NCBI RefSeq assembly: GCF_014197855.1
Contig: NZ_JACIGJ010000021.1
Coordinates: 1 to 50,442 of the forward strand
Length of the DNA stretch: 50,442 bases
Reading direction: 5' to 3'
DNA from: Roseospira marina
Lineage (GTDB): Bacteria > Pseudomonadota > Alphaproteobacteria > Rhodospirillales > Rhodospirillaceae
Position 1 is the first letter of the stretch, and each line of letters starts with the position of its first letter. Below, piece by piece: positions 1-50,442 of this stretch. The position numbers and the translations under genes are program-made. Under the pieces are notes generated by a model. It saw nothing but the letters and a program-made list of their open reading frames with translations. It had not been told where the DNA came from and made no database searches.

Positions 1-2
1 CC

Positions 3-89
3 CGCCCCGGCATCTCCATCCGCCGCAAACGCAAGCGCTGCGGATGGACCAACGAATTCGCCAGAACCATCATCGGCCAAATGCGATAG
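3..89 (+). CDS. C-terminal fragment of an unidentified protein
   Basis: An open frame enters from the left edge and stops with TAG at 87-89. The 28 visible residues are basic (RRKRKR near the start) and end in IIGQMR. I do not recognise the family. Basic C-termini of this kind occur in transposases among others, but nothing here decides it. It could also be a chance open frame. It is followed by about 65 bases before the thiamine leader. Confidence 0.25.
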   Translation, partial: RPGISIRRKRKRCGWTNEFARTIIGQMR

Positions 90-156
90 CCCTGGGTACG
101 GTTGCGCGGCGTCTTGACACGTGCCGATCCCCGCGCGCAGTCTGGCGACCCTCACC

Positions 157-255
157 CGGGGGGTCCCGACAAGGGGCTGAGAGACTGCTGGCCGTCTCGT
201 GCAGCGCAGTGACCCGATGAACCTGATCCAGTTCACACTGGCGTAGGGAGGGTGC
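157..255 (+). promoter_or_regulatory. TPP riboswitch (THI element) upstream of thiM-thiE
   Basis: The conserved THI-box blocks are visible in order: GGGGCTGAGA at 173-182, then ACCCGATGAACCTGATCC at about 212-229, then GGCGTAGGGAGGG at 240-252. This is the thiamine-pyrophosphate aptamer on the plus strand. It precedes thiM by about 140 bases, so TPP most likely represses thiM-thiE expression. That 140-base stretch presumably holds the expression platform, but I could not identify an unambiguous terminator in it. A TTGACA-like -35 lies at 114-119; no convincing -10 accompanies it. Confidence 0.93.
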
Positions 256-397
256 GCGGGCTGCGCGGCGATCACCGGAACGTCCATCGCGGGCACGTCA
301 ATCGCCGGAACGGTACAGGCGTAGTCCACGCGGTCCTTCTCCAGTCCTCGACACGGAACTGGGTCTCCAACGCTTTGAGCTGTGGAGGCTCCGACCG

Positions 398-1234
398 ATG
401 ACAGACCGGTCTCTCCCCGTTGTCCTGTGCCAGACACCGGCAACCCTGCTGCGCACCCTGCGGGCCGAGCCGCCCCTTGTGCAGTGCATCACCAACTACG
501 TCGCCATGAACATCGCCGCCAACGTCCTGCTGGCCGCCGGGGCCAGCCCCGCGATGGTGTGGGATGCCGAGGAGGCCGGGGACTTCGCGGCCATCGCCGG
601 GGCGCTGACGGTTAACATCGGCACGCTCTCGGGGCCGTTCGTCGACGGCATGCGGGCTGCGATCCGGGGGGCGGAGGGGGCCGGACGGCCCTGGGTGCTC
701 GACCCGGTGGCCTGTCAGGCGACGGCGTTGCGGCGGCGGGTCACGGCCGAGCTTGTTGCGCTGGAGCCGACGATCATCCGGGGCAATGCCTCCGAGATCC
801 GCGCGCTGGCGGGCGAGGCCAGCCGGGGCCAGGGCGTCGACGGACGCGACAGCGTGACGGTGGCCGAGGATGGGGCACGGCGGCTGGCCGTGGACAGTGG
901 GGCCGTCGTCGCGGTGACCGGTGAGGTGGACTACGTGACCGATGGCCGGCGGGCCGTCCGGATCGAGGGCGGATCGCCCTTCATGCCGATGAACACCGCG
1001 CTGGGGTGTTCGCTGACCTGCCTTTGCGGGGCCTATGCGGCGTCGGCCGAAGAGGCGTTCGACGCCACCGTCGGGGCCCTGGCGCATTTCGCGGTGGCCG
1101 GCCGCCGTGCGCATGCGGGGGCCACGGGGCCGGGCAGTTTCGCGCCGCGCTTCCTGGATGCGCTGCACGCTGTTACGCCCGAGGAGCTGGACGCCGAGGC
1201 GGTGATCCACGCCACCCGGGCGGTCCCGGCATGA
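398..1234 (+). CDS. thiM: Hydroxyethylthiazole kinase ThiM
   Basis: Phosphorylates 4-methyl-5-(2-hydroxyethyl)thiazole with ATP, salvaging the thiazole half of thiamine in the cytoplasm. The 278-residue product has the usual family length. It shows the N-terminal block QCITNYVAMNIAANVLLA, the MVWDAEE substrate-pocket segment, NIGTLS, the WVLDPVA strand and a C-terminal NTALGCSL glycine-rich segment as in the ThiM/ribokinase-like fold. GGAGG stands nine bases before the ATG. The stop overlaps the thiE start in ATGA, so the two are translationally coupled. It lies behind a TPP riboswitch, which supports a salvage role. Confidence 0.95.
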   Translation: MTDRSLPVVLCQTPATLLRTLRAEPPLVQCITNYVAMNIAANVLLAAGASPAMVWDAEEAGDFAAIAGALTVNIGTLSGPFVDGMRAAIRGAEGAGRPWVLDPVACQATALRRRVTAELVALEPTIIRGNASEIRALAGEASRGQGVDGRDSVTVAEDGARRLAVDSGAVVAVTGEVDYVTDGRRAVRIEGGSPFMPMNTALGCSLTCLCGAYAASAEEAFDATVGALAHFAVAGRRAHAGATGPGSFAPRFLDALHAVTPEELDAEAVIHATRAVPA

Positions 1235-1872
1235 GGCGGCCGTTCGATCTTTCGCTCTATCTCGTCCTCGATCGCGGTCTGTGCGCCGGGATCGGGATGG
1301 TCGAGACCGCTCAGCGGGCCGTGGCGGGCGGGGTGACCACGGTGCAACTGCGCGACAAGTCCGCCGATACGGCGCGGATGATCGACACCGGCCGGGCGCT
1401 CAAGGCGGCCCTGGCCGGGACGGGCGCGGCGCTGATCATCAACGACGACGTGGCGGCGGCGGTGGAAATCGGGGCCGACGGTCTGCACATCGGGCAGGGG
1501 GACATGCCGGTGACGCGGGCGCGGGACCTGATCGGCGAGGCCATGATCCTCGGTCTGTCGGTCGAGACGCCGGAACTGGCGGGCGCCGTGGATCCGGACC
1601 GCGTTGACTACATCGGGGCCGGACCGGTCTTCGCCACGCCCAGCAAGCTGGACCACGAGCGCCCCGTCGGCTTCGACGGACTGGCGGCGCAGATCGCGGC
1701 CAGCCCGGTGCCCGCCGTGGCCATCGGCGGGTTGAAGGCGGCGCACGTGGAGCCGGTCTTTGCCGCCGGAGCGCAGGGCGTGGCGGTGGTCTCGGCCATC
1801 TGCGGCCAGCCCGACCCGCACGCCGCGGCGCGGCATTTGCGGCGCGCCATCGACACGGCGCGGCGCGGATAG
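1231..1872 (+). CDS. thiE: Thiamine-phosphate synthase ThiE
   Basis: Joins HMP-pyrophosphate and thiazole phosphate to make thiamine phosphate. The 213-residue TIM-barrel protein shows TTVQLRDK near the first strands, LIINDDVAAAVEIGADGLHIGQGD in the middle, YIGAGPVFATPSK (phosphate/pyrophosphate loop) and AIGGL near the end, all diagnostic of ThiE. The frame is open further upstream, but the ATG at 1231 overlaps the thiM stop as ATGA and starts exactly where homology should begin, so I chose it. It is the second gene of the riboswitch-controlled operon. Confidence 0.95.
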   Translation: MRRPFDLSLYLVLDRGLCAGIGMVETAQRAVAGGVTTVQLRDKSADTARMIDTGRALKAALAGTGAALIINDDVAAAVEIGADGLHIGQGDMPVTRARDLIGEAMILGLSVETPELAGAVDPDRVDYIGAGPVFATPSKLDHERPVGFDGLAAQIAASPVPAVAIGGLKAAHVEPVFAAGAQGVAVVSAICGQPDPHAAARHLRRAIDTARRG

Positions 1873-1874
1873 TC

Positions 1875-1903
1875 GCCTGCGGCGCGTTCAACACACCGCA
1901 GGC
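1875..1903. terminator. Hairpin between convergent thiE and thiD
   Basis: A perfect 8-bp inverted repeat, GCCTGCGG at 1875-1882 and CCGCAGGC at 1896-1903, lies in the 37-base gap between the ends of two converging genes. There is no clear T-tract on either side. It is a plausible bidirectional transcription stop. Confidence 0.5.
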
Positions 1904-1909
1904 TGGGTG

Positions 1910-2731
1910 TCAGGGGCGCGTGTCCGCGGTGTTGGCCCAGAGCGCGTGGAAGTGATGCACCGGCCCGTGGCCTCCGCCGACATCCAGCCGGTCACTCGCC
2001 GCCAGCGCGCCGTGCAGATAGGCCTTTGCCTGTGCGACGGCGTCCGGCACCGTCCTCTGGGGCAGCAGCGCGGCGATGGCCGAGGACAAGGTGCAGCCGG
2101 TGCCGTGGTCGTTCTTGGTGGCGATGCGCGGCGCGGGGAAGACGGTGACGCCGTCGGCGCTGGCCAGATGGTCGGTGCTTTCGGCGCTGTCGGTGAGGTG
2201 ACCACCTTTGAGCAACACCCATTCGGGCCCCATCGACAGCAGCGCGGGCAGGGCGGCTTGCATGGTCTCGACGCTCCAGTCGTCCTCCCGCTCCAAAAGC
2301 ACCGCGGCTTCGGGCAGGTTTGGGGTGATCACCGTCGCCAGCGGCACCAGACGCTCGCGGACCGCCGCCACCGCATCCGGGTCGAGCAGCGCATGGCCGC
2401 TTTTCGCCACCATCACCGGATCGAGCACGATGGTCCGAACCTCATGATGACGCAGTCGGTCGGCCACGGCCTCCGCGATGCCGGCGTTGGCGATCATGCC
2501 GATCTTGACCGCGTCGATGCGGACATCGTCGAGGACCGCGTCGATCTGGTCGGCCACGAAGGACGGCTCCAGCGCCACGAAGGACCGCACCCCCTGCGTG
2601 TTCTGCGCCACCACGGCCGTGATCGCCGAACAGGCATAGGTGCCGAGCGCCGAGAACGCCTTGATATCGGCCTGGATTCCGGCCCCGCCCGAGGGGTCGG
2701 TGCCCGCGATGGTCAGGATGTTGGGGATCAT
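1910..2731 (-). CDS. thiD: HMP/HMP-P kinase ThiD
   Basis: Phosphorylates hydroxymethylpyrimidine and then HMP-phosphate to HMP-PP, the second substrate of ThiE. The 273-residue ribokinase-fold protein opens with ILTIAGTDPSGGAGIQADIK, has the SAITAVVAQNTQGV segment and LDPVMVAKSG, and carries the KNDHGTGCTLSSAIAA active-site/anion-hole motif near the C-terminus. Its ATG overlaps the stop of the upstream NUDIX gene as ATGA. It lies downstream of the second TPP riboswitch, so both halves of the pathway answer to TPP from opposite strands. Confidence 0.95.
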   Translation of the reverse strand: MIPNILTIAGTDPSGGAGIQADIKAFSALGTYACSAITAVVAQNTQGVRSFVALEPSFVADQIDAVLDDVRIDAVKIGMIANAGIAEAVADRLRHHEVRTIVLDPVMVAKSGHALLDPDAVAAVRERLVPLATVITPNLPEAAVLLEREDDWSVETMQAALPALLSMGPEWVLLKGGHLTDSAESTDHLASADGVTVFPAPRIATKNDHGTGCTLSSAIAALLPQRTVPDAVAQAKAYLHGALAASDRLDVGGGHGPVHHFHALWANTADTRP

Positions 2732-3177
2732 GACCGCACCTCTGACATCAATGAGGCGGCTTGAGCTGCGACCTTGGCCACATCAAGGCTCAGGGCAAGG
2801 TCTGCCGTGTCGAGCCTGTCCAGATCTATCCATCGCGCTTCGAGCGCATCGTCGCCGGCAACCGGTTCGCCGGCAATCCACCGACACAAGACGGCGATCA
2901 GGATGAAGTGTTGGCGCAGACGGCCGGAGGAATCGTGGTCGAACGCATCGATCGCCGTGAACACGTGGCGTGGCTCGGCGGAAATGCCGGTTTCTTCCGC
3001 AAGTTCCCGGACGGCGCTTTGCGACACGGTCTCGCCGGGTTCGATCTTGCCGCCCGGAAATCCCCAGCGCCCCGCGTCGGGCGGGTTCGCCCGACGGACC
3101 AGAAGGACCTGTCCAGCGCGAAGGACCACCGCGATGGTCGCGGCGATGGGGCGGGGGGCTGTCGGTGGGGGGGGCAT
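2728..3177 (-). CDS. NUDIX hydrolase in the thiamine operon
   Basis: A 149-residue pyrophosphohydrolase of the MutT/NUDIX fold. The NUDIX box is complete: GGKIEPGE followed by RELAEETGI, with the Glu residues that bind divalent metal. I chose the ATG at 3177 because GAGG sits five bases before it; the frame continues to a TTG at 3222 that would begin at the riboswitch edge. The gene is first in a TPP-riboswitch operon and overlaps thiD by four bases. Placement suggests a substrate linked to thiamine, such as HMP-PP, TPP or a damaged form. E. coli NudJ is known to act on HMP-PP and TPP. 8-oxo-dGTP cleaning (MutT) remains possible. Confidence 0.85.
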   Translation of the reverse strand: MPPPPTAPRPIAATIAVVLRAGQVLLVRRANPPDAGRWGFPGGKIEPGETVSQSAVRELAEETGISAEPRHVFTAIDAFDHDSSGRLRQHFILIAVLCRWIAGEPVAGDDALEARWIDLDRLDTADLALSLDVAKVAAQAASLMSEVRS

Positions 3178-3229
3178 GGCGGCCTCGTCTGTTGAGGCCG
3201 GCAAGGGGGCAAGAGAGCGCAACGGTCCT

Positions 3230-3342
3230 GTCCCTTCGCCGGCATGATCCGGATCAGGTTCGAAGGGTCACTGCGCCGCGCTCGGCCCGATCAGCCAACT
3301 CGCCAGCAGACTCTCAGCCCCTTGTCGGGACACCCCTAGGTC
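3230..3342 (-). promoter_or_regulatory. TPP riboswitch upstream of nudix-thiD
   Basis: Read on the minus strand, the THI-box blocks appear as GACAAGGGGCTGAGAG (about 3316-3331), CAGTGACCC, then GAACCTGATCCGGATCATGCC (about 3243-3262), followed by GGCGAAGGGAC. The 5' half is almost identical to the first riboswitch of the window: 29 of 30 bases match between 163-192 (+) and 3302-3331 (-). It precedes the NUDIX start by about 55 bases, close enough for control of translation initiation. Confidence 0.93.
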
Positions 3343-3348
3343 TCCACC

Positions 3349-3376
3349 ATCCTATCAAGATACAGGTCGGATTCAA
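3349..3376 (-). promoter_or_regulatory. Candidate promoter of the nudix-thiD operon
   Basis: On the minus strand, TTGAAT (3371-3376) and TAGGAT (3349-3354) are separated by 16 bases, and the TPP aptamer begins just downstream. The placement fits a sigma-70-type promoter that starts the leader RNA. This is motif matching only. Confidence 0.45.
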
Positions 3377-3519
3377 CGCATCTCTGACAGTGAAAGGGGG
3401 GCGTCGGTGCGTTCAAGCCGCGTCGCGGGGTGCTCAATGCCCCGGGATAAAGGGGCGCCCGCCATGATGTCGGCTGGTTCCAGGAGTCAGGTCTTGCGCC
3501 GCCGCTGCACGGAGGTCGA

Positions 3520-3714
3520 CGACCGCGTCCGGCCTTCATCACCCGGCGCGGGTTGCGCGGCGTCACGCTGGTGATCTCGGACGGCCATGACGGCATCAAG
3601 GCCCTGGTCACGCGCCGGATCGGCGCCATGCTGCTGGCGCAAAACGACGACTGGCCGTTCCGCGCATCCGATACATGACCCTGGACCCCCCCGCCGCGCT
3701 CGGCGATGGCCCGA
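3520..3714 (+). pseudogene. IS256-family transposase remnant
   Basis: The plus frame around 3535-3678 reads RRGLRGVTLVISDGHDGIKA, the well-known block of IS256/Mutator-type transposases around a catalytic Asp. It then jumps directly to RIGAMLLAQNDDW, which belongs near the C-terminus of that family. After a frameshift the next frame gives RIRYMTLD, matching the family's RARYMTLE-like end. The gene therefore has lost its N-terminal part, a large internal segment and its frame. No terminal repeats were found. It marks old mobile-element activity next to the glycosyltransferase patch. Confidence 0.75.
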
Positions 3715-3820
3715 GCCGGATGTGCCCTTGATTGACGCTCCGTCCTGCCCCTCCTACAAAGGCGGGATACCGTTTCGACACGGCGGGTCATGGAGAGCTG
3801 CCCCCCTGCAGGAGCCAAAG

Positions 3821-4522
3821 GTGCGCCTCTCGCGAATCCGGAAAGTGATGGGGATCGCGGCCCGCCCCGGGCTCTGGCCCGCTTTGGCGCAGGGCGTCGC
3901 CGCGACCGTCGATCACGACGCGGTCCTGAGAGACCAGCGCTTCGCCACCATCCTCGACGTCGGCGCCAACAAGGGCCAATTCGCCGCCTATGCCCTGTGG
4001 CGCTGGCCCCAAGCGCGCCTCGTCTGCTTCGAACCCTTACCCGGGCCGCGCGCGCGGCTGGCGGCGGTCACGCGCGGGGCCGCCGAGATCCAGGCCTGCG
4101 CGCTTGGAACGGCGGATGCCGACGCGCTCATACACGTCGCGTCGCGCGCGGATTCATCGTCGATGCTTCCCCTGGGCGACCGGCAAAAAAGCCTGTTTGA
4201 CATGGATGAGGTGGGCACGCTCCGGGTTCCCGTGCGGCGGCTGGATGCGTGCGTGTCGCCCGGCCTGGCGCGCCCGGCGCTCTTGAAAATCGATGTGCAA
4301 GGGTACGAGCTTGAGGTCCTCAAGGGCGCGACGGGTGTGCTTCCGGAGATCGATGCTGTGTATGTCGAGGTGTCTTACGAAGAACTGTATGTCCAGCAAG
4401 CCCTTGCGGCCGATGTCATCGGCTTTTTGGACGCGGCGGGGTTCTCAGCGAGCCGGTTCTTGAGCGGGGTGAAAACAGACGAAACCGTCGTTCAACAAGA
4501 CATTTTGTTTACACGACGCTGA
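3821..4522 (+). CDS. FkbM-family methyltransferase
   Basis: A 233-residue SAM-dependent methyltransferase. It shows motif I as ILDVGANKGQFAAYAL, the acidic motif II in LVCFEPLPG, and the FkbM signature LLKIDVQGYELEVLKGA followed by VYVEVSYEELY. FkbM proteins methylate hydroxyls of sugars or polyketides; next to a glycosyltransferase, a sugar or exopolysaccharide substrate is likely, but this is inference. I chose the GTG at 3821 because GGAG lies six bases before it. The open frame extends left to 3587 through the transposase remnant, which is not a credible N-terminus. Confidence 0.85.
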   Translation: MRLSRIRKVMGIAARPGLWPALAQGVAATVDHDAVLRDQRFATILDVGANKGQFAAYALWRWPQARLVCFEPLPGPRARLAAVTRGAAEIQACALGTADADALIHVASRADSSSMLPLGDRQKSLFDMDEVGTLRVPVRRLDACVSPGLARPALLKIDVQGYELEVLKGATGVLPEIDAVYVEVSYEELYVQQALAADVIGFLDAAGFSASRFLSGVKTDETVVQQDILFTRR

Positions 4523-4578
4523 TATACACCGGTCTGGCCACATCTTGCTCCTGCGAGACAGACGAACGGCCTATCCGT

Positions 4579-4608
4579 GTTCCGGTGCGTTCCGGTGTGT
4601 TCCGGCAC
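4579..4608 (+). repeat. Three tandem copies of a 10-base unit
   Basis: The unit GTTCCGGTGY is repeated head to tail three times (third copy with CAC at the end) in the gap before the glycosyltransferase. The function is unknown; it may be slippage-derived or a cluster of protein-binding sites, since the 10-base period is about one helical turn. Confidence 0.6.
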
Positions 4609-4690
4609 TGACGATACACCGTTTTGCGGCTCCACCCGTCCGGGCGGTATACCGCGCATCGGGAGAGGTGCGCCGGCTCCCGCGCTTTGT

Positions 4691-4793
4691 ATATCCTTTC
4701 GGGGTCGTACCGACGTGCCGTGAGGCCGCCACAGCGGAGGCTGGTCTGAAGCGGGGGGCGACCTCAGGGACACCATACGAGGGTGAAGGATAT
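4691..4793 (+). promoter_or_regulatory. Inverted repeat that can mask the glycosyltransferase ribosome site
   Basis: ATATCCTT at 4691-4698 is the exact complement of AAGGATAT at 4786-4793. The second arm contains the likely Shine-Dalgarno sequence of the glycosyltransferase that starts at 4802. Pairing would close an 87-base loop and hide the ribosome-binding site. Eight base pairs alone can arise by chance, so this is a suggestion. Confidence 0.3.
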
Positions 4794-4801
4794 CCCATGC
4801 C

Positions 4802-5908
4802 ATGATCGAGCGTATTGTTTTTGTGTGGGATAATTACGGCCCCACGCACGTGGACAGAGCGAAGGCCGTTCTGGACCGATTCTCCAAAACGCATGAGGTG
4901 TATTTTGTAGAGCTTGTGGCGAAGAGTCCGCTGTATGGCTGGGAGCCGCCACCCGATGACTTCCAAAAAATAAGTCTTGCGGCCGAGAACAAGCCGAACT
5001 TCTTTTTGGACCTGTTTCGTCTATTGCGCGTTGTTTTCCGTCTTGGACGTGGGTCCTATTTTCTACACTCATATAATTGTTTGTTTATATTTACAACCGC
5101 TATCGTCCTGAATGTATTGGGAAGTCGCGTCTATCACTTGAATGATTCGAAGTTTGACGACAAGCAACGTTCCGTCTTCGGTGAACTGGTCAAGGCCGTC
5201 TTCAAGTGGCCCTATCGTGGCGCCTTGGTCTCCGGACGGCGCAATGCCGAATACGCCATCTTTCACGGCATCTCCAAGCAGCGCGTGGCCTTCGGCTACA
5301 ACGCTATTTCCGTTGCGCGGGTTCAGGCCATGGCGGAGGCGCCACCGGCCCCCGACGGCGCCCCGTTTGACGCCCGGCATTTCACCTGCGTTGCCCGTCT
5401 TGTGCCGAAAAAGAACCACGCGATGCTGTTGCAGGCCTACCGGCTGTACTGCGATCAGGTGGAGGTCCCGCGCCCGCTTCATTTGTGCGGATCCGGCCCG
5501 CTGGAGGCCGACCTGCGCCGACAGGTGGCGGCGCTTGGCCTGACGGACGGGGTCGTGTTTCGCGGATGGGTTCAGGACGACGAGGTCAGCCGTACGCTCG
5601 CCCACACGGTGGCGCTGCTGCTGCCGAGCACCGAAGAACAGTTTGGCATCGCCGTGATCGAGGCCCAGGCCATGGGCGTGCCGGTGATCCTGTCCGACAA
5701 CTGCGGGGCGCGGGATTCGGTGATCCGAACCGGCGTCAATGGCTTCGTCGTCGAACCGGATAACCCGCACGGCATGGCGTTCTTCATGGCACGGCTGGGC
5801 GAGGACGAGGTCCTGTGGCGACGCATGTGTGGGGAGGCCCTGGCGACCGCCCCGCTGGGCGACGTCCAGCGGTTCGTTGAGGGGGTGGAGACCCTGCTCT
5901 CCGCCTGA
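4802..5908 (+). CDS. Glycosyltransferase, GT4-like (GT-B fold)
   Basis: A 368-residue cytoplasmic or membrane-associated glycosyltransferase. The C-terminal half carries the GT4 nucleotide-sugar domain: FTCVARLVPKKNHAMLLQAY, LHLCGSGPLE, VVFRGWVQDDEV, then the E-x7-E motif in EEQFGIAVIEAQAMGVPVILSD. The N-terminal half is less typical, and bases 5041-5110 are clearly richer in A/T than the surroundings, which suggests acquisition from elsewhere. It probably adds a sugar to an exopolysaccharide or surface glycan, with the FkbM gene upstream as partner. Another ATG at 4797 is out of frame and stops at once, so 4802 is the start. Confidence 0.88.
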   Translation: MIERIVFVWDNYGPTHVDRAKAVLDRFSKTHEVYFVELVAKSPLYGWEPPPDDFQKISLAAENKPNFFLDLFRLLRVVFRLGRGSYFLHSYNCLFIFTTAIVLNVLGSRVYHLNDSKFDDKQRSVFGELVKAVFKWPYRGALVSGRRNAEYAIFHGISKQRVAFGYNAISVARVQAMAEAPPAPDGAPFDARHFTCVARLVPKKNHAMLLQAYRLYCDQVEVPRPLHLCGSGPLEADLRRQVAALGLTDGVVFRGWVQDDEVSRTLAHTVALLLPSTEEQFGIAVIEAQAMGVPVILSDNCGARDSVIRTGVNGFVVEPDNPHGMAFFMARLGEDEVLWRRMCGEALATAPLGDVQRFVEGVETLLSA

Positions 5909-5986
5909 TGCCCCCCCAACAAGCGCGGCGGCCCACCGCTCCCGGGCGCGCCACCGCATGGCGGCACGCCCCGGATGGTGAGGCCC

Positions 5987-7840
5987 CTACTCCGCCGGAC
6001 GCGCCAGCAGCAAGGCGCCCTCCAGCCAGCGCGGGGCGAGGCTCTCGGGCGCGCCGTCATGGGCCAAGGGCAGGGACTCGACGATCAGGCGCGCGCGCCA
6101 GCCCCCGCCGTCGGACTCCGGATCGGCTGCGGCCTCCACGGTACGCGCGGCACGGGGCAGTTCCACCGTCCGGTAGTCGTCGTCTCCCAGCTCGCCGGCG
6201 TCCTCCAGGGCGGCCGCCACGACTGGCGCGAGGTCCAGCGCGAGCGGTGTCGCGGCGTCCGGGAGGGCCAGCGAAAGGGTGGTCCCCTCCAAGCGGGCGG
6301 AGATCCCGCCGCTCAAGGCCGTAACCGGGTCACGCCCCGGCATGAGATGCACCGGAACGACCAGATCGAAGTCTGCGACGTCCAGCGCCCGGTCGTCCTC
6401 CAGCGATGTGACTTGAAGGGTCCGCGTGCGCACGCTGGGGGAAGTGACCGTCAACTCCAGCGCCTCGATGCGCTCGGCCGCCGTGATCGCGCCGTTGGGG
6501 AACAGTTCGGCAATCCGGTAGTTGGCCCCCCGGTCGTTGAAGTACGCCAGCAGGTGCACCATCCGCGCCTGATCCTCGGTGGGTACCGCCTCGTCGGCCG
6601 GCACCGCGCGGCCGTCCTCCAGCATGCCGTGCTCCGCCAGCAGGCTGCGCAGCGCGCGCTCCTGGCTCAGGAAGCTGAGTTCCGGCGCCCCCCAGGGGCC
6701 GTGGCCGCCGAGCACCAAGAGGATGCCGAGCAGGCCGACCGGGGTGGCCGGCCCCGCCTTGGCGCCCCGCAGCAGCCACGCCACACTCAGCAGCACCAGC
6801 CAAACGACGGCAATGACCAGCAGGCCCCGGGCCTCGGTCACGCCGTAGGCGAACAGCCGCACCCAGACGGCCCAGCCCAGCGCCAGCAGCGGCAACGGGA
6901 TGGTCCAGGGGAAGACCCGACGATAGAATCGCGCGAGGACGTTGCCCTGCATCGCCAGGGGCATCGCGGCGATATGCGCCGCCACACCGAACGCGAGATA
7001 GGCGGCGTTCAGCACCGCGACGCTGCCCCACTCCGTTCCAAAGCCCAACACCCACTGGATGAGATAGATGTACAGGATGGCCAGATAGAGCAGAGCCAGC
7101 GGAATCAGCGCCCAGCCCACGAGGACCGCGATCCAGCGCGGCGTGCGCTCGGGCACCGGGGCGCGCTCGTGGTCCTCCTCCGGCAGGGCCTGAAGGGTAC
7201 CCACCAGGAACGCCATCGGCCAGACGATGCCATAGGCCAGGATCCACACCTGCTCCACCGCCCCACCGGCGACGGTGAGGCCGAGCAGTTCCTCACAGGC
7301 GAACAGGGCCACCGTGACGCCGCCGGCCAGCAGCGTCGCGAGGCCCCAGCCCATGGCCGCGCTGACGAGCACGCGCGCCCCGGCGTACCAGCCGATCAGC
7401 TGCGCCTTCTCCTCCGGCGCGTCCTTCGGTGGGCGCAGCGCGAAGTACAGCGCCATCAGGATCGCGCCGATCTGCCAGTACAGATAGGGAAACAGGCGCG
7501 CCTCTGGATGATCGGGGATCGCGTACAGCGTGCCGCCGGCCACCAGGATGAACACGACGGCGGCGACGTTCCGGGCGGGCCGCGGCCACCATCCCTGTCG
7601 CCGCAGCCCCCAATCCACCGCGAGAGACGAAAAGAAGCCGATCCCGCAGGTCATCAGGGCGATGGTGGTGGGAAGCTCCAGCACGTCCGGCACGCCGCCG
7701 ACGGTCTTCCAGCTCATCAGCAGCGTGCCGACGAGCGCGCAGGCCACGGCCACCGGCAGAGTCCGTGCGGCCGCGATCCATGTGGACGGTTGACTGGCCA
7801 GCGCCACAACGATGGCGGCGAGGGGCGTCGAAGGGTTCAT
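5987..7840 (-). CDS. DUF4153 multispanning membrane protein
   Basis: A 617-residue inner-membrane protein. The first about 400 residues hold roughly ten hydrophobic segments (for example VAVACALVGTLLM, ALMTCGIGFFSSLAV, VAAVVFILVAGG, LIPLALLYLAILYIYLIQWVLGF). The last about 200 residues are soluble, beginning around LSFLSQERALRSLL and containing NDRGANYRIAELFPNG. This layout and the YIYLIQW block match DUF4153 proteins, whose function is not established. It lies 108 bases downstream of cobM on the same strand; a link to cobalamin is not evident. Confidence 0.8.
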   Translation of the reverse strand: MNPSTPLAAIVVALASQPSTWIAAARTLPVAVACALVGTLLMSWKTVGGVPDVLELPTTIALMTCGIGFFSSLAVDWGLRRQGWWPRPARNVAAVVFILVAGGTLYAIPDHPEARLFPYLYWQIGAILMALYFALRPPKDAPEEKAQLIGWYAGARVLVSAAMGWGLATLLAGGVTVALFACEELLGLTVAGGAVEQVWILAYGIVWPMAFLVGTLQALPEEDHERAPVPERTPRWIAVLVGWALIPLALLYLAILYIYLIQWVLGFGTEWGSVAVLNAAYLAFGVAAHIAAMPLAMQGNVLARFYRRVFPWTIPLPLLALGWAVWVRLFAYGVTEARGLLVIAVVWLVLLSVAWLLRGAKAGPATPVGLLGILLVLGGHGPWGAPELSFLSQERALRSLLAEHGMLEDGRAVPADEAVPTEDQARMVHLLAYFNDRGANYRIAELFPNGAITAAERIEALELTVTSPSVRTRTLQVTSLEDDRALDVADFDLVVPVHLMPGRDPVTALSGGISARLEGTTLSLALPDAATPLALDLAPVVAAALEDAGELGDDDYRTVELPRAARTVEAAADPESDGGGWRARLIVESLPLAHDGAPESLAPRWLEGALLLARPAE

Positions 7841-7947
7841 GACAGGCGTTCCGGCAACGGTGGACGGAGCGGGTCGAGGCCAGCCGGCGCGGGCACGACG
7901 ATCTCCTCAATCCCGGTGGCGGTACTATGCCGTCCGGGGCCCCGGGG

Positions 7948-8712
7948 TCAACCAGAACGGGGCCTCAGCACGTGATGATGACCGGCTGCATACAAGTGGC
8001 TGTCGCTGAACGCCGCCGTGGGATCGAGCACCCGCCCCACCAGGATCAGCGCGGTGCGGGTCAGACCGGCGGCTTTCACCGTGTCGCGAATCGTGTCGAG
8101 GGTCCCGGTCAGGACCCGCTCGTCCGGCCAGGACGCGCGGTAGATCACCGCCACCGGACAGTCGGCGCCGTAATGCGGGGTCAGGTCGCGCACCACGTTG
8201 GCGAGGTTGCTGATCGACAGGTGGATGGCCAGCGTCGCGCCGCTGCGGCCCAGGGTGTCCAGATCTTCACCCGGCGGCATGGCGGAACTGCGGGTCGAGG
8301 TGCGGGTCAGGATCACGGTCTGCGCCACGTCGGGCAGCGTCAGTTCCCGCCCCAGAGTCGCCGCCGCCGCCGCGAAGGCCGGCACGCCCGGTACGATCTC
8401 CCAGGGAATGCCGAGCGGGTCGAGGCGGCGGATCTGCTCGCCGATGGCGCCGTACAGGCTGGGGTCGCCCGAATGGACGCGGGCGACATCGTGGCCGGCG
8501 GCGTGGGCGGCCTTGATGTCCGCCAGGATCTCATCCAGGTGCAGGGGCGCGGTGTCGATCACGCGGGCGTCGGGCGCGGCCTCGTCGAGCACCGCGCGCG
8601 GCACGAGGGAGCCCGCGTACAGGATGACCGGACAGCGCCGGATCAGCGCAAGCCCGCGTACCGTGATGAGATCGGGGGCCCCCGGCCCGGCGCCGATGAA
8701 GTGGACCGTCAT
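7948..8712 (-). CDS. cobM: (Cobalt-)precorrin-4 C11-methyltransferase CobM/CbiF
   Basis: Transfers a methyl group from SAM to C11 of the corrin precursor. The 254-residue protein has the tetrapyrrole-methylase N-terminus [18 protein letters not shown], the YAGSLVP block typical of CobM/Cbi[17 protein letters not shown] (SAM/substrate loop) and EIVPGVPAF. The start overlaps the stop of the upstream cbiG-cobJ fusion as ATGA. It is the last gene of the ring-synthesis operon here. Because CbiX and a CbiG domain are encoded in the same operon, the substrate may carry cobalt already (CbiF-type). Confidence 0.95.
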
Positions 8713-10562
8713 GACGCGGTCTCCCGTTTGCTGGCGTAGCCGCGCGGGGTGTAGACCCAGCGCCCGGCGCGGCGGGTTTCGCTCGATCCGACCAGAACCA
8801 GGGTCAGCATGTCCACATCGTCGACGGACAGGGCCGCCAGCGTGGTGACCGTGATGGTCTCGCCGCTCCGACCCAGGTTGCGCGCCAGGATCACCGGCGT
8901 CTCGGGCGGGCGGTGGCGCAGCAGGGTCTCGCGCGCCTGCGGCAGGGCGTCGCGGCGCCGCCGGGACACTGGATTGTAGAAGGCGATCACGAAATCCGCG
9001 GCGGCGGCGGCGGCCACCCGCCGCTCGATGACCGCGCGGGGGGTCAGCAGGTCGGACAGCGAGATGGCGCAGAAGTCATGCCCCAGCGGCGCCCCGACAC
9101 GGGCGGCGGCGGCCTGCATGGCGGTGACCCCGGGGCAGACCGTAACGGCGACGCGCTCCCAGTCCGGGCGCTCCTCCTGCTCCAGCAGTTCGAAGATCAA
9201 GGTGGCCAGCGCGTAGATTCCGGCATCGCCCGAGCAAACCAGGGCCACCCGGCGCCCGCGCGCGGCCAGATCCAGCGCCACGCGCGCCCGCTCCGTCTCC
9301 GCCCCCAGGTCCGAGACATGGCGCGCCTTGCCCACCTGCGCCTCGCCCAGCAGGTCGAGATACAGGTGATAGCCGACCAGATCGGTGGCCGCCGCAACAG
9401 CCGCCGTGACCTCCGGCGTGCGCCACAGCGGCGTCCCCGGCCCGATGCCGACGATGTGCAGGCTGCCCTGTGCCTGCCCCACCCGCTCCGGGACGAGACC
9501 CGCCGCATGGCGTCCCACGGCGCAGGTCGCGCGCGGGCTCTTGCGCTTGGGTGCTACCAGCGTGCCGCCCGGTCCGACGGCGGCCAGCGCCGCACCCTCG
9601 GCCACGCCGTGACACCCGACCTCGCGATACACGACCTCGGACGGGGTCGCGAGGCGCGGGGTCTCCGCCTCCAGCGCCGCGGCGTCGAGAAAGCGGACCG
9701 GTACGCCGAGCGCCTGCCCCAGGGCATGCATCGCCGGCTCGTCCGCCTTCAGATCGAGCGAGACCACGCAGGCGACGGAGTCCGGCGACAGATGCTGTTC
9801 GGACAGCGTCAGGCGCGCCAGCGACAGCAGTTCATCCGGTGGACAGCCACGCACGCAGCCGACGCCCAGGGCCAGCGTCGGCGGCCGCAGGACCAGCGCC
9901 GCCTCGGACAGGGCGTGGTCGGTCCGATCCGTGACGCACACCAGCGGGTGCCCGGCGGCGGGATCGGACGGGACCGGAGGTGTATCGACCGGAACGAATC
10001 CGTCGGTCGCCTCGGTCAACCACGCGACAAGGGTGGAATCGACATCGGACAGCAAGGCCACGGGCTGATCGTCGATCAATGCCGCCATGGGCACGCGCGC
10101 CGCGGCCGGATTGTCGATCCGCCACCCCGGCGGCGCCTCGTCCAGCGGCACCCCACCGGTCACATCGCCCGCCGTGGTGATGTTCGCGGGCGTTCCCAGC
10201 ACCGCCGCCAGACGCGCCGCCAGAGCGTTGGCGCCACGGTGGCCGCCCAGCAGCGGAATGACGCACGAGCCGTCCGCCGCCACCGCCAGCACCGGCGGCT
10301 CCGTTCGCTTGTCCGTCAGCAGCGGCGCCAGGGCGCGGATCATGACGCCACTGGCACACAGCCCGACGATCGGGCGGCCGTTGCGGAACAGCGCGCGCAG
10401 ATGCTCGGTCACACCGGTGAAGGTGGCGTCGGTTTTGGTGTCGGGGACGCGCCCCATCAGGCCGTGCACCTCCGCGCCGGCGATCGTTGCGGCCAGCCGG
10501 CGCGCGGTGGCGACCCCGGTCCGGTTCAAGGCCACGAAAACCGGCGACGTCCGAATCGTCAT
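8709..10562 (-). CDS. cobJ: CbiG-CobJ fusion: cobalt-precorrin-5A hydrolase / precorrin-3B C17-methyltransferase
   Basis: A 617-residue two-enzyme fusion. Residues 1 to about 360 are Cbi[51 protein letters not shown] and the cysteine-rich [11 protein letters not shown]. From about residue 367 the CobJ/CbiH methylase begins with [11 protein letters not shown] and includes [15 protein letters not shown] and [13 protein letters not shown]. CbiG opens the delta-lactone made after C17 methylation, so fusing it to the C17 methylase joins two nearby steps of ring contraction. CbiG belongs to the cobalt-early route. Both ends overlap neighbours by four bases. Confidence 0.94.
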
Positions 10563-11326
10563 GCCGCGTCTCCCTCGGCGGTCCGGGCATCACGGGCGTC
10601 GGCGGCGGCCCGCCGGGCGAGCACCAAGGTGAAATACGGCACGCCCTCGGGCCGGGTCAGTGCCTCCGGCAGGGGGCGCACCCGTTCGTCAGCATAGCCG
10701 ACGCGCGTGACGCAGAGCGCACCGTCGGCCAGACCGACCTCCGCCAGGATGCGGGCGACCCTGGGCAGATGACGCCCGACCTTCATGACCACGGCGACCT
10801 CGGCCGGAGTCAGCACCGCCCGCAGGCGGTCGTCGGACGCGGTGGCAGGCACCACCGTCAGGGTCTCGGTGCCGTGGGCCAGGGGGCGCGCGATGGCGGC
10901 GGCGCTGGCCATGATGGAGGACACACCAGGCGTGACATCGACCGGATAGCGATCGCCCAGCCGCGCCAGGAGGTAAATGAACGAGCCGTGAAACAGTGGG
11001 TCGCCCTGGCACAGCACCGCCACCGACCGCCCCTCGTCGAGATGCGTGGCGATCGCATCGGCCGCCCGGTCATAGGCGGGATCATCCGGCGTCTGCGCCG
11101 GGCTGAACATCAGGGGCAAAGCGAGCTGCTCCTGATCGTCCCGTAGGAAGGCGTCCACAATCGCCAACGCCATGCTCTCTCCCTGGCGCGTCGCCGGGTA
11201 GGCGATCACGGGGGCGTCGTCGATGATCCGCACGGCGCGCAAGGTGAGAAGTTCCGGGTCGCCGGGGCCGACGCCGACCCCGTGCAGGGTTCCCACCGCC
11301 GGGGGGGCCGAGAGGGACGCGGTCAT
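10559..11326 (-). CDS. cobI: (Cobalt-)precorrin-2 C20-methyltransferase CobI/CbiL
   Basis: Methylates C20 of (cobalt-)precorrin-2. The 255-residue product starts MTASLSAPPAVGTLHGVGVGPGDPELLTLRA, the standard CobI/CbiL opening, and continues with VIAYPATRQGES, VAVLCQGDPLFHGSFIYL and VTPGVSSIMASAA. The frame is open further upstream to 11611, but the ATG at 11326 overlaps the cobH stop as ATGA and is where the family begins. It follows cobH and precedes the cbiG-cobJ fusion without any gap. Confidence 0.95.
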   Translation of the reverse strand: MTASLSAPPAVGTLHGVGVGPGDPELLTLRAVRIIDDAPVIAYPATRQGESMALAIVDAFLRDDQEQLALPLMFSPAQTPDDPAYDRAADAIATHLDEGRSVAVLCQGDPLFHGSFIYLLARLGDRYPVDVTPGVSSIMASAAAIARPLAHGTETLTVVPATASDDRLRAVLTPAEVAVVMKVGRHLPRVARILAEVGLADGALCVTRVGYADERVRPLPEALTRPEGVPYFTLVLARRAAADARDARTAEGDAA

Positions 11327-11988
11327 ATCAGGTCGTTGCTCCCGTCCGAGGCCAGGGCGAGCGCGTTGACGGCGGCCGCCGCCATGGCCGGCCCGCCCCG
11401 CCGGCCGTGAAGGGTGACGAACGGCACCCCCCAGCGCGGCGCAAAGGCGGCCAGCGCGTGTTTGCTGTCCTCGGCACCGATGAAGCCGACGGGAAAGCCC
11501 AGGATCAACGCCGGACGCGGCGCCCCGTCCGACAGCAGTTCCAACAACCGGAACAGGGCCGTCGGGGCGGTGCCGATGGCGACCACCGCGCCATCCAGCA
11601 TTGGCACCCACAGGTCCACGGCCGCCGCCGAGCGGGTCGTGCCCAGCGCCTCGGCCAGATCCGGAACCCGATTGTCACCCAGACGGCAGACGACGGGAAC
11701 CGGCCGCGCACGGCTGGGGATGATGCCGCGCGCCACCATCGGCGTATCGACCAGGATCGGCGCGCCGCCCTCCATCGCCTCGCGGCCGGCCGCGGCTGCG
11801 GTTTCGGTGCCCTCGAACTCAGCGAGGATATCGACCATGCCGCACGCATGAATGACGCGGGTCGCAAGCGCATGCAGCGAGGTCGGAACCGCGGAAAGGT
11901 CCGCCTCGGCGGCGATCGCCGCGTAGGACGTGCGGCGGATGACATCCGGCCGGCGTTCGTAAGGGGGCAGAGTACCGTTCGGGGTCAT
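11323..11988 (-). CDS. cobH: Precorrin-8X methylmutase CobH/CbiC
   Basis: Moves the C11 methyl group to C12, giving hydrogenobyrinate or its cobalt form. The 221-residue product contains VIHACGMVDILAEF with the catalytic His, ILVDTPMVARGI, and the C-terminal PALILGFPVGFIGAEDSKHAL segment typical of CobH. I chose the ATG at 11988 because GAGG lies five bases before it; the frame opens eight codons earlier at 12012. It overlaps cobI by four bases and lies 98 bases downstream of cbiX. Confidence 0.95.
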   Translation of the reverse strand: MTPNGTLPPYERRPDVIRRTSYAAIAAEADLSAVPTSLHALATRVIHACGMVDILAEFEGTETAAAAGREAMEGGAPILVDTPMVARGIIPSRARPVPVVCRLGDNRVPDLAEALGTTRSAAAVDLWVPMLDGAVVAIGTAPTALFRLLELLSDGAPRPALILGFPVGFIGAEDSKHALAAFAPRWGVPFVTLHGRRGGPAMAAAAVNALALASDGSNDLI

Positions 11989-12086
11989 GGTTTCCTCGTG
12001 TCCCGGCCGCATGGCCGAGCCGTCGGGGCGACAGGCATACCCCCCGGCGTTCCCACCGTCACACGGGTCTGGATCGGTGTGGCGTA

Positions 12087-13127
12087 TCAGGACGTGGTCC
12101 CAGACTTACGTTCCCCGCCCGGATCGTGGCCCTCGCCATGCCCGTGATCATGGCCGTGCCCGTGATTATGCCCGTGATGGTGATGGTGATCGCCATCCGT
12201 GCCGGCACCGCGAACGTGGTGGTGATGGCCGGCCTGGGTCGCGCCGACCGCCGCCTCGAAACCGATCACCTGCTCCCGGTACTTGCAGAGCTGGCAGTTC
12301 ATTGCGGTCTCCCCGGCCAGGATGTCCTGAACCCGGTCCACGAAGCTTTCGATCACCATCGGATGATCGCTCAGGTACGACGCCTTGAGGAATTCGATGT
12401 CGGGATGCGCGGCGGCCGCCGCGTCCACGCCGTCGTAGATCCGGCGCACCAGAATCCCGGTGAACAGGAAGTACGGAAACACCATGATCCGCTTGTAGCC
12501 CAGCCGCGCGGCGTGGGCGAGGCCCGGCCCGACCAGCGGGGACGTCACGCCCGAATAGCAGACCTCGGTCCAGCCGAACCCCATGCCCTCCCAGAGCATG
12601 CGGGCGACCTTGCTGATGTTGGAGTTGGCATCTGAGTCGTTGGTGCCGCGCCCCACCACCATCAACAGGGTGTCCTTGCGGTCCACGGCGGTGGGCGCGG
12701 CGGCCTCGGCTTCCTCGATGCGGGCCTGGGCGGCCTTCAGCAGCTTGGGGTCGATGCCGAGGTCACGGCCGAACTCGACCGTCACGCCGGGGGTTTCGGC
12801 GGCGAAGCTGTTGACCTCCCACGGCAGGTCGTTCTTGACGTGACCGGCCGCGAACAGCATGCCCGGCACCGCCAGGATGCGCGTGGCCCCGGCCGCGACC
12901 AGGGCATCGAATCCCTCGCGGATGACGGGGCGGGCGAACTCCAGGAAGCCGCTTTCCACCGGATAATCGGGCAGGCGCGCGCGCAGGTGGACGGCCAGAC
13001 GGTTGAACTCGACCACCGCGTCGTCGTCGCGGCTGCCATGACCGCAGATCATGACGCCGAGGCGCGCCGCAGCGGCGTCGGGCGCGTCACGGTGAGGGGC
13101 GGCGGATGGGTGCGGGACGAGGGTCAT
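12087..13127 (-). CDS. cbiX: Sirohydrochlorin cobaltochelatase CbiX, long form with FeS-type motif and His-rich tail
   Basis: Inserts cobalt into sirohydrochlorin, the first committed step of the cobalt-early cobalamin route. The 346-residue two-domain form shows MICGHGSRD (His30) and GMLFAAGHVKNDLP (His96) in the N-terminal half and a second chelatase-like half with VVGRGTNDSDANSN. The MNCQLCKYR segment at 277-284 gives the CxxC pair known to bind an FeS centre in long CbiX proteins. Residues 301-334 are a His/Gly/Asp-rich tail, probably for cobalt handling. It is first in the operon, and no B12 riboswitch precedes it. Confidence 0.94.
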   Translation of the reverse strand: MTLVPHPSAAPHRDAPDAAAARLGVMICGHGSRDDDAVVEFNRLAVHLRARLPDYPVESGFLEFARPVIREGFDALVAAGATRILAVPGMLFAAGHVKNDLPWEVNSFAAETPGVTVEFGRDLGIDPKLLKAAQARIEEAEAAAPTAVDRKDTLLMVVGRGTNDSDANSNISKVARMLWEGMGFGWTEVCYSGVTSPLVGPGLAHAARLGYKRIMVFPYFLFTGILVRRIYDGVDAAAAAHPDIEFLKASYLSDHPMVIESFVDRVQDILAGETAMNCQLCKYREQVIGFEAAVGATQAGHHHHVRGAGTDGDHHHHHGHNHGHGHDHGHGEGHDPGGERKSGTTS

Positions 13128-13194
13128 GTCGCTTGGTCCTTGCCTTCGAGCGGGGGGATCGCCTGGTCATGGCCTTCGGGCGGGAACGGGGTGA

Positions 13195-13223
13195 ACTATA
13201 GGCGCCGGGCCTCCTGGACGAAA
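13195..13223 (-). promoter_or_regulatory. Candidate promoter of the cbiX-cob operon
   Basis: On the minus strand TTTCGT (13218-13223) and TATAGT (13195-13200) are exactly 17 bases apart, 68 bases before the cbiX start. The -10 is good, the -35 moderate. No cobalamin-aptamer core sequences occur around it. Confidence 0.4.
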
Positions 13224-13338
13224 GAGCACATGCGTCGGATTCGAAACAGAATCAACACGTTTTGGCGGCAAGGCTATGCGTGCTGCCCTGGACCCGGGCA
13301 CGGCCTCACGGTCGCTCGGGTTGAGGCGGCAGCCGGCA

Positions 13339-14028
13339 TCACGGGTCTCGCGACAGCGAGCGCACGCGGGGCACGATGCGACGGCCCAGGCGGTAGTAGG
13401 CGCGCAGGGCCCGGCGGCGGGCGCGTTCCAGCAGTCGGGTGCGGCTTTCCTTCGTGTTGGCGCGCGGGAACGGCTCGTCCGGGATCGGACACTCCAGAAA
13501 ACCGCAGAGAGTCTCCCAGTTAAAGTCTTTGGTAATATCGATCACCAGAAGGTCGCTTTTCCGATCCTTAAAATAGTCCAGAATCTCTTCATTGTGGGCG
13601 CTGTAGACCGCCTTATAGTGCTCCTCATTGCCGACCGGCGTTCCGTAATCCGTTCCGTACGTCACCTGCTGGATCGGATGCTGAAACGTTCCAAAGTACA
13701 TGATGGACTTGATCCAGCTTTCGGGGGACCGGACCGTCAGAATGAATTTCGACCCCGGGTGCCACGCGTCCAACTCGCGATACATTAGGGGCCAGGGCAT
13801 ATCCTGCACCGCATCGAACCGGCGCAGACGGCGGCGCGCGATGTCGTGCATGTCGGCCCGCAGCTTTTCCGGGTCGTCGTAGAAAAAGCCGAAGGGGCCA
13901 TCGACACGATAGCCCAGCTTTTCCAGCGCGATGCCGAGCGTGGTGGTGCCGGTTTTCTGAAACCCGAGGCAGAACACCTTGGGGCCCCGCCCCCGGTGAC
14001 GCGGGGTTGCGGTCGTGTCGGATGGCAT
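13339..14028 (-). CDS. Sulfotransferase-family protein
   Basis: A 229-residue protein with the PAPS-binding loop KVFCLGFQKTGTTTLGIALEKLG at the N-terminus, the FYDDPEKL and DMPWPLMYRELD segments, and KFILTVRSPESWIKS, which corresponds to the 3'-phosphate binding motif of PAPS-dependent sulfotransferases. The C-terminus is rich in Arg. The substrate is unknown; small alphaproteobacterial members often sit with surface glycan genes. It lies alone upstream of the cob operon on the same strand and has somewhat less extreme GC than its neighbours, so it may be an accessory gene. Confidence 0.8.
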   Translation of the reverse strand: MPSDTTATPRHRGRGPKVFCLGFQKTGTTTLGIALEKLGYRVDGPFGFFYDDPEKLRADMHDIARRRLRRFDAVQDMPWPLMYRELDAWHPGSKFILTVRSPESWIKSIMYFGTFQHPIQQVTYGTDYGTPVGNEEHYKAVYSAHNEEILDYFKDRKSDLLVIDITKDFNWETLCGFLECPIPDEPFPRANTKESRTRLLERARRRALRAYYRLGRRIVPRVRSLSRDP

Positions 14029-14152
14029 GGCAACGGTCCGTTCTTGCGTGATCGCGGCCGGCTCCGCCGCTCAGGCGGTCAGCGTACACCGCAGCGCCCG
14101 GCCGCTGTCAATTGCGGCCCGGTCGCCCGCGCGGGGAGGGGGCGCGCGGCGG

Positions 14153-15415
14153 CTAAAGCGTCTGGCCGCGCATCAGACGGGGCACCCCACCGATGATGCC
14201 GGTGGTGCCCATCGCGTGGCGCATGAACAGGCGCTTCAGCGGGCCGAGCCGGTTCACCGTCGCGAGCCCAGCGGTGCGGGCCAGCCGCAACGCCCCCCAG
14301 TCGTTGGAGAACAGCCGCACGATGCCGTCCGTGGCGCCCAGCATGACCGCATTGTCGAGCGGCCGTAGGCGGGCATAGCGACGCAGCACGTCCGGCGTGC
14401 CCGGATCGAGGCCGAGGCGATGTGCACCCACCAGATCCTCGATCAACAGCGCGACGTCCCGCAGGCCATAGTTCATGCCCTGGCCGGCGACCGGGTGCAT
14501 GCCGTGGGCGGCATCGCCCACCAGCACCAGACGCTGGTCGGTGTAGCGCTCCGCGACCTGGAGCGAGAGTGGATAGGAGAACCGGGGGCCGACGAACCGC
14601 GCATCGCCGAAATGATCGCCGAAACGGGTCATAAACTCCGCCTTGAAGCGGTCATCCGGCAAGGCGACGATCTCTCGCGCCCGGGCCGGCCGCTCGCACC
14701 AAACGATCGACGCGCGGTTGCCGGTCAGCGGCAGGGTCGCGAACGGGCCGGCGGGCAGGAAGTGCTCGATCGCGGTGCCGTGGTGGGGCGTGTCGTGCTC
14801 CACGGTCACCACGATGGCGTCCTGATCATAGCGCCAGCCTCGCGTGGTGATCCCGGCCGCCTCGCGCGTCGGCGACCGGCGGCCGTCGGCGGCCACGGCA
14901 AGACGCGCGCGCAGGCGTCGCCCATCATCCAGCGTGGCCTCGACTCCGTGCGCGTCGCGCGTCAGGCCGGTCACGCTCACCGGCGCCAGCAAGGTGGCGT
15001 GCTCCAGTTCCGCCAGCCGGGCCTGGATGGCGCGGCGGGTCACGAGGTTCTCCGCCATATAGCCCATCGGCTCATCGCCGGCCTCGTGGCGGTGATAGTG
15101 CATGAACAAGGGCGCGTTGCTGTCGGCGATGCGGATATCGTCGATGGACTGGCACGACTCGCCCATATGCCGCCAGATGCCGAGGGTCTCCAGCACCTTC
15201 TGGCAGCCCAGAGCGATGGCGGAGGCCCGGCCGTCGTAGGCGTTGCTCATCCAGCCGGCCGGATCCTCGCGCTCGGCCACCAGCACCGTCATGCCGTGTT
15301 GGGCCAGACCACAGGCCAGGGTTCCGCCCACCAGACCGCCACCGATCACCAGAACGTCGGCCGTCAGGGCGGTGTCCTCCGCCGAAGCCCGCCTGTTGTC
15401 CGCCCTCGCTGCCAT
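14153..15415 (-). CDS. FAD-dependent UbiH/UbiF/COQ6-family hydroxylase
   Basis: A 420-residue aromatic-ring hydroxylase, probably acting on a ubiquinone precursor at the membrane. It shows the FAD Rossmann motif VLVIGGGLVGGTLACGLAQHG, the middle motif VAADGRRSPTREAAGI (DG motif) and the second FAD motif LVLVGDAAHGMHPVAGQGMNYGLRDV, the last being characteristic of UbiH-type enzymes. The position hydroxylated cannot be read from sequence. The next gene upstream, a membrane-anchored unknown, ends 42 bases before it and may be cotranscribed. Confidence 0.88.
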   Translation of the reverse strand: MAARADNRRASAEDTALTADVLVIGGGLVGGTLACGLAQHGMTVLVAEREDPAGWMSNAYDGRASAIALGCQKVLETLGIWRHMGESCQSIDDIRIADSNAPLFMHYHRHEAGDEPMGYMAENLVTRRAIQARLAELEHATLLAPVSVTGLTRDAHGVEATLDDGRRLRARLAVAADGRRSPTREAAGITTRGWRYDQDAIVVTVEHDTPHHGTAIEHFLPAGPFATLPLTGNRASIVWCERPARAREIVALPDDRFKAEFMTRFGDHFGDARFVGPRFSYPLSLQVAERYTDQRLVLVGDAAHGMHPVAGQGMNYGLRDVALLIEDLVGAHRLGLDPGTPDVLRRYARLRPLDNAVMLGATDGIVRLFSNDWGALRLARTAGLATVNRLGPLKRLFMRHAMGTTGIIGGVPRLMRGQTL

Positions 15416-15457
15416 GCTTCCTCCCGTCCGTCGGTCTCGTGGTGGTCCCCGGCCGCG

Positions 15458-16138
15458 TCAGGACCCGGACCGGGGGCATGCCGTGTTGGCGACCTCGGCG
15501 ACCCACTCCAGCATCACCCGCCCCACCGCCTTGCGGGTGTTGGGGATGCGCCGTCCCACAGGCTCGAACCCGGGCACGGGCTCGTGGGTCAGGCTGACGT
15601 AGTAGAGGGTGTCCAGATCGCCCGCGATGCCATGAAAAAATTCCAGGCGGGGGAACGGATCCCCCTCGTTAAAACTGGGGGCGCCGAAGGCCAGTGCAAA
15701 GCCCTGCGAGTCCCGCGCCAGCACGAGAGGCCCGATGCGCGCCGGCCGTCCGTTGTAGCAGACGGAGCGACGCTTCATCTCGCGTTGCAAGGTCTCGGGT
15801 TCAATCCCGTTTTCATAGAAGTCCGCCAGCAGATCGGCGACCACCCCGGAACGCCCGGCCACCGCGCCCCGGTCGCCCTCCGCTTGCAGATTACGCGCCA
15901 GCAGGCTCCCCGGCCCGTCCGCGGAGCCCCCTTGTTTGTCGAGCGCCTCGACCCGGGTGATCGGCAGTTCGTCCAAGGCGGACGTGATGGTGTCGTCCGA
16001 CGCCTCAAAATCAACGAACAGGGCGATGGCACCGCCCACCAGAGCAACCACCAGCAGGCCGCCCAGACAGCCCAAAGTCGCTTTCCCGTCTCCTGTGTCG
16101 TCGACCAGGAGAGTCGGTGTTGTCTTGTCCCGCGCCAT
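15458..16138 (-). CDS. Membrane-anchored protein of unknown function
   Basis: A 226-residue protein I cannot assign. After about 20 polar residues there is a single hydrophobic segment, LGCLGGLLVVALVGGAIALFV, then a soluble domain that should face the periplasm. That domain has two cysteines far apart (one in RSVCYNG, one in NTACPR), possibly a disulfide. It lies 42 bases before the ubiH-type gene on the same strand, which hints at a shared transcript, not a shared role. Confidence 0.65.
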   Translation of the reverse strand: MARDKTTPTLLVDDTGDGKATLGCLGGLLVVALVGGAIALFVDFEASDDTITSALDELPITRVEALDKQGGSADGPGSLLARNLQAEGDRGAVAGRSGVVADLLADFYENGIEPETLQREMKRRSVCYNGRPARIGPLVLARDSQGFALAFGAPSFNEGDPFPRLEFFHGIAGDLDTLYYVSLTHEPVPGFEPVGRRIPNTRKAVGRVMLEWVAEVANTACPRSGS

Positions 16139-16269
16139 CGTCGTCCGGCGGCTCCCTCACGCCCGGTTCCCGGGCGAGGCCGAAACCGGTTGCCCTCTCA
16201 CGACCATGTCTCGGCATCCATGGAAGGGCAACGGTCGGCTCCACACACTCAGCGGTCCCGTGGACCGCC

Positions 16270-17730
16270 CTAGCGATCCACCCCACCCATGCAGAGGTAC
16301 TTGATCTCCACGAAGTCGTCGATGCCGTACTTGGAGCCTTCGCGTCCCAGGCCGGATTCCTTGACCCCGCCGAAGGGCGCCACCTCTGTCGAGATGATCC
16401 CCTCGTTGACACCCACGATGCCGTATTCCAGGCCCTCGGAGACGCGCCAGACGCGGCCGATGTCGCGGGCGTAGAAGTAGGCCGCAAGCCCGAACTCGGT
16501 GTCGTTGGCCATGCGGATGGCCTCGTCCTCGGTCGAGAAGCGGTACAATGGTGCGACCGGGCCGAAGATCTCCTCGCGGAACACCCGCATGCTGTCGGTG
16601 ACGTCCGTCAGGATCGTCGGCTCATAGAACGTGCCGCCCAGGGCGTGGGGCTTGCCGCCGAGCATGACGCGGGCGCCCTTGCCCACGGCGTCGCCCACCA
16701 GTTCCTCGACCTTGTCCAGGGCGGCCTTGTCGATCAACGGGCCCTGCTGGGTCTCGCCGGCGAGACCATCGCCCACCGTCAGATCCCGCACGGCCGCGGC
16801 CAGTTTCTCGGCGAAGGCCTCATAGACCCCGTCCTGCACCATCAGGCGGTTGGCGCACACGCAGGTCTGGCCGGTGTTGCGGTACTTCGAGGCGATCGCC
16901 CCGGCCACGGCCGCATCCAGGTCCGCGTCGTCGAACACGATGAACGGCGCGTTGCCGCCCAGTTCGAGCGAGACCTTTTTCACCGTGCCGGCGCACTGCT
17001 CCATCAGCGTCTTGCCGATGGCGGTGGAGCCGGTGAACGACAGCTTGCGGACCAGCGGGTTCGAGGTCATTTCCCCGCCCATCGCCGAGGACCGCTTGGT
17101 GGTCAGGATGTTCAGCACGCCCGCCGGCAGGCCGGCCTGCTCCGCGAGTTCGGCCAGCGCCAGCGCGGACAGCGGGGTCAGCGCGGCCGGCTTGATCACG
17201 ACCGGACAGCCCGCCGCGAGCGCCGGGGCGCACTTGCGGGTGATCATCGCGGTGGGGAAGTTCCACGGCGTGATCGCCGCCACCACGCCGATGGGCTCCT
17301 TGAGGACGACGATGCGCTTGTCCGGGCCGTGCGAGGGGATGACATCGCCGTAGAGGCGCTTGCCTTCCTCGGCGAACCACTCAATGAAGTTCGCGCCGTA
17401 GGCGATCTCGCCCTTGGCCTCGGCCAAGGGCTTGCCCTGCTCGGCCGTCATCAGGACGGCGAGGTCCTCCTGATGCGCCATGATCCGGTTGAACCAGTCG
17501 CGCAGGATGGTCGCGCGCTCCTTGGCGGTCTTGGCGCGCCAGGACGGCCAGGCGGCGTTCGCGGCCTCGATGGCGCGCCGCGTCTCGTCCACGCCCATGT
17601 CCGGCACCCGGGCCAGTTCCGCGCCCGTGGCCGGATTCGTCACGGGAAAGGTTCCGCCCCCATCCGCGTCGCACCACTGGCCATTAATGTAGCACTGCTG
17701 GCGCAGAAGACGATGGTCGGTCAATTTCAT
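16270..17730 (-). CDS. NAD(P)-dependent semialdehyde dehydrogenase (GabD/DoeC-like) of the ectoine locus
   Basis: A 486-residue aldehyde dehydrogenase of the succinate-semialdehyde branch. It has ITPWNFPTAMITRK (cofactor binding), FTGSTAIGK, the general-base Glu in LELGGNAPFIVF and the catalytic Cys in NTGQTCVCANR. The ATG at 17730 gives the standard MKLTDHRLLRQQCYINGQW-like start; the frame is open further upstream. In ectoine-degrading clusters an enzyme of this kind (named Ssd or DoeC) oxidises aspartate-semialdehyde to aspartate. Placement downstream of the transporter and stress-protein genes supports that role; ordinary succinate-semialdehyde dehydrogenase (GabD) is the alternative. Confidence 0.88.
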   Translation of the reverse strand: MKLTDHRLLRQQCYINGQWCDADGGGTFPVTNPATGAELARVPDMGVDETRRAIEAANAAWPSWRAKTAKERATILRDWFNRIMAHQEDLAVLMTAEQGKPLAEAKGEIAYGANFIEWFAEEGKRLYGDVIPSHGPDKRIVVLKEPIGVVAAITPWNFPTAMITRKCAPALAAGCPVVIKPAALTPLSALALAELAEQAGLPAGVLNILTTKRSSAMGGEMTSNPLVRKLSFTGSTAIGKTLMEQCAGTVKKVSLELGGNAPFIVFDDADLDAAVAGAIASKYRNTGQTCVCANRLMVQDGVYEAFAEKLAAAVRDLTVGDGLAGETQQGPLIDKAALDKVEELVGDAVGKGARVMLGGKPHALGGTFYEPTILTDVTDSMRVFREEIFGPVAPLYRFSTEDEAIRMANDTEFGLAAYFYARDIGRVWRVSEGLEYGIVGVNEGIISTEVAPFGGVKESGLGREGSKYGIDDFVEIKYLCMGGVDR

Positions 17731-17917
17731 CGGTGGGTCCTCGTGGTGGGAAACACGGTGGGTCGCGCCGACCGGCGCGACGCTCAGGGAAGGGACTTTA
17801 GCACTCTGGTCGGGTATCGTGCGAGAGTACGGGACCGGGATGGGAACGGTTGCCCGCACAACGGCCCCCACCGTGCGGGCGGGCATCGGCGAGGATGCAG
17901 GAGGGGACGCCCGGGCG

Positions 17918-18361
17918 CTACTTCACCAGGATGCAGGTCACAGGCGACAGGCCCGAGACCTTGTGCGAGACGGACCCCAACAGGAAACTTTCGACGTCGC
18001 CGGTGCCGCGCGCGCCCATGACAATGACGTCGCACGTGTGCTCCTTGGCGAAATCGATGATCGCCCGCGCCGGCTGGCCCCGCTTGGCGTAGGCCTCGAC
18101 GTTCGGCGCGCCCTTCTCCAGGGCGTGCGCCCGCGCCGCCGCTACGAGGCCCTTGGCGTACTCCCGCAGCGCCTCGTCCGGCGTTTTGGGGTGCAGCGGG
18201 CGCACCATCGACAGCGAGCCTTCCATCGGACTGTGATGGCGAAACACGCTGAGCAGCAGAATCTTGGCGTTGTCGAACCGCACCGACAGATCGACCGCGA
18301 AGTCGACGGCCATCAACGCTTGGTCAGAGCCGTCCACCGGCACGAGAATAGTGCTGAACAT
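17918..18361 (-). CDS. Universal stress protein, TeaD-like
   Basis: A 147-residue UspA-fold protein. It opens with STILVPVDGSDQALMAVDFA and has the ATP-binding motif IVMGARGTGDVESFLLGSVSHKV near the end, so it belongs to the nucleotide-binding class. It follows the TRAP large-permease gene by 153 bases. In Halomonas, TeaD is a Usp encoded with the ectoine transporter TeaABC and modulates its activity; the same arrangement here suggests the same role. The function is inferred from context. Confidence 0.88.
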   Translation of the reverse strand: MFSTILVPVDGSDQALMAVDFAVDLSVRFDNAKILLLSVFRHHSPMEGSLSMVRPLHPKTPDEALREYAKGLVAAARAHALEKGAPNVEAYAKRGQPARAIIDFAKEHTCDVIVMGARGTGDVESFLLGSVSHKVSGLSPVTCILVK

Positions 18362-18514
18362 GGTTTCCTACCCTTGCGTTATACTGATCGGCGATGGACC
18401 GGACTCGCCGTTCCATCGCCTCCGCCGCGTCGCGGCGCCGGTGCCGTCGCACCGGCTCGTCGATGCGTGACCTCTGCTCATGCGTCGACGGGTCTTATAC
18501 CATGGCCCCGCCCG

Positions 18515-19798
18515 TCATTTTCCGAACGCCAGTTGGGGCAAGAACAGTGCGATTTGCGGGAACAGGATCAGCGCGACGCTGACTCCAAGCAGCATCACCA
18601 CGAAGGGCGGTGTTCCGCGAATCACGTCCATGTAGGGGCGCTTGAAGATTGCGATGGCGGTGAAGATGTCGCAGCCGAACGGCGGCGTGGCGGAGCCGAT
18701 CGCGACCTGAAGTGTGATGATGACCCCAACCAGGACCGGATCAATCCCGGCGCTGTCCACGATCGGGGCGAAGATCGGCACCAGCACCAGGATCACCACG
18801 ATCGGGTCGACGAACATGCAGCCGATGAAGAAGGCAATGGAAATCGCCACCAGCACCATGATGGCGCTGGCCTCGTCGAGGCCGATGCTGCCCAGGATCT
18901 CCTGCGGGATCTGGTTGAACGAGATGGCCCAGGAAAAGGCGTTCCCCGCGCCCACCAGGATGAACACCACCGCCGTAATCAGACCGGTGGACTGGGCGAT
19001 TTCGAACAGGTCGGCCCACTTCAGCGACCGAAAGATCAGAAACTCCAAAACGAAGGCGTAGGCGACGCAGACCGCCGCCGCCTCGGTCGGGCTGAAGATG
19101 CCGCCGTAGATGCCCCCGACCACGATGACCGGAAAGCCCAGCGGCCACAGGGCGTCGCGGGTCGCCTTCAGGCGTTCCTGCCACGTCGCCTTGGGTTGCG
19201 TCGGAATATCGTGCCGCCACGCATGAAAGACGCAGTAGCTCGCGAACAGCACCAGGATCAGCAGGCCCGGGCCGATGCCGGCGACGAACAGTTCGGCGAT
19301 CGAGGTGCCGGAGATCACACCGTAAATGATCATCGCGATCGAGGGCGGGATCAGCATGGCGATATCCGAGGCGTTGACGATCAGCGCCAGGGTGAAGCTG
19401 TCGCGGTATCCGGCCTCCAGCATGCGCGGGCGCAGCGGGCTGCCGATGGCGACCACCGTGGCCTGCGTGGAGCCCGACACGGCCCCGAACAGCGCGCAAC
19501 TCGCCGCCGCCGTCACCCCGAGCCCCCCGCGCATATGGCCCACGTATCGCATCACCATGTCGATCAGGCGATCGGCCGAATGCCCCTTGGTGATGATGTC
19601 GGCGGCCAGGATGAACATGGGCACCGCGACCAGGGCGGCGGGCCGGATGCCGCCCAGCATCTGCTGGACCATGATCTCCGGCGGGATCGGCATGAAGATG
19701 AAGAAGGCGACGAAACAGCCCGCGATAAGCGGGATCATCATGGGGAAGCCCAGAAGCAGAAGGACCACCATGACGGAAATCATGACCTCGGCCAGCAT
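18515..19798 (-). CDS. TRAP transporter large permease (UehC/TeaC-like)
   Basis: A 427-residue DctM-type permease with about twelve hydrophobic segments, including MISVMVVLLLLGFPMMIPLIAGC at the N-terminus, IPMFILAAD-type motif AVPMFILAADIITKG, the LFGAVSGSTQATVVAIG segment and FFIGCMFVDPIVVILVLVPIFAPIV. It forms the ion-coupled channel of the tripartite transporter. It lies 12 bases after the small-permease gene. The divergent eut/doe genes make ectoine and hydroxyectoine the likely substrates. Confidence 0.93.
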   Translation of the reverse strand: MLAEVMISVMVVLLLLGFPMMIPLIAGCFVAFFIFMPIPPEIMVQQMLGGIRPAALVAVPMFILAADIITKGHSADRLIDMVMRYVGHMRGGLGVTAAASCALFGAVSGSTQATVVAIGSPLRPRMLEAGYRDSFTLALIVNASDIAMLIPPSIAMIIYGVISGTSIAELFVAGIGPGLLILVLFASYCVFHAWRHDIPTQPKATWQERLKATRDALWPLGFPVIVVGGIYGGIFSPTEAAAVCVAYAFVLEFLIFRSLKWADLFEIAQSTGLITAVVFILVGAGNAFSWAISFNQIPQEILGSIGLDEASAIMVLVAISIAFFIGCMFVDPIVVILVLVPIFAPIVDSAGIDPVLVGVIITLQVAIGSATPPFGCDIFTAIAIFKRPYMDVIRGTPPFVVMLLGVSVALILFPQIALFLPQLAFGK

Positions 19799-19810
19799 GA
19801 CGGGTCTCCC

Positions 19811-20419
19811 TCAGACCTGGGTTTCCGTGTCCTCGTACGTGTCCACCACCGACGCCGAGATGTAGACGTCGGGCCGCGTGAGGTTGGCCACGGCGGTCAG
19901 CAGGTACTGGATGCCCGTGATGACGAACCCGATCGGCACCCAGACGAACGTGAGGTAGACCGGGATGCGTAGCGAGGGCGCGATGCGGCCGGTGTCGTAC
20001 ACGGAGACGACATAGATGTAGGCGTACCAGGCCAGGACGAACATGACGGCCGACGTCACCAGACAGATGACGATCATCAGGATTTTGCGCGCCCGGTCCG
20101 GCAGGGAGTCATACAGGGCCGACATGCGGATGTGCCGCCCCATGCGGGCGGCGTAGCCCAACCCGACGAAGGTGATCAGCACGATCAGGAAGCGATTCAA
20201 TTCCTCGACGAAGAACAGGCTTTCGCCGAGAACGAACCGTCCGATCACGTTGGCTACGGACACCGTCGCCATGATCATGACGCCGATGGCGAGGACGACG
20301 GCCTCGAACCGTGCGATGGCGCCGTCGATCCACGCCAGCGGCTTCAAAAGGCCGGAAAACTGGGATCGGGGTTCGGTCGGATCCGGCCCGCCCCCTGGTG
20401 CTGCGTCGGACTCGCTCAT
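19811..20419 (-). CDS. TRAP transporter small permease (UehB/TeaB-like)
   Basis: A 202-residue DctQ-type protein with four hydrophobic segments (AVVLAIGVMIMATVSVANVIGRF, ELNRFLIVLITFVGLGYAARM, ILMIVICLVTSAVMFVLAWYAYIYV, FVWVPIGFVITGIQYLLTAV). The ELNRFL and GRHIRM residues after the second segment are typical of DctQ. It sits between the binding-protein and large-permease genes, completing the transporter. The N-terminal 30 residues are polar and cytoplasmic. Confidence 0.9.
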   Translation of the reverse strand: MSESDAAPGGGPDPTEPRSQFSGLLKPLAWIDGAIARFEAVVLAIGVMIMATVSVANVIGRFVLGESLFFVEELNRFLIVLITFVGLGYAARMGRHIRMSALYDSLPDRARKILMIVICLVTSAVMFVLAWYAYIYVVSVYDTGRIAPSLRIPVYLTFVWVPIGFVITGIQYLLTAVANLTRPDVYISASVVDTYEDTETQV

Positions 20420-20563
20420 GCAGTCCGCTCCCCCGTCTGGTGGCCCCCTCGGGCAAGGCGTCGGCGGCCGGTCTGTCGGTAAGGTGGGGCGACACGGCCC
20501 CGGCCCGCCGCAGGCGAACCGGGGCCGCTCGTCAGGATGTGTGCGGACGACGGAGCACCGATG

Positions 20564-21595
20564 TTATTCGGCAACCCGGGCCTTGGAGGCCTCGATGTCG
20601 GCCTCGAAGCCGTCGAGGACCGCCTGGGCGTCACCGCCGACCTCGTTCACGAACGCCTCGCGCACCTGCTGGGCGGCCTCGCGGAACGGCGCGCGCTGCT
20701 CGTCGGTCAGATGGGTGACGGTCATGGAGGGCTTGGCCTCCAGGATCTTCGCCTCGGAGCGTTCGGTCAGGCCCTGCTGGTAGTCCATGATGTGCTCGTA
20801 GGCGGCGTTCGCGGCCTCCTGCACCAGGGTCTTGTCCTCGTCGGACAGGCCATCAAAGAACGACTTGTTGGCCACCACGGCGGTCGTGAAGTTGTTGTGC
20901 CCGGCGTAGGTGATGTAGTCGGTCACCTCGTACATCTTCGTCGATTCGACGAAGAACATCGGGTTTTCCTGGCCCTGGATGATGTTGGTCTGCAAGGCGC
21001 CGTAGACCTCGCCCCATGGCAGCGGCGTCGGGGTCGCGCCGAACGCATCGTAGGTCTCGATCAGCATCGGCGAGGTCATGACGCGGACCTTCACGCCGTC
21101 CAGGTCGGCCGGGCTGGTCACCGGCTCCTTGGTGGTCATGACCACCTCACCCTCGGGATACATATCCACGAGGTGCAGACTCTTGTCCTCGTACTTCGCG
21201 GCCAGCATGTCGTTGATGGTCTCGGACGTCTGGTAGAAGTCGGCCAGGACCGCATGCTCTTCCGGCAGCACGTACGGCAGCAGGAACACCTGCAGCTCCG
21301 GAATCAGGCTGCCCGTAAAACCCGGCGACGCGGTCGCGAACTGGATCGCGCCCATCTGCGCCAGCTCGGTCGTGTCGTTGGATTCCCCCAGGGTGCCGAA
21401 CGGGAAGATCTGCACCTCGTTGTCGGAGTTGGCTTCGATGTACTCCTTGAACTTGGTGGCGTAGACGCCCTGCACCTCGTCGATGGCCTCCTCCAGGGAG
21501 TACTTCCACGTGGCGGCCTGGGCGCCGGTAGCCACGGTCAGGGCCAGCGCGGAGGCGGTGGCCGCGGCAAGCGCGGCGGTCAGACGATGGGTCAT
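20564..21595 (-). CDS. TRAP transporter substrate-binding protein (UehA/TeaA-like)
   Basis: A 343-residue periplasmic DctP-family protein. Residues 1-27 form a signal peptide (MTHRLTAALAAATASALALT, then a TGAQAA-like cleavage region). The mature part shows the DctP blocks VQIFPFGTLGES, GVKVRVMTSPMLIETYDAFGATPTPLPWGEVYGALQT and GQENP, where the Arg of VRVM contacts a substrate carboxylate. The ATG at 21595 begins the signal peptide; the longer open frame to 21718 would bury it. The ectoine-catabolism genes diverge from it, so the likely ligand is (hydroxy)ectoine. Confidence 0.93.
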   Translation of the reverse strand: MTHRLTAALAAATASALALTVATGAQAATWKYSLEEAIDEVQGVYATKFKEYIEANSDNEVQIFPFGTLGESNDTTELAQMGAIQFATASPGFTGSLIPELQVFLLPYVLPEEHAVLADFYQTSETINDMLAAKYEDKSLHLVDMYPEGEVVMTTKEPVTSPADLDGVKVRVMTSPMLIETYDAFGATPTPLPWGEVYGALQTNIIQGQENPMFFVESTKMYEVTDYITYAGHNNFTTAVVANKSFFDGLSDEDKTLVQEAANAAYEHIMDYQQGLTERSEAKILEAKPSMTVTHLTDEQRAPFREAAQQVREAFVNEVGGDAQAVLDGFEADIEASKARVAE

Positions 21596-22222
21596 GGTGA
21601 TCCTCTCTCTGGTCGTGTCGATCCGGTTATGGCGCACGGCACAGCGCGAGGGGCCCGTCCGGGCGCCCCGCGGTGTTCTGTCGGAAGGGTGGGACAGGGC
21701 AGACGCTCTCCCCGTCACGCCACACTAGGACCCTGTGTGCGGAAGGCATGCCTTTATCGCAGCGCAGATATCCGGGAGCGTCAACAGCGCACCCACACCG
21801 TCGGTGGTCGCGCGGTGGGCCGGGACGGGGCGCGGGCCCTGGGCCGCGTTGGAGGAGGCGGGCACACGCCGGGTTGCGTTTGCTGCTGCGGAACATGGGG
21901 CTCCCGGATGCCGATAACGCCCTGAAATAAAGGTTGAAACGGCATCTCCGTGGGGAAAACCCGGGCGAGGTGCGGCGCGGAAAATGGATCGCGTCCGGCG
22001 CCATTCCGGGGAAAGTCCCACGGGAAACTGACCGAGGCGCCAAGACGAAATTCCTACAAAATAACTTCAAAATAGGAAGATCATCTTGCGGCCTGGGCGT
22101 ATTCAGCAGGATCACCGCACCGTCGGGATTGAACGGATCCAAGGCCACGCCGCAAGATGCGGGGCACAGCACGGTCGGTATGACACGTGGGCAGCGGCCG
22201 GGCGAACAGGGAGGGCGGAACG
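21596..22222. promoter_or_regulatory. Divergent regulatory gap between the uptake and degradation arms of the ectoine locus
   Basis: No convincing gene is present in these 627 bases. It should contain both divergent promoters and operator sites. Visible structure: an A/T-rich patch at about 22046-22080, unusual for this genome, which contains the inverted pair TTCCTA/TAGGAA, and a perfect 10-bp inverted repeat, CATCTTGCGG (22082-22091) with CCGCAAGATG (22150-22159), 58 bases apart. Nothing matches a riboswitch that I recognise. Confidence 0.6.
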
Positions 22223-23026
22223 ATGGACGTTCGGGTGTCGGATCTTGGGCCGCCGCGCGCCTCCGCCGCGTTTTACCCGCCCGACGCTCTGCGCCGAGTC
22301 GGCCTGATCGTCCTGGAAACCGACCTGACCATGGAGCGCGACGTCGCCCGCCTGACGCACGGGCGCGACGTGGGCGTTCACGCCACCCGGGTCGCCTTCG
22401 CCAACCCGATCACCGCCGCCAGCCTCGCCGCGCTGGAGGCCCGCCTGACGGATGCCGCCGCCAGCCTGATCCCCGATGCGCCATTCGACGTGGTGCACTT
22501 CGGTTGCACCTCGGCCTCGGCCGTGATCGGCGACGCCGGGGTCGCGGCGGCCGTGCGCGCGGCCAAGCCCGGGGCCGCGGTCACCAACCCCGTCATCGCC
22601 GCCGACGCGGCCTTGCGTGCGCTCGGCGTCCACCGCCTCTCCATCCTGACGCCCTATGTGCCGGAGGTCAGCCGGCCGGTGGCCGCGCGCTTTGCCGATC
22701 TGGGCTACCGGATCGAGGGCCTGACCTGCTGGGGGATCGAGGACGACCGCGACATGGCCCTTGTGAGGCCCGACACGCTGGTGCGCGAGGCCGCCGCTGC
22801 CATCGCCCCGCAGGCCGAGGCGCTGTTCATCTCCTGCACCGCCGTGCCGTCGGCGGAGGCGGTCACCGCCATCGAGGCCGAGATCGGCCGCCCGGTGGTG
22901 ACCAGCAACCAGGCCGCCGCGTGGATGGCGCTCCGCCTGTGCGGCGTGGAGGACGATATCCCCGAGGGCGGACGTCTGTTCGGTCGGACGCTCGCCCCCC
23001 AGGATCGGACAAAGGGGGCCGCCTGA
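22223..23026 (+). CDS. eutA: Ectoine utilization protein EutA
   Basis: A 267-residue member of the Asp/Glu racemase-maleate isomerase superfamily. Two conserved catalytic cysteines are visible: Cys95 in VVHFGCTSASAVIG and Cys205 in LFISCTAVPSAEAV, and TNPVIAADAALRALGVHRLSILTPY lies between. EutA with EutB and EutC is thought to convert hydroxyectoine towards ectoine. I chose the ATG at 22223, preceded by GGGAGGG; twelve more upstream codons are open. It is first in a five-gene operon with eutB, eutC, doeA and doeB. Confidence 0.9.
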   Translation: MDVRVSDLGPPRASAAFYPPDALRRVGLIVLETDLTMERDVARLTHGRDVGVHATRVAFANPITAASLAALEARLTDAAASLIPDAPFDVVHFGCTSASAVIGDAGVAAAVRAAKPGAAVTNPVIAADAALRALGVHRLSILTPYVPEVSRPVAARFADLGYRIEGLTCWGIEDDRDMALVRPDTLVREAAAAIAPQAEALFISCTAVPSAEAVTAIEAEIGRPVVTSNQAAAWMALRLCGVEDDIPEGGRLFGRTLAPQDRTKGAA

Positions 23027-23048
23027 TGCCCCAGAAAGGGGACCCCTG

Positions 23049-24023
23049 ATGCCAATTGAGCCGTCTGCCATTCATGCCGCCCGCGAGCGCATCGCCGGGC
23101 GCGTCCGCCGCACGCCGCTCGGCGCGTCACGGTCGCTGACCGAGCGCTGCGGCGTGCCCGTTGCGCTGAAGCTCGAGCACCAGCAGGTCACCGGCAGCTT
23201 CAAGGTGCGCGGCGCGACCAACGCCGTCCTGGCGCTCTCCGACGAGCAGAAGGCGCGCGGCATCGTCGGCGTCTCGACCGGCAATCACGGGCGCGGTCTG
23301 GCGCACGCGGCCAAGGAAGCGGGCGTCCGCTGCATCATCTGCATGTCCTCGCTGGTGCCCGCCAACAAGGTGGAGGGCATCAAGGCCCTGGGCGCCGAGG
23401 TGCGCATCGTGGGCGCGAGCCAGGACGAAGCGCAGGAGGTGGTCGACCGGCTGGTCGCGGACGAGGGCATGACCATGCTGCCGCCCTTCGACCATCCGGA
23501 CATTATCGCCGGTCAGGGCACGCTGGGCCTGGAGATCGTCGAGGACCAGCCGGATGTCGAGACCGTGCTGGTGCCGCTGTCCGGCGGCGGACTGATTGCC
23601 GGTGTTGCCCTGGCGGTGAAGTCCCTGCGGCCCTCCGCCCGCATCGTCGGCGTCAGTATGGAGCGCGGCGCCGCCATGATCCAAAGCCTGCGCGCCGGGG
23701 CGCCGGTGTTCGTGCAGGAGGTCGCGACCCTGGCGGACTCCCTGGGGGGCGGCATCGGCCTGCAAAACCAACACACCTTCGCCATGGTGCGCGATCTGGT
23801 CGACGAGACCGTGACCCTGACGGAGGCGGATATCGCCGAGGGCATCCGTCATGCCTATTGGCACGAGATGGAGATCATCGAGGGCTCCGGCGCGGTCGGG
23901 CTCGGCGCGCTGGTCGCCGGCAAGGTCCGCCCCATCGGCCCGACCGTCGTTGTGTTGAGCGGACGGAACATCGACATGACGCTGCATCATCGCCTGATCT
24001 CGGGCGACACCGTGGAGGTATGA
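23049..24023 (+). CDS. eutB: Hydroxyectoine utilization dehydratase EutB
   Basis: A 324-residue PLP enzyme of the threonine dehydratase fold. The PLP lysine is Lys52 in TGSFKVRGATNAV, the phosphate-binding glycine loop is PLSGGGLIAG, and STGNHGRGLAHAAKEAG matches the asparagine loop. In hydroxyectoine pathways it is believed to eliminate the hydroxyl group. Ordinary threonine or serine dehydratase is the alternative by family, but the position between eutA and eutC settles it. The gaps to its neighbours are 22 and 11 bases. Confidence 0.92.
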   Translation: MPIEPSAIHAARERIAGRVRRTPLGASRSLTERCGVPVALKLEHQQVTGSFKVRGATNAVLALSDEQKARGIVGVSTGNHGRGLAHAAKEAGVRCIICMSSLVPANKVEGIKALGAEVRIVGASQDEAQEVVDRLVADEGMTMLPPFDHPDIIAGQGTLGLEIVEDQPDVETVLVPLSGGGLIAGVALAVKSLRPSARIVGVSMERGAAMIQSLRAGAPVFVQEVATLADSLGGGIGLQNQHTFAMVRDLVDETVTLTEADIAEGIRHAYWHEMEIIEGSGAVGLGALVAGKVRPIGPTVVVLSGRNIDMTLHHRLISGDTVEV

Positions 24024-24034
24024 GGAGACCCGCC

Positions 24035-25030
24035 ATGCCCACCGTCCGTATCGTGACCGAAGCCGACCTGCGCGCCGCCGTGGCGCTCGACGCGGACGCC
24101 GTGGCCTGCGTCGAGCAGGCGTTCCTCGCGCTGGCCGGCGGCGGGGTGGTCATGCCGCCGATCCTGCGGCTCGATATCCAGGACTCCAACGGCGAGGTGG
24201 ACGTCAAGACCGCCTATGTGCCCGGGCTCGACAGCTTCGCCATCAAGATAAGCCCGGGGTTCTTCGACAATCCCGCGCTCGGGCTGCCCAGCGTCAACGG
24301 CCTGATGACCCTGTTCAGCGCCAAGACCGGCCTGCTGGAGGCCGTGCTGCTGGACAACGGCTATCTCACGGACGTGCGCACCGCCGCCGCCGGGGCGGTC
24401 GCGGCCAAGCATCTGAGCCGCCCCGATGCCCGGCGCGCCGCCGTGTTCGGGGCCGGCGTGCAGGCGCGGCTTCAGCTTGAGGCGCTGGCCCTGGTCCGCC
24501 CGCTGGAGGCCGCCACGGTCTGGGCCCGCAACGCCGATAAGGCGGCCGCCTGCGCCGCCGACCTGACGGCGCGGCTGGGGATTCCGGTCACGACGGCGGC
24601 GAGCGCGGAAGACGCGGTGGCCGAGGCGGACGTGATCGTGTTGACCACGCCGAGCACCACCCCGCTGCTGCGGGCCGAGTGGCTGCGGCCGGGCCAGCAT
24701 GTGACCGCCATGGGCTCCGACGCCGAGCACAAGAACGAGTTGGACCCGGCCGTGCTGGCCCGCCCCGACGTGGTCTATGTCGCCGACAGTCTGGCGCAGA
24801 CCCGCCGGTTGGGCGAACTGCACCACGCCATCGAGGCCGGGGTCGTCGCGGCCGACATCCCCTTCGCCGAACTGGGCGCGGTCGCGGCGGGCGCCGCCCC
24901 GGGGCGGACGGACGCGGACCAGATCACCGTGGCCGACCTGACCGGCACCGGCGTGCAGGACACCGCCATCGCGACCCTGGCGCGGACCCGCGTGGTCCAG
25001 GCCGACGCCGGGCAGGCGTTCGAGTCCTGA
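24035..25030 (+). CDS. eutC: Ectoine utilization protein EutC (ornithine cyclodeaminase-like)
   Basis: A 331-residue protein of the ornithine cyclodeaminase/mu-crystallin family. It shows KTAYVPGLDSFAIKISPGFFDN, the LLDNGYLTDVRTAAAGAVAAKHL segment, the NAD-binding AAVFGAGVQARLQLEAL and VTAMGSDAEHKNELDP. It probably performs the reductive or cyclising step that yields ectoine from hydroxyectoine intermediates. The ATG at 24035 has GGAG eight bases before it; the longer open frame to 23858 lies inside eutB and is not used. Confidence 0.92.
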   Translation: MPTVRIVTEADLRAAVALDADAVACVEQAFLALAGGGVVMPPILRLDIQDSNGEVDVKTAYVPGLDSFAIKISPGFFDNPALGLPSVNGLMTLFSAKTGLLEAVLLDNGYLTDVRTAAAGAVAAKHLSRPDARRAAVFGAGVQARLQLEALALVRPLEAATVWARNADKAAACAADLTARLGIPVTTAASAEDAVAEADVIVLTTPSTTPLLRAEWLRPGQHVTAMGSDAEHKNELDPAVLARPDVVYVADSLAQTRRLGELHHAIEAGVVAADIPFAELGAVAAGAAPGRTDADQITVADLTGTGVQDTAIATLARTRVVQADAGQAFES

Positions 25031-25055
25031 GCGCGGCGCCGCGTCCGTGTCTCCA

Positions 25056-25127
25056 GCGCCCGTCTGGCGCTTCCTTCTCCCAGGCGCCCGTCCGGCGCTC
25101 CCTTCTCCCAGGCGCCATACCGGCGCC
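25056..25127 (+). repeat. 28-base tandem repeat, 2.5 copies, each with a hairpin
   Basis: Two units (25056-25083 and 25084-25111) differ at two positions; a third partial copy follows at 25112-25127. Each unit begins with an inverted repeat of the form GCGCC-N5-GGCGC, so the eutC-doeA spacer RNA would fold into three consecutive stem-loops joined by pyrimidine-rich linkers. They could stabilise or partly terminate the transcript between eutABC and doeAB. Confidence 0.8.
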
Positions 25128-25184
25128 GGCGGACACCCCCGATCGCTAGGGCCGGGTCCGTTTGTCCCTCTGGAACCGACGCCT

Positions 25185-26369
25185 ATGAGTTACGCCAAGG
25201 ATTTGCGTTTCGCCCCCGAGGAATACGCCCGGCGGGTCGCCAAGGCCAAGACGGCCATGGCGGCGGCCGGGATCGACCTGCTGATCGTCACCGATCCGTC
25301 GAACATGAACTGGCTGACCGGCTATGATGGCTGGTCGTTCTACGTTCATCAGGCCGTCGTGCTGCCGGTCGATGACGACCCGCTCTGGTGGGGACGCGGC
25401 CAGGACGGCAACGGCGCCCGCATGACAAGCTGGCTGGCGGAGGACCGCATCCACCCCTACGCCGACCACTTCGTGCAGTCGACGGAGCGCCATCCCATGC
25501 AGGACCTCGCCCGCGTGCTGCGGGAGCGGGGCTGGGACGCCAAGCGCACCGGCGTCGAGATGGACAACTACTATTTCTCCGCCAAGGCCTATCAGACCCT
25601 GGTGGCGGAACTGCCCAACGCCCGGTTCCAGGACGCAACCGCCCTGGTGAACTGGCAGCGTGCGGTGAAGTCCGAGCCCGAACTGGTCTACATGCGCCGG
25701 GCGGCCCGCATCGTCGACGCCATGCACGCCCGCATCCGCGACGTCGTCGCGCCGGGGATGCGCAAGAGCGATCTGGTGGCCGAGATCTACGACGCCGGCC
25801 TGCGCGGGACGGCGGACTTCGGCGGGGACTACGCCGCCATCGTGCCGCTGGTGGCCTCGGGCGTGGAGGCGTCGGCCCCGCATCTGACCTGGACCGACAA
25901 GCCCTTGCAGAGCGGGGAGGGCACGTTCTTCGAAGTCGCGGGCTGCTATCACCACTACCACTGCCCGCTGTCGCGCACCGTGTTCCTCGGCCAACCGACC
26001 CAGACGTTCCTGGACGCCGAGAAGGCGGTGCTGGAGGGCATGGAGGCCGGCCTTGAAAAGGCCCGCGCCGGCAACACCTGCGAGGATGTGGCCGCCGCCT
26101 TCTTCGGCGTGCTGCGCACCCATGGCATCGAGAAGGACAACCGCACCGGCTATCCCATCGGCGTCAGCTATCCGCCGGATTGGGGCGAGCGCACCATGAG
26201 CTTCCGCATGGGGGACCGCACCGTTCTGGAGCCGAACATGACGTTCCACTTCATGACCGGGTTGTGGATGGACGACTGGGGGTTCGAAATCACCGAAAGC
26301 CTTGTCATCCGGGACGGGGCGCCCGAGATCCTGGCGAACACACCACGCGAACTCGTGGTCAAGGCGTAG
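25185..26369 (+). CDS. doeA: Ectoine hydrolase DoeA (EutD)
   Basis: A 394-residue M24 (creatinase/prolidase-like) hydrolase. DoeA opens the ectoine ring to N-acetyl-diaminobutyrate. Seen here: the N-terminal creatinase-type domain with DPSNMNWLTGYDGWSFYVHQAVVLP, and the C-terminal pita-bread domain with EGTFFEVAGCYHHYHCPLSRTVFLG and GVSYPPDWGERTMSFRMGD. The ATG at 25185 gives the family's usual MSYxKxLxF-like start and length; the longer frame runs into the tandem repeats. It follows eutC after a 154-base spacer and precedes doeB by 130 bases. Confidence 0.93.
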   Translation: MSYAKDLRFAPEEYARRVAKAKTAMAAAGIDLLIVTDPSNMNWLTGYDGWSFYVHQAVVLPVDDDPLWWGRGQDGNGARMTSWLAEDRIHPYADHFVQSTERHPMQDLARVLRERGWDAKRTGVEMDNYYFSAKAYQTLVAELPNARFQDATALVNWQRAVKSEPELVYMRRAARIVDAMHARIRDVVAPGMRKSDLVAEIYDAGLRGTADFGGDYAAIVPLVASGVEASAPHLTWTDKPLQSGEGTFFEVAGCYHHYHCPLSRTVFLGQPTQTFLDAEKAVLEGMEAGLEKARAGNTCEDVAAAFFGVLRTHGIEKDNRTGYPIGVSYPPDWGERTMSFRMGDRTVLEPNMTFHFMTGLWMDDWGFEITESLVIRDGAPEILANTPRELVVKA

Positions 26370-26499
26370 GGTCATCCGCGTTCCGCGTGGTGCGCCCGCT
26401 TTCCCGCGGGCGCGGTGCGCACAACACCAGACACCGCGCTAATCGTATGCTAACGAGGTTGACGAGGGCCGAGGCCGCTCGCTCCAGGGGCTCCAACCG

Positions 26500-27561
26500 A
26501 TGTCGCTGATGTACGAAAAACCCACCACTATCGACCCCACGGTCGACTTCGATACCGACGGCCGTCATCACGGCTATCTGCGACTGCCCTGGAGCCGCGA
26601 CGACAGCGCCTGGGGCAACATCATGATCCCGGTCTGCGTGCTGCGGAACGGCGCCGGCCCCTCGGTGCTGCTGACCGGCGCCAACCACGGCGACGAGTAC
26701 GAGGGACCGCTGGCCCTGCTCGACCTGGCGCTGAACCTGGATTTGGCCGACGTTCACGGCCGCATCATCATGCTGCCGTTCCTGAACTATCCGGCGTTCC
26801 GCGCCGGACGGCGAACCTCGCCCATCGACGGCGGCAACATGAACCGGATTTTCCCGGGCGCCCCCGATGGCACCATGACGCAGCGGATCGCGGACTACGT
26901 GCAGCGGTATCTGCTGCCGATGAGCGATCTGGTGCTGGATATCCACTCCGGCGGCTCGACGCTGGACTTCGTGCCGTTCGCGGCGTCGCACGTCCTGCCC
27001 GACAAGACGCAGGAGGCCCGCTGCGCCGCCGCGGCCGAGGCGTTCAACGCGCCCTACACCACCAAGATGCTGGAGATCGACAGCGCCGGCCTGCTCGACA
27101 CGGCGGCGGAGGAGGCCGGCAAGACTTTCGTCAGCACGGAGCTGCGGGGCGGCGGCACCTCGACCGCCTACACCGCCCGCATCGCCCGCAAGGGGGTGCG
27201 CAACGTGCTGATCCACGCCGGCGTGTTGGACGGCGAGATTGTGAAGGAGCCCTCGCTGTCCCTCGACATGCCGTCGATGGACTGCTTCACCTTCGCCGAC
27301 ACCGATGGCCTGCTGGAAATGTGCGTCGATCTCGGCGAGACGGTGCGTGCGGGCGACCGGTTGGCCCGCATCTGGCCCATGGACCGCACGGGTGTGGCGC
27401 CGCGCGACTACTTCGCCAAGCTGGACGGCATGCTGATCGGGCGCCACTTCCCCGGCGTGACCAAGACCGGCGACTCCATCGCCGTGCTCGGCGCGGTGGA
27501 CGAGGGGTTGCCGCCGAGTTCGTTCCGTCCGGAGGGCATCGCCGCCGGCCAGCAACAGTAA
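26500..27561 (+). CDS. doeB: N-alpha-acetyl-diaminobutyrate deacetylase DoeB (EutE)
   Basis: A 353-residue zinc hydrolase of the succinylglutamate desuccinylase/aspartoacylase (M14-like) family. The zinc ligands fall in LLTGANHGDEYEGP (His and Glu) and VLDIHSGGSTLDF (His). GGNMNRIFPGAPDG and ISTELRGGG-like VSTELRGGGTST are also typical. It releases acetate from N-alpha-acetyl-L-2,4-diaminobutyrate. The product needs a transaminase (DoeD/Atf) that is not encoded in this window. It is the last gene of the eut-doe operon. Confidence 0.93.
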   Translation: MSLMYEKPTTIDPTVDFDTDGRHHGYLRLPWSRDDSAWGNIMIPVCVLRNGAGPSVLLTGANHGDEYEGPLALLDLALNLDLADVHGRIIMLPFLNYPAFRAGRRTSPIDGGNMNRIFPGAPDGTMTQRIADYVQRYLLPMSDLVLDIHSGGSTLDFVPFAASHVLPDKTQEARCAAAAEAFNAPYTTKMLEIDSAGLLDTAAEEAGKTFVSTELRGGGTSTAYTARIARKGVRNVLIHAGVLDGEIVKEPSLSLDMPSMDCFTFADTDGLLEMCVDLGETVRAGDRLARIWPMDRTGVAPRDYFAKLDGMLIGRHFPGVTKTGDSIAVLGAVDEGLPPSSFRPEGIAAGQQQ

Positions 27562-27574
27562 CCCGGGTGCCCGG

Positions 27575-27814
27575 CGCGGTGCCGGCGTCGGGCGTCCTGG
27601 GCGTCGCGCCGGCCCTGGCCGTCGGACTGGCGTTTCCGGTGGCGCTGACGGCCTACGCCGCACCACGACGGCGCTGGTCGCCCGGCTTCTGGTCCTCGCT
27701 CTGCCCGAGCACACGGGTGTGCTGCTGTGGGGCGCGGCCGGGTTCTGGATCGTCGCTTTCCTGGGCTTCTGCGTGGAATACGGACCGGCGCTGTTCCGCC
27801 CGGCGAAGGGATAA
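27575..27814 (+). pseudogene. Membrane-protein remnant, NnrS-like C-terminus
   Basis: The frame ending with TAA at 27812-27814 encodes TTTALVARLLVLALPEHTG, then WGAAGFWIVAFLGFCVEYGP and ALFRPAKG, two hydrophobic helices and a YGP-x3-RP end like that of NnrS-type haem/copper membrane proteins. Just upstream, another frame reads LGVAPALAVGLAFPVALTAYAA, so the coding signal changes frame near 27660. No start codon or complete gene is present. I read it as a decayed fragment; the family call is tentative. Confidence 0.4.
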
Positions 27815-27912
27815 CGGCCCCCGACAGCAAATGCCGGGCCTCTGAACCGGGCGCGTCCCAGGGCGACGATCCCGTGAGTCAAGAGGAGGTCCGGAGACGG
27901 AGACCCGCCTTC

Positions 27913-28374
27913 ATGTCCATTTTCCTCTCCCACGCCCTTGCGATCCGTCCTTTTGATCGAGACGCGGAGACCACAACACTGTCGACCATCTGGTTTGACG
28001 CCTCCATGAAGGCCCACCCCTTCATTGGTGAGCCCAGGCTTGTGGAGCAACGCACGCGGATAGAGGCGGAATACCTTCCCAAAGCCGAGACGTGGGTCGC
28101 CTGTCTCGGCGGGGAAATCGTTGGGTTCATCAGTCTGCTCGATTGCTTTGTCGGCGGTCTCTTCATTGCGCCGAACCGTCAAGGCCAGGGGAGCGGCCGC
28201 GCGCTGATGGCCCATGCCCTGGCCTTGAAGGGCGAGCTGTCTCTGGAGGTGTATACCGCCAACGAACAGGCCTGCGGCTTCTACCGCGCGCTTGGTTTCA
28301 CCGAGATCTCGCGCCGGGATGTGGATGATTTCGGCTATCCCTATCCGAACGCCACGCTCCGGCTCAGAGCCTGA
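27913..28374 (+). CDS. GNAT-family N-acetyltransferase
   Basis: A 153-residue acetyl-CoA-dependent acyltransferase. It shows the early ALAIRPFDRDAE strand, ETWVACLGGEIVGFISL, and the acetyl-CoA pyrophosphate loop GLFIAPNRQGQGSGRALMAHA (Q/RxxGxG/A form), then LEVYTANEQACGFYRALGFTE. The pattern resembles small-molecule or antibiotic acetyltransferases and YjaB-like proteins; the substrate is unknown. I chose the ATG at 27913; a GTG at 27874 is an in-frame alternative. It ends six bases before a strong hairpin and faces dusA. Confidence 0.85.
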   Translation: MSIFLSHALAIRPFDRDAETTTLSTIWFDASMKAHPFIGEPRLVEQRTRIEAEYLPKAETWVACLGGEIVGFISLLDCFVGGLFIAPNRQGQGSGRALMAHALALKGELSLEVYTANEQACGFYRALGFTEISRRDVDDFGYPYPNATLRLRA

Positions 28375-28379
28375 CGCAA

Positions 28380-28403
28380 GCGCGGCCGCACGGTCGGCCG
28401 CGC
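28380..28403. terminator. Hairpin between convergent GNAT gene and dusA
   Basis: A perfect 9-bp stem with a 6-base loop: GCGCGGCCG at 28380-28388, loop CACGGT, CGGCCGCGC at 28395-28403. It fills most of the 36-base gap between two converging genes, so it probably stops transcription from both sides. There is no T-tract. Confidence 0.6.
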
Positions 28404-28410
28404 GCCGGCC

Positions 28411-29427
28411 TCAGGCGACGGCGGCCCGCACGCCCTCCGCTGCCCCCTGCCAGCGGGCGAGCGCGTCCCGAATCACCTCCGGTCCCGCGCCTGGCCGGTG
28501 GGCGGTTTCGCTCAGGTGCCGACGCCACGCCCGCGCGCCGGGCTCGCCGTGGAACAGCGGCAGGATGTGGCGGGTGATGGCCTGCAACGGTACGCCCTCC
28601 GCCATGCGGCGCTCCGCGTAGTCCGCCATCGCACGGGCAACGGCGGCGCGGTCGGGCGGCGCGACGGTCGTGTCGCCGAAAATCCGAGCGTCCGCCTCGG
28701 CCAGCATCCACGGCGTCTCATAGGCCGCACGGCCGATCATCACCCCGTCCAGGGCGTCCGGGCCGGTCATCAGGGCCTGGGCCGCGTCCAGATCCCGCAC
28801 CCCGCCGTTGTAGATCAGCGTCAGGTGGGGAAAGGCGGCCTTCAGGCGCCGCACGCGCTCCGGCTGAAGCGGCGGAATCTCCCGATTCTCTTTCGGGCTC
28901 AGGCCGTTCAGCCACGCCTTGCGGCCGTGGACGACGAACACCGTGCAGCCCGCTCCCGCCACGGTCTCCACGAAGCGGTGCAGCAGGGCGTCGCTGTCCA
29001 GATCATCGATGCCCAGCCGGTGCTTGACCGTCACCGGCCGGTGGGTGGCCGCTCGCATGGCCGCGACACAGTCTGCGACCAGGGCGGGCTCCGCCATCAG
29101 ACAGGCGCCGAAGCGGCCGCTGGACACCCGGTCGGAGGGACAGCCGACGTTGAGGTTGATCTCGTCATAGCCCCAGTCGGTGCCCAAACGGGCGCAGGCG
29201 GCCAGGGCGTCCGGATCGCTGCCGCCAAGCTGCAGCGCCAGCGGATGCTCCGACGGGTCATGGTCCAGGTGCCGGACCGGATCGCCGTGCAGCAGCGCGC
29301 CGGTCGTCACCATCTCGGTGTACAGCAGAGTGTGCTGGGTCAGCTGCCGCAGAAAGTAGCGGTCGTGCCGGTCCGTCCAGTCCATCATCGGCGCGACGGC
29401 GAGTCTATGTGCTTGATATGTCGTCAT
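28411..29427 (-). CDS. dusA: tRNA-dihydrouridine(20/20a) synthase DusA
   Basis: Reduces uridine 20/20a in the tRNA D-loop with FMN and NADPH. The 338-residue product has APMMDWTDRHDRYFLRQ at the start, the active-site block INLNVGCPSDRVSSGRFGACLM with the catalytic Cys in GACLM, VTVKHRLGIDD, VHGRKAWLNGLSPKENREIPPL and NGGVRDLD. The SPKENREIPPL segment is specific to the DusA branch. It lies alone on the minus strand. Confidence 0.96.
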   Translation of the reverse strand: MTTYQAHRLAVAPMMDWTDRHDRYFLRQLTQHTLLYTEMVTTGALLHGDPVRHLDHDPSEHPLALQLGGSDPDALAACARLGTDWGYDEINLNVGCPSDRVSSGRFGACLMAEPALVADCVAAMRAATHRPVTVKHRLGIDDLDSDALLHRFVETVAGAGCTVFVVHGRKAWLNGLSPKENREIPPLQPERVRRLKAAFPHLTLIYNGGVRDLDAAQALMTGPDALDGVMIGRAAYETPWMLAEADARIFGDTTVAPPDRAAVARAMADYAERRMAEGVPLQAITRHILPLFHGEPGARAWRRHLSETAHRPGAGPEVIRDALARWQGAAEGVRAAVA

Positions 29428-29638
29428 CTCTTCTCAGTTACTGGCACCGTGTTGCGCCGCGGCGCGTTCACGCCAGGGGACGACCCCGTCCGCCCCGTTT
29501 CGACCGCGCACTGTATACACAGGGAGCCCGATATGGCGACCCTATGAACGCATCCCTCGGGCTCCGGGCCGGCCTGCCGCCGCCGAACGCACCGCATCGT
29601 CGCGCCCTGGTCCAGGTCGCACGAGATGGGCCCGTGTC

Positions 29639-30829
29639 CTATCGCGCCGGGAACCCATGCCGGCGCGCCCCGAGCGTCAAAACCCATGCCCCCGCGATCA
29701 GCAGCAGCAGGCTCGGCGCCAGGCTTGCCGGCCCGAAGCTCTCCAGCAACAGCCCGCCGGCCAGCCCGCCCCCGGCAATCGCGGTGTTCCACATCGTGAC
29801 GAGCATGGATTGCGCCAGGTCCGCCGCAGGGCCGGCCGTCTTCGCGCTGGCGGTCTGGAACAGGGTCGCACACCCGCCGAATGCCAGGCCCCAGATGGCG
29901 CTCGCGGCATAGATCGCCACAGGGCTCTCGCGTCCAAGCCAGAACAGGATCGCAGCCAGCGCGAAAAGCGCGACGCTGGACAGGGTCAGCGCCCGGAGGC
30001 GGCTGTCGATCAGCACGCCGACGATCCAGATGCTGACCAGCGAAGCCAAGCCGAACACCAGCAGGACGGTGTCGGTCCGCTCGACCATCCCGGCACCGCC
30101 GAGGTAGGGCGCGATGTAGGTGTACAGAATGTTATGAGCCAGCACGAAGGTCAGGACGACACCAAGCACCGGGCGGATGCCAGGAAGCGTCAGGACGCCG
30201 CGCAAAGTGCGGCGCTGCCCGGCGGGCTCACCCGGGAAATCGGGAACCTTGGCCATCACCCAGACGATCAGCCCCAGCGTCAGGCCGCTCATGAGGCCGA
30301 AACAGGCGCGCCAGCCGAGGATGGACCCGAGGAACGTGCCGGCGGGCACCCCGAGCGACAAGGCCAGCGGCGTCCCGGCCATGGCCACCGCAATCGCCCG
30401 CCCCTTCAGATGATCGGGCGCCATGCGCGCGGCATAGCCCGCCGCCAACGCCCAGAGCAGCCCCGCCGCGACCCCGGCCACGAAACGTGCCACCAGGGTG
30501 AGGGCATAGCTGGTGGAGAGGGCCGTGACCGTGTTCGCGATCAGGAATCCCAGGATGGCCGTCATGAGAAGCGGCCGGCGGCGCAGGCCCTGCGTCAGGG
30601 TCGTGAGCGGGATCGCGGCCACCAGCGAGCCGATGGCGTAGACCGTCACGAGTTGCCCGGCTCCCGCCTCCGACACGCCGAGCCCTTGCCCGATGGCGGG
30701 CAAAAGACCCGCCGGCAAGGCTTCGGTCAAAATGGTGAGAAAGGCCGCCATGGACAGCGCCAGCAGACCGGCCCAGGGGAACGGCGCCTCAAGGCGGGAG
30801 GCGTGGGCGGACATGCGTACGTCACTCAT
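29639..30829 (-). CDS. MFS transporter, probable drug/sugar efflux permease (AraJ/YdhP-like)
   Basis: A 396-residue major facilitator with about twelve membrane segments. The N-terminal half shows FLTILTEALPAGLLPAIGQGLGVSEAGAGQLVTVYAIGSLVAAIPLT and the motif-A-like TLTQGLRRRPLL between helices 2 and 3; VAGVAAGLLWALAAGYAARM is motif-C-like, as in proton antiporters. The substrate is unknown. A LysR gene diverges from it across 179 bases and probably controls it. Confidence 0.87.
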   Translation of the reverse strand: MSDVRMSAHASRLEAPFPWAGLLALSMAAFLTILTEALPAGLLPAIGQGLGVSEAGAGQLVTVYAIGSLVAAIPLTTLTQGLRRRPLLMTAILGFLIANTVTALSTSYALTLVARFVAGVAAGLLWALAAGYAARMAPDHLKGRAIAVAMAGTPLALSLGVPAGTFLGSILGWRACFGLMSGLTLGLIVWVMAKVPDFPGEPAGQRRTLRGVLTLPGIRPVLGVVLTFVLAHNILYTYIAPYLGGAGMVERTDTVLLVFGLASLVSIWIVGVLIDSRLRALTLSSVALFALAAILFWLGRESPVAIYAASAIWGLAFGGCATLFQTASAKTAGPAADLAQSMLVTMWNTAIAGGGLAGGLLLESFGPASLAPSLLLLIAGAWVLTLGARRHGFPAR

Positions 30830-31008
30830 CGCCGCTCTCCCGCGCGTGAGGGGCCGAGCGTCTTTTCGGGCCGGCGGTGGTCGGTCGCCCGAAGGCGTGG
30901 GACGGTGAAGATCATCGTGGTTCCCCTGATGGTTAAAACGTCAGAGGAAACGTGCGGATGATCTTATTGAAGAAAAACAGGCTTCAATTCCGATGACTTC
31001 GGACCAAT

Positions 31009-31929
31009 ATGTCCGCGATCATGCCGATCCCGATGGACAGCCTCGGCGCCCTGAACGTGTTCGTTCACGCGGCGGAAACACGCAGCTTCACCGTCACCGG
31101 GCGGCAGCTCGGCGTGTCTTCGTCAGCGGTGGGAAAAGCCGTCGCCCGGCTTGAGGACCGTCTGGGGGTCCGGCTGTTTCATCGCTCGACGCGGGCGATC
31201 ACGCTGACGCCGGAGGGGCAGCTGTTCCTCGAACGCTGCCGGCGCGTGCTGAGCGAAATGGAAGCGGCGGAGCTGGAGCTTGCGCAGACCCGCGCCCGCC
31301 CGGCCGGCCAATTGCGCATCAGCCTGCCTTTGGTCGGAATGCTGATGGTGCCGACCCTCTCCGCTTTCATGGACGCCTGGCCGGACATCGCACTCGATCT
31401 CGATTTTAGCGATCGTTTGGTGGACGTGATCGAGGAAGGGTTCGATGCGGTGATCCGGTCGGGCGAGCCCACGGATTCGCGCCTGATGGCACGCCGCCTC
31501 GGCCGTTCCGCGTTTCGGCTCGTTGGATCGCCCGCCTATTTCGAGCGGCACGGCACCCCCACCAGCGTGACGGAGGTTGCTCAGCATCGCTGCCTGCGCC
31601 ACCGCTATCCAAGCACCGGCAAGATTGAAAAGTGGCGCCTCGTCGGCCCGGACGGCACCGCCGTCGAAGATCTTCCATGCACCGTGGTGTCGAGCGCCAT
31701 AGAACCCTTGCTTTACATGGCCGAACACGGCCGGGGGCTTGCCTGTCTGCCGGACTTCGCGGTGCGCGCCTCCTGCGCCGAAGGTCGGCTTGTGTCCGTC
31801 CTGGACGATGCCGTGACCAACACGGTCGACTTCCGAATCCTTTGGCCGTCCAGCCGTTACCTGTCGCCAAAGCTTCGGGTCTTCGTCGATTTCCTGGCCG
31901 ACACCGTGTTCGTCCCGGAGACGGCCTGA
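31009..31929 (+). CDS. LysR-family transcriptional regulator, divergent from the MFS gene
   Basis: A 306-residue LysR-type regulator. The N-terminal winged helix-turn-helix reads LNVFVHAAETRSFTVTGRQLGVSSSAVGKAVARLEDRLGVRLFHRSTRAITLT, which is typical, followed by the linker helix and an effector domain beginning near LRISLPLVG. Such regulators usually control the divergent neighbour, here the MFS exporter. Two later in-frame ATGs (31021 and 31033) are possible starts. Confidence 0.9.
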   Translation: MSAIMPIPMDSLGALNVFVHAAETRSFTVTGRQLGVSSSAVGKAVARLEDRLGVRLFHRSTRAITLTPEGQLFLERCRRVLSEMEAAELELAQTRARPAGQLRISLPLVGMLMVPTLSAFMDAWPDIALDLDFSDRLVDVIEEGFDAVIRSGEPTDSRLMARRLGRSAFRLVGSPAYFERHGTPTSVTEVAQHRCLRHRYPSTGKIEKWRLVGPDGTAVEDLPCTVVSSAIEPLLYMAEHGRGLACLPDFAVRASCAEGRLVSVLDDAVTNTVDFRILWPSSRYLSPKLRVFVDFLADTVFVPETA

Positions 31930-31949
31930 TCGTGGCGCCTCCGGCCGGC

Positions 31950-32792
31950 TCAGCGGTCCGCTGCGATGCCGTCGAGACACCGGGCCAGCGTCCGTGCCGT
32001 GGCGCTCGGCGCCCCTTTTCGCCAGCGCCGCTCGACAACCGAATAGTGGATGTCCGGCAACGGAGGCAGGGCGCCGGCGGGCAGCGGAGGGCCGCCAAGC
32101 CCGATGTCGGTTCGGCCGGTGACCCCAAGGCCCGCCTGCACTGCCGCGCGCAGGCCGTCGAGGCTCGGCGTGCTCAACACCATCCGCCAGGGCCTGCCGA
32201 CGGCATCGAGGCCGTGCTGCGCGGCCGTCAGAAACGGACAGGGCGGGGTGATGCCAAGCAAGGGAACCACCTCGGCTTCGGCACGGGCGGGGTCACCGAA
32301 CCAGCGCACCGGCAGCACGCGCGTGGACACCGCATGGACCGCGTCACCCGCATGAACCGCGGTGTCGATCCGCTCTTCGCTCAAGGCCTGCAGCAGCTCC
32401 GCCGTGCTGCCGATGACAAGGCTGATCGCCTGCCCTGTCACGTCCACGCCGAGCGCCGCAAGGCTCGGCCGCAGCACGCTGTCCACGAGATCCTGCACGA
32501 TGCCGATCCGGATCGGCTCGCCCCGGGCCCGCCCCAGGTCCTCACGCGCGGCGTCGATTCGGCCCAGGATGGCCCGGGCATGCGGCAGCAACTGCGCGCC
32601 GGTCTGGTTGAGCTTCAGCGCGCGGCCATCGCGGTCGAAGAGGGGCGTGCCGACGATGTCTTCGAGACGCGCCATCTGGAGGCTCAACGCCGAGTCGCTG
32701 CGCCCCACCCGCACCGCCGCGGCCGACAGCGATCCACAATCGACAACGGCGGTGAAGCTGCGCAGCAGCGGCGAGGGTATATCCGGAATCAT
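31950..32792 (-). CDS. LysR-family transcriptional regulator, divergent from the tautomerase
   Basis: A 280-residue LysR-type regulator. The helix-turn-helix segment is LRSFTAVVDCGSLSAAAVRVGRSDSALSLQMARLEDIVGTPLFDRDGRALKLNQTG. The effector domain follows from about residue 90. It converges with the first LysR gene (20-base gap) and diverges from the tautomerase gene across 92 bases that contain a palindromic operator candidate. The effector is unknown. Confidence 0.9.
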   Translation of the reverse strand: MIPDIPSPLLRSFTAVVDCGSLSAAAVRVGRSDSALSLQMARLEDIVGTPLFDRDGRALKLNQTGAQLLPHARAILGRIDAAREDLGRARGEPIRIGIVQDLVDSVLRPSLAALGVDVTGQAISLVIGSTAELLQALSEERIDTAVHAGDAVHAVSTRVLPVRWFGDPARAEAEVVPLLGITPPCPFLTAAQHGLDAVGRPWRMVLSTPSLDGLRAAVQAGLGVTGRTDIGLGGPPLPAGALPPLPDIHYSVVERRWRKGAPSATARTLARCLDGIAADR

Positions 32793-32814
32793 GAGAAATC
32801 CTCAAATCAGAACG

Positions 32815-32838
32815 CCGGATTATAGGCCCAATATCCGG
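32815..32838. promoter_or_regulatory. Palindromic operator candidate for the LysR regulator
   Basis: CCGGAT (32815-32820) and ATCCGG (32833-32838) flank an A/T-rich 12-base core that itself contains a T-N11-A arrangement, as expected of a LysR site. A further ATATCCGG half-site lies at about 32779-32786 inside the regulator's first codons. It sits in the middle of the divergent gap. Confidence 0.5.
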
Positions 32839-32884
32839 ATACTCTCAGATAAAGATGAGGGACCACCAACAGAGGAGGTTCCCC

Positions 32885-33268
32885 ATGCCCTTCGCCCGAT
32901 TGACGCTGATCCCACAGCAACCGCCTGAAATCATTGAGCGGCTGACCACCGACCTCACCGACCTCATCGCTGCGGACCTCGGAAAACGCCATGAACTGAC
33001 CTCGGTCCTGATTGAAACGCCGTCGCGGGCCCGCTGGACCATCGGCGCAGGCCCGCAGCCAACCGCCGCCCATCTTGAGATTTGCGTGACCGCGGGAACG
33101 AACAGCGCGGATGAGAAGCGCCGCTTCATCAGGCATGCGATGGATCGGCTCCGGCAGGCCATCCCCGCGCTGCCGGAGGCCAGCTATGTTGTCGTGCGGG
33201 ACCTGCCCGGAGGCGACTGGGGCTATGACGGCCGAACCCAGGCGGACCGCGCTCGACACCGCCCGTGA
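32885..33268 (+). CDS. 4-oxalocrotonate tautomerase-family protein
   Basis: A 127-residue protein of the tautomerase superfamily. It begins Met-Pro, leaving the catalytic N-terminal proline after methionine removal, and continues FARLTLIPQQPPEIIERLTTDLTDLIAADLGKRHELTSVLIE, the beta-alpha-beta pattern of the family; the second half is a similar but more divergent unit, so it is a fused-dimer-length member. GAGGAGG nine bases before the ATG at 32885 fixes the start. The substrate is unknown; the divergent LysR gene probably regulates it. Confidence 0.8.
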   Translation: MPFARLTLIPQQPPEIIERLTTDLTDLIAADLGKRHELTSVLIETPSRARWTIGAGPQPTAAHLEICVTAGTNSADEKRRFIRHAMDRLRQAIPALPEASYVVVRDLPGGDWGYDGRTQADRARHRP

Positions 33269-33567
33269 CGCCCGGGAGGCTCGCGACTCGATGTGCACGG
33301 GCCCGGGCGGCCGGCGACGGTGGGGGGCTGCGACATCGCGATGCCAGAACGATCCGCCCGACGCACCCGCCATGCGCCGTTCTGGAAGGCTAATCGCTGA
33401 AAAACACGGCACGGATCAAAACCAGCGGTGGGTGCAAAGCTGTCATTCTGTCACGCTTGCGCGATCCTCCGACAGCGCCCATCATGGGCGCCCATTGAGA
33501 GGCGTATTGGCGCGGCAAAGTCGGATTCGTCGCGAGTGTCGACCATAGGCTTTGGAGGCCCGTTGCC
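33269..33567. other. Spacer between the tautomerase and the isoamylase operon
   Basis: No gene is supported. It holds an 8-bp inverted repeat, CCAGAACG (33344-33351) with CGTTCTGG (33378-33385), which may end the tautomerase transcript. The following stretch (about 33386-33540) is relatively A/T-rich and should contain the promoter of the isoamylase operon; I could not single out a clear -35/-10 pair. Confidence 0.5.
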
Positions 33568-35655
33568 ATGGGTGAGCAGGACCGTTCGGCCTTTCCAACG
33601 CGGCCAGGGCGCCCGCATCCCTTGGGCGCAACGGTGGAGCCGGACGGGGTCAACTTCGCGGCGTTTTCCCAATTCGCTACCGGGATCGAGCTGTTGCTGT
33701 TCGACCGGCATGACGCCGTCGAGCCGACGCGGGTCATCCCCCTGGATCCGGCGCGCAACAAGACGTTTCACTTCTGGCATGTCTTTGTCGAGGGGGCCGG
33801 GCCGGGCCTGCACTACGCCTATCGGGTCGATGGCCCCTGGGCGCCGGAGGACGGCCACCGGTTCCGCCGCGACAAGGTGCTGATCGATCCCTACGCGCGC
33901 GGCAATACGACCGCGTTGTGGAGCCGCGGCGACGCCTGTGGCGCGGGCGACAACCTGCCGTCGTCGATGCGGTCGGTGGTCATCGATCCGGACCGCTACG
34001 ACTGGGAGGGGGATCAGCCGCTCAACCGGCCCCTCAACGAGACCATCGTCTACGAAATGCATGTCGGCGGCTTCACGCGGTCGGAGACGTCCGGCACGGC
34101 GGAGCCCGGCACGTTTCGGGCGGTGATCGAGAAAATTCCGTACCTCAAAGAGTTGGGCGTGACCGCCGTCGAGCTGTTGCCCGTCTGTCAGTTCGACGAC
34201 AGCGAAGTGCGCGAGGTCGACGGCCGCCGGCTGACGAACTACTGGGGCTACAGCACGGTGAGCTACTTCTCGCCCCATCCCCGCTACTGCGTGACCCCGG
34301 AAGACGGCAGCCATCTCGACGAGTTCCGCGACATGGTCAAGGCGCTGCACGCGGCCGGTATCGAGGTCATGCTGGACGTCGTGTTCAACCACACGGACGA
34401 GGGCAATCATCTCGGCCCGACGTTCAATTTCCGTGGCTTCGACAACAGCACGTATTATTACCTGTCCCCGGGTGACCGGCAGTATTATTACGACTATACG
34501 GGCTGCGGCAACACGTTCAACTGCAACCATCCCATCGGGGATAAACTCATCCTCGACTGCCTCCGCTTCTGGCGCGAGGAGATGCACGTGGATGGCTTCC
34601 GGTTCGACGAGGGCTCGGTGCTGTCGCGCGGCCCCGACGGGGCACCGATGACCTACCCGCCCGTGCTGTGGAACATCGAGTTGGACGAGCCCCTCGCCGG
34701 CGCCAAGGTCGTCGCCGAGGCCTGGGACGCCGCCGGGCTGTACCAGATCGGCCACTTCCCGGGCTTCCGCTGGGGGGAGTGGAACGGCCGCTACCGCGAC
34801 GATCTGCGCCGCTTCGTCAAGGGCGACGCCGGCATGATCGGTGCAGTGGCCAACCGCATCGCCGGCAGTGCCGACCTGTACCAGTGGAGCGGCCACCTGC
34901 CCGTCAACAGCGTGAACTTCATCACCGCGCACGACGGCTTCACGCTCAACGATCTGGTCTCCTACGACGTCAAGCACAACGAGGCCAACGGCGAGGGCAA
35001 CCGGGACGGCGTGGACGACAACCTGTCCTGGAACTGCGGCGTCGAGGGGGCCACGGACGATCCGGCCGTCGAGGCGCTGCGCGCGCGCCAGATCCGCAAC
35101 TTCGCGACGCTGCTGATGCTGTCGCAGGGCATTCCCATGATCGTCATGGGCGACGAGGTGCGGCGCACCCAGGGCGGCAACAACAACGCCTATTGCCACG
35201 ACAATCCGATCAGTTGGTTCGACTGGTCGCTGGTGGAGACGAACGCCGATCTGTTCCGCTTCTGGAAGCACATGATCGCGTTCCGCCGTCGCCATACGGC
35301 CGTGCATCGGTCGCGCTTCTTCACCGGGGCCGTCAACGACCGGGGCTTGCCCGATATCTCCTGGCACGGCACCGACCTGGACCAGCCGGGCTGGGACGAT
35401 CCGGGGGCCCGCGTCCTGGGGTTCACGCTCGGCGGGTTCGACGGCGAGTCCGACCTTCACGTCATGGCGAACATGTACTGGGCGCCGCTCGCCATGGCGA
35501 TTCCGCCCGTTCAGGGGCGCCGCTGGTATCGCGCCGTGGACACCGCGCAGGCGCCGCCGGAGGACATCCGGCCGGCCGGGGACGAAATACGCGTGGCGGG
35601 AGATCGCTATACCGTCGGGGGACGCAGCGTCGTCGTCCTGGTGTCCAAGGATTAA
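33568..35655 (+). CDS. glgX: Isoamylase-type glycogen debranching enzyme (GlgX-like)
   Basis: A 695-residue GH13 enzyme that cleaves alpha-1,6 branch points of glycogen or limit dextrins. An N-terminal CBM48-like domain (GRPHPLGATVEPDGVNFAAFS, then HYAYRVDGPW) precedes the barrel. Barrel motifs are YEMHVGGFTR, DVVFNHT, DGFRFD with nucleophile Asp347, AEAWDAAG with acid Glu384, and TAHDGF with Asp456, so it should be active. GGAGG stands before the ATG. It lacks any glycogen synthase or branching gene nearby and instead heads a nine-gene set of unusual composition; the next gene starts 23 bases after it. Confidence 0.9.
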   Translation: MGEQDRSAFPTRPGRPHPLGATVEPDGVNFAAFSQFATGIELLLFDRHDAVEPTRVIPLDPARNKTFHFWHVFVEGAGPGLHYAYRVDGPWAPEDGHRFRRDKVLIDPYARGNTTALWSRGDACGAGDNLPSSMRSVVIDPDRYDWEGDQPLNRPLNETIVYEMHVGGFTRSETSGTAEPGTFRAVIEKIPYLKELGVTAVELLPVCQFDDSEVREVDGRRLTNYWGYSTVSYFSPHPRYCVTPEDGSHLDEFRDMVKALHAAGIEVMLDVVFNHTDEGNHLGPTFNFRGFDNSTYYYLSPGDRQYYYDYTGCGNTFNCNHPIGDKLILDCLRFWREEMHVDGFRFDEGSVLSRGPDGAPMTYPPVLWNIELDEPLAGAKVVAEAWDAAGLYQIGHFPGFRWGEWNGRYRDDLRRFVKGDAGMIGAVANRIAGSADLYQWSGHLPVNSVNFITAHDGFTLNDLVSYDVKHNEANGEGNRDGVDDNLSWNCGVEGATDDPAVEALRARQIRNFATLLMLSQGIPMIVMGDEVRRTQGGNNNAYCHDNPISWFDWSLVETNADLFRFWKHMIAFRRRHTAVHRSRFFTGAVNDRGLPDISWHGTDLDQPGWDDPGARVLGFTLGGFDGESDLHVMANMYWAPLAMAIPPVQGRRWYRAVDTAQAPPEDIRPAGDEIRVAGDRYTVGGRSVVVLVSKD

Positions 35656-35678
35656 CCGCCCGAATCGGAGAGATACGG

Positions 35679-37814
35679 ATGAACAGCGTCGATTTCACGT
35701 TTTCCGACCTCATCGCCGGATACGTGACTGCCTACGACAGCGACACCGACTCCTTCTCCCTCAAGACCAGCGATGATCGCGCCTACACGATCGGCTTGAC
35801 CGACAACACCTTCGCCGAGGTGATTCGCAACCTCGGCGAGGGCTTCAACAACGCCACGGATCAGATGCGCGGCATGCTGGTTCCGGGCCGGTTCGTGTTC
35901 GCCTACGGGGTGTTCTACCCGGACGGACCGAACGGCACGGTCTTGTTCGATGCCAAGCATCTGGTGTTCGCCGGCCGCACCGAGAACGCCTATGTGTTCG
36001 AGCAGCCGGCGTGGTGGATCCGGCAGATCGAGCAACTCGGGCGCTTCTACGTCGAGAGCGAGTTCGGCGACGGCGAGATCGACTATCGCGACTACCGTAC
36101 GCAACTGACCATCACCGGGCAGAAGCAGAAATCGGGGCGCCAGGAAACCGACACCATGTCGCGGCTGGTGTACGGCTTCGCCTCCGCCTTCCTGCTGACC
36201 GGCAACGACCGCTTTCTTGAGGCCGCCGAGAAGGGCGTGGAGTACCTGCGGGCTCACCTGCGCTTCGTCGATGCCGGCGAGGACATCGTCTACTGGTACC
36301 ATGCCGTCGATCTTCAGGACGACGGCACCGAACAGAAGGTCTTCGCCTCCGAGTTCGGGGACGATTACGACGCGCTGCCCTGCTACGAGCAGATCTACGC
36401 CCTGGCCGGGCCGGTCCAGACCTACCGCATCACCGGCGATCCGGACATCTACGACGACGCCCGCCGCACCATCAATCTGTTCAACCGGTTCTACAAGGAC
36501 CATGGACCGAACGGCGGCTACTACTCGCACATTGATCCCGTCACGCTGGATCCGCATGCGGAGTGCCTGGGCCACAATCGGGCGCGCAAGAACTGGAACT
36601 CGGTCGGCGACCACGCGCCAGCCTACCTGATCAATCTGTGGTTGGCCACCGGCGAGCAGCCCTTCGCCGACTTCCTGGAATACACCTTCGATACCATCTG
36701 CGAACGCTTCCCGGACTACGACAACAGCGCGTTCGTGCAGGAGAAGTTCCACGACGACTGGAGCAAGGATCAGACCTGGGGGTGGCAGCAGAACCGCGCC
36801 GTGGTCGGGCACAATCTCAAGATCGCCTGGAACCTGATGCGCATGCAGAGCCTGAAGCGCAAAGACACCTACGTGGCGTTGGCCGAGACCATTGCCCAGA
36901 CCATCCCGGACCACGGCTGCGACCGCCAGCGCGGCGGCTGGTACGATGTGGTCGAGCGGGTGCTGGACCCCGGCCAGCGCTTCCATCGCTTCGCCTGGCA
37001 CGACCGCAAGGCGTGGTGGCAGCAGGAACAGGGCATCCTGGCGTACCTGATCCTGCACGGCGTGTTGAAGACGGACGACTACCTGCGCTTCGCCCGCGAA
37101 GGCGCCGCGTTCTACAACGCCTTCTTCCTGGATGTTGAGTCGGGCGGTGTTTATTTCAACGTTTTAGCGAACGGCGAGCCCTATGCGCTCGGCACCGAGC
37201 GCGGCAAGGGTAGCCATTCCATGGCCGGCTATCATTCCTTCGAACTGGCCTATCTGGCATCGGTCTACACCAACCTGCTGATCCGCCAGGAGCCGATGGA
37301 CTTCTACTTCCGGCCCCGGCCGGGCGGCTTCAAGGACGGCATCCTGCGCGTGCAGCCCGACATCCTGCCCGAGGGCGCGGTGCGCATCACCGACGTCTGG
37401 ATCGACGGCCACGAGTATGACGATTTCGACGCCGAAGCGCTGACGGTGACGCTGCCCGAGGGCCACGGCGCCATCAAGGTGCGCGTGCGCCTGACGCCGA
37501 CGGCGGTGCGGTTCTCGGCCGATGTGCTGGACGTGTCCGGCACCACGGCCCGGATTGCGCTCAACGGCACCCTGACGCCGCATGACCTGAAGTACCTGGA
37601 CGAGGCGTTCCAGACCGCCACGGCGGAGGGCGCCCGGGCGCTCACGTTCGACGGTCGGGAGCTGTCCTCCATCTGCAGCGAGGGCCTGCGCTATCTGGTG
37701 TTCCGCAAGCAAAAGGCGGGGCCGGATTTCAAGATCCGGATCGAGAACGTCCAGCCGGCCGTGGCCGACGCCATTCGCGGCGCCGCGTTCGACCAAGAGA
37801 TCACTATCGCGTGA
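35679..37814 (+). CDS. AGE-like (alpha/alpha)6-barrel protein with N-terminal extra domain and C-terminal STAS domain
   Basis: A 711-residue protein with an apparently unusual architecture. Residues 1-110 form a beta-rich domain I do not recognise. Residues about 115-545 resemble N-acylglucosamine 2-epimerase/AGE-type helical barrels: MSRLVYGFASAFLLTGNDRFLEAAEKGVEYLR, NGGYYSHID, AWNLMRM, RGGWYDVVERVLDP and KAWWQQEQGILAYL. Residues about 613-711 look like a STAS domain: ARIALNGTLTPHDLKYLDEAF and LTFDGRELSSICSEGLRYLVF, where Ser667 would fall at the phospho-acceptor position. A sugar-acting enzyme carrying a partner-switching domain suggests regulation by phosphorylation. Internal start at 35679; the open frame to 34668 is a shadow of glgX. 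Confidence 0.72.
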   Translation: MNSVDFTFSDLIAGYVTAYDSDTDSFSLKTSDDRAYTIGLTDNTFAEVIRNLGEGFNNATDQMRGMLVPGRFVFAYGVFYPDGPNGTVLFDAKHLVFAGRTENAYVFEQPAWWIRQIEQLGRFYVESEFGDGEIDYRDYRTQLTITGQKQKSGRQETDTMSRLVYGFASAFLLTGNDRFLEAAEKGVEYLRAHLRFVDAGEDIVYWYHAVDLQDDGTEQKVFASEFGDDYDALPCYEQIYALAGPVQTYRITGDPDIYDDARRTINLFNRFYKDHGPNGGYYSHIDPVTLDPHAECLGHNRARKNWNSVGDHAPAYLINLWLATGEQPFADFLEYTFDTICERFPDYDNSAFVQEKFHDDWSKDQTWGWQQNRAVVGHNLKIAWNLMRMQSLKRKDTYVALAETIAQTIPDHGCDRQRGGWYDVVERVLDPGQRFHRFAWHDRKAWWQQEQGILAYLILHGVLKTDDYLRFAREGAAFYNAFFLDVESGGVYFNVLANGEPYALGTERGKGSHSMAGYHSFELAYLASVYTNLLIRQEPMDFYFRPRPGGFKDGILRVQPDILPEGAVRITDVWIDGHEYDDFDAEALTVTLPEGHGAIKVRVRLTPTAVRFSADVLDVSGTTARIALNGTLTPHDLKYLDEAFQTATAEGARALTFDGRELSSICSEGLRYLVFRKQKAGPDFKIRIENVQPAVADAIRGAAFDQEITIA

Positions 37815-37873
37815 CGGGGAACGACTCGGGTTCCGGCGTCGTGCCGGAGCCAGTCGGTGAGAGGACACGCCCT

Positions 37874-38269
37874 ATGACCATGAAGCCGAGAGAGGCCGTC
37901 AGGGCCACCGCGGCTCTTCCCAGAAAGGTGCATCTGGGCGTCGCCCGGCGTTTGGCGCCGATCGTCCGCCATCCGCTGGCCAGCGTGATCGCGGGGTTGG
38001 GCTTGTTGCTCAGTGGCGTGGTCGAACTGCTGGAGCATGTGCTGTCGTTCGATACGCCGATCGATGCGTACCAGGGCGTGATCCTGCTCGGGGTCGTCAC
38101 GACGCTGCAAAGCCTCGCTCATATGGTCGAGGGCGCCGAGTGGTTGACCAAGGACCTCGAAGCGGCCGCCGCGCACGTCGAGGCCGCCGCCGCGCATGGC
38201 GTGGGGGCCCACCACCCCCCGTCCGAGACAACACAGTCCGCCCCGACGAACCGCGCGGCGGCCCGCTGA
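37874..38269 (+). CDS. Small membrane protein of unknown function
   Basis: A 131-residue protein with two hydrophobic segments, PLASVIAGLGLLLSGVVELLEHVL and AYQGVILLGVVTTLQSLAHMV, joined by a short loop. The acidic residues at the end of the first segment (VELLEH) and in the second helix border (HMVEGAEW) are noteworthy. A helical, Ala-rich part (LEAAAAHVEAAAAHG) and a polar tail follow. I chose the ATG at 37874 with GAGAGGAC before it; a GTG at 37811 overlapping the previous stop is the alternative. It may anchor or signal for the neighbouring STAS protein, but this is a guess. Confidence 0.6.
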   Translation: MTMKPREAVRATAALPRKVHLGVARRLAPIVRHPLASVIAGLGLLLSGVVELLEHVLSFDTPIDAYQGVILLGVVTTLQSLAHMVEGAEWLTKDLEAAAAHVEAAAAHGVGAHHPPSETTQSAPTNRAAAR

Positions 38270-38463
38270 GAGAGTGTGTCCAAGCCCCGTGGCCGTGTCC
38301 TTGGCCGCTTCCGTGGTCGTTTCAGAGGTCCCCCACCCAGCGGTCGTCCCGACCTTCGCCGAGACCGGTTTCGCCGTGACTCCGGCCGCACGGCGCCACC
38401 CGCATCATTCGGCGCGACCGGCCCGCCCGGGCCGCGCGCCGCCGCCAGCCAGGAGCCCGACTC

Positions 38464-39288
38464 ATGTCCAAGAAGATCCTGACCCTCCTATCCGATTACG
38501 GCTATTGGGGCGTCGAACTGACCGGCCCGATGGTCAAGCTGGAGGCGGCGGGCTACGACTTGGTCTTCGCCACGCCCAAGGGCCAGCGGCCGGTGGCCCT
38601 GCCGCCCAGCTACGACACGACGTATGTCGATCCGCCCTTGGGCATGTGCGTGACCACGCCGGAAGACGCCGAGCAGGTCAATTCCATCAAGGACAGCCCG
38701 AAACTCGACAATCCCCGCGCACTCAACGACTGGATCCCGGAACGGCCGTACTTCAGCGCCGAGAATTTCCTGCGCAAACTCGAGGCGTATTACGCCCGCC
38801 TGAAGGAGATCGACGGTGAGCTGGCGGAATACGCCGGCATCCTGCTGGTCGGCGGCAGCGGGCCGATCGTCGACATGGTGAACAATCAGCGGGTGCACGA
38901 CCTGATCCTGGCGTTCCATCGCGCCGACAAGCCGATCGCCGCTATCTGCTACGGGGTCGCCTGCTTGCCCATGGCGCGCGACTTCAACGAGCGCACGAGC
39001 ATCATTCGCGGCAAGCACGTCACCGGCCATTGCATCGAATACGACTACCACGACGGCACGGGTTTCATCGGCACCGACTTCAACATGGGGCCGCCGCCGT
39101 ACTGCCTGGAATACATGCTGACCGACGCGGTCGGGCCGGAGGGCCAGTACCACGGCAACTTCGGTAAGCACACGTCGGTGATCGTCGACTACCCCTTCAT
39201 CACGGCCCGCTCGCTTCAGTGCTCGCACGAGTTCGGCGACCAATTCGTCAAGGTTCTGGACAAGGGGCTGCGTCGCTATGGCTGGTAA
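38464..39288 (+). CDS. DJ-1/PfpI-family protein, large (Hsp31-like) form
   Basis: A 274-residue member of the DJ-1/PfpI superfamily. The nucleophile elbow AICYGVACLP places Cys162, and Glu18 in YWGVELTGP matches the conserved acid that tunes the cysteine. YAGILLVGGSGPIVDM corresponds to the oxyanion strand. The family includes glyoxalases/deglycases, chaperones and hydratases; ICYG in place of the more usual ICHG is a small variation. AGGAG lies before the ATG. Its end overlaps the start of the ThDP enzyme by 11 bases, so the two are probably coupled. Confidence 0.85.
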   Translation: MSKKILTLLSDYGYWGVELTGPMVKLEAAGYDLVFATPKGQRPVALPPSYDTTYVDPPLGMCVTTPEDAEQVNSIKDSPKLDNPRALNDWIPERPYFSAENFLRKLEAYYARLKEIDGELAEYAGILLVGGSGPIVDMVNNQRVHDLILAFHRADKPIAAICYGVACLPMARDFNERTSIIRGKHVTGHCIEYDYHDGTGFIGTDFNMGPPPYCLEYMLTDAVGPEGQYHGNFGKHTSVIVDYPFITARSLQCSHEFGDQFVKVLDKGLRRYGW

Positions 39289-41005
39289 CGTCACGCATCG
39301 TCCCACCAACACCGGGTGCCACGCGATCTTCCGCCAGTTCCTGGCCGATGGGCTGACGACCATCTTCGGCAACCCGGGGACGGTGGAGCAGGGTTTCCTC
39401 GACGCCCTCGCCGACTTCCCGGAGATGACGTACATCCTGACCCTTCAGGAAAGCGTCGCCCTGCTGTGCGCCGACGGCTACGCCCGCGCGACCCAGAAAC
39501 CGACCGTGGTGCAGCTTCACAGCTCGCCCGGGATCGGCAACGGCGTCGGGGCGCTCTATCAGGCCAAGCGTGGTCACGCCCCGCTGGTGGTGATCGGGGG
39601 TGACGCCGGCATCGGCTACATGAACATGGATGCCCAGATGGCCGCCGATCTGGTGGCCATGATGGAGCCGGTGACCAAGTACGCGACGATGGTGCTGGAC
39701 CCCCGCAGCCTGCTGCGGACCCTGCGCCGGGCCATCAAGATCGCCGCGACGCCGCCGATGGGACCGGTTTACATCTGCCTGCCGGCCGATGTGATGGACG
39801 CGGTGAACACCGAGACGGTGGTGCCCACCTCCCTTCCGTCCACCCGCGTCCGCCCCGGCGACGACGACATCGAGGCGGCGGCGGCCATGCTGGCCGGCGC
39901 GCAACGGCCGAAGATCGTCATCGGCGACGGCGTGGCGTGGTCCGGTGCCACCTCGGCGTTGGAGCGTCTGGCGCTCCAGATCGGGGCCGAGGTCTGGATC
40001 GCCGGCGGCGGGGACCTCAACATCGCCACCACGCACCCCTGCCTGATGGGCAGCACCGGCCACATGTTCGGCAGTCAGAGCCTGCCGATCTTCCAGTCGG
40101 CCGACGCGGTGCTGGTGCTCGGCTGTTACCTGCTGCCGGAGGTTTTCCCGCATTTGGGCGATCTGTTCGACCCGGCCGCCAAGGTGATCCACTTCGACCT
40201 CAACGCCTACGAAATCGCCAAGAACCATCGGGTCGATCTGGGCGTGGTCTGCAATCCGCGCTGCGCGCTGGAGGCGCTGGAGCCGGTCCTGGCCCGGACC
40301 ATGGACGAGGGCGCCCGCACCCGCGCGGCGGACCGGGTCGCGGCCTTCACGGCCCGCAAGGTGGAGGAGACGGCGGCGGCGGCCAAGACCGACGCCGCCC
40401 GCGCGGCCCAGCCGCACGCCACCATGGAGGCCTTCGCCGCCGAATTGGCCAAGCGGATGCCGTCGGACACCCTGGTGTTCGATGAGTCCCTGACCAGCTC
40501 CATGCCCTTCAACCGGGCGATCCCGCGCACCGAACCGGGCAGCTATTTCTTCACCCGGGGCGGCTCCCTCGGGGTCGGCTTCCCCGGAGCGGTCGGTGTG
40601 CAGATGGCGCACCCGGACAAGCTGGTCGTCGGCCTGAGCGGCGACGGCGGCACCATGTACACCCTTCAGGTCCTGTACACCGCGAAGAAGTACAACAGCC
40701 GCACCCTGTTCGTGGTCTGCAACAACACCCGCTACAAGCTGCTGGACCTCAACATCGAGCACTATTGGCAGGAGCACGGTTACACCGAACACGCCTTGCC
40801 GCCGTCCTTCGACCTGTCCGATCCACCGTTGGGCTTCGTCGAGATGGCGAAGGGTATGGGGGTGCCGGGGATCCGCATCACCCAGTCGGCGGAGATTCCG
40901 GCGGCGCTCGATCAGGCCCTGGCGACGGATGGGCCGTTCCTGATCGATCTGGTGCTGACCGAGCACACCGAGGACCACACCCCCGGCTGCACGTGCGGCC
41001 AGTAG
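39278..41005 (+). CDS. ThDP-dependent decarboxylase/carboligase (benzoylformate decarboxylase or acetolactate synthase-like)
   Basis: A 575-residue three-domain thiamine-diphosphate enzyme. The activating Glu58 sits in LTLQESVALLCADGYARA of the PYR domain. The central domain (about 190-340) has IGDGVAWSG and ALVLGCYL-like segments. The PP domain carries GDG at 455-457 and the Asn pair at 482-483 (VVCNN), the ThDP/Mg motif. GNPGTVEQGFLDAL at the start resembles benzoylformate decarboxylase. The substrate is not readable; a 2-keto acid or acyl-CoA is expected. It ends in CTCGQ, a possible metal or redox site. Confidence 0.87.
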   Translation: MAGNVTHRPTNTGCHAIFRQFLADGLTTIFGNPGTVEQGFLDALADFPEMTYILTLQESVALLCADGYARATQKPTVVQLHSSPGIGNGVGALYQAKRGHAPLVVIGGDAGIGYMNMDAQMAADLVAMMEPVTKYATMVLDPRSLLRTLRRAIKIAATPPMGPVYICLPADVMDAVNTETVVPTSLPSTRVRPGDDDIEAAAAMLAGAQRPKIVIGDGVAWSGATSALERLALQIGAEVWIAGGGDLNIATTHPCLMGSTGHMFGSQSLPIFQSADAVLVLGCYLLPEVFPHLGDLFDPAAKVIHFDLNAYEIAKNHRVDLGVVCNPRCALEALEPVLARTMDEGARTRAADRVAAFTARKVEETAAAAKTDAARAAQPHATMEAFAAELAKRMPSDTLVFDESLTSSMPFNRAIPRTEPGSYFFTRGGSLGVGFPGAVGVQMAHPDKLVVGLSGDGGTMYTLQVLYTAKKYNSRTLFVVCNNTRYKLLDLNIEHYWQEHGYTEHALPPSFDLSDPPLGFVEMAKGMGVPGIRITQSAEIPAALDQALATDGPFLIDLVLTEHTEDHTPGCTCGQ

Positions 41006-41066
41006 CCCGGGCCCCCGGCGCCGCCCGCGCGGCGTCTCCCGCCCGTTTCGACCCAGAGGATGCCCC

Positions 41067-41765
41067 ATGCTGCGTTCGTTGATCTACGCCGCCCCCAAAC
41101 CGGGGATGACCGTGCAGGACTTCCAGGACTACTGGGTGCATAAGCACGCGGTCCAATTCGCGAGCAAGCTGCCCGGAGTCCGCCTGTATTCGGTGGATAC
41201 CTTTCTCGATTGGGGCAGCGATCCCACCCCCTCATTGTTTGCGGGCTGCGCCGAGATTTGGATGGACGACGCCGACGCCCTGATGACGGCCTTCCAGTCG
41301 CCCGAGTACCTGAAGGGTGCGCGCGCCGACGAACCGAACTGGGCCGCGTTCTGGATGACCGTCAGCCTCGTGACGGAGACGCACACCATCCTGGCCGGCC
41401 CCCCGGACAACCGGGACAGCACGGCCCTCAAGATGATGGTGCTGGTGAAACGCAAGGAGGGGCTGGACGTCGCGGCGTTTCAGACGGCGATGCGCGCGGT
41501 CCAGGGGCCGAAGCTGGCGGCCCTTCCGGGCGTGCGCCGCTGCGAGGTCTGTCTGGTGCCCGATCCCTTCTACGCGACGGCGGAAACACCCTACGACGGT
41601 GCCGCCGTGCTGTGGTTCGACGATCAGGCCGCCGTGGAGGCGGCGCTGGCCTCCGACGTCTGGACCCAGCAGGTCGAGCCGGGCTGGGCCGACTGCGTCA
41701 ACCCGAAGTACCGCCACCGCATGGTGATGCAGGAGCACTGGATCGTTGGCCCAGACCTCGCGTGA
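41067..41765 (+). CDS. Protein with two EthD-like (dimeric alpha/beta-barrel) domains
   Basis: A 232-residue protein made of two similar halves. The first shows MLRSLIYAAPKPGMTVQDFQDYWVHKHA with the EthD-type W-x-x-KHA motif and ADALMTAFQSPEYLKG; the second begins KMMVLVKRKEGLDVAAFQTAMR and ends with WTQQVEPGWADCVNP. EthD-like proteins are small oxygenase- or isomerase-related folds of uncertain chemistry; the second half has lost the His-rich motif. It follows the ThDP enzyme by 61 bases. Confidence 0.75.
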   Translation: MLRSLIYAAPKPGMTVQDFQDYWVHKHAVQFASKLPGVRLYSVDTFLDWGSDPTPSLFAGCAEIWMDDADALMTAFQSPEYLKGARADEPNWAAFWMTVSLVTETHTILAGPPDNRDSTALKMMVLVKRKEGLDVAAFQTAMRAVQGPKLAALPGVRRCEVCLVPDPFYATAETPYDGAAVLWFDDQAAVEAALASDVWTQQVEPGWADCVNPKYRHRMVMQEHWIVGPDLA

Positions 41766-41806
41766 CGAGCCCGCCCGACACGCACGACGCTGAAAGGGGC
41801 GCCCCC

Positions 41807-42388
41807 ATGAGCACAGAGCCGTTACAGGGCAAGAAGATTGCCGTCCTGATGGAGTCTGACTACTACGAGAACGAAATCCACTACTACGAGCATCGTTTTC
41901 CCGAGGAGGGGCTTGATCTCCACTTCCTTACCCGCTTGTGGGGGCAGCCGCAGATCACGTTCACCGGCCACGAAATGAAGACGCCGATGACCGTGTCGGA
42001 AAGCTTCGAGGATCTGGATGACGCGGCCCTCGCGGGCTTCGCGGCGGTGATCGTGCCGTCCGGCATGGTGGCCGACCGGCTGCGCTATACCGAGGATGTC
42101 GCGAAGATCCCGCCGGCGACCGAGTTCCTGGCCCGGGCCTTTGCCGCGCCGTCGGTGCTGGTCGGGATCATCTGTCACGGCCTGTGGCTGACGGCGCCGC
42201 GCACCGATCTGGTCAAGGGCCGCCCCCTGACGTGCCACAACAATCTGATCGGCGACGCCAAGGCCTACGGCGCCGCCTACCAGGACGCCGATCTGGTGAT
42301 CGACGGCGATCTCATTACCGCCCGCACCGGTGGCCACTGCCACCTGCTGGCCAAGGCGATCATCGAAACCCTGAAGGATCGCGCCTGA
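41807..42388 (+). CDS. DJ-1/PfpI-family protein, short form
   Basis: A 193-residue PfpI/YhbO-like protein. Cys123 lies in the nucleophile elbow VGIICHGLWLTA, Glu21 or Glu23 in MESDYYENEI is the partner acid, and AAVIVPSGMVAD is the preceding strand; TCHNNLIGDAKAYGA and LITARTGGHCHLLAKAI complete the fold. Members are deglycases or proteases of uncertain substrate. It is the second DJ-1 homologue of the cluster and not closely similar to the first. The internal ATG at 41807 is the start; the upstream open frame shadows the EthD gene. Confidence 0.87.
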   Translation: MSTEPLQGKKIAVLMESDYYENEIHYYEHRFPEEGLDLHFLTRLWGQPQITFTGHEMKTPMTVSESFEDLDDAALAGFAAVIVPSGMVADRLRYTEDVAKIPPATEFLARAFAAPSVLVGIICHGLWLTAPRTDLVKGRPLTCHNNLIGDAKAYGAAYQDADLVIDGDLITARTGGHCHLLAKAIIETLKDRA

Positions 42389-42472
42389 CATCAGGGTCGC
42401 CGTTGGTTGGCCCTGGCTGCCGCTCCCTGGTTCATCACGCCCGTCCGGGCCCTTGTGCAAGGACCGAACGCC

Positions 42473-42883
42473 ATGACCGACCAAGAGAACATCAAGGCCA
42501 TCCAGACCCACATTGCGTCGTTCGGTCAGGGCGACATCGACGCCGTCTGCCTGCAGTGCACCGAGGACGTGGTCTGGACGCCGCCGATCTCCGACGGGCG
42601 GATCCCCTACAACAAGCCGTGGAGCGGCCGCGACGGTGTGCGCGAATACTGCACGCTGTTGATGGGCAACCTGGAATGGCAATCCTTCGAGGTGCCGGTG
42701 ATCGTCGCCGACCAGAACGACCATGTGGTGATCCTGGGCCGCGAGGTCTTCACCATCCGCAAGACGGGCAAGACGGTCGACAACACCTTTCTCACCCTGT
42801 TCACCATGCGCGACGGCCTGATCGCCGGGTTCACCCTGTGCGAGAACACCGAACTGGTCGCCGCGGCCTTCGCCGGGTCCTGA
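42473..42883 (+). CDS. SnoaL-like (NTF2-fold) protein
   Basis: A 136-residue protein of the NTF2 fold. It opens with IKAIQTHIASFGQGDIDAVCLQCTEDVVWTPPI, has WSGRDGVREYCTLLMGN and GREVFTIRKTGKTVDNTFLTLFTMRDGLIAGFTLCENTELVAAAF, as expected of SnoaL-like cyclases, isomerases or binding proteins. AAGGA precedes the ATG at 42473; a TTG further left is an unlikely alternative. Its position between a DJ-1 protein and the ankyrin gene suggests membership of the same operon. Confidence 0.82.
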   Translation: MTDQENIKAIQTHIASFGQGDIDAVCLQCTEDVVWTPPISDGRIPYNKPWSGRDGVREYCTLLMGNLEWQSFEVPVIVADQNDHVVILGREVFTIRKTGKTVDNTFLTLFTMRDGLIAGFTLCENTELVAAAFAGS

Positions 42884-42934
42884 CGGCGTCCACGCCCGTG
42901 CGTGCCCCTTTCGCGCCGTCCCAGGAGACCGCCC

Positions 42935-44128
42935 ATGGCCCCGATCGATATCGCCATCACCCGCGCCAAGGCCGGCGACACGGCGGGGCTGGAGGACTGG
43001 ATCGCCGGCGGTGGCAATCCCAATGCTCACGACGCCGATGGTTGGACGCCGCTGCTTTGGGCCTCGGCCCGTGGTCACGCCGCGACCGTCGCCGCGCTGC
43101 TGGCCCGGGGCGCCGAGAGCACCCTGGCCCACGGCCGATCCGCCGCCCTGCCGATCCACATGGCCGGGCATTCGGGCGACGTGGCGACCGCCACAGCCTT
43201 GCTGGATCACGCGCCGGACCAGATCGACGCGGTCTGGGACTTGAACGGCCACACGATTCTGCTGCAAGCGGTGTTTTACGGGCATCTCGACCTCGCCCGG
43301 ACGCTGGTGGAGCGTGGTGCGGATACCGCCATCACCACCGCGCGCGGTCTGGGGCCGATGGAGTTCGCCCACCAGTTCCAGAACCAGCCGATGACGGACG
43401 TCCTGCGGCCCTACGACAGCCCGGCGGAGAAAAAGGCCGCGTATTACGCCCGCTACCTCGAGCGCATCGCGCCGATCATTCCCGAGGCCGAGAAGCCGGC
43501 CCAGGCGCTTGCGGACCGGCTGTGTCGCGCCATCGAGGACGGTATCCATGCCACCGCGACCGACCCGACCCGCGTGGACGCCACCCTCGCGGCCGTGCGG
43601 GCGCTGGTCGAGGACGAGGGCGCCGACGTCAACCGGCTCGGCGGGCCGCTACACCAGCCGCCGCTGATCGTCGCCGTGACGGGCAACAACGGCTTGCCGG
43701 CCAACCCGACCGTCAAGCGCCTGCGCGACGAGACCGCGCGCTATCTGCTGGAGCGGGGCGCGGATCCGGCGCGTCACGAGGATCACCCGATGGGCGCGCA
43801 AACCATCATCCGCGCCGCCGTCTTCAACCACCTCGATATCCTGCGGATGTGCGGGGCGCACATGACGCCCGTGGCGCTGGCCGACGCCATCAACGAGGTC
43901 CCGATCGTCAACGGCCTGACGGCCATGCACGACACATGCTTGCGGGCGGGCATGGTGGCGGCCGAGCAGGCCGGCGGCTACATCGAGCAGGCGCGCTGGT
44001 TCACCGAAAACGGCGGGCGGCACGATATGGAGGACTTCTCCGGCCAGACCCAGCAGAGCGTCGCCGAAAGCTGCCCCGATCCAGAGCGGCGGCGGCGTTT
44101 GCTCGCCGCCCTGGGCGTGTCGTCCTGA
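42935..44128 (+). CDS. Ankyrin-repeat protein
   Basis: A 397-residue protein with at least four ankyrin-type units: AGDTAGLEDWIAGGGNPNAHDADGWTPLLWASARGHAATVAALLARGAE, the following HMAGHSGDVATATALLDH, GHTILLQAVFYGHLDLARTLVERGAD, and a later pair after residue 230 (VRALVEDEGADVNRLGGP, ETARYLLERGADPARHED). No signal peptide. It is likely a protein-protein scaffold for the cluster. GGAG lies before the ATG at 42935. It is the last gene of the plus-strand set and its stop lies inside a hairpin. Confidence 0.85.
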   Translation: MAPIDIAITRAKAGDTAGLEDWIAGGGNPNAHDADGWTPLLWASARGHAATVAALLARGAESTLAHGRSAALPIHMAGHSGDVATATALLDHAPDQIDAVWDLNGHTILLQAVFYGHLDLARTLVERGADTAITTARGLGPMEFAHQFQNQPMTDVLRPYDSPAEKKAAYYARYLERIAPIIPEAEKPAQALADRLCRAIEDGIHATATDPTRVDATLAAVRALVEDEGADVNRLGGPLHQPPLIVAVTGNNGLPANPTVKRLRDETARYLLERGADPARHEDHPMGAQTIIRAAVFNHLDILRMCGAHMTPVALADAINEVPIVNGLTAMHDTCLRAGMVAAEQAGGYIEQARWFTENGGRHDMEDFSGQTQQSVAESCPDPERRRRLLAALGVSS

Positions 44129-44144
44129 GGCAGATCGTGCCTCA
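44126..44144. terminator. Hairpin at the end of the ankyrin gene
   Basis: A perfect 7-bp stem, TGAGGCA at 44126-44132 and TGCCTCA at 44138-44144, loop GATCG. It includes the ankyrin stop codon and lies 49 bases before the end of the convergent TIM-cupin gene. No T-tract follows. Confidence 0.5.
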
Positions 44145-44192
44145 CGGAAACCAGGCCCGGCGGGCATGCGGCGTTCCGGCCGACCCCGTGAA

Positions 44193-45248
44193 TCAGAGGT
44201 GCTCCAGGTCCGTCACCGTTCGGGCGTCCGTGGCGGAGCCGGTGTTCACGGTGGTGGCCGGCTCCAACAGCACGACCTCGCAGGTCTCGTCCAGGGCCAC
44301 CGGGCAATGTTCAACCCCGCGCGGCACGACGATGAACGCGCCCGGTTCGACGATCTCGTCGCGGTCCCGGAACTTCATCAGCAGCCGGCCCTTATGCACC
44401 AGAAACAGCTCGTCCTCTGTGGAGTGGAAATGCCAAGTGAACGCCCCTTCGAACTTGGCGAGCTTGATCTGCATGCCGTTGATCTGACCCGCGACCTTGG
44501 GTGACCAGGTGTCGGAAAAGCGCCCGAACGCGGCCGCCAGATTGGTCGTGTGAAACGGCGAGATGTGGTTGTTGAGAGTGGCGACGTCGCGCAGGATCGC
44601 GGCGAGCTGGCTCGCCATATCCGTCGCGTCGGCGGGATAGCGGCCATCAAGGGCGGCCGTGCCGATCGTGAACCCCGCGGCGCCAGCCGCCTTCAGCGCC
44701 GCGATGCGCTCCGGCGTATCGATCGATCCGGCGACATAGACGGGCTTGGTCACCGCCGCGCAGACCGCCTGGATCAAGGCGGGAACGTCCTCGTGCGACC
44801 GGTAGGCCAACAGGTCCAGGCCATGAACGGTCTCGCGGGCCGTCAGGGCCTTGGCGCTGGCGACGATCTCCTCAAGGGTGCCTTCCAGCACACTCGGATG
44901 ACCGGCGATGCGGCCCGGGAACGGGCAATACTGGATGGCTGTCCCGGCGAGAATCGGTGTCACCGCTTCCACCCGCGTTCCGCCCAGCAGCACATCGACG
45001 CCGATCTCGACGGCGGCCGTCGCCGAGGCGATCTCGCTGTCGCGGTCGAGCGAGACCACTTCGAGATAAGAGGTCGCCCCGCCGTCCTTGATCGTCCGGT
45101 TGAGCGCGGTCACCTGGTCGAGGGACAGGCCGATGTCCTTAAAGCCGATATGACGGACGCCAAGGCTCAGCGCGGTGTGAAGCAGCGGCCACGGGTCGTC
45201 GACCGTGCGGTCGTTGCGCGTCAGCATGAAAATGAACCGAAGCCCCAT
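44193..45248 (-). CDS. TIM-barrel/cupin fusion of unknown function
   Basis: A 351-residue two-domain protein. Residues 1-222 look like a ThiE/HisA-type phosphate-binding barrel: VRHIGFKDIG, EIGVDVLLGGTRVEA, KPVYVAGSIDTPERIAALKAAGAAGFTIGTAAL, with the last segment as the standard phosphate-binding strands. Residues about 240-351 are a cupin with the full metal motif: His273, His275, Glu280 (WHFHSTEDE) and His314 (GVEHCP). The barrel could act on a phosphosugar or a related ligand; the cupin could be an isomerase or a sensor. It faces the isoamylase-ankyrin set and may belong to the same pathway. Confidence 0.72.
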   Translation of the reverse strand: MGLRFIFMLTRNDRTVDDPWPLLHTALSLGVRHIGFKDIGLSLDQVTALNRTIKDGGATSYLEVVSLDRDSEIASATAAVEIGVDVLLGGTRVEAVTPILAGTAIQYCPFPGRIAGHPSVLEGTLEEIVASAKALTARETVHGLDLLAYRSHEDVPALIQAVCAAVTKPVYVAGSIDTPERIAALKAAGAAGFTIGTAALDGRYPADATDMASQLAAILRDVATLNNHISPFHTTNLAAAFGRFSDTWSPKVAGQINGMQIKLAKFEGAFTWHFHSTEDELFLVHKGRLLMKFRDRDEIVEPGAFIVVPRGVEHCPVALDETCEVVLLEPATTVNTGSATDARTVTDLEHL

Positions 45249-45430
45249 GCCAGCCCCCTTTTAAAGCTGTGTCTCGGTGGCGTCCGGCACCGCGCCCCTG
45301 TCTGGGCCGGCGCGCCTGACTGGCTGTGTCTCTCCCGGCCTGTCTTGCCCGTATCCACCGCGCCGGCTCCGGGTTCAGGGCCTTGCCAAACGTCAACGCC
45401 CTTGCATATCCCTAAGAAACATGATGTGAG

Positions 45431-45445
45431 TGCGAGTCACTCGCA
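45431..45445. promoter_or_regulatory. Fur-like 7-1-7 palindrome upstream of exbB
   Basis: TGCGAGTCACTCGCA is a perfect 7-1-7 inverted repeat 41 bases before the exbB start. The geometry is that of Fur-family operators. It suggests iron (or related metal) repression of exbB-exbD-exbD-tonB. Which family member binds cannot be read from sequence. Confidence 0.6.
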
Positions 45446-45486
45446 AGGCCGACGGGCCGACCGCGCCACCGAACGGAACCGCCGCG

Positions 45487-46422
45487 ATGAACGAACAGGA
45501 TGCCTCCGTAACCCGCCCGACCGCAAACCCCCTTGAGGGTGCCGTACCGGCTGTGCCTTTGGACGGCGATGCCGCCGGTGCGGGGCCAACCGGTCCGGTT
45601 CCATCCGGCGACGCTGTGGGGCCGATGGATGCCGCCGGCGCCCCGGCGCTGCCCGCCGACTCGGGTCCGGGGGCGGATATGACGCTCCTGGGATGGCCGT
45701 TGCCCGACCCGGTTGCCCAGGCCGTGGACATGGTGGTCGGCGGCGGTCCGGTGGTCCTGATCCTGGTGAGCCTGTCCGTCGTGGCGGTCGCCATCGTGCT
45801 CTTGAAGCTCTGGCAGTTCCGGGCCGCCCGGCTGGGGCAGACCCGAGTCGCGCGCGATGCCCTGCGCCTCTACACGACCGGACGTGCGAGCGAAGCGATC
45901 GCGTTGGCCGGGCGCTGTCGCAATCCGGTCGCGCAGGCCCTGGCCCGCGCCATTCGGGGCCAAAGCCGGGGCCTGCCCGAGGCGCGGGTCCGCGAGGAAG
46001 TGCTGCGCACCGGCGCGGAGGCCCTGCACACCCTGCGCAGTTGGTTCCGCGCCCTGGAGGTCATCGGCTCCCTCGCCCCGCTGCTGGGGCTGTTCGGTAC
46101 GGTGCTCGGCATGATCGAGGCGTTCCGCCAGCTCGAAGCCGCCGGCAATCAGGTCAATCCCGCCGTCCTGTCGGGCGGCATCTGGGAGGCGCTTTTGACC
46201 ACCGCCGTGGGTCTGGCTGTGGCCATTCCCGTGGTGGCGCTTTTGAACTGGATGGAACGCCGCGTCGATCAGGTCGCGCATGACATGGACACCATCGTCA
46301 CGCGCGTGTTCACCGACGACCTGTCGCACGACGCCTTCGACGGCCCCCACGGCGACACCATCGCCCCGCACCAGGAGCCAAGCCATGACGGGTCCCGCCG
46401 TCTCGCGGCCCTCGGGGCTTGA
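45487..46422 (+). CDS. exbB: ExbB/TolQ-family proton channel subunit
   Basis: A 311-residue inner-membrane protein. After a long Ala/Pro/Gly-rich N-terminal region (about 80 residues) come three membrane segments: GGGPVVLILVSLSVVAVAIVLLKLW, then IGSLAPLLGLFGTVLGMIEAF and LLTTAVGLAVAIPVVALLNWM. The GLFGTVLGMI and TTAVGLAVAIP blocks are diagnostic of ExbB/TolQ/MotA. With ExbD it uses the proton gradient to energise TonB. The adjacent tonB gene makes ExbB more likely than TolQ. The ATG at 45487 lies just downstream of the Fur-like site. Confidence 0.92.
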   Translation: MNEQDASVTRPTANPLEGAVPAVPLDGDAAGAGPTGPVPSGDAVGPMDAAGAPALPADSGPGADMTLLGWPLPDPVAQAVDMVVGGGPVVLILVSLSVVAVAIVLLKLWQFRAARLGQTRVARDALRLYTTGRASEAIALAGRCRNPVAQALARAIRGQSRGLPEARVREEVLRTGAEALHTLRSWFRALEVIGSLAPLLGLFGTVLGMIEAFRQLEAAGNQVNPAVLSGGIWEALLTTAVGLAVAIPVVALLNWMERRVDQVAHDMDTIVTRVFTDDLSHDAFDGPHGDTIAPHQEPSHDGSRRLAALGA

Positions 46423-46843
46423 GGCGCTGCGCCCGGCGGCCCGCCGCCGGCCGCTGGTCAGCCTGACGCCGCTGATCGACGTGGTGTTCATCCTGCTGGT
46501 GTTCTTCATGCTGGCGACCAGTTTCATGGACTGGCGGGTGATCGGCCTGGATACGCCGCACCACACCGCGCCAACGACCGCGAGCCCGACGAAGTCGACA
46601 ACGTTGCGGATCGACGTGGGCGCGCGGGAGCTGCGCCTGGACGGTCAGCCGGCCACCCTGGAGCAGATCGCCCGCACGGTGGCGGCGCGCCTGGAGACAA
46701 CGCCCGACCAGCGTGTTCTGGTCCGCCCGGCGCCCGGCGTGCCCCTGCAACGGGCGGTGACGGTACTGGATCACTTGGCGGCCCTCGGCGTGTCGGCCAT
46801 GGCCTTGTCGCGCCCCGGCGGCGCCGCCGCGTCCGGGGAGTGA
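46385..46843 (+). CDS. exbD: ExbD-family protein, first copy
   Basis: A 152-residue inner-membrane protein with a short cytoplasmic start, one membrane helix [24 protein letters not shown] carrying the essential Asp of ExbD (LIDVVF), and a periplasmic domain. It overlaps the exbB end by 38 bases in another frame. With ExbB it forms the proton-driven motor of the TonB system. Confidence 0.9.
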
Positions 46844-46848
46844 CGGCC

Positions 46849-47253
46849 ATGCGTTTCGAACCGCGACGGCACACCAGCGACGACGAGCGGATCCTGCCGC
46901 TTATCAACGTGGTCTTCTTGCTGCTGATCTTCTTCATGCTGGCGGGCACCCTGTCGGCCATGGATCCGTTCGAGATCACCCCGCCCCGATCCGCCAGCTC
47001 CGGCGAGGACAACCCGCGGGACATCGTCGTCCTGGTCGGCGCCGACGGCCGGCTGGCGCTGGACGGCACCCCGGTGGCGGAGGCCGACTTCGAAGCGGCG
47101 CTGGCCGCCCAACTGACCGAGTCGGAGGGGGCGCGGGTGCGCCTGAAGGCGGATGGTCACGCCGACGCCACGCACGTGGTGGCGTTGATGGAGCGCTTGC
47201 GGGCCGCCGGAGTGACCCGGGTCCTTCTTCTCACCATCCGGGACGAGGCCTGA
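46849..47253 (+). CDS. exbD: ExbD-family protein, second copy
   Basis: A 134-residue ExbD homologue. The membrane helix [23 protein letters not shown] has Asn where the first copy has the proton-carrying Asp, an important difference. The periplasmic part ends [12 protein letters not shown] chose the ATG at 46849 with GGGGAG before it; a GTG at 46840 overlapping the previous stop is the alternative. The last base of its stop is the first base of tonB. It may serve as the non-proton-carrying partner in a mixed ExbD dimer. Confidence 0.88.
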
Positions 47254-48161
47254 TGGAGATCCAGCGGCGCCATTGGGTCGTGGCCCTGTCGGCGGCGATC
47301 GCAATGCATCTGGGCGCGCTCGCCGTGTTGGCCCGCTCGGCGCCGCCCCCGGACGCCGGCGTGCCGGGGCCGGGCGGGGTGTCCATCGCTCTGGGGCCGG
47401 CCGGTGGGATGTCGGCGGGGCCGGAGCAAAGGGCCGAAGCGACGCCCGATCCCGCTTCGGACCCGGATCCACAACCGATGCCCGAGCCGGAACCGATGCC
47501 CGAGCCGGAACCGGAGCCTGAGCCGGAACCCGAACCGGAGCCGGAACCCGAGCCCGAGCCGGAACCGGAGCCAGAACCGGAGCCGGAACCGGAGCCGGAA
47601 CCCGAACCGGAGCCGGACCCGGAGCCCGAGGTGCGGGACCTCCCGCCGCCACCGCCGGTCCGGCCGCCGGAGCCCGAGCGTCCGCGTCCCGTGCGCGTGG
47701 CGCAGCCCCAGCCCCAGGTCCAGGCGCCGGCGCCGGCGCCGGCTCCGCCTCAGGCGCAAACCTCCACCGGCGCGCCCGCGTCAGGTGCCACCACCGGCGA
47801 TGCGTCGTCCGCACCCGCATCGGGGGCGGCCCCGGGGCCGGCGACCGCCCAGGCCGGCGGCGGCGACCCGGCCGCGCGGGACAGCTACATCGGCCGTCTG
47901 CGCGCTTGGCTGGAGCGCCACAAGACCTATCCCCGGCGCGCCCAGCGACGGCGGATCGAGGGCACCGTCCTGCTGTATTTCGTGATGGATCGGACCGGCC
48001 AGGTTCTGACGCACCGCGTGTACCGCAGTTCCGGGTCCTCGATGCTGGACGAGGCCGTTCTGGACCTGATCGCGCGGGCGCAGCCGCTTCCGGCCATGCC
48101 GGCGTCCATGTCTGATAATCGGCTGGAACTGGTCGTGCCGATCCAGTTTGAACTGCGGTAG
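47253..48161 (+). CDS. tonB: TonB energy-transducing protein
   Basis: A 302-residue TonB. The N-terminal anchor is [20 protein letters not shown] with the conserved His of the TonB helix. Residues 75-126 are an almost pure Pro-Glu repeat, then a Pro/Arg/Gln-rich part, spanning the periplasm. The C-terminal domain has [70 protein letters not shown], the YP motif and the GxVxLxFxxxxxG fold. It opens outer-membrane receptors for iron chelates, cobalamin or nickel. It starts at the last base of the second exbD stop. Confidence 0.94.
47475..47630 (+). repeat. Pro-Glu codon repeat inside tonB
   Basis: About 26 dipeptide units, nearly all Pro-Glu with single Pro-Met and Pro-Asp variants, encoded by 52 codons that alternate CCG/CCC and GAG/GAA. 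The synonymous changes break up perfect DNA repeats. Units can be gained or lost by slippage in multiples of six bases without frameshift. Confidence 0.85.
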
Positions 48162-48162
48162 C

Positions 48163-48177
48163 GGGGCGGGATGCCCC
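48163..48177. terminator. Small hairpin between convergent tonB and the exporter gene
   Basis: GGGGC (48163-48167) pairs with GCCCC (48173-48177) around a five-base loop in the 28-base gap between two converging genes. The stem is short; its use as a transcription stop is uncertain. Confidence 0.35.
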
Positions 48178-48189
48178 ACCCCCTCCGCG

Positions 48190-49101
48190 TCAGGCCCCGG
48201 TGCCGGGCGTGGCGGCCAGATGGGCCCAGCCGGCGGCGATCATGCCCACGCCGATGACGGCGATGATCGTGGCGGAGACATAGGGTGCTTTTTCAAGCCA
48301 GCCGTCGAACCGGCGGGTGCGCCGCGACACCGCGCGCAACCCCACGGCGGCCACGACGCCGGCGGCCACCAGCGTCACCGCCAGGCCGAGGCTGAAGGCG
48401 CCCACCAGCCCGACGCCCAGCCAGATCCGGTCCAGGTGCAGGCACAGGATCAGAACCGTGATCGCCGCCGAGCAGGGGATCAGCCCGCCGGTCAGGCCGA
48501 ACAAGATCACCTGACCCGTGGTCGCCCCACCGCCGCCGCCGAACCGGGTTTCGATGCCGCGGGCGTGGGCGCGGGCGTGCGCGTCCATAGTCCCCTCCTG
48601 GGGGAGGGGATCATTATGGTGATGCGACGCCGCCGCATCGGGACCGTGACCGTGCGCATGATCGTGGCCGTGATGATGGTGGTCGTGGTCGTGATGGGGA
48701 TCGTGACCGTGATGATGGTCGTGATCGTGGGCGTCCCCATGCCCGCCGCCATGTCTGCCGTCCGTCTGGCGGGTCCGCAGTCCCATCCAGGCGGCGATGA
48801 CCAGGATGATCGCGCCGGAGGCCATCATGAACCAGGGCTCCAGGGCCTCGCCGATCATCGCCTCACCCAGCCACAGGGCGAGCAGGGCCAGAATCCAGAC
48901 GATCAGGGTGTGGGACAGCGCCGCCGACAGCCCCAGCAGAATGGCCTGGCATACGGTGCCGCGTACGGCCACGATGAACGCCGCCATCATGGTCTTCGAG
49001 TGGCCGGGCTCCAGCCCGTGCAGGGCCCCCAAAGCCAGAGCGGTGGCCGCCAGAACCACGGGCTGGCCCGTCTCGTCGGCAAGCGCGGCGGTGATGTCCA
49101 T
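48190..49101 (-). CDS. rcnA: Ni/Co exporter of the NicO/RcnA family
   Basis: A 303-residue inner-membrane metal exporter. The first helix region LALGALHGLEPGHSKTMMAAFIV carries the HGLEPGH-type motif of the NicO family, and AALSHTLIVWILALLAL follows. A cytoplasmic or periplasmic loop (residues about 113-165) is extremely His/Asp/Gly-rich and should bind metal. The C-terminal half has GLTGGLIPCSAAITVLILCLHLDRIWLGVGLVGAFSLGLAVTLVAAG, the conserved GGLxPCP-like segment. The ATG at 49101 is in the correct place; the frame runs on to 49605 as a shadow. It is cotranscribed with the regulator 17 bases upstream. Confidence 0.92.
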   Translation of the reverse strand: MDITAALADETGQPVVLAATALALGALHGLEPGHSKTMMAAFIVAVRGTVCQAILLGLSAALSHTLIVWILALLALWLGEAMIGEALEPWFMMASGAIILVIAAWMGLRTRQTDGRHGGGHGDAHDHDHHHGHDPHHDHDHHHHGHDHAHGHGPDAAASHHHNDPLPQEGTMDAHARAHARGIETRFGGGGGATTGQVILFGLTGGLIPCSAAITVLILCLHLDRIWLGVGLVGAFSLGLAVTLVAAGVVAAVGLRAVSRRTRRFDGWLEKAPYVSATIIAVIGVGMIAAGWAHLAATPGTGA

Positions 49102-49118
49102 CGCGACCGGTCCTTTCG

Positions 49119-49439
49119 CTACAGATACCGCGAGATGGCCTTGAACTCGGCGAGGACGGCCTTGGCCTCCGGCCCTTCGCGCAGCAGGCCGTCCAGGCAA
49201 TGGTCGATGTGATCGCGGATGAACACCTGCTTGGCTTGCCGCACCGCGGCTTCCACGGCCGCGAGCTGCTGGGCCACGTCCACGCAGGGGCGCTCCTCCT
49301 CGATCATGCTGCTGATCTTGCGCAGATGGCCCTCCGCCCGGCGCAGGCGCTTGACGATATCGCCGTGGGTGGTGTGGACGGCGCCGTGACCGGGTCGCGC
49401 GTCGTCGTCCGTTGCGGTCGCCGTATTGGAGGGGGGCAT
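49119..49439 (-). CDS. CsoR/RcnR-family metal-sensing repressor
   Basis: A 106-residue all-helical DNA-binding regulator. Likely metal ligands are Cys52 in ERPCVD, His77 and Cys81 in RDHIDHC, which keeps the spacing (25 and 29) of the Cys-His-Cys triad of CsoR. The additional His residues at 18, 22, 25 and 80 fit Ni/Co sensors of the DmeR or RcnR type better. The neighbouring NicO exporter argues for Ni or Co rather than Cu. I chose the ATG at 49439, preceded by AGGAG; the frame extends eight codons further. Confidence 0.87.
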   Translation of the reverse strand: MPPSNTATATDDDARPGHGAVHTTHGDIVKRLRRAEGHLRKISSMIEEERPCVDVAQQLAAVEAAVRQAKQVFIRDHIDHCLDGLLREGPEAKAVLAEFKAISRYL

Positions 49440-49465
49440 GCCGGGACTCCTGTTTCGAATCAAGC

Positions 49466-49500
49466 ATCTTATACCTATCCCCCGGGAGGGGTTCCGTCAA
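49466..49500 (-). promoter_or_regulatory. Promoter and operator candidate for the repressor-exporter operon
   Basis: On the minus strand TTGACG (49495-49500) is followed after 21 bases by TATAAG (49468-49473). The spacer is longer than usual, and between them lies a G/C tract with partial symmetry, CCCCTCCCGGGGGA. CsoR/RcnR-family repressors typically bind G/C tracts flanked by A/T pairs, so the tract could be the operator, and the distorted spacing may matter for regulation. Confidence 0.4.
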
Positions 49501-49600
49501 CAGGGCGAGGCCCCATGATCGCGCCGTGGGCCGGGCTGCAGGCGGCGGTTCGGGGCCTTCGGCCTTGACATGCGGTCCCCTCAAACCGCACCGTTTCCCC

Positions 49601-49802
49601 GTCATGCGCGACGGTCCCCGCGAGGGGATAAAAGGGAATCCGGTGCGCGGCCGCCGTTCGCCACGGTCCGCAAGTCCGGAGCTGTCCCCGCAACTGTCAG
49701 CGGTGAAGGGCGCTCATTCCAGGCCACTGGGGGCTCGGTCGAAAGCCACCCCGGGAAGGCGAGTCGTCCCATGCCCGCGAGCCAGGAGACCTGCCGCCGC
49801 GC
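49601..49802 (+). promoter_or_regulatory. Cobalamin riboswitch upstream of cobW
   Basis: The conserved adenosylcobalamin-aptamer blocks are present in order: GAGGGGATAAAAGGGAATCC near 49620, GTCCCCGCAACTGTCAGCG near 49684, GCCACTGGG near 49724, GGGAAGGCG near 49754, and the B12-box AGCCAGGAGACCTGCC at 49780-49795. This leader should reduce expression of the downstream gene when B12 is plentiful. The next clear gene, cobW, starts 265 bases later. Confidence 0.95.
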
Positions 49803-49848
49803 CCGCTCCCCTTATGGACCGACCGGGGAAGTCGGTGGAGGTTGATCC

Positions 49849-49905
49849 ATGACCCCCATACCCGTGTTCGACGCGCGCTGGCACCCGACCGGCGCGCCCC
49901 CGTGA
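49849..49905 (+). CDS. Possible 18-residue leader peptide after the B12 riboswitch
   Basis: A short frame, Met-Thr-Pro-Ile-Pro-Val-Phe-Asp and so on to GAPP, follows the riboswitch. It has GGAGG seven bases before its ATG, which is the best ribosome site between the aptamer and cobW. A second frame of 33 codons begins in the overlapping TGATG (49905) and runs to 50006. Neither resembles a known protein. They could be leader peptides, leftovers of a lost gene, or chance. Confidence 0.3.
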   Translation: MTPIPVFDARWHPTGAPP

Positions 49906-49937
49906 TGCGAGCACCGGCCGACGGGTCCCGTATCCGC

Positions 49938-49977
49938 CCCGGGGGCATCGCCGCGCCCCGGGGCGCACGCCCCCGGG
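49938..49977 (+). promoter_or_regulatory. Nested hairpins between the B12 riboswitch and cobW
   Basis: CCCGGGGGC (49938-49946) pairs exactly with GCCCCCGGG (49969-49977). Inside lies a perfect 14-base palindrome, GCGCCCCGGGGCGC (49953-49966). The structure would be very stable, but no T-tract follows. It could act as a terminator or a barrier to readthrough for the riboswitch. Confidence 0.5.
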
Positions 49978-50066
49978 CCCGCGCCCTGATCCGTTCCCGA
50001 CCGTAACCGTCGACCAAGGCCGCCGACCCCGACCCCGACCCCGACCGTCGACAAGGAGACCGCAGC

Positions 50067-50442
50067 ATGCCCTTCGCCAAAGCCATTCCCGTCACGGTCA
50101 TCACCGGGTTTCTCGGGGCCGGCAAGACGACCCTGGTGCGCCATCTGATGACGAACGCGGGCGGCCGGCGCATCGCGCTGCTCATCAACGAGTTCGGCGA
50201 CGTCGGCATGGATCGCGAGATCCTGTCGGCCTGCGGGATCGAGGGCTGTGGTGACGACGACATCGTGGAGCTGGCCAACGGCTGCCTGTGCTGCACGGTC
50301 GCCGACGAGTTTCTGCCGACCATGGAAGCCCTGATCCATCGCGCCGCGCCGCCGGACCACATCGTCATCGAGACCTCGGGCTTGGCGCTGCCGAAGCCGC
50401 TGGTGCAGGCGTTCGCGTGGCCGGAGATCCGCACCCGCCTGA
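50067..50442 (+). CDS. cobW: CobW-family GTPase, N-terminal part (runs off the window)
   Basis: The first 125 residues of a P-loop GTPase of the COG0523 family. Walker A is GFLGAGKTTLVRHL, LINEFGDVGMD follows, and the metal-binding CxCC motif is present in NGCLCCTV. ETSGLA comes next. AAGGAG precedes the ATG at 50067. In alphaproteobacteria CobW lies with aerobic cobalamin genes and is thought to deliver cobalt to the chelatase. The B12 riboswitch upstream supports the cobalt assignment over the zinc branch. Confidence 0.93.
   Translation, partial: MPFAKAIPVTVITGFLGAGKTTLVRHLMTNAGGRRIALLINEFGDVGMDREILSACGIEGCGDDDIVELANGCLCCTVADEFLPTMEALIHRAAPPDHIVIETSGLALPKPLVQAFAWPEIRTRL

Follow-up and report, generated by a model that had tools for sequence, protein, structure and literature searches.

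A 50,442-nucleotide window from Roseospira marina (contig NZ_JACIGJ010000021.1, the whole stretch of DNA analysed) carries nine consecutive genes in which a glycogen debranching enzyme, an AGE-family enzyme fused to a STAS domain, a ThDP-dependent enzyme and two DJ-1 proteins stand together with several accessory genes. Do these genes form a single route that draws on a storage glucan, as an earlier note on this DNA proposed, or are they two unrelated operons, the reading it reserved for the case that the two parts occur separately in other genomes? We report that the nine-gene line-up is more than chance and that the cassette consists of two modules: module A, GlgX-AGE(-STAS), which is able to occur alone, and module B, DJ-1-ThDP, which rarely occurs without AGE. 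No description of this gene set was found in the open-access part of the literature.

An ORF check of the contig recovered all nine genes on the + strand, each at the coordinates first proposed:

33568-35655, + strand: debranching enzyme of the GlgX type, acting on glycogen, module A (CBM48 and alpha-amylase domains; score over the TIGR02100 cut-off)
35679-37814, + strand: AGE-family enzyme with fused C-terminal STAS, module A (PF07221, structure model, fold matches)
37506-37811, + strand: STAS domain, approximately residues 610-711, with candidate phospho-serine Ser667 (profile-profile match; serine column)
37811-38269, + strand: small protein with hydrophobic stretches by eye, GTG start and a 4-base overlap with the AGE stop (sub-cut-off Pfam match to DUF6987)
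38270-38463, no strand: 194-base gap, the seam of modules A and B (gap length; nearest relatives of the modules differ in trees)
38464-39288, + strand: ThiJ_like DJ-1 protein with an Hsp31/glyoxalase III-like fold, module B (PF17124, PF01965, conserved residues, fold search)
39278-41005, + strand: ThDP-dependent enzyme, a benzoylformate decarboxylase relative, module B (three TPP domains; best PDB match 6a50)
41067-41765, + strand: tandem EthD-domain protein, accessory (PF07110, two stretches)
41807-42388, + strand: PfpI/YhbO-type DJ-1 protein (PF01965; best PDB match PfpI 8r3n)
42473-42883, + strand: SnoaL/NTF2-like protein, accessory (PF12680)
42902-44128, + strand: ankyrin-repeat protein, accessory, often alongside EthD (Ank families)

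The intergenic gaps are, in order, 23, -4, 194, -11, 61, 41, 84 and 18 bases; the long gap that had been noted ahead of the first DJ-1 gene is present, and the single overlap described earlier proves to be one of two, of 4 and 11 bases. Third-codon-position G+C lies between 0.84 and 0.92 across all nine genes, as expected of coding sequence; the G+C content of the cluster falls inside the range of the window. A scan for promoters picked out three candidate sites, each of them on the - strand, terminator-like sites were fewer than in shuffled sequence (3 against a shuffle mean of 6.0), and the flanks 30501-33600 and 44101-50442 have no 18-base direct repeat in common. The gene at 37811-38269 had been called a membrane protein, a putative label that comes from hydrophobic stretches judged by eye; homologues of it are absent from the other loci mapped, the window's own sequence being the sole match.

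The debranching enzyme of module A passes the TIGR02100 equivalog cut-off of NCBIfam (729.6 against 640.9 bits). It is the fourth and lowest-scoring GlgX of the genome, with 729 bits where the other three reach 1034, 988 and 819, and since three more are encoded it could be just an extra debranching enzyme. AGE and GlgX lie less than 1 kb apart on one strand, in either order, in 38 of the 38 loci holding both, an adjacency that backs the link to glycogen in the original proposal. The starting set for this count comprised 42 loci in which AGE is accompanied by an ORF of the GlgX family, in 39 of them within 1 kb on one strand; four of the 42 were set aside since in place of GlgX they hold an amylase (three loci, in one of which it lies within 1 kb) or a TreS-like gene (one locus).

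The AGE protein matches PF07221 (68.3 against 23.4 bits in Pfam) and is composed of an N-terminal beta domain, a central AGE barrel and the STAS tail. A structure model of the fused protein (mean pLDDT 81, pTM 0.80) finds its best Foldseek matches amongst epimerases and isomerases of the AGE superfamily, at 12-19% identity to the superfamily structures listed. H312 and H378, which we take to be the catalytic histidines, are invariant and align with histidines of glucose 2-epimerase 8h1k, and much of the barrel is also conserved. Three residues past the GHxx histidine lies Lys381, invariant in 25 of 25 sequences, where both 8h1k and the Pedobacter AGE 8bry have a glutamate; this substitution suggests that the chemistry of the enzyme is altered relative to its solved relatives.

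In module B the ThiJ-type DJ-1 gene adjoins the ThDP gene in all 50 homologous loci, and the 11-base overlap between them recurs in 41 of 57 loci, a count that includes several near-identical Runella copies. The two are probably translationally coupled; in a congener, the PfpI and ThiJ proteins are fused. E18 and C162 of the ThiJ protein are each conserved in no fewer than 58 of 59 sequences and Hsp31/glyoxalase III proteins are among its best fold matches, but it falls below their NCBIfam equivalog cut-off (31.6 against 365 bits). In the ThDP enzyme T35, E58, H81, H253, the GDG at 455-457 and N483 are invariant in 25 sequences, the conserved Glu and His presumably being catalytic, and here too the equivalog cut-off, that of benzoylformate decarboxylase, is missed (295.3 against 493 bits). 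The second DJ-1 protein, the PfpI-like one, retains E16, C123 and H124 in at least 56 of 57 sequences. As the ThDP enzyme, the AGE protein and both DJ-1 proteins score below the NCBIfam cut-offs, no named activity can be transferred to any of them.

How firmly are the two modules linked? ThDP is found in one of 299 genomes of the window's phylum, that one being the window's own, and in two of 98 relatives at E 1e-60, again the window's own and a 32% paralogue, which is too sparse for the question, and co-occurrence was consequently tested from ThDP-positive genomes and in a Bacteroidota family. AGE is present in 46 of 50 ThDP-positive genomes (50 of 56 loci were taken, six remote paralogues being left out), compared with four of 299 genomes in the sample of the window's phylum, its own included. 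The four ThDP-positive genomes without AGE were all reached via loci on contigs of 3.6-9.0 kb. Within 200 genomes of the Bacteroidota family all 36 that are ThDP-positive carry AGE, on the same contig in 34 and at a gap of 2,965-9,902 bases; 22 of the 36 had already been reached by the initial ThDP scan and 14 were new. Among the matches listed (20 of 47 records), AGE is on all 14 plasmid records with a ThDP gene 48-57% identical. These counts bear out the claim that the genes belong together. A partner census of the 50 loci (bit score at least 50; identity limits of 45% for ThiJ, 35% for AGE and 30% for GMC) points the same way, in that, of the 32 loci whose flanks extend 8 kb or more in each direction, all hold PfpI, 31 hold AGE and all hold EthD or SnoaL/NTF2, and no partner genes were found near the remote ThDP paralogues in any of six loci, which are only 4.6-12.2 kb long. 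By record titles the cassette spans about twelve bacterial phyla, plasmids included.

The dependence is one-sided. Module A stands without ThDP in four of 40 AGE-positive genomes of the Bacteroidota family, in the genomes G018 and G035, and in the AGE-positive genomes G154, G198 and G273 of the phylum sample, provided that both scans share genomes, as their handles suggest. AGE and GlgX, with no close ThDP on the same plasmid, were also found in Gloeothece, Gloeocapsopsis and Nostoc NIES-3756, of which the plasmids only were covered; these three cyanobacterial plasmids first suggested two independent operons, a view countered by the finding of ThDP without AGE in only four of 50 genomes. Trees place the nearest relatives of modules A and B of Roseospira marina differently (near-duplicates L018, L020 and L023 and rows of fewer than 450 residues were left out, 90 residues were trimmed off the fused AGE tails, and support is SH-aLRT from a quick search). 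With module A also standing by itself, the two need not be parts of one obligate pathway. The separation that the earlier note set as its own test is thus found for GlgX-AGE and seldom for ThDP and, with one module separable and the other hardly so, 'one pathway' and 'two unrelated operons' are both too simple.

The STAS domain raises the question of control. Although Pfam gave no STAS match in the AGE protein, comparing a profile built from ten fused tails with nine free-standing STAS proteins gives a match at 99.5% probability (E 2.4e-22). The serine aligned with Ser667, the phosphorylated residue in RsbV/SpoIIAA, is kept in 27 of 27 free, AGE-adjacent STAS proteins and in only two of 11 fused domains, that of Roseospira marina being one of the two (four truncated AGE sequences of 56 were set aside from this survey). 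At other loci AGE is often accompanied by a stand-alone STAS protein and a kinase of the RsbW type, and STAND-WD40, SpoIIE and RsbW-like genes adjoin AGE/STAS in many loci. An RsbW-like HATPase_c_2 kinase and a second STAS were found in none of the 11 fused-type clusters, that of Roseospira marina included; three of the 11 hold a different, histidine-kinase-type HATPase gene, and the best HATPase_c_2 match in the Roseospira marina genome is on another contig. Searches with Pfam and NCBIfam found no SpoIIE/PP2C phosphatase among the nine genes, and such genes are present in related clusters of Streptomyces, Deinococcus and G018. With its STAS fused and no RsbW-like kinase adjoining, the case for STAS control, part of the initial reading, is weakened for the Roseospira marina copy. 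Nor does control by ankyrin fare well, as ankyrin matches occur in just six of the 50 loci, five of which also have EthD.

The remaining genes vary widely from locus to locus, as might equally be expected if this were a general stress island. EthD relatives occur in six of 50 loci, also on plasmids, SnoaL/NTF2-like genes in 40 and VOC genes in 35, and a Runella cluster has seven SnoaL-like genes; the GlgX and EthD genes of Roseospira marina, dropped from the automatic families by ORF overlap, were checked separately. Other clusters carry GMC, SDR and molybdo-flavoenzyme oxidoreductases, and sugar-enzyme neighbours in other loci include GlgE, GlgB, TreS, MalQ, glycogen synthase, a glucosidase and sugar dehydrogenases. 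A 141-residue family, seen in 41 loci and considered as a new fold, looks SnoaL/NTF2-like, 13 of 21 members matching SnoaL_2 at E up to 0.1. Anti-phage defence was considered for the STAND, CHAT and NB-ARC genes near some clusters; PADLOC returned only GlgB-like and ankyrin-type matches.

We favour, as somewhat the better bet, the reading of this locus as a single instance of a modular, glycogen-fed cassette that has spread horizontally and leads to a sugar-derived product or protectant. Module A would be a private tap on glycogen, which GlgX would debranch, and the AGE-type barrel would isomerise or epimerise the freed sugar, or carry out an altered reaction given its Lys for Glu. Module B may then act on a reactive keto or aldehyde intermediate from that sugar, with C-C bonds cleaved or joined, and PfpI and the changing small folds (SnoaL/NTF2, EthD, VOC), elsewhere with oxidoreductases, may finish or police the product. 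In the fuller form AGE would be tied to partner switching through STAS, an RsbW-like kinase and SpoIIE or STAND proteins, a switch that in Roseospira marina would be reduced to the fused STAS domain. What the data establish is modularity, co-occurrence, gene content, the conservation of residues and the differing nearest relatives of the modules; the flow of substrate, a direct action of STAS on AGE and the sugar-derived product or protectant itself are what we infer. A bolder version, which we put forward only tentatively, is that of a cross-phylum, often plasmid-borne and undescribed pathway from glycogen to a new class of sugar-derived metabolite, in which the Lys-for-Glu AGE would be the committed step, switched directly by STAS partner switching and not via a sigma factor, and the DJ-1/ThDP pair would build the carbon skeleton.

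A carbonyl-stress cassette without a dedicated product, in which glycogen is mobilised under stress whilst the DJ-1, ThDP, VOC and SnoaL-like proteins render reactive dicarbonyls harmless and restore molecules that have been glycated, seems to us doubtful. Both DJ-1 proteins retain Glu and Cys, the fold of the first resembling Hsp31/glyoxalase III and the second being nearest to PfpI/YhbO, so that the handling of reactive carbonyls first proposed for them stays plausible, and the VOC genes, present at 35 of the 50 loci, and the partner-switching genes of many clusters would suit such a role. Detoxification, however, has no obvious need for a coupled ThDP enzyme, for GMC, SDR and molybdo-oxidoreductases or for the seven SnoaL-like genes of Runella, and both DJ-1 proteins score below the deglycase and glyoxalase cut-offs.

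We think it improbable that the modules are functionally independent operons that share their islands and plasmids by happenstance. Module A does exist alone, and in Roseospira marina the nearest relatives of the modules differ and 194 bases lie between them, but the near-complete, one-sided dependence of ThDP on AGE (46 of 50 ThDP-positive genomes, and all 36 of the Bacteroidota family sample) holds in several gene orders and, by record titles, about twelve phyla, a linkage that hitch-hiking should erode. Least likely of all, and very much so, is an AGE barrel that senses glycogen or oligosaccharide as a scaffold, its state signalled by STAS in what would be mainly a stress sensor. The STAS fused with or adjoining AGE, the neighbouring STAND-WD40, SpoIIE and RsbW-like genes and the Lys in place of a catalytic-helix Glu could all be read in this manner; the strictly kept histidines aligned with those of glucose 2-epimerase, together with much of the barrel, could not easily be, and the fused form retains its barrel despite having no RsbW-like kinase and second STAS.

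Set beside known systems, the cassette may be new as a whole, every assigned part belonging to a known fold family. It resembles glg operons in its TIGR02100-type GlgX, to which some relatives of the cluster add GlgA, GlgB or GlgE, but its nine genes include no GlgA, GlgB, GlgC or GlgP (no synthase, branching enzyme or phosphorylase), and its GlgX is paired with AGE in a genome with three others. The barrel fold and aligned histidines are those of AGE-superfamily enzymes such as glucose 2-epimerase Runsl_4512 (8h1k), cellobiose 2-epimerase and mannose isomerase, whereas the extra N-terminal domain, the STAS partner or fusion and K381 for Glu set the cluster's enzyme apart. Related clusters often share with RsbV/RsbW and SpoIIAA/SpoIIAB a phospho-serine STAS, an HATPase_c_2 kinase and a SpoIIE phosphatase; the fused STAS of Roseospira marina has neither kinase nor phosphatase adjoining, and the presumed target is an enzyme in place of a sigma factor. 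Benzoylformate decarboxylases are the best PDB matches of the ThDP enzyme, which keeps their Glu/His positions and three TPP domains but misses their cut-off and is paired with a ThiJ DJ-1 protein, and the DJ-1 proteins share fold and conserved Cys/Glu with Hsp31/glyoxalase III and the PfpI/YhbO deglycases yet lie below every NCBIfam cut-off and are tied to a ThDP enzyme.

Recurrence across phyla, strong linkage and conserved active sites, with no open-access description found, make the cassette a good candidate for an unknown metabolic branch. It also provides a possible instance, open to testing, of partner switching directed at a metabolic enzyme, for which the free-STAS and fused-STAS forms serve as a natural experiment on retention or loss of the switch, whilst the presumed source of substrate, glycogen, and the small gene set provide a handle for a product search.

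The nine genes that the earlier note placed at 33568-44128 (+) are all present there, in the order GlgX, AGE-STAS, small protein, ThiJ-like DJ-1, ThDP enzyme, EthD, PfpI-like DJ-1, SnoaL and ankyrin, with successive intergenic distances of 23, -4, 194, -11, 61, 41, 84 and 18 bases. The overlap claimed for the set exists, though the count is two (4 and 11 bases) rather than one. Domain searches place GlgX in the TIGR02100 equivalog, whose cut-off it passes, and assign the others as AGE-family, ThiJ_like/DJ-1, three-domain ThDP, tandem EthD, DJ-1/PfpI, SnoaL_2 and ankyrin-repeat proteins, giving no family for the small protein after AGE-STAS. A Pfam search of the AGE protein names no STAS domain; the STAS tail is supported by a profile of ten fused tails against nine free STAS proteins (99.5% probability), and in a structural model the C-terminus is an alpha/beta stretch. 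This GlgX is the fourth copy in the genome, the three further genes lying on contigs C7 and C2. The neighbouring genes are:

31950-32792 (-), LysR regulator that might control the cluster, divergent from the following gene
32855-33268 (+), small tautomerase-family gene, ending 299 bases upstream of glgX
44193-45248 (-), convergent with the cluster, protein of two parts, a barrel resembling HisA (a weak match that stays below cut-off) and a cupin at the C-terminus
45430-48161 (+), consecutive ExbB, two ExbD and TonB genes, an ordinary set

We regard the linkage of the gene set, taken alone, as highly likely. A scan for the ThDP gene, taking one genome per species, returned 56 loci, comprising 50 close relatives (55-80% identity over the best segment) and six remote paralogues (26-29%). 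The 50 close loci, many of them cut by contig ends, hold ThiJ-type DJ-1 in 50, PfpI in 44, AGE in 39 and GlgX in 31, along with SnoaL/NTF2-like (40), VOC (35), GMC (29), EthD (6) and ankyrin (6) genes; where at least 8 kb is available on both sides (32 loci) the counts are ThiJ 32, PfpI 32, AGE 31 and EthD or SnoaL/NTF2 32. The remote-paralogue loci, just 4.6-12.2 kb long, show no such partner (0/6). When whole genomes were searched, AGE was found in 46 of the 50 ThDP-positive genomes, the other four (those of loci L007, L016, L020 and L046) having been reached through contigs of 3.6-9.0 kb. As background, within the window's phylum AGE occurs in 4/299 genomes (E 1e-40, the window's own included) and ThDP in 1/299 (E 1e-110), which is the window's own; AGE is present in 6/98 relatives (E 1e-20), again counting the own genome.

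The best-controlled test was a sample of 200 genomes from one family, that of Spirosoma endophyticum (locus L009), in which 40 genomes have AGE, 36 have ThDP, all 36 of these fall within the AGE set, and 160 have neither. The co-occurrence that the earlier note had proposed to check is borne out. The two genes share a contig in 34 of the 36, separated by 2,965-9,902 bases (median 4,108), and 14 of the 36 are new relative to the ThDP scan. Fisher's test gives P = 1e-35, a value that ignores shared ancestry and is not to be taken at face value; the association is informative because presence within the family is patchy. Furthermore, among the matches listed, the 14 plasmid records whose ThDP gene is 48-57% identical all carry an AGE relative.

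The set is built from two modules, GlgX with AGE (module A) and ThiJ-type DJ-1 with ThDP (module B), and the 194-base gap flagged by the earlier note proves to be the seam between them. The nearest relatives differ on its two sides: the window AGE lies closest to a Gemmobacter plasmid copy (75% identity, tree support 97) and the ThDP enzyme to locus L003 (77%, support 100). AGE and GlgX lie less than 1 kb apart on one strand in 38/38 loci holding both, the window excluded, mostly with AGE first and with GlgX first in nine. An overlap of exactly 11 bases joins ThiJ to ThDP in 41/57 loci, the window included, and points to probable translational coupling. Module A stands without module B in four genomes of the family sample, in G018 and G035 (each with AGE, STAS, GlgX, a second STAS and a kinase) and on three cyanobacterial plasmids that lack ThDP; module B without module A is confined to four fragmentary cases, the same AGE-negative genomes. 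That the modules re-associate in varied orders suggests selection for their togetherness. In a congener, G004, PfpI and ThiJ-type DJ-1 domains are fused in one protein of 507 residues (L079:6423-7943, +) adjoining a second-type AGE and an amylase; no ThDP gene was found there in the mapped stretch, or genome-wide at E 1e-60.

Record titles in the ThDP scan span Acidobacteria, Proteobacteria (gamma, beta), Bacteroidota, Chloroflexota (Anaerolineae), Planctomycetota, Omnitrophota, Desulfobacterota, Desantisbacteria and Nitrospirae, although single assignments may be wrong because the records outside Bacteroidota are MAGs. Plasmid records add Cyanobacteria, Actinomycetota, Deinococcota and one alphaproteobacterium, with plasmid-borne copies of the cluster in Gemmobacter, Nostoc, Runella, Streptomyces and Deinococcus. 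The ThDP gene was not found in five sampled congeners of the window genome, and its acquisition here therefore looks recent or patchy.

Candidate regulatory genes differ between clusters according to the AGE protein, which among 56 rows is without a STAS tail in 41, tailed in 11 and truncated in four. The conserved STAS serine, corresponding to the residue phosphorylated in RsbV/SpoIIAA, is kept in 27/27 free STAS proteins of the AGE-adjacent type and in 24/25 second STAS proteins. Among the 41 tail-less loci, 23 have an RsbW-like kinase; contig ends cut several of the 41, and in a few no STAS was called. SpoIIE phosphatases occur in Streptomyces, Deinococcus and G018, and an nSTAND1-WD40 signalling protein lies 3' of the kinase in Runella (L061:19013-22204, +), with family members in 14 other loci. 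The fused-type clusters have neither RsbW-like kinase (0/11) nor second STAS (0/11), and the serine persists in two of the 11, Gloeothece and the window (Ser667). A HATPase gene of the histidine-kinase type is present in three (L004 and the Nostoc and Gloeothece plasmids), where signalling may be of another kind. Under midpoint rooting the fused proteins and a STAS-less copy from Gloeocapsopsis form a single group of 12 members, weakly supported (57). On the simplest view, fusion was accompanied by decay of the putative phosphorylation switch, and the STAS control proposed earlier is therefore doubtful in this genome, even though Ser667 is kept; a strong HATPase_c_2 match lies elsewhere, on its contig C9.

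The nearest folds to the AGE barrel are AGE-superfamily epimerases and isomerases, and the family profile can be aligned to glucose 2-epimerase Runsl_4512 (8h1k), H312 and H378 falling on its histidines. Unlike 8h1k and the Pedobacter AGE (glutamate), the family has an invariant lysine, K381, three past H378 (25/25); these three positions are presumably catalytic in the superfamily. Benzoylformate decarboxylase is the nearest match of the ThDP enzyme, in which its catalytic Glu/His have equivalents (E58, H81, H253) and T35 takes the place of its serine; the enzyme nevertheless scores below the equivalog cut-off. The first DJ-1 (model mean pLDDT 76; residues 183-214 and 226-239 below 50) is closest in fold to REP24 and an uncharacterised protein, followed by many Hsp31/glyoxalase III proteins; the second is PfpI/YhbO-like, and Glu and Cys are conserved in both.

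The small accessory proteins are mainly SnoaL/NTF2-like, EthD and VOC, to which other clusters add GMC, SDR and molybdo-flavoenzyme oxidoreductases; neighbours in Streptomyces, Nostoc and Runella include GlgE, GlgB, TreS, MalQ, glucosidase and glycogen synthase. Two further groups of genes were mapped, the first on Gemmobacter and Nostoc plasmids that carry the cluster, hinting at a link to peptide natural products, and the second within Dyadobacter and Spirosoma clusters, whose map shows no GMC:

L059:8176-8827 (-), L064:17555-18215 (+) and L060:13063-13779 (-), Nif11/NHLP-type leader-peptide genes near GMC oxidoreductases
L021:12282-16460 (+) and L049:15474-16328 (+), metallo-beta-lactamase fold, molybdopterin and FAD subunits of the CO-dehydrogenase/xanthine-dehydrogenase type

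Co-occurrence, modularity, overlapping genes and conserved active-site residues are direct observations. Within the open-access full-text literature we found no paper describing this gene set, and we regard the combination as new, its assigned parts coming from known families. As a pathway, GlgX would free malto-oligosaccharides or glucose from glycogen, AGE would turn the sugar into an isomer or a keto form, DJ-1 and the ThDP enzyme would together rearrange or ligate a reactive carbonyl compound, and the small folds and oxidoreductases would complete a product that may vary among clusters. The main rival is that these genes handle carbonyl stress and make no dedicated product. We lean slightly towards the route from glycogen through AGE and DJ-1/ThDP to a product as a whole, and put each of its chemical steps at well below half.
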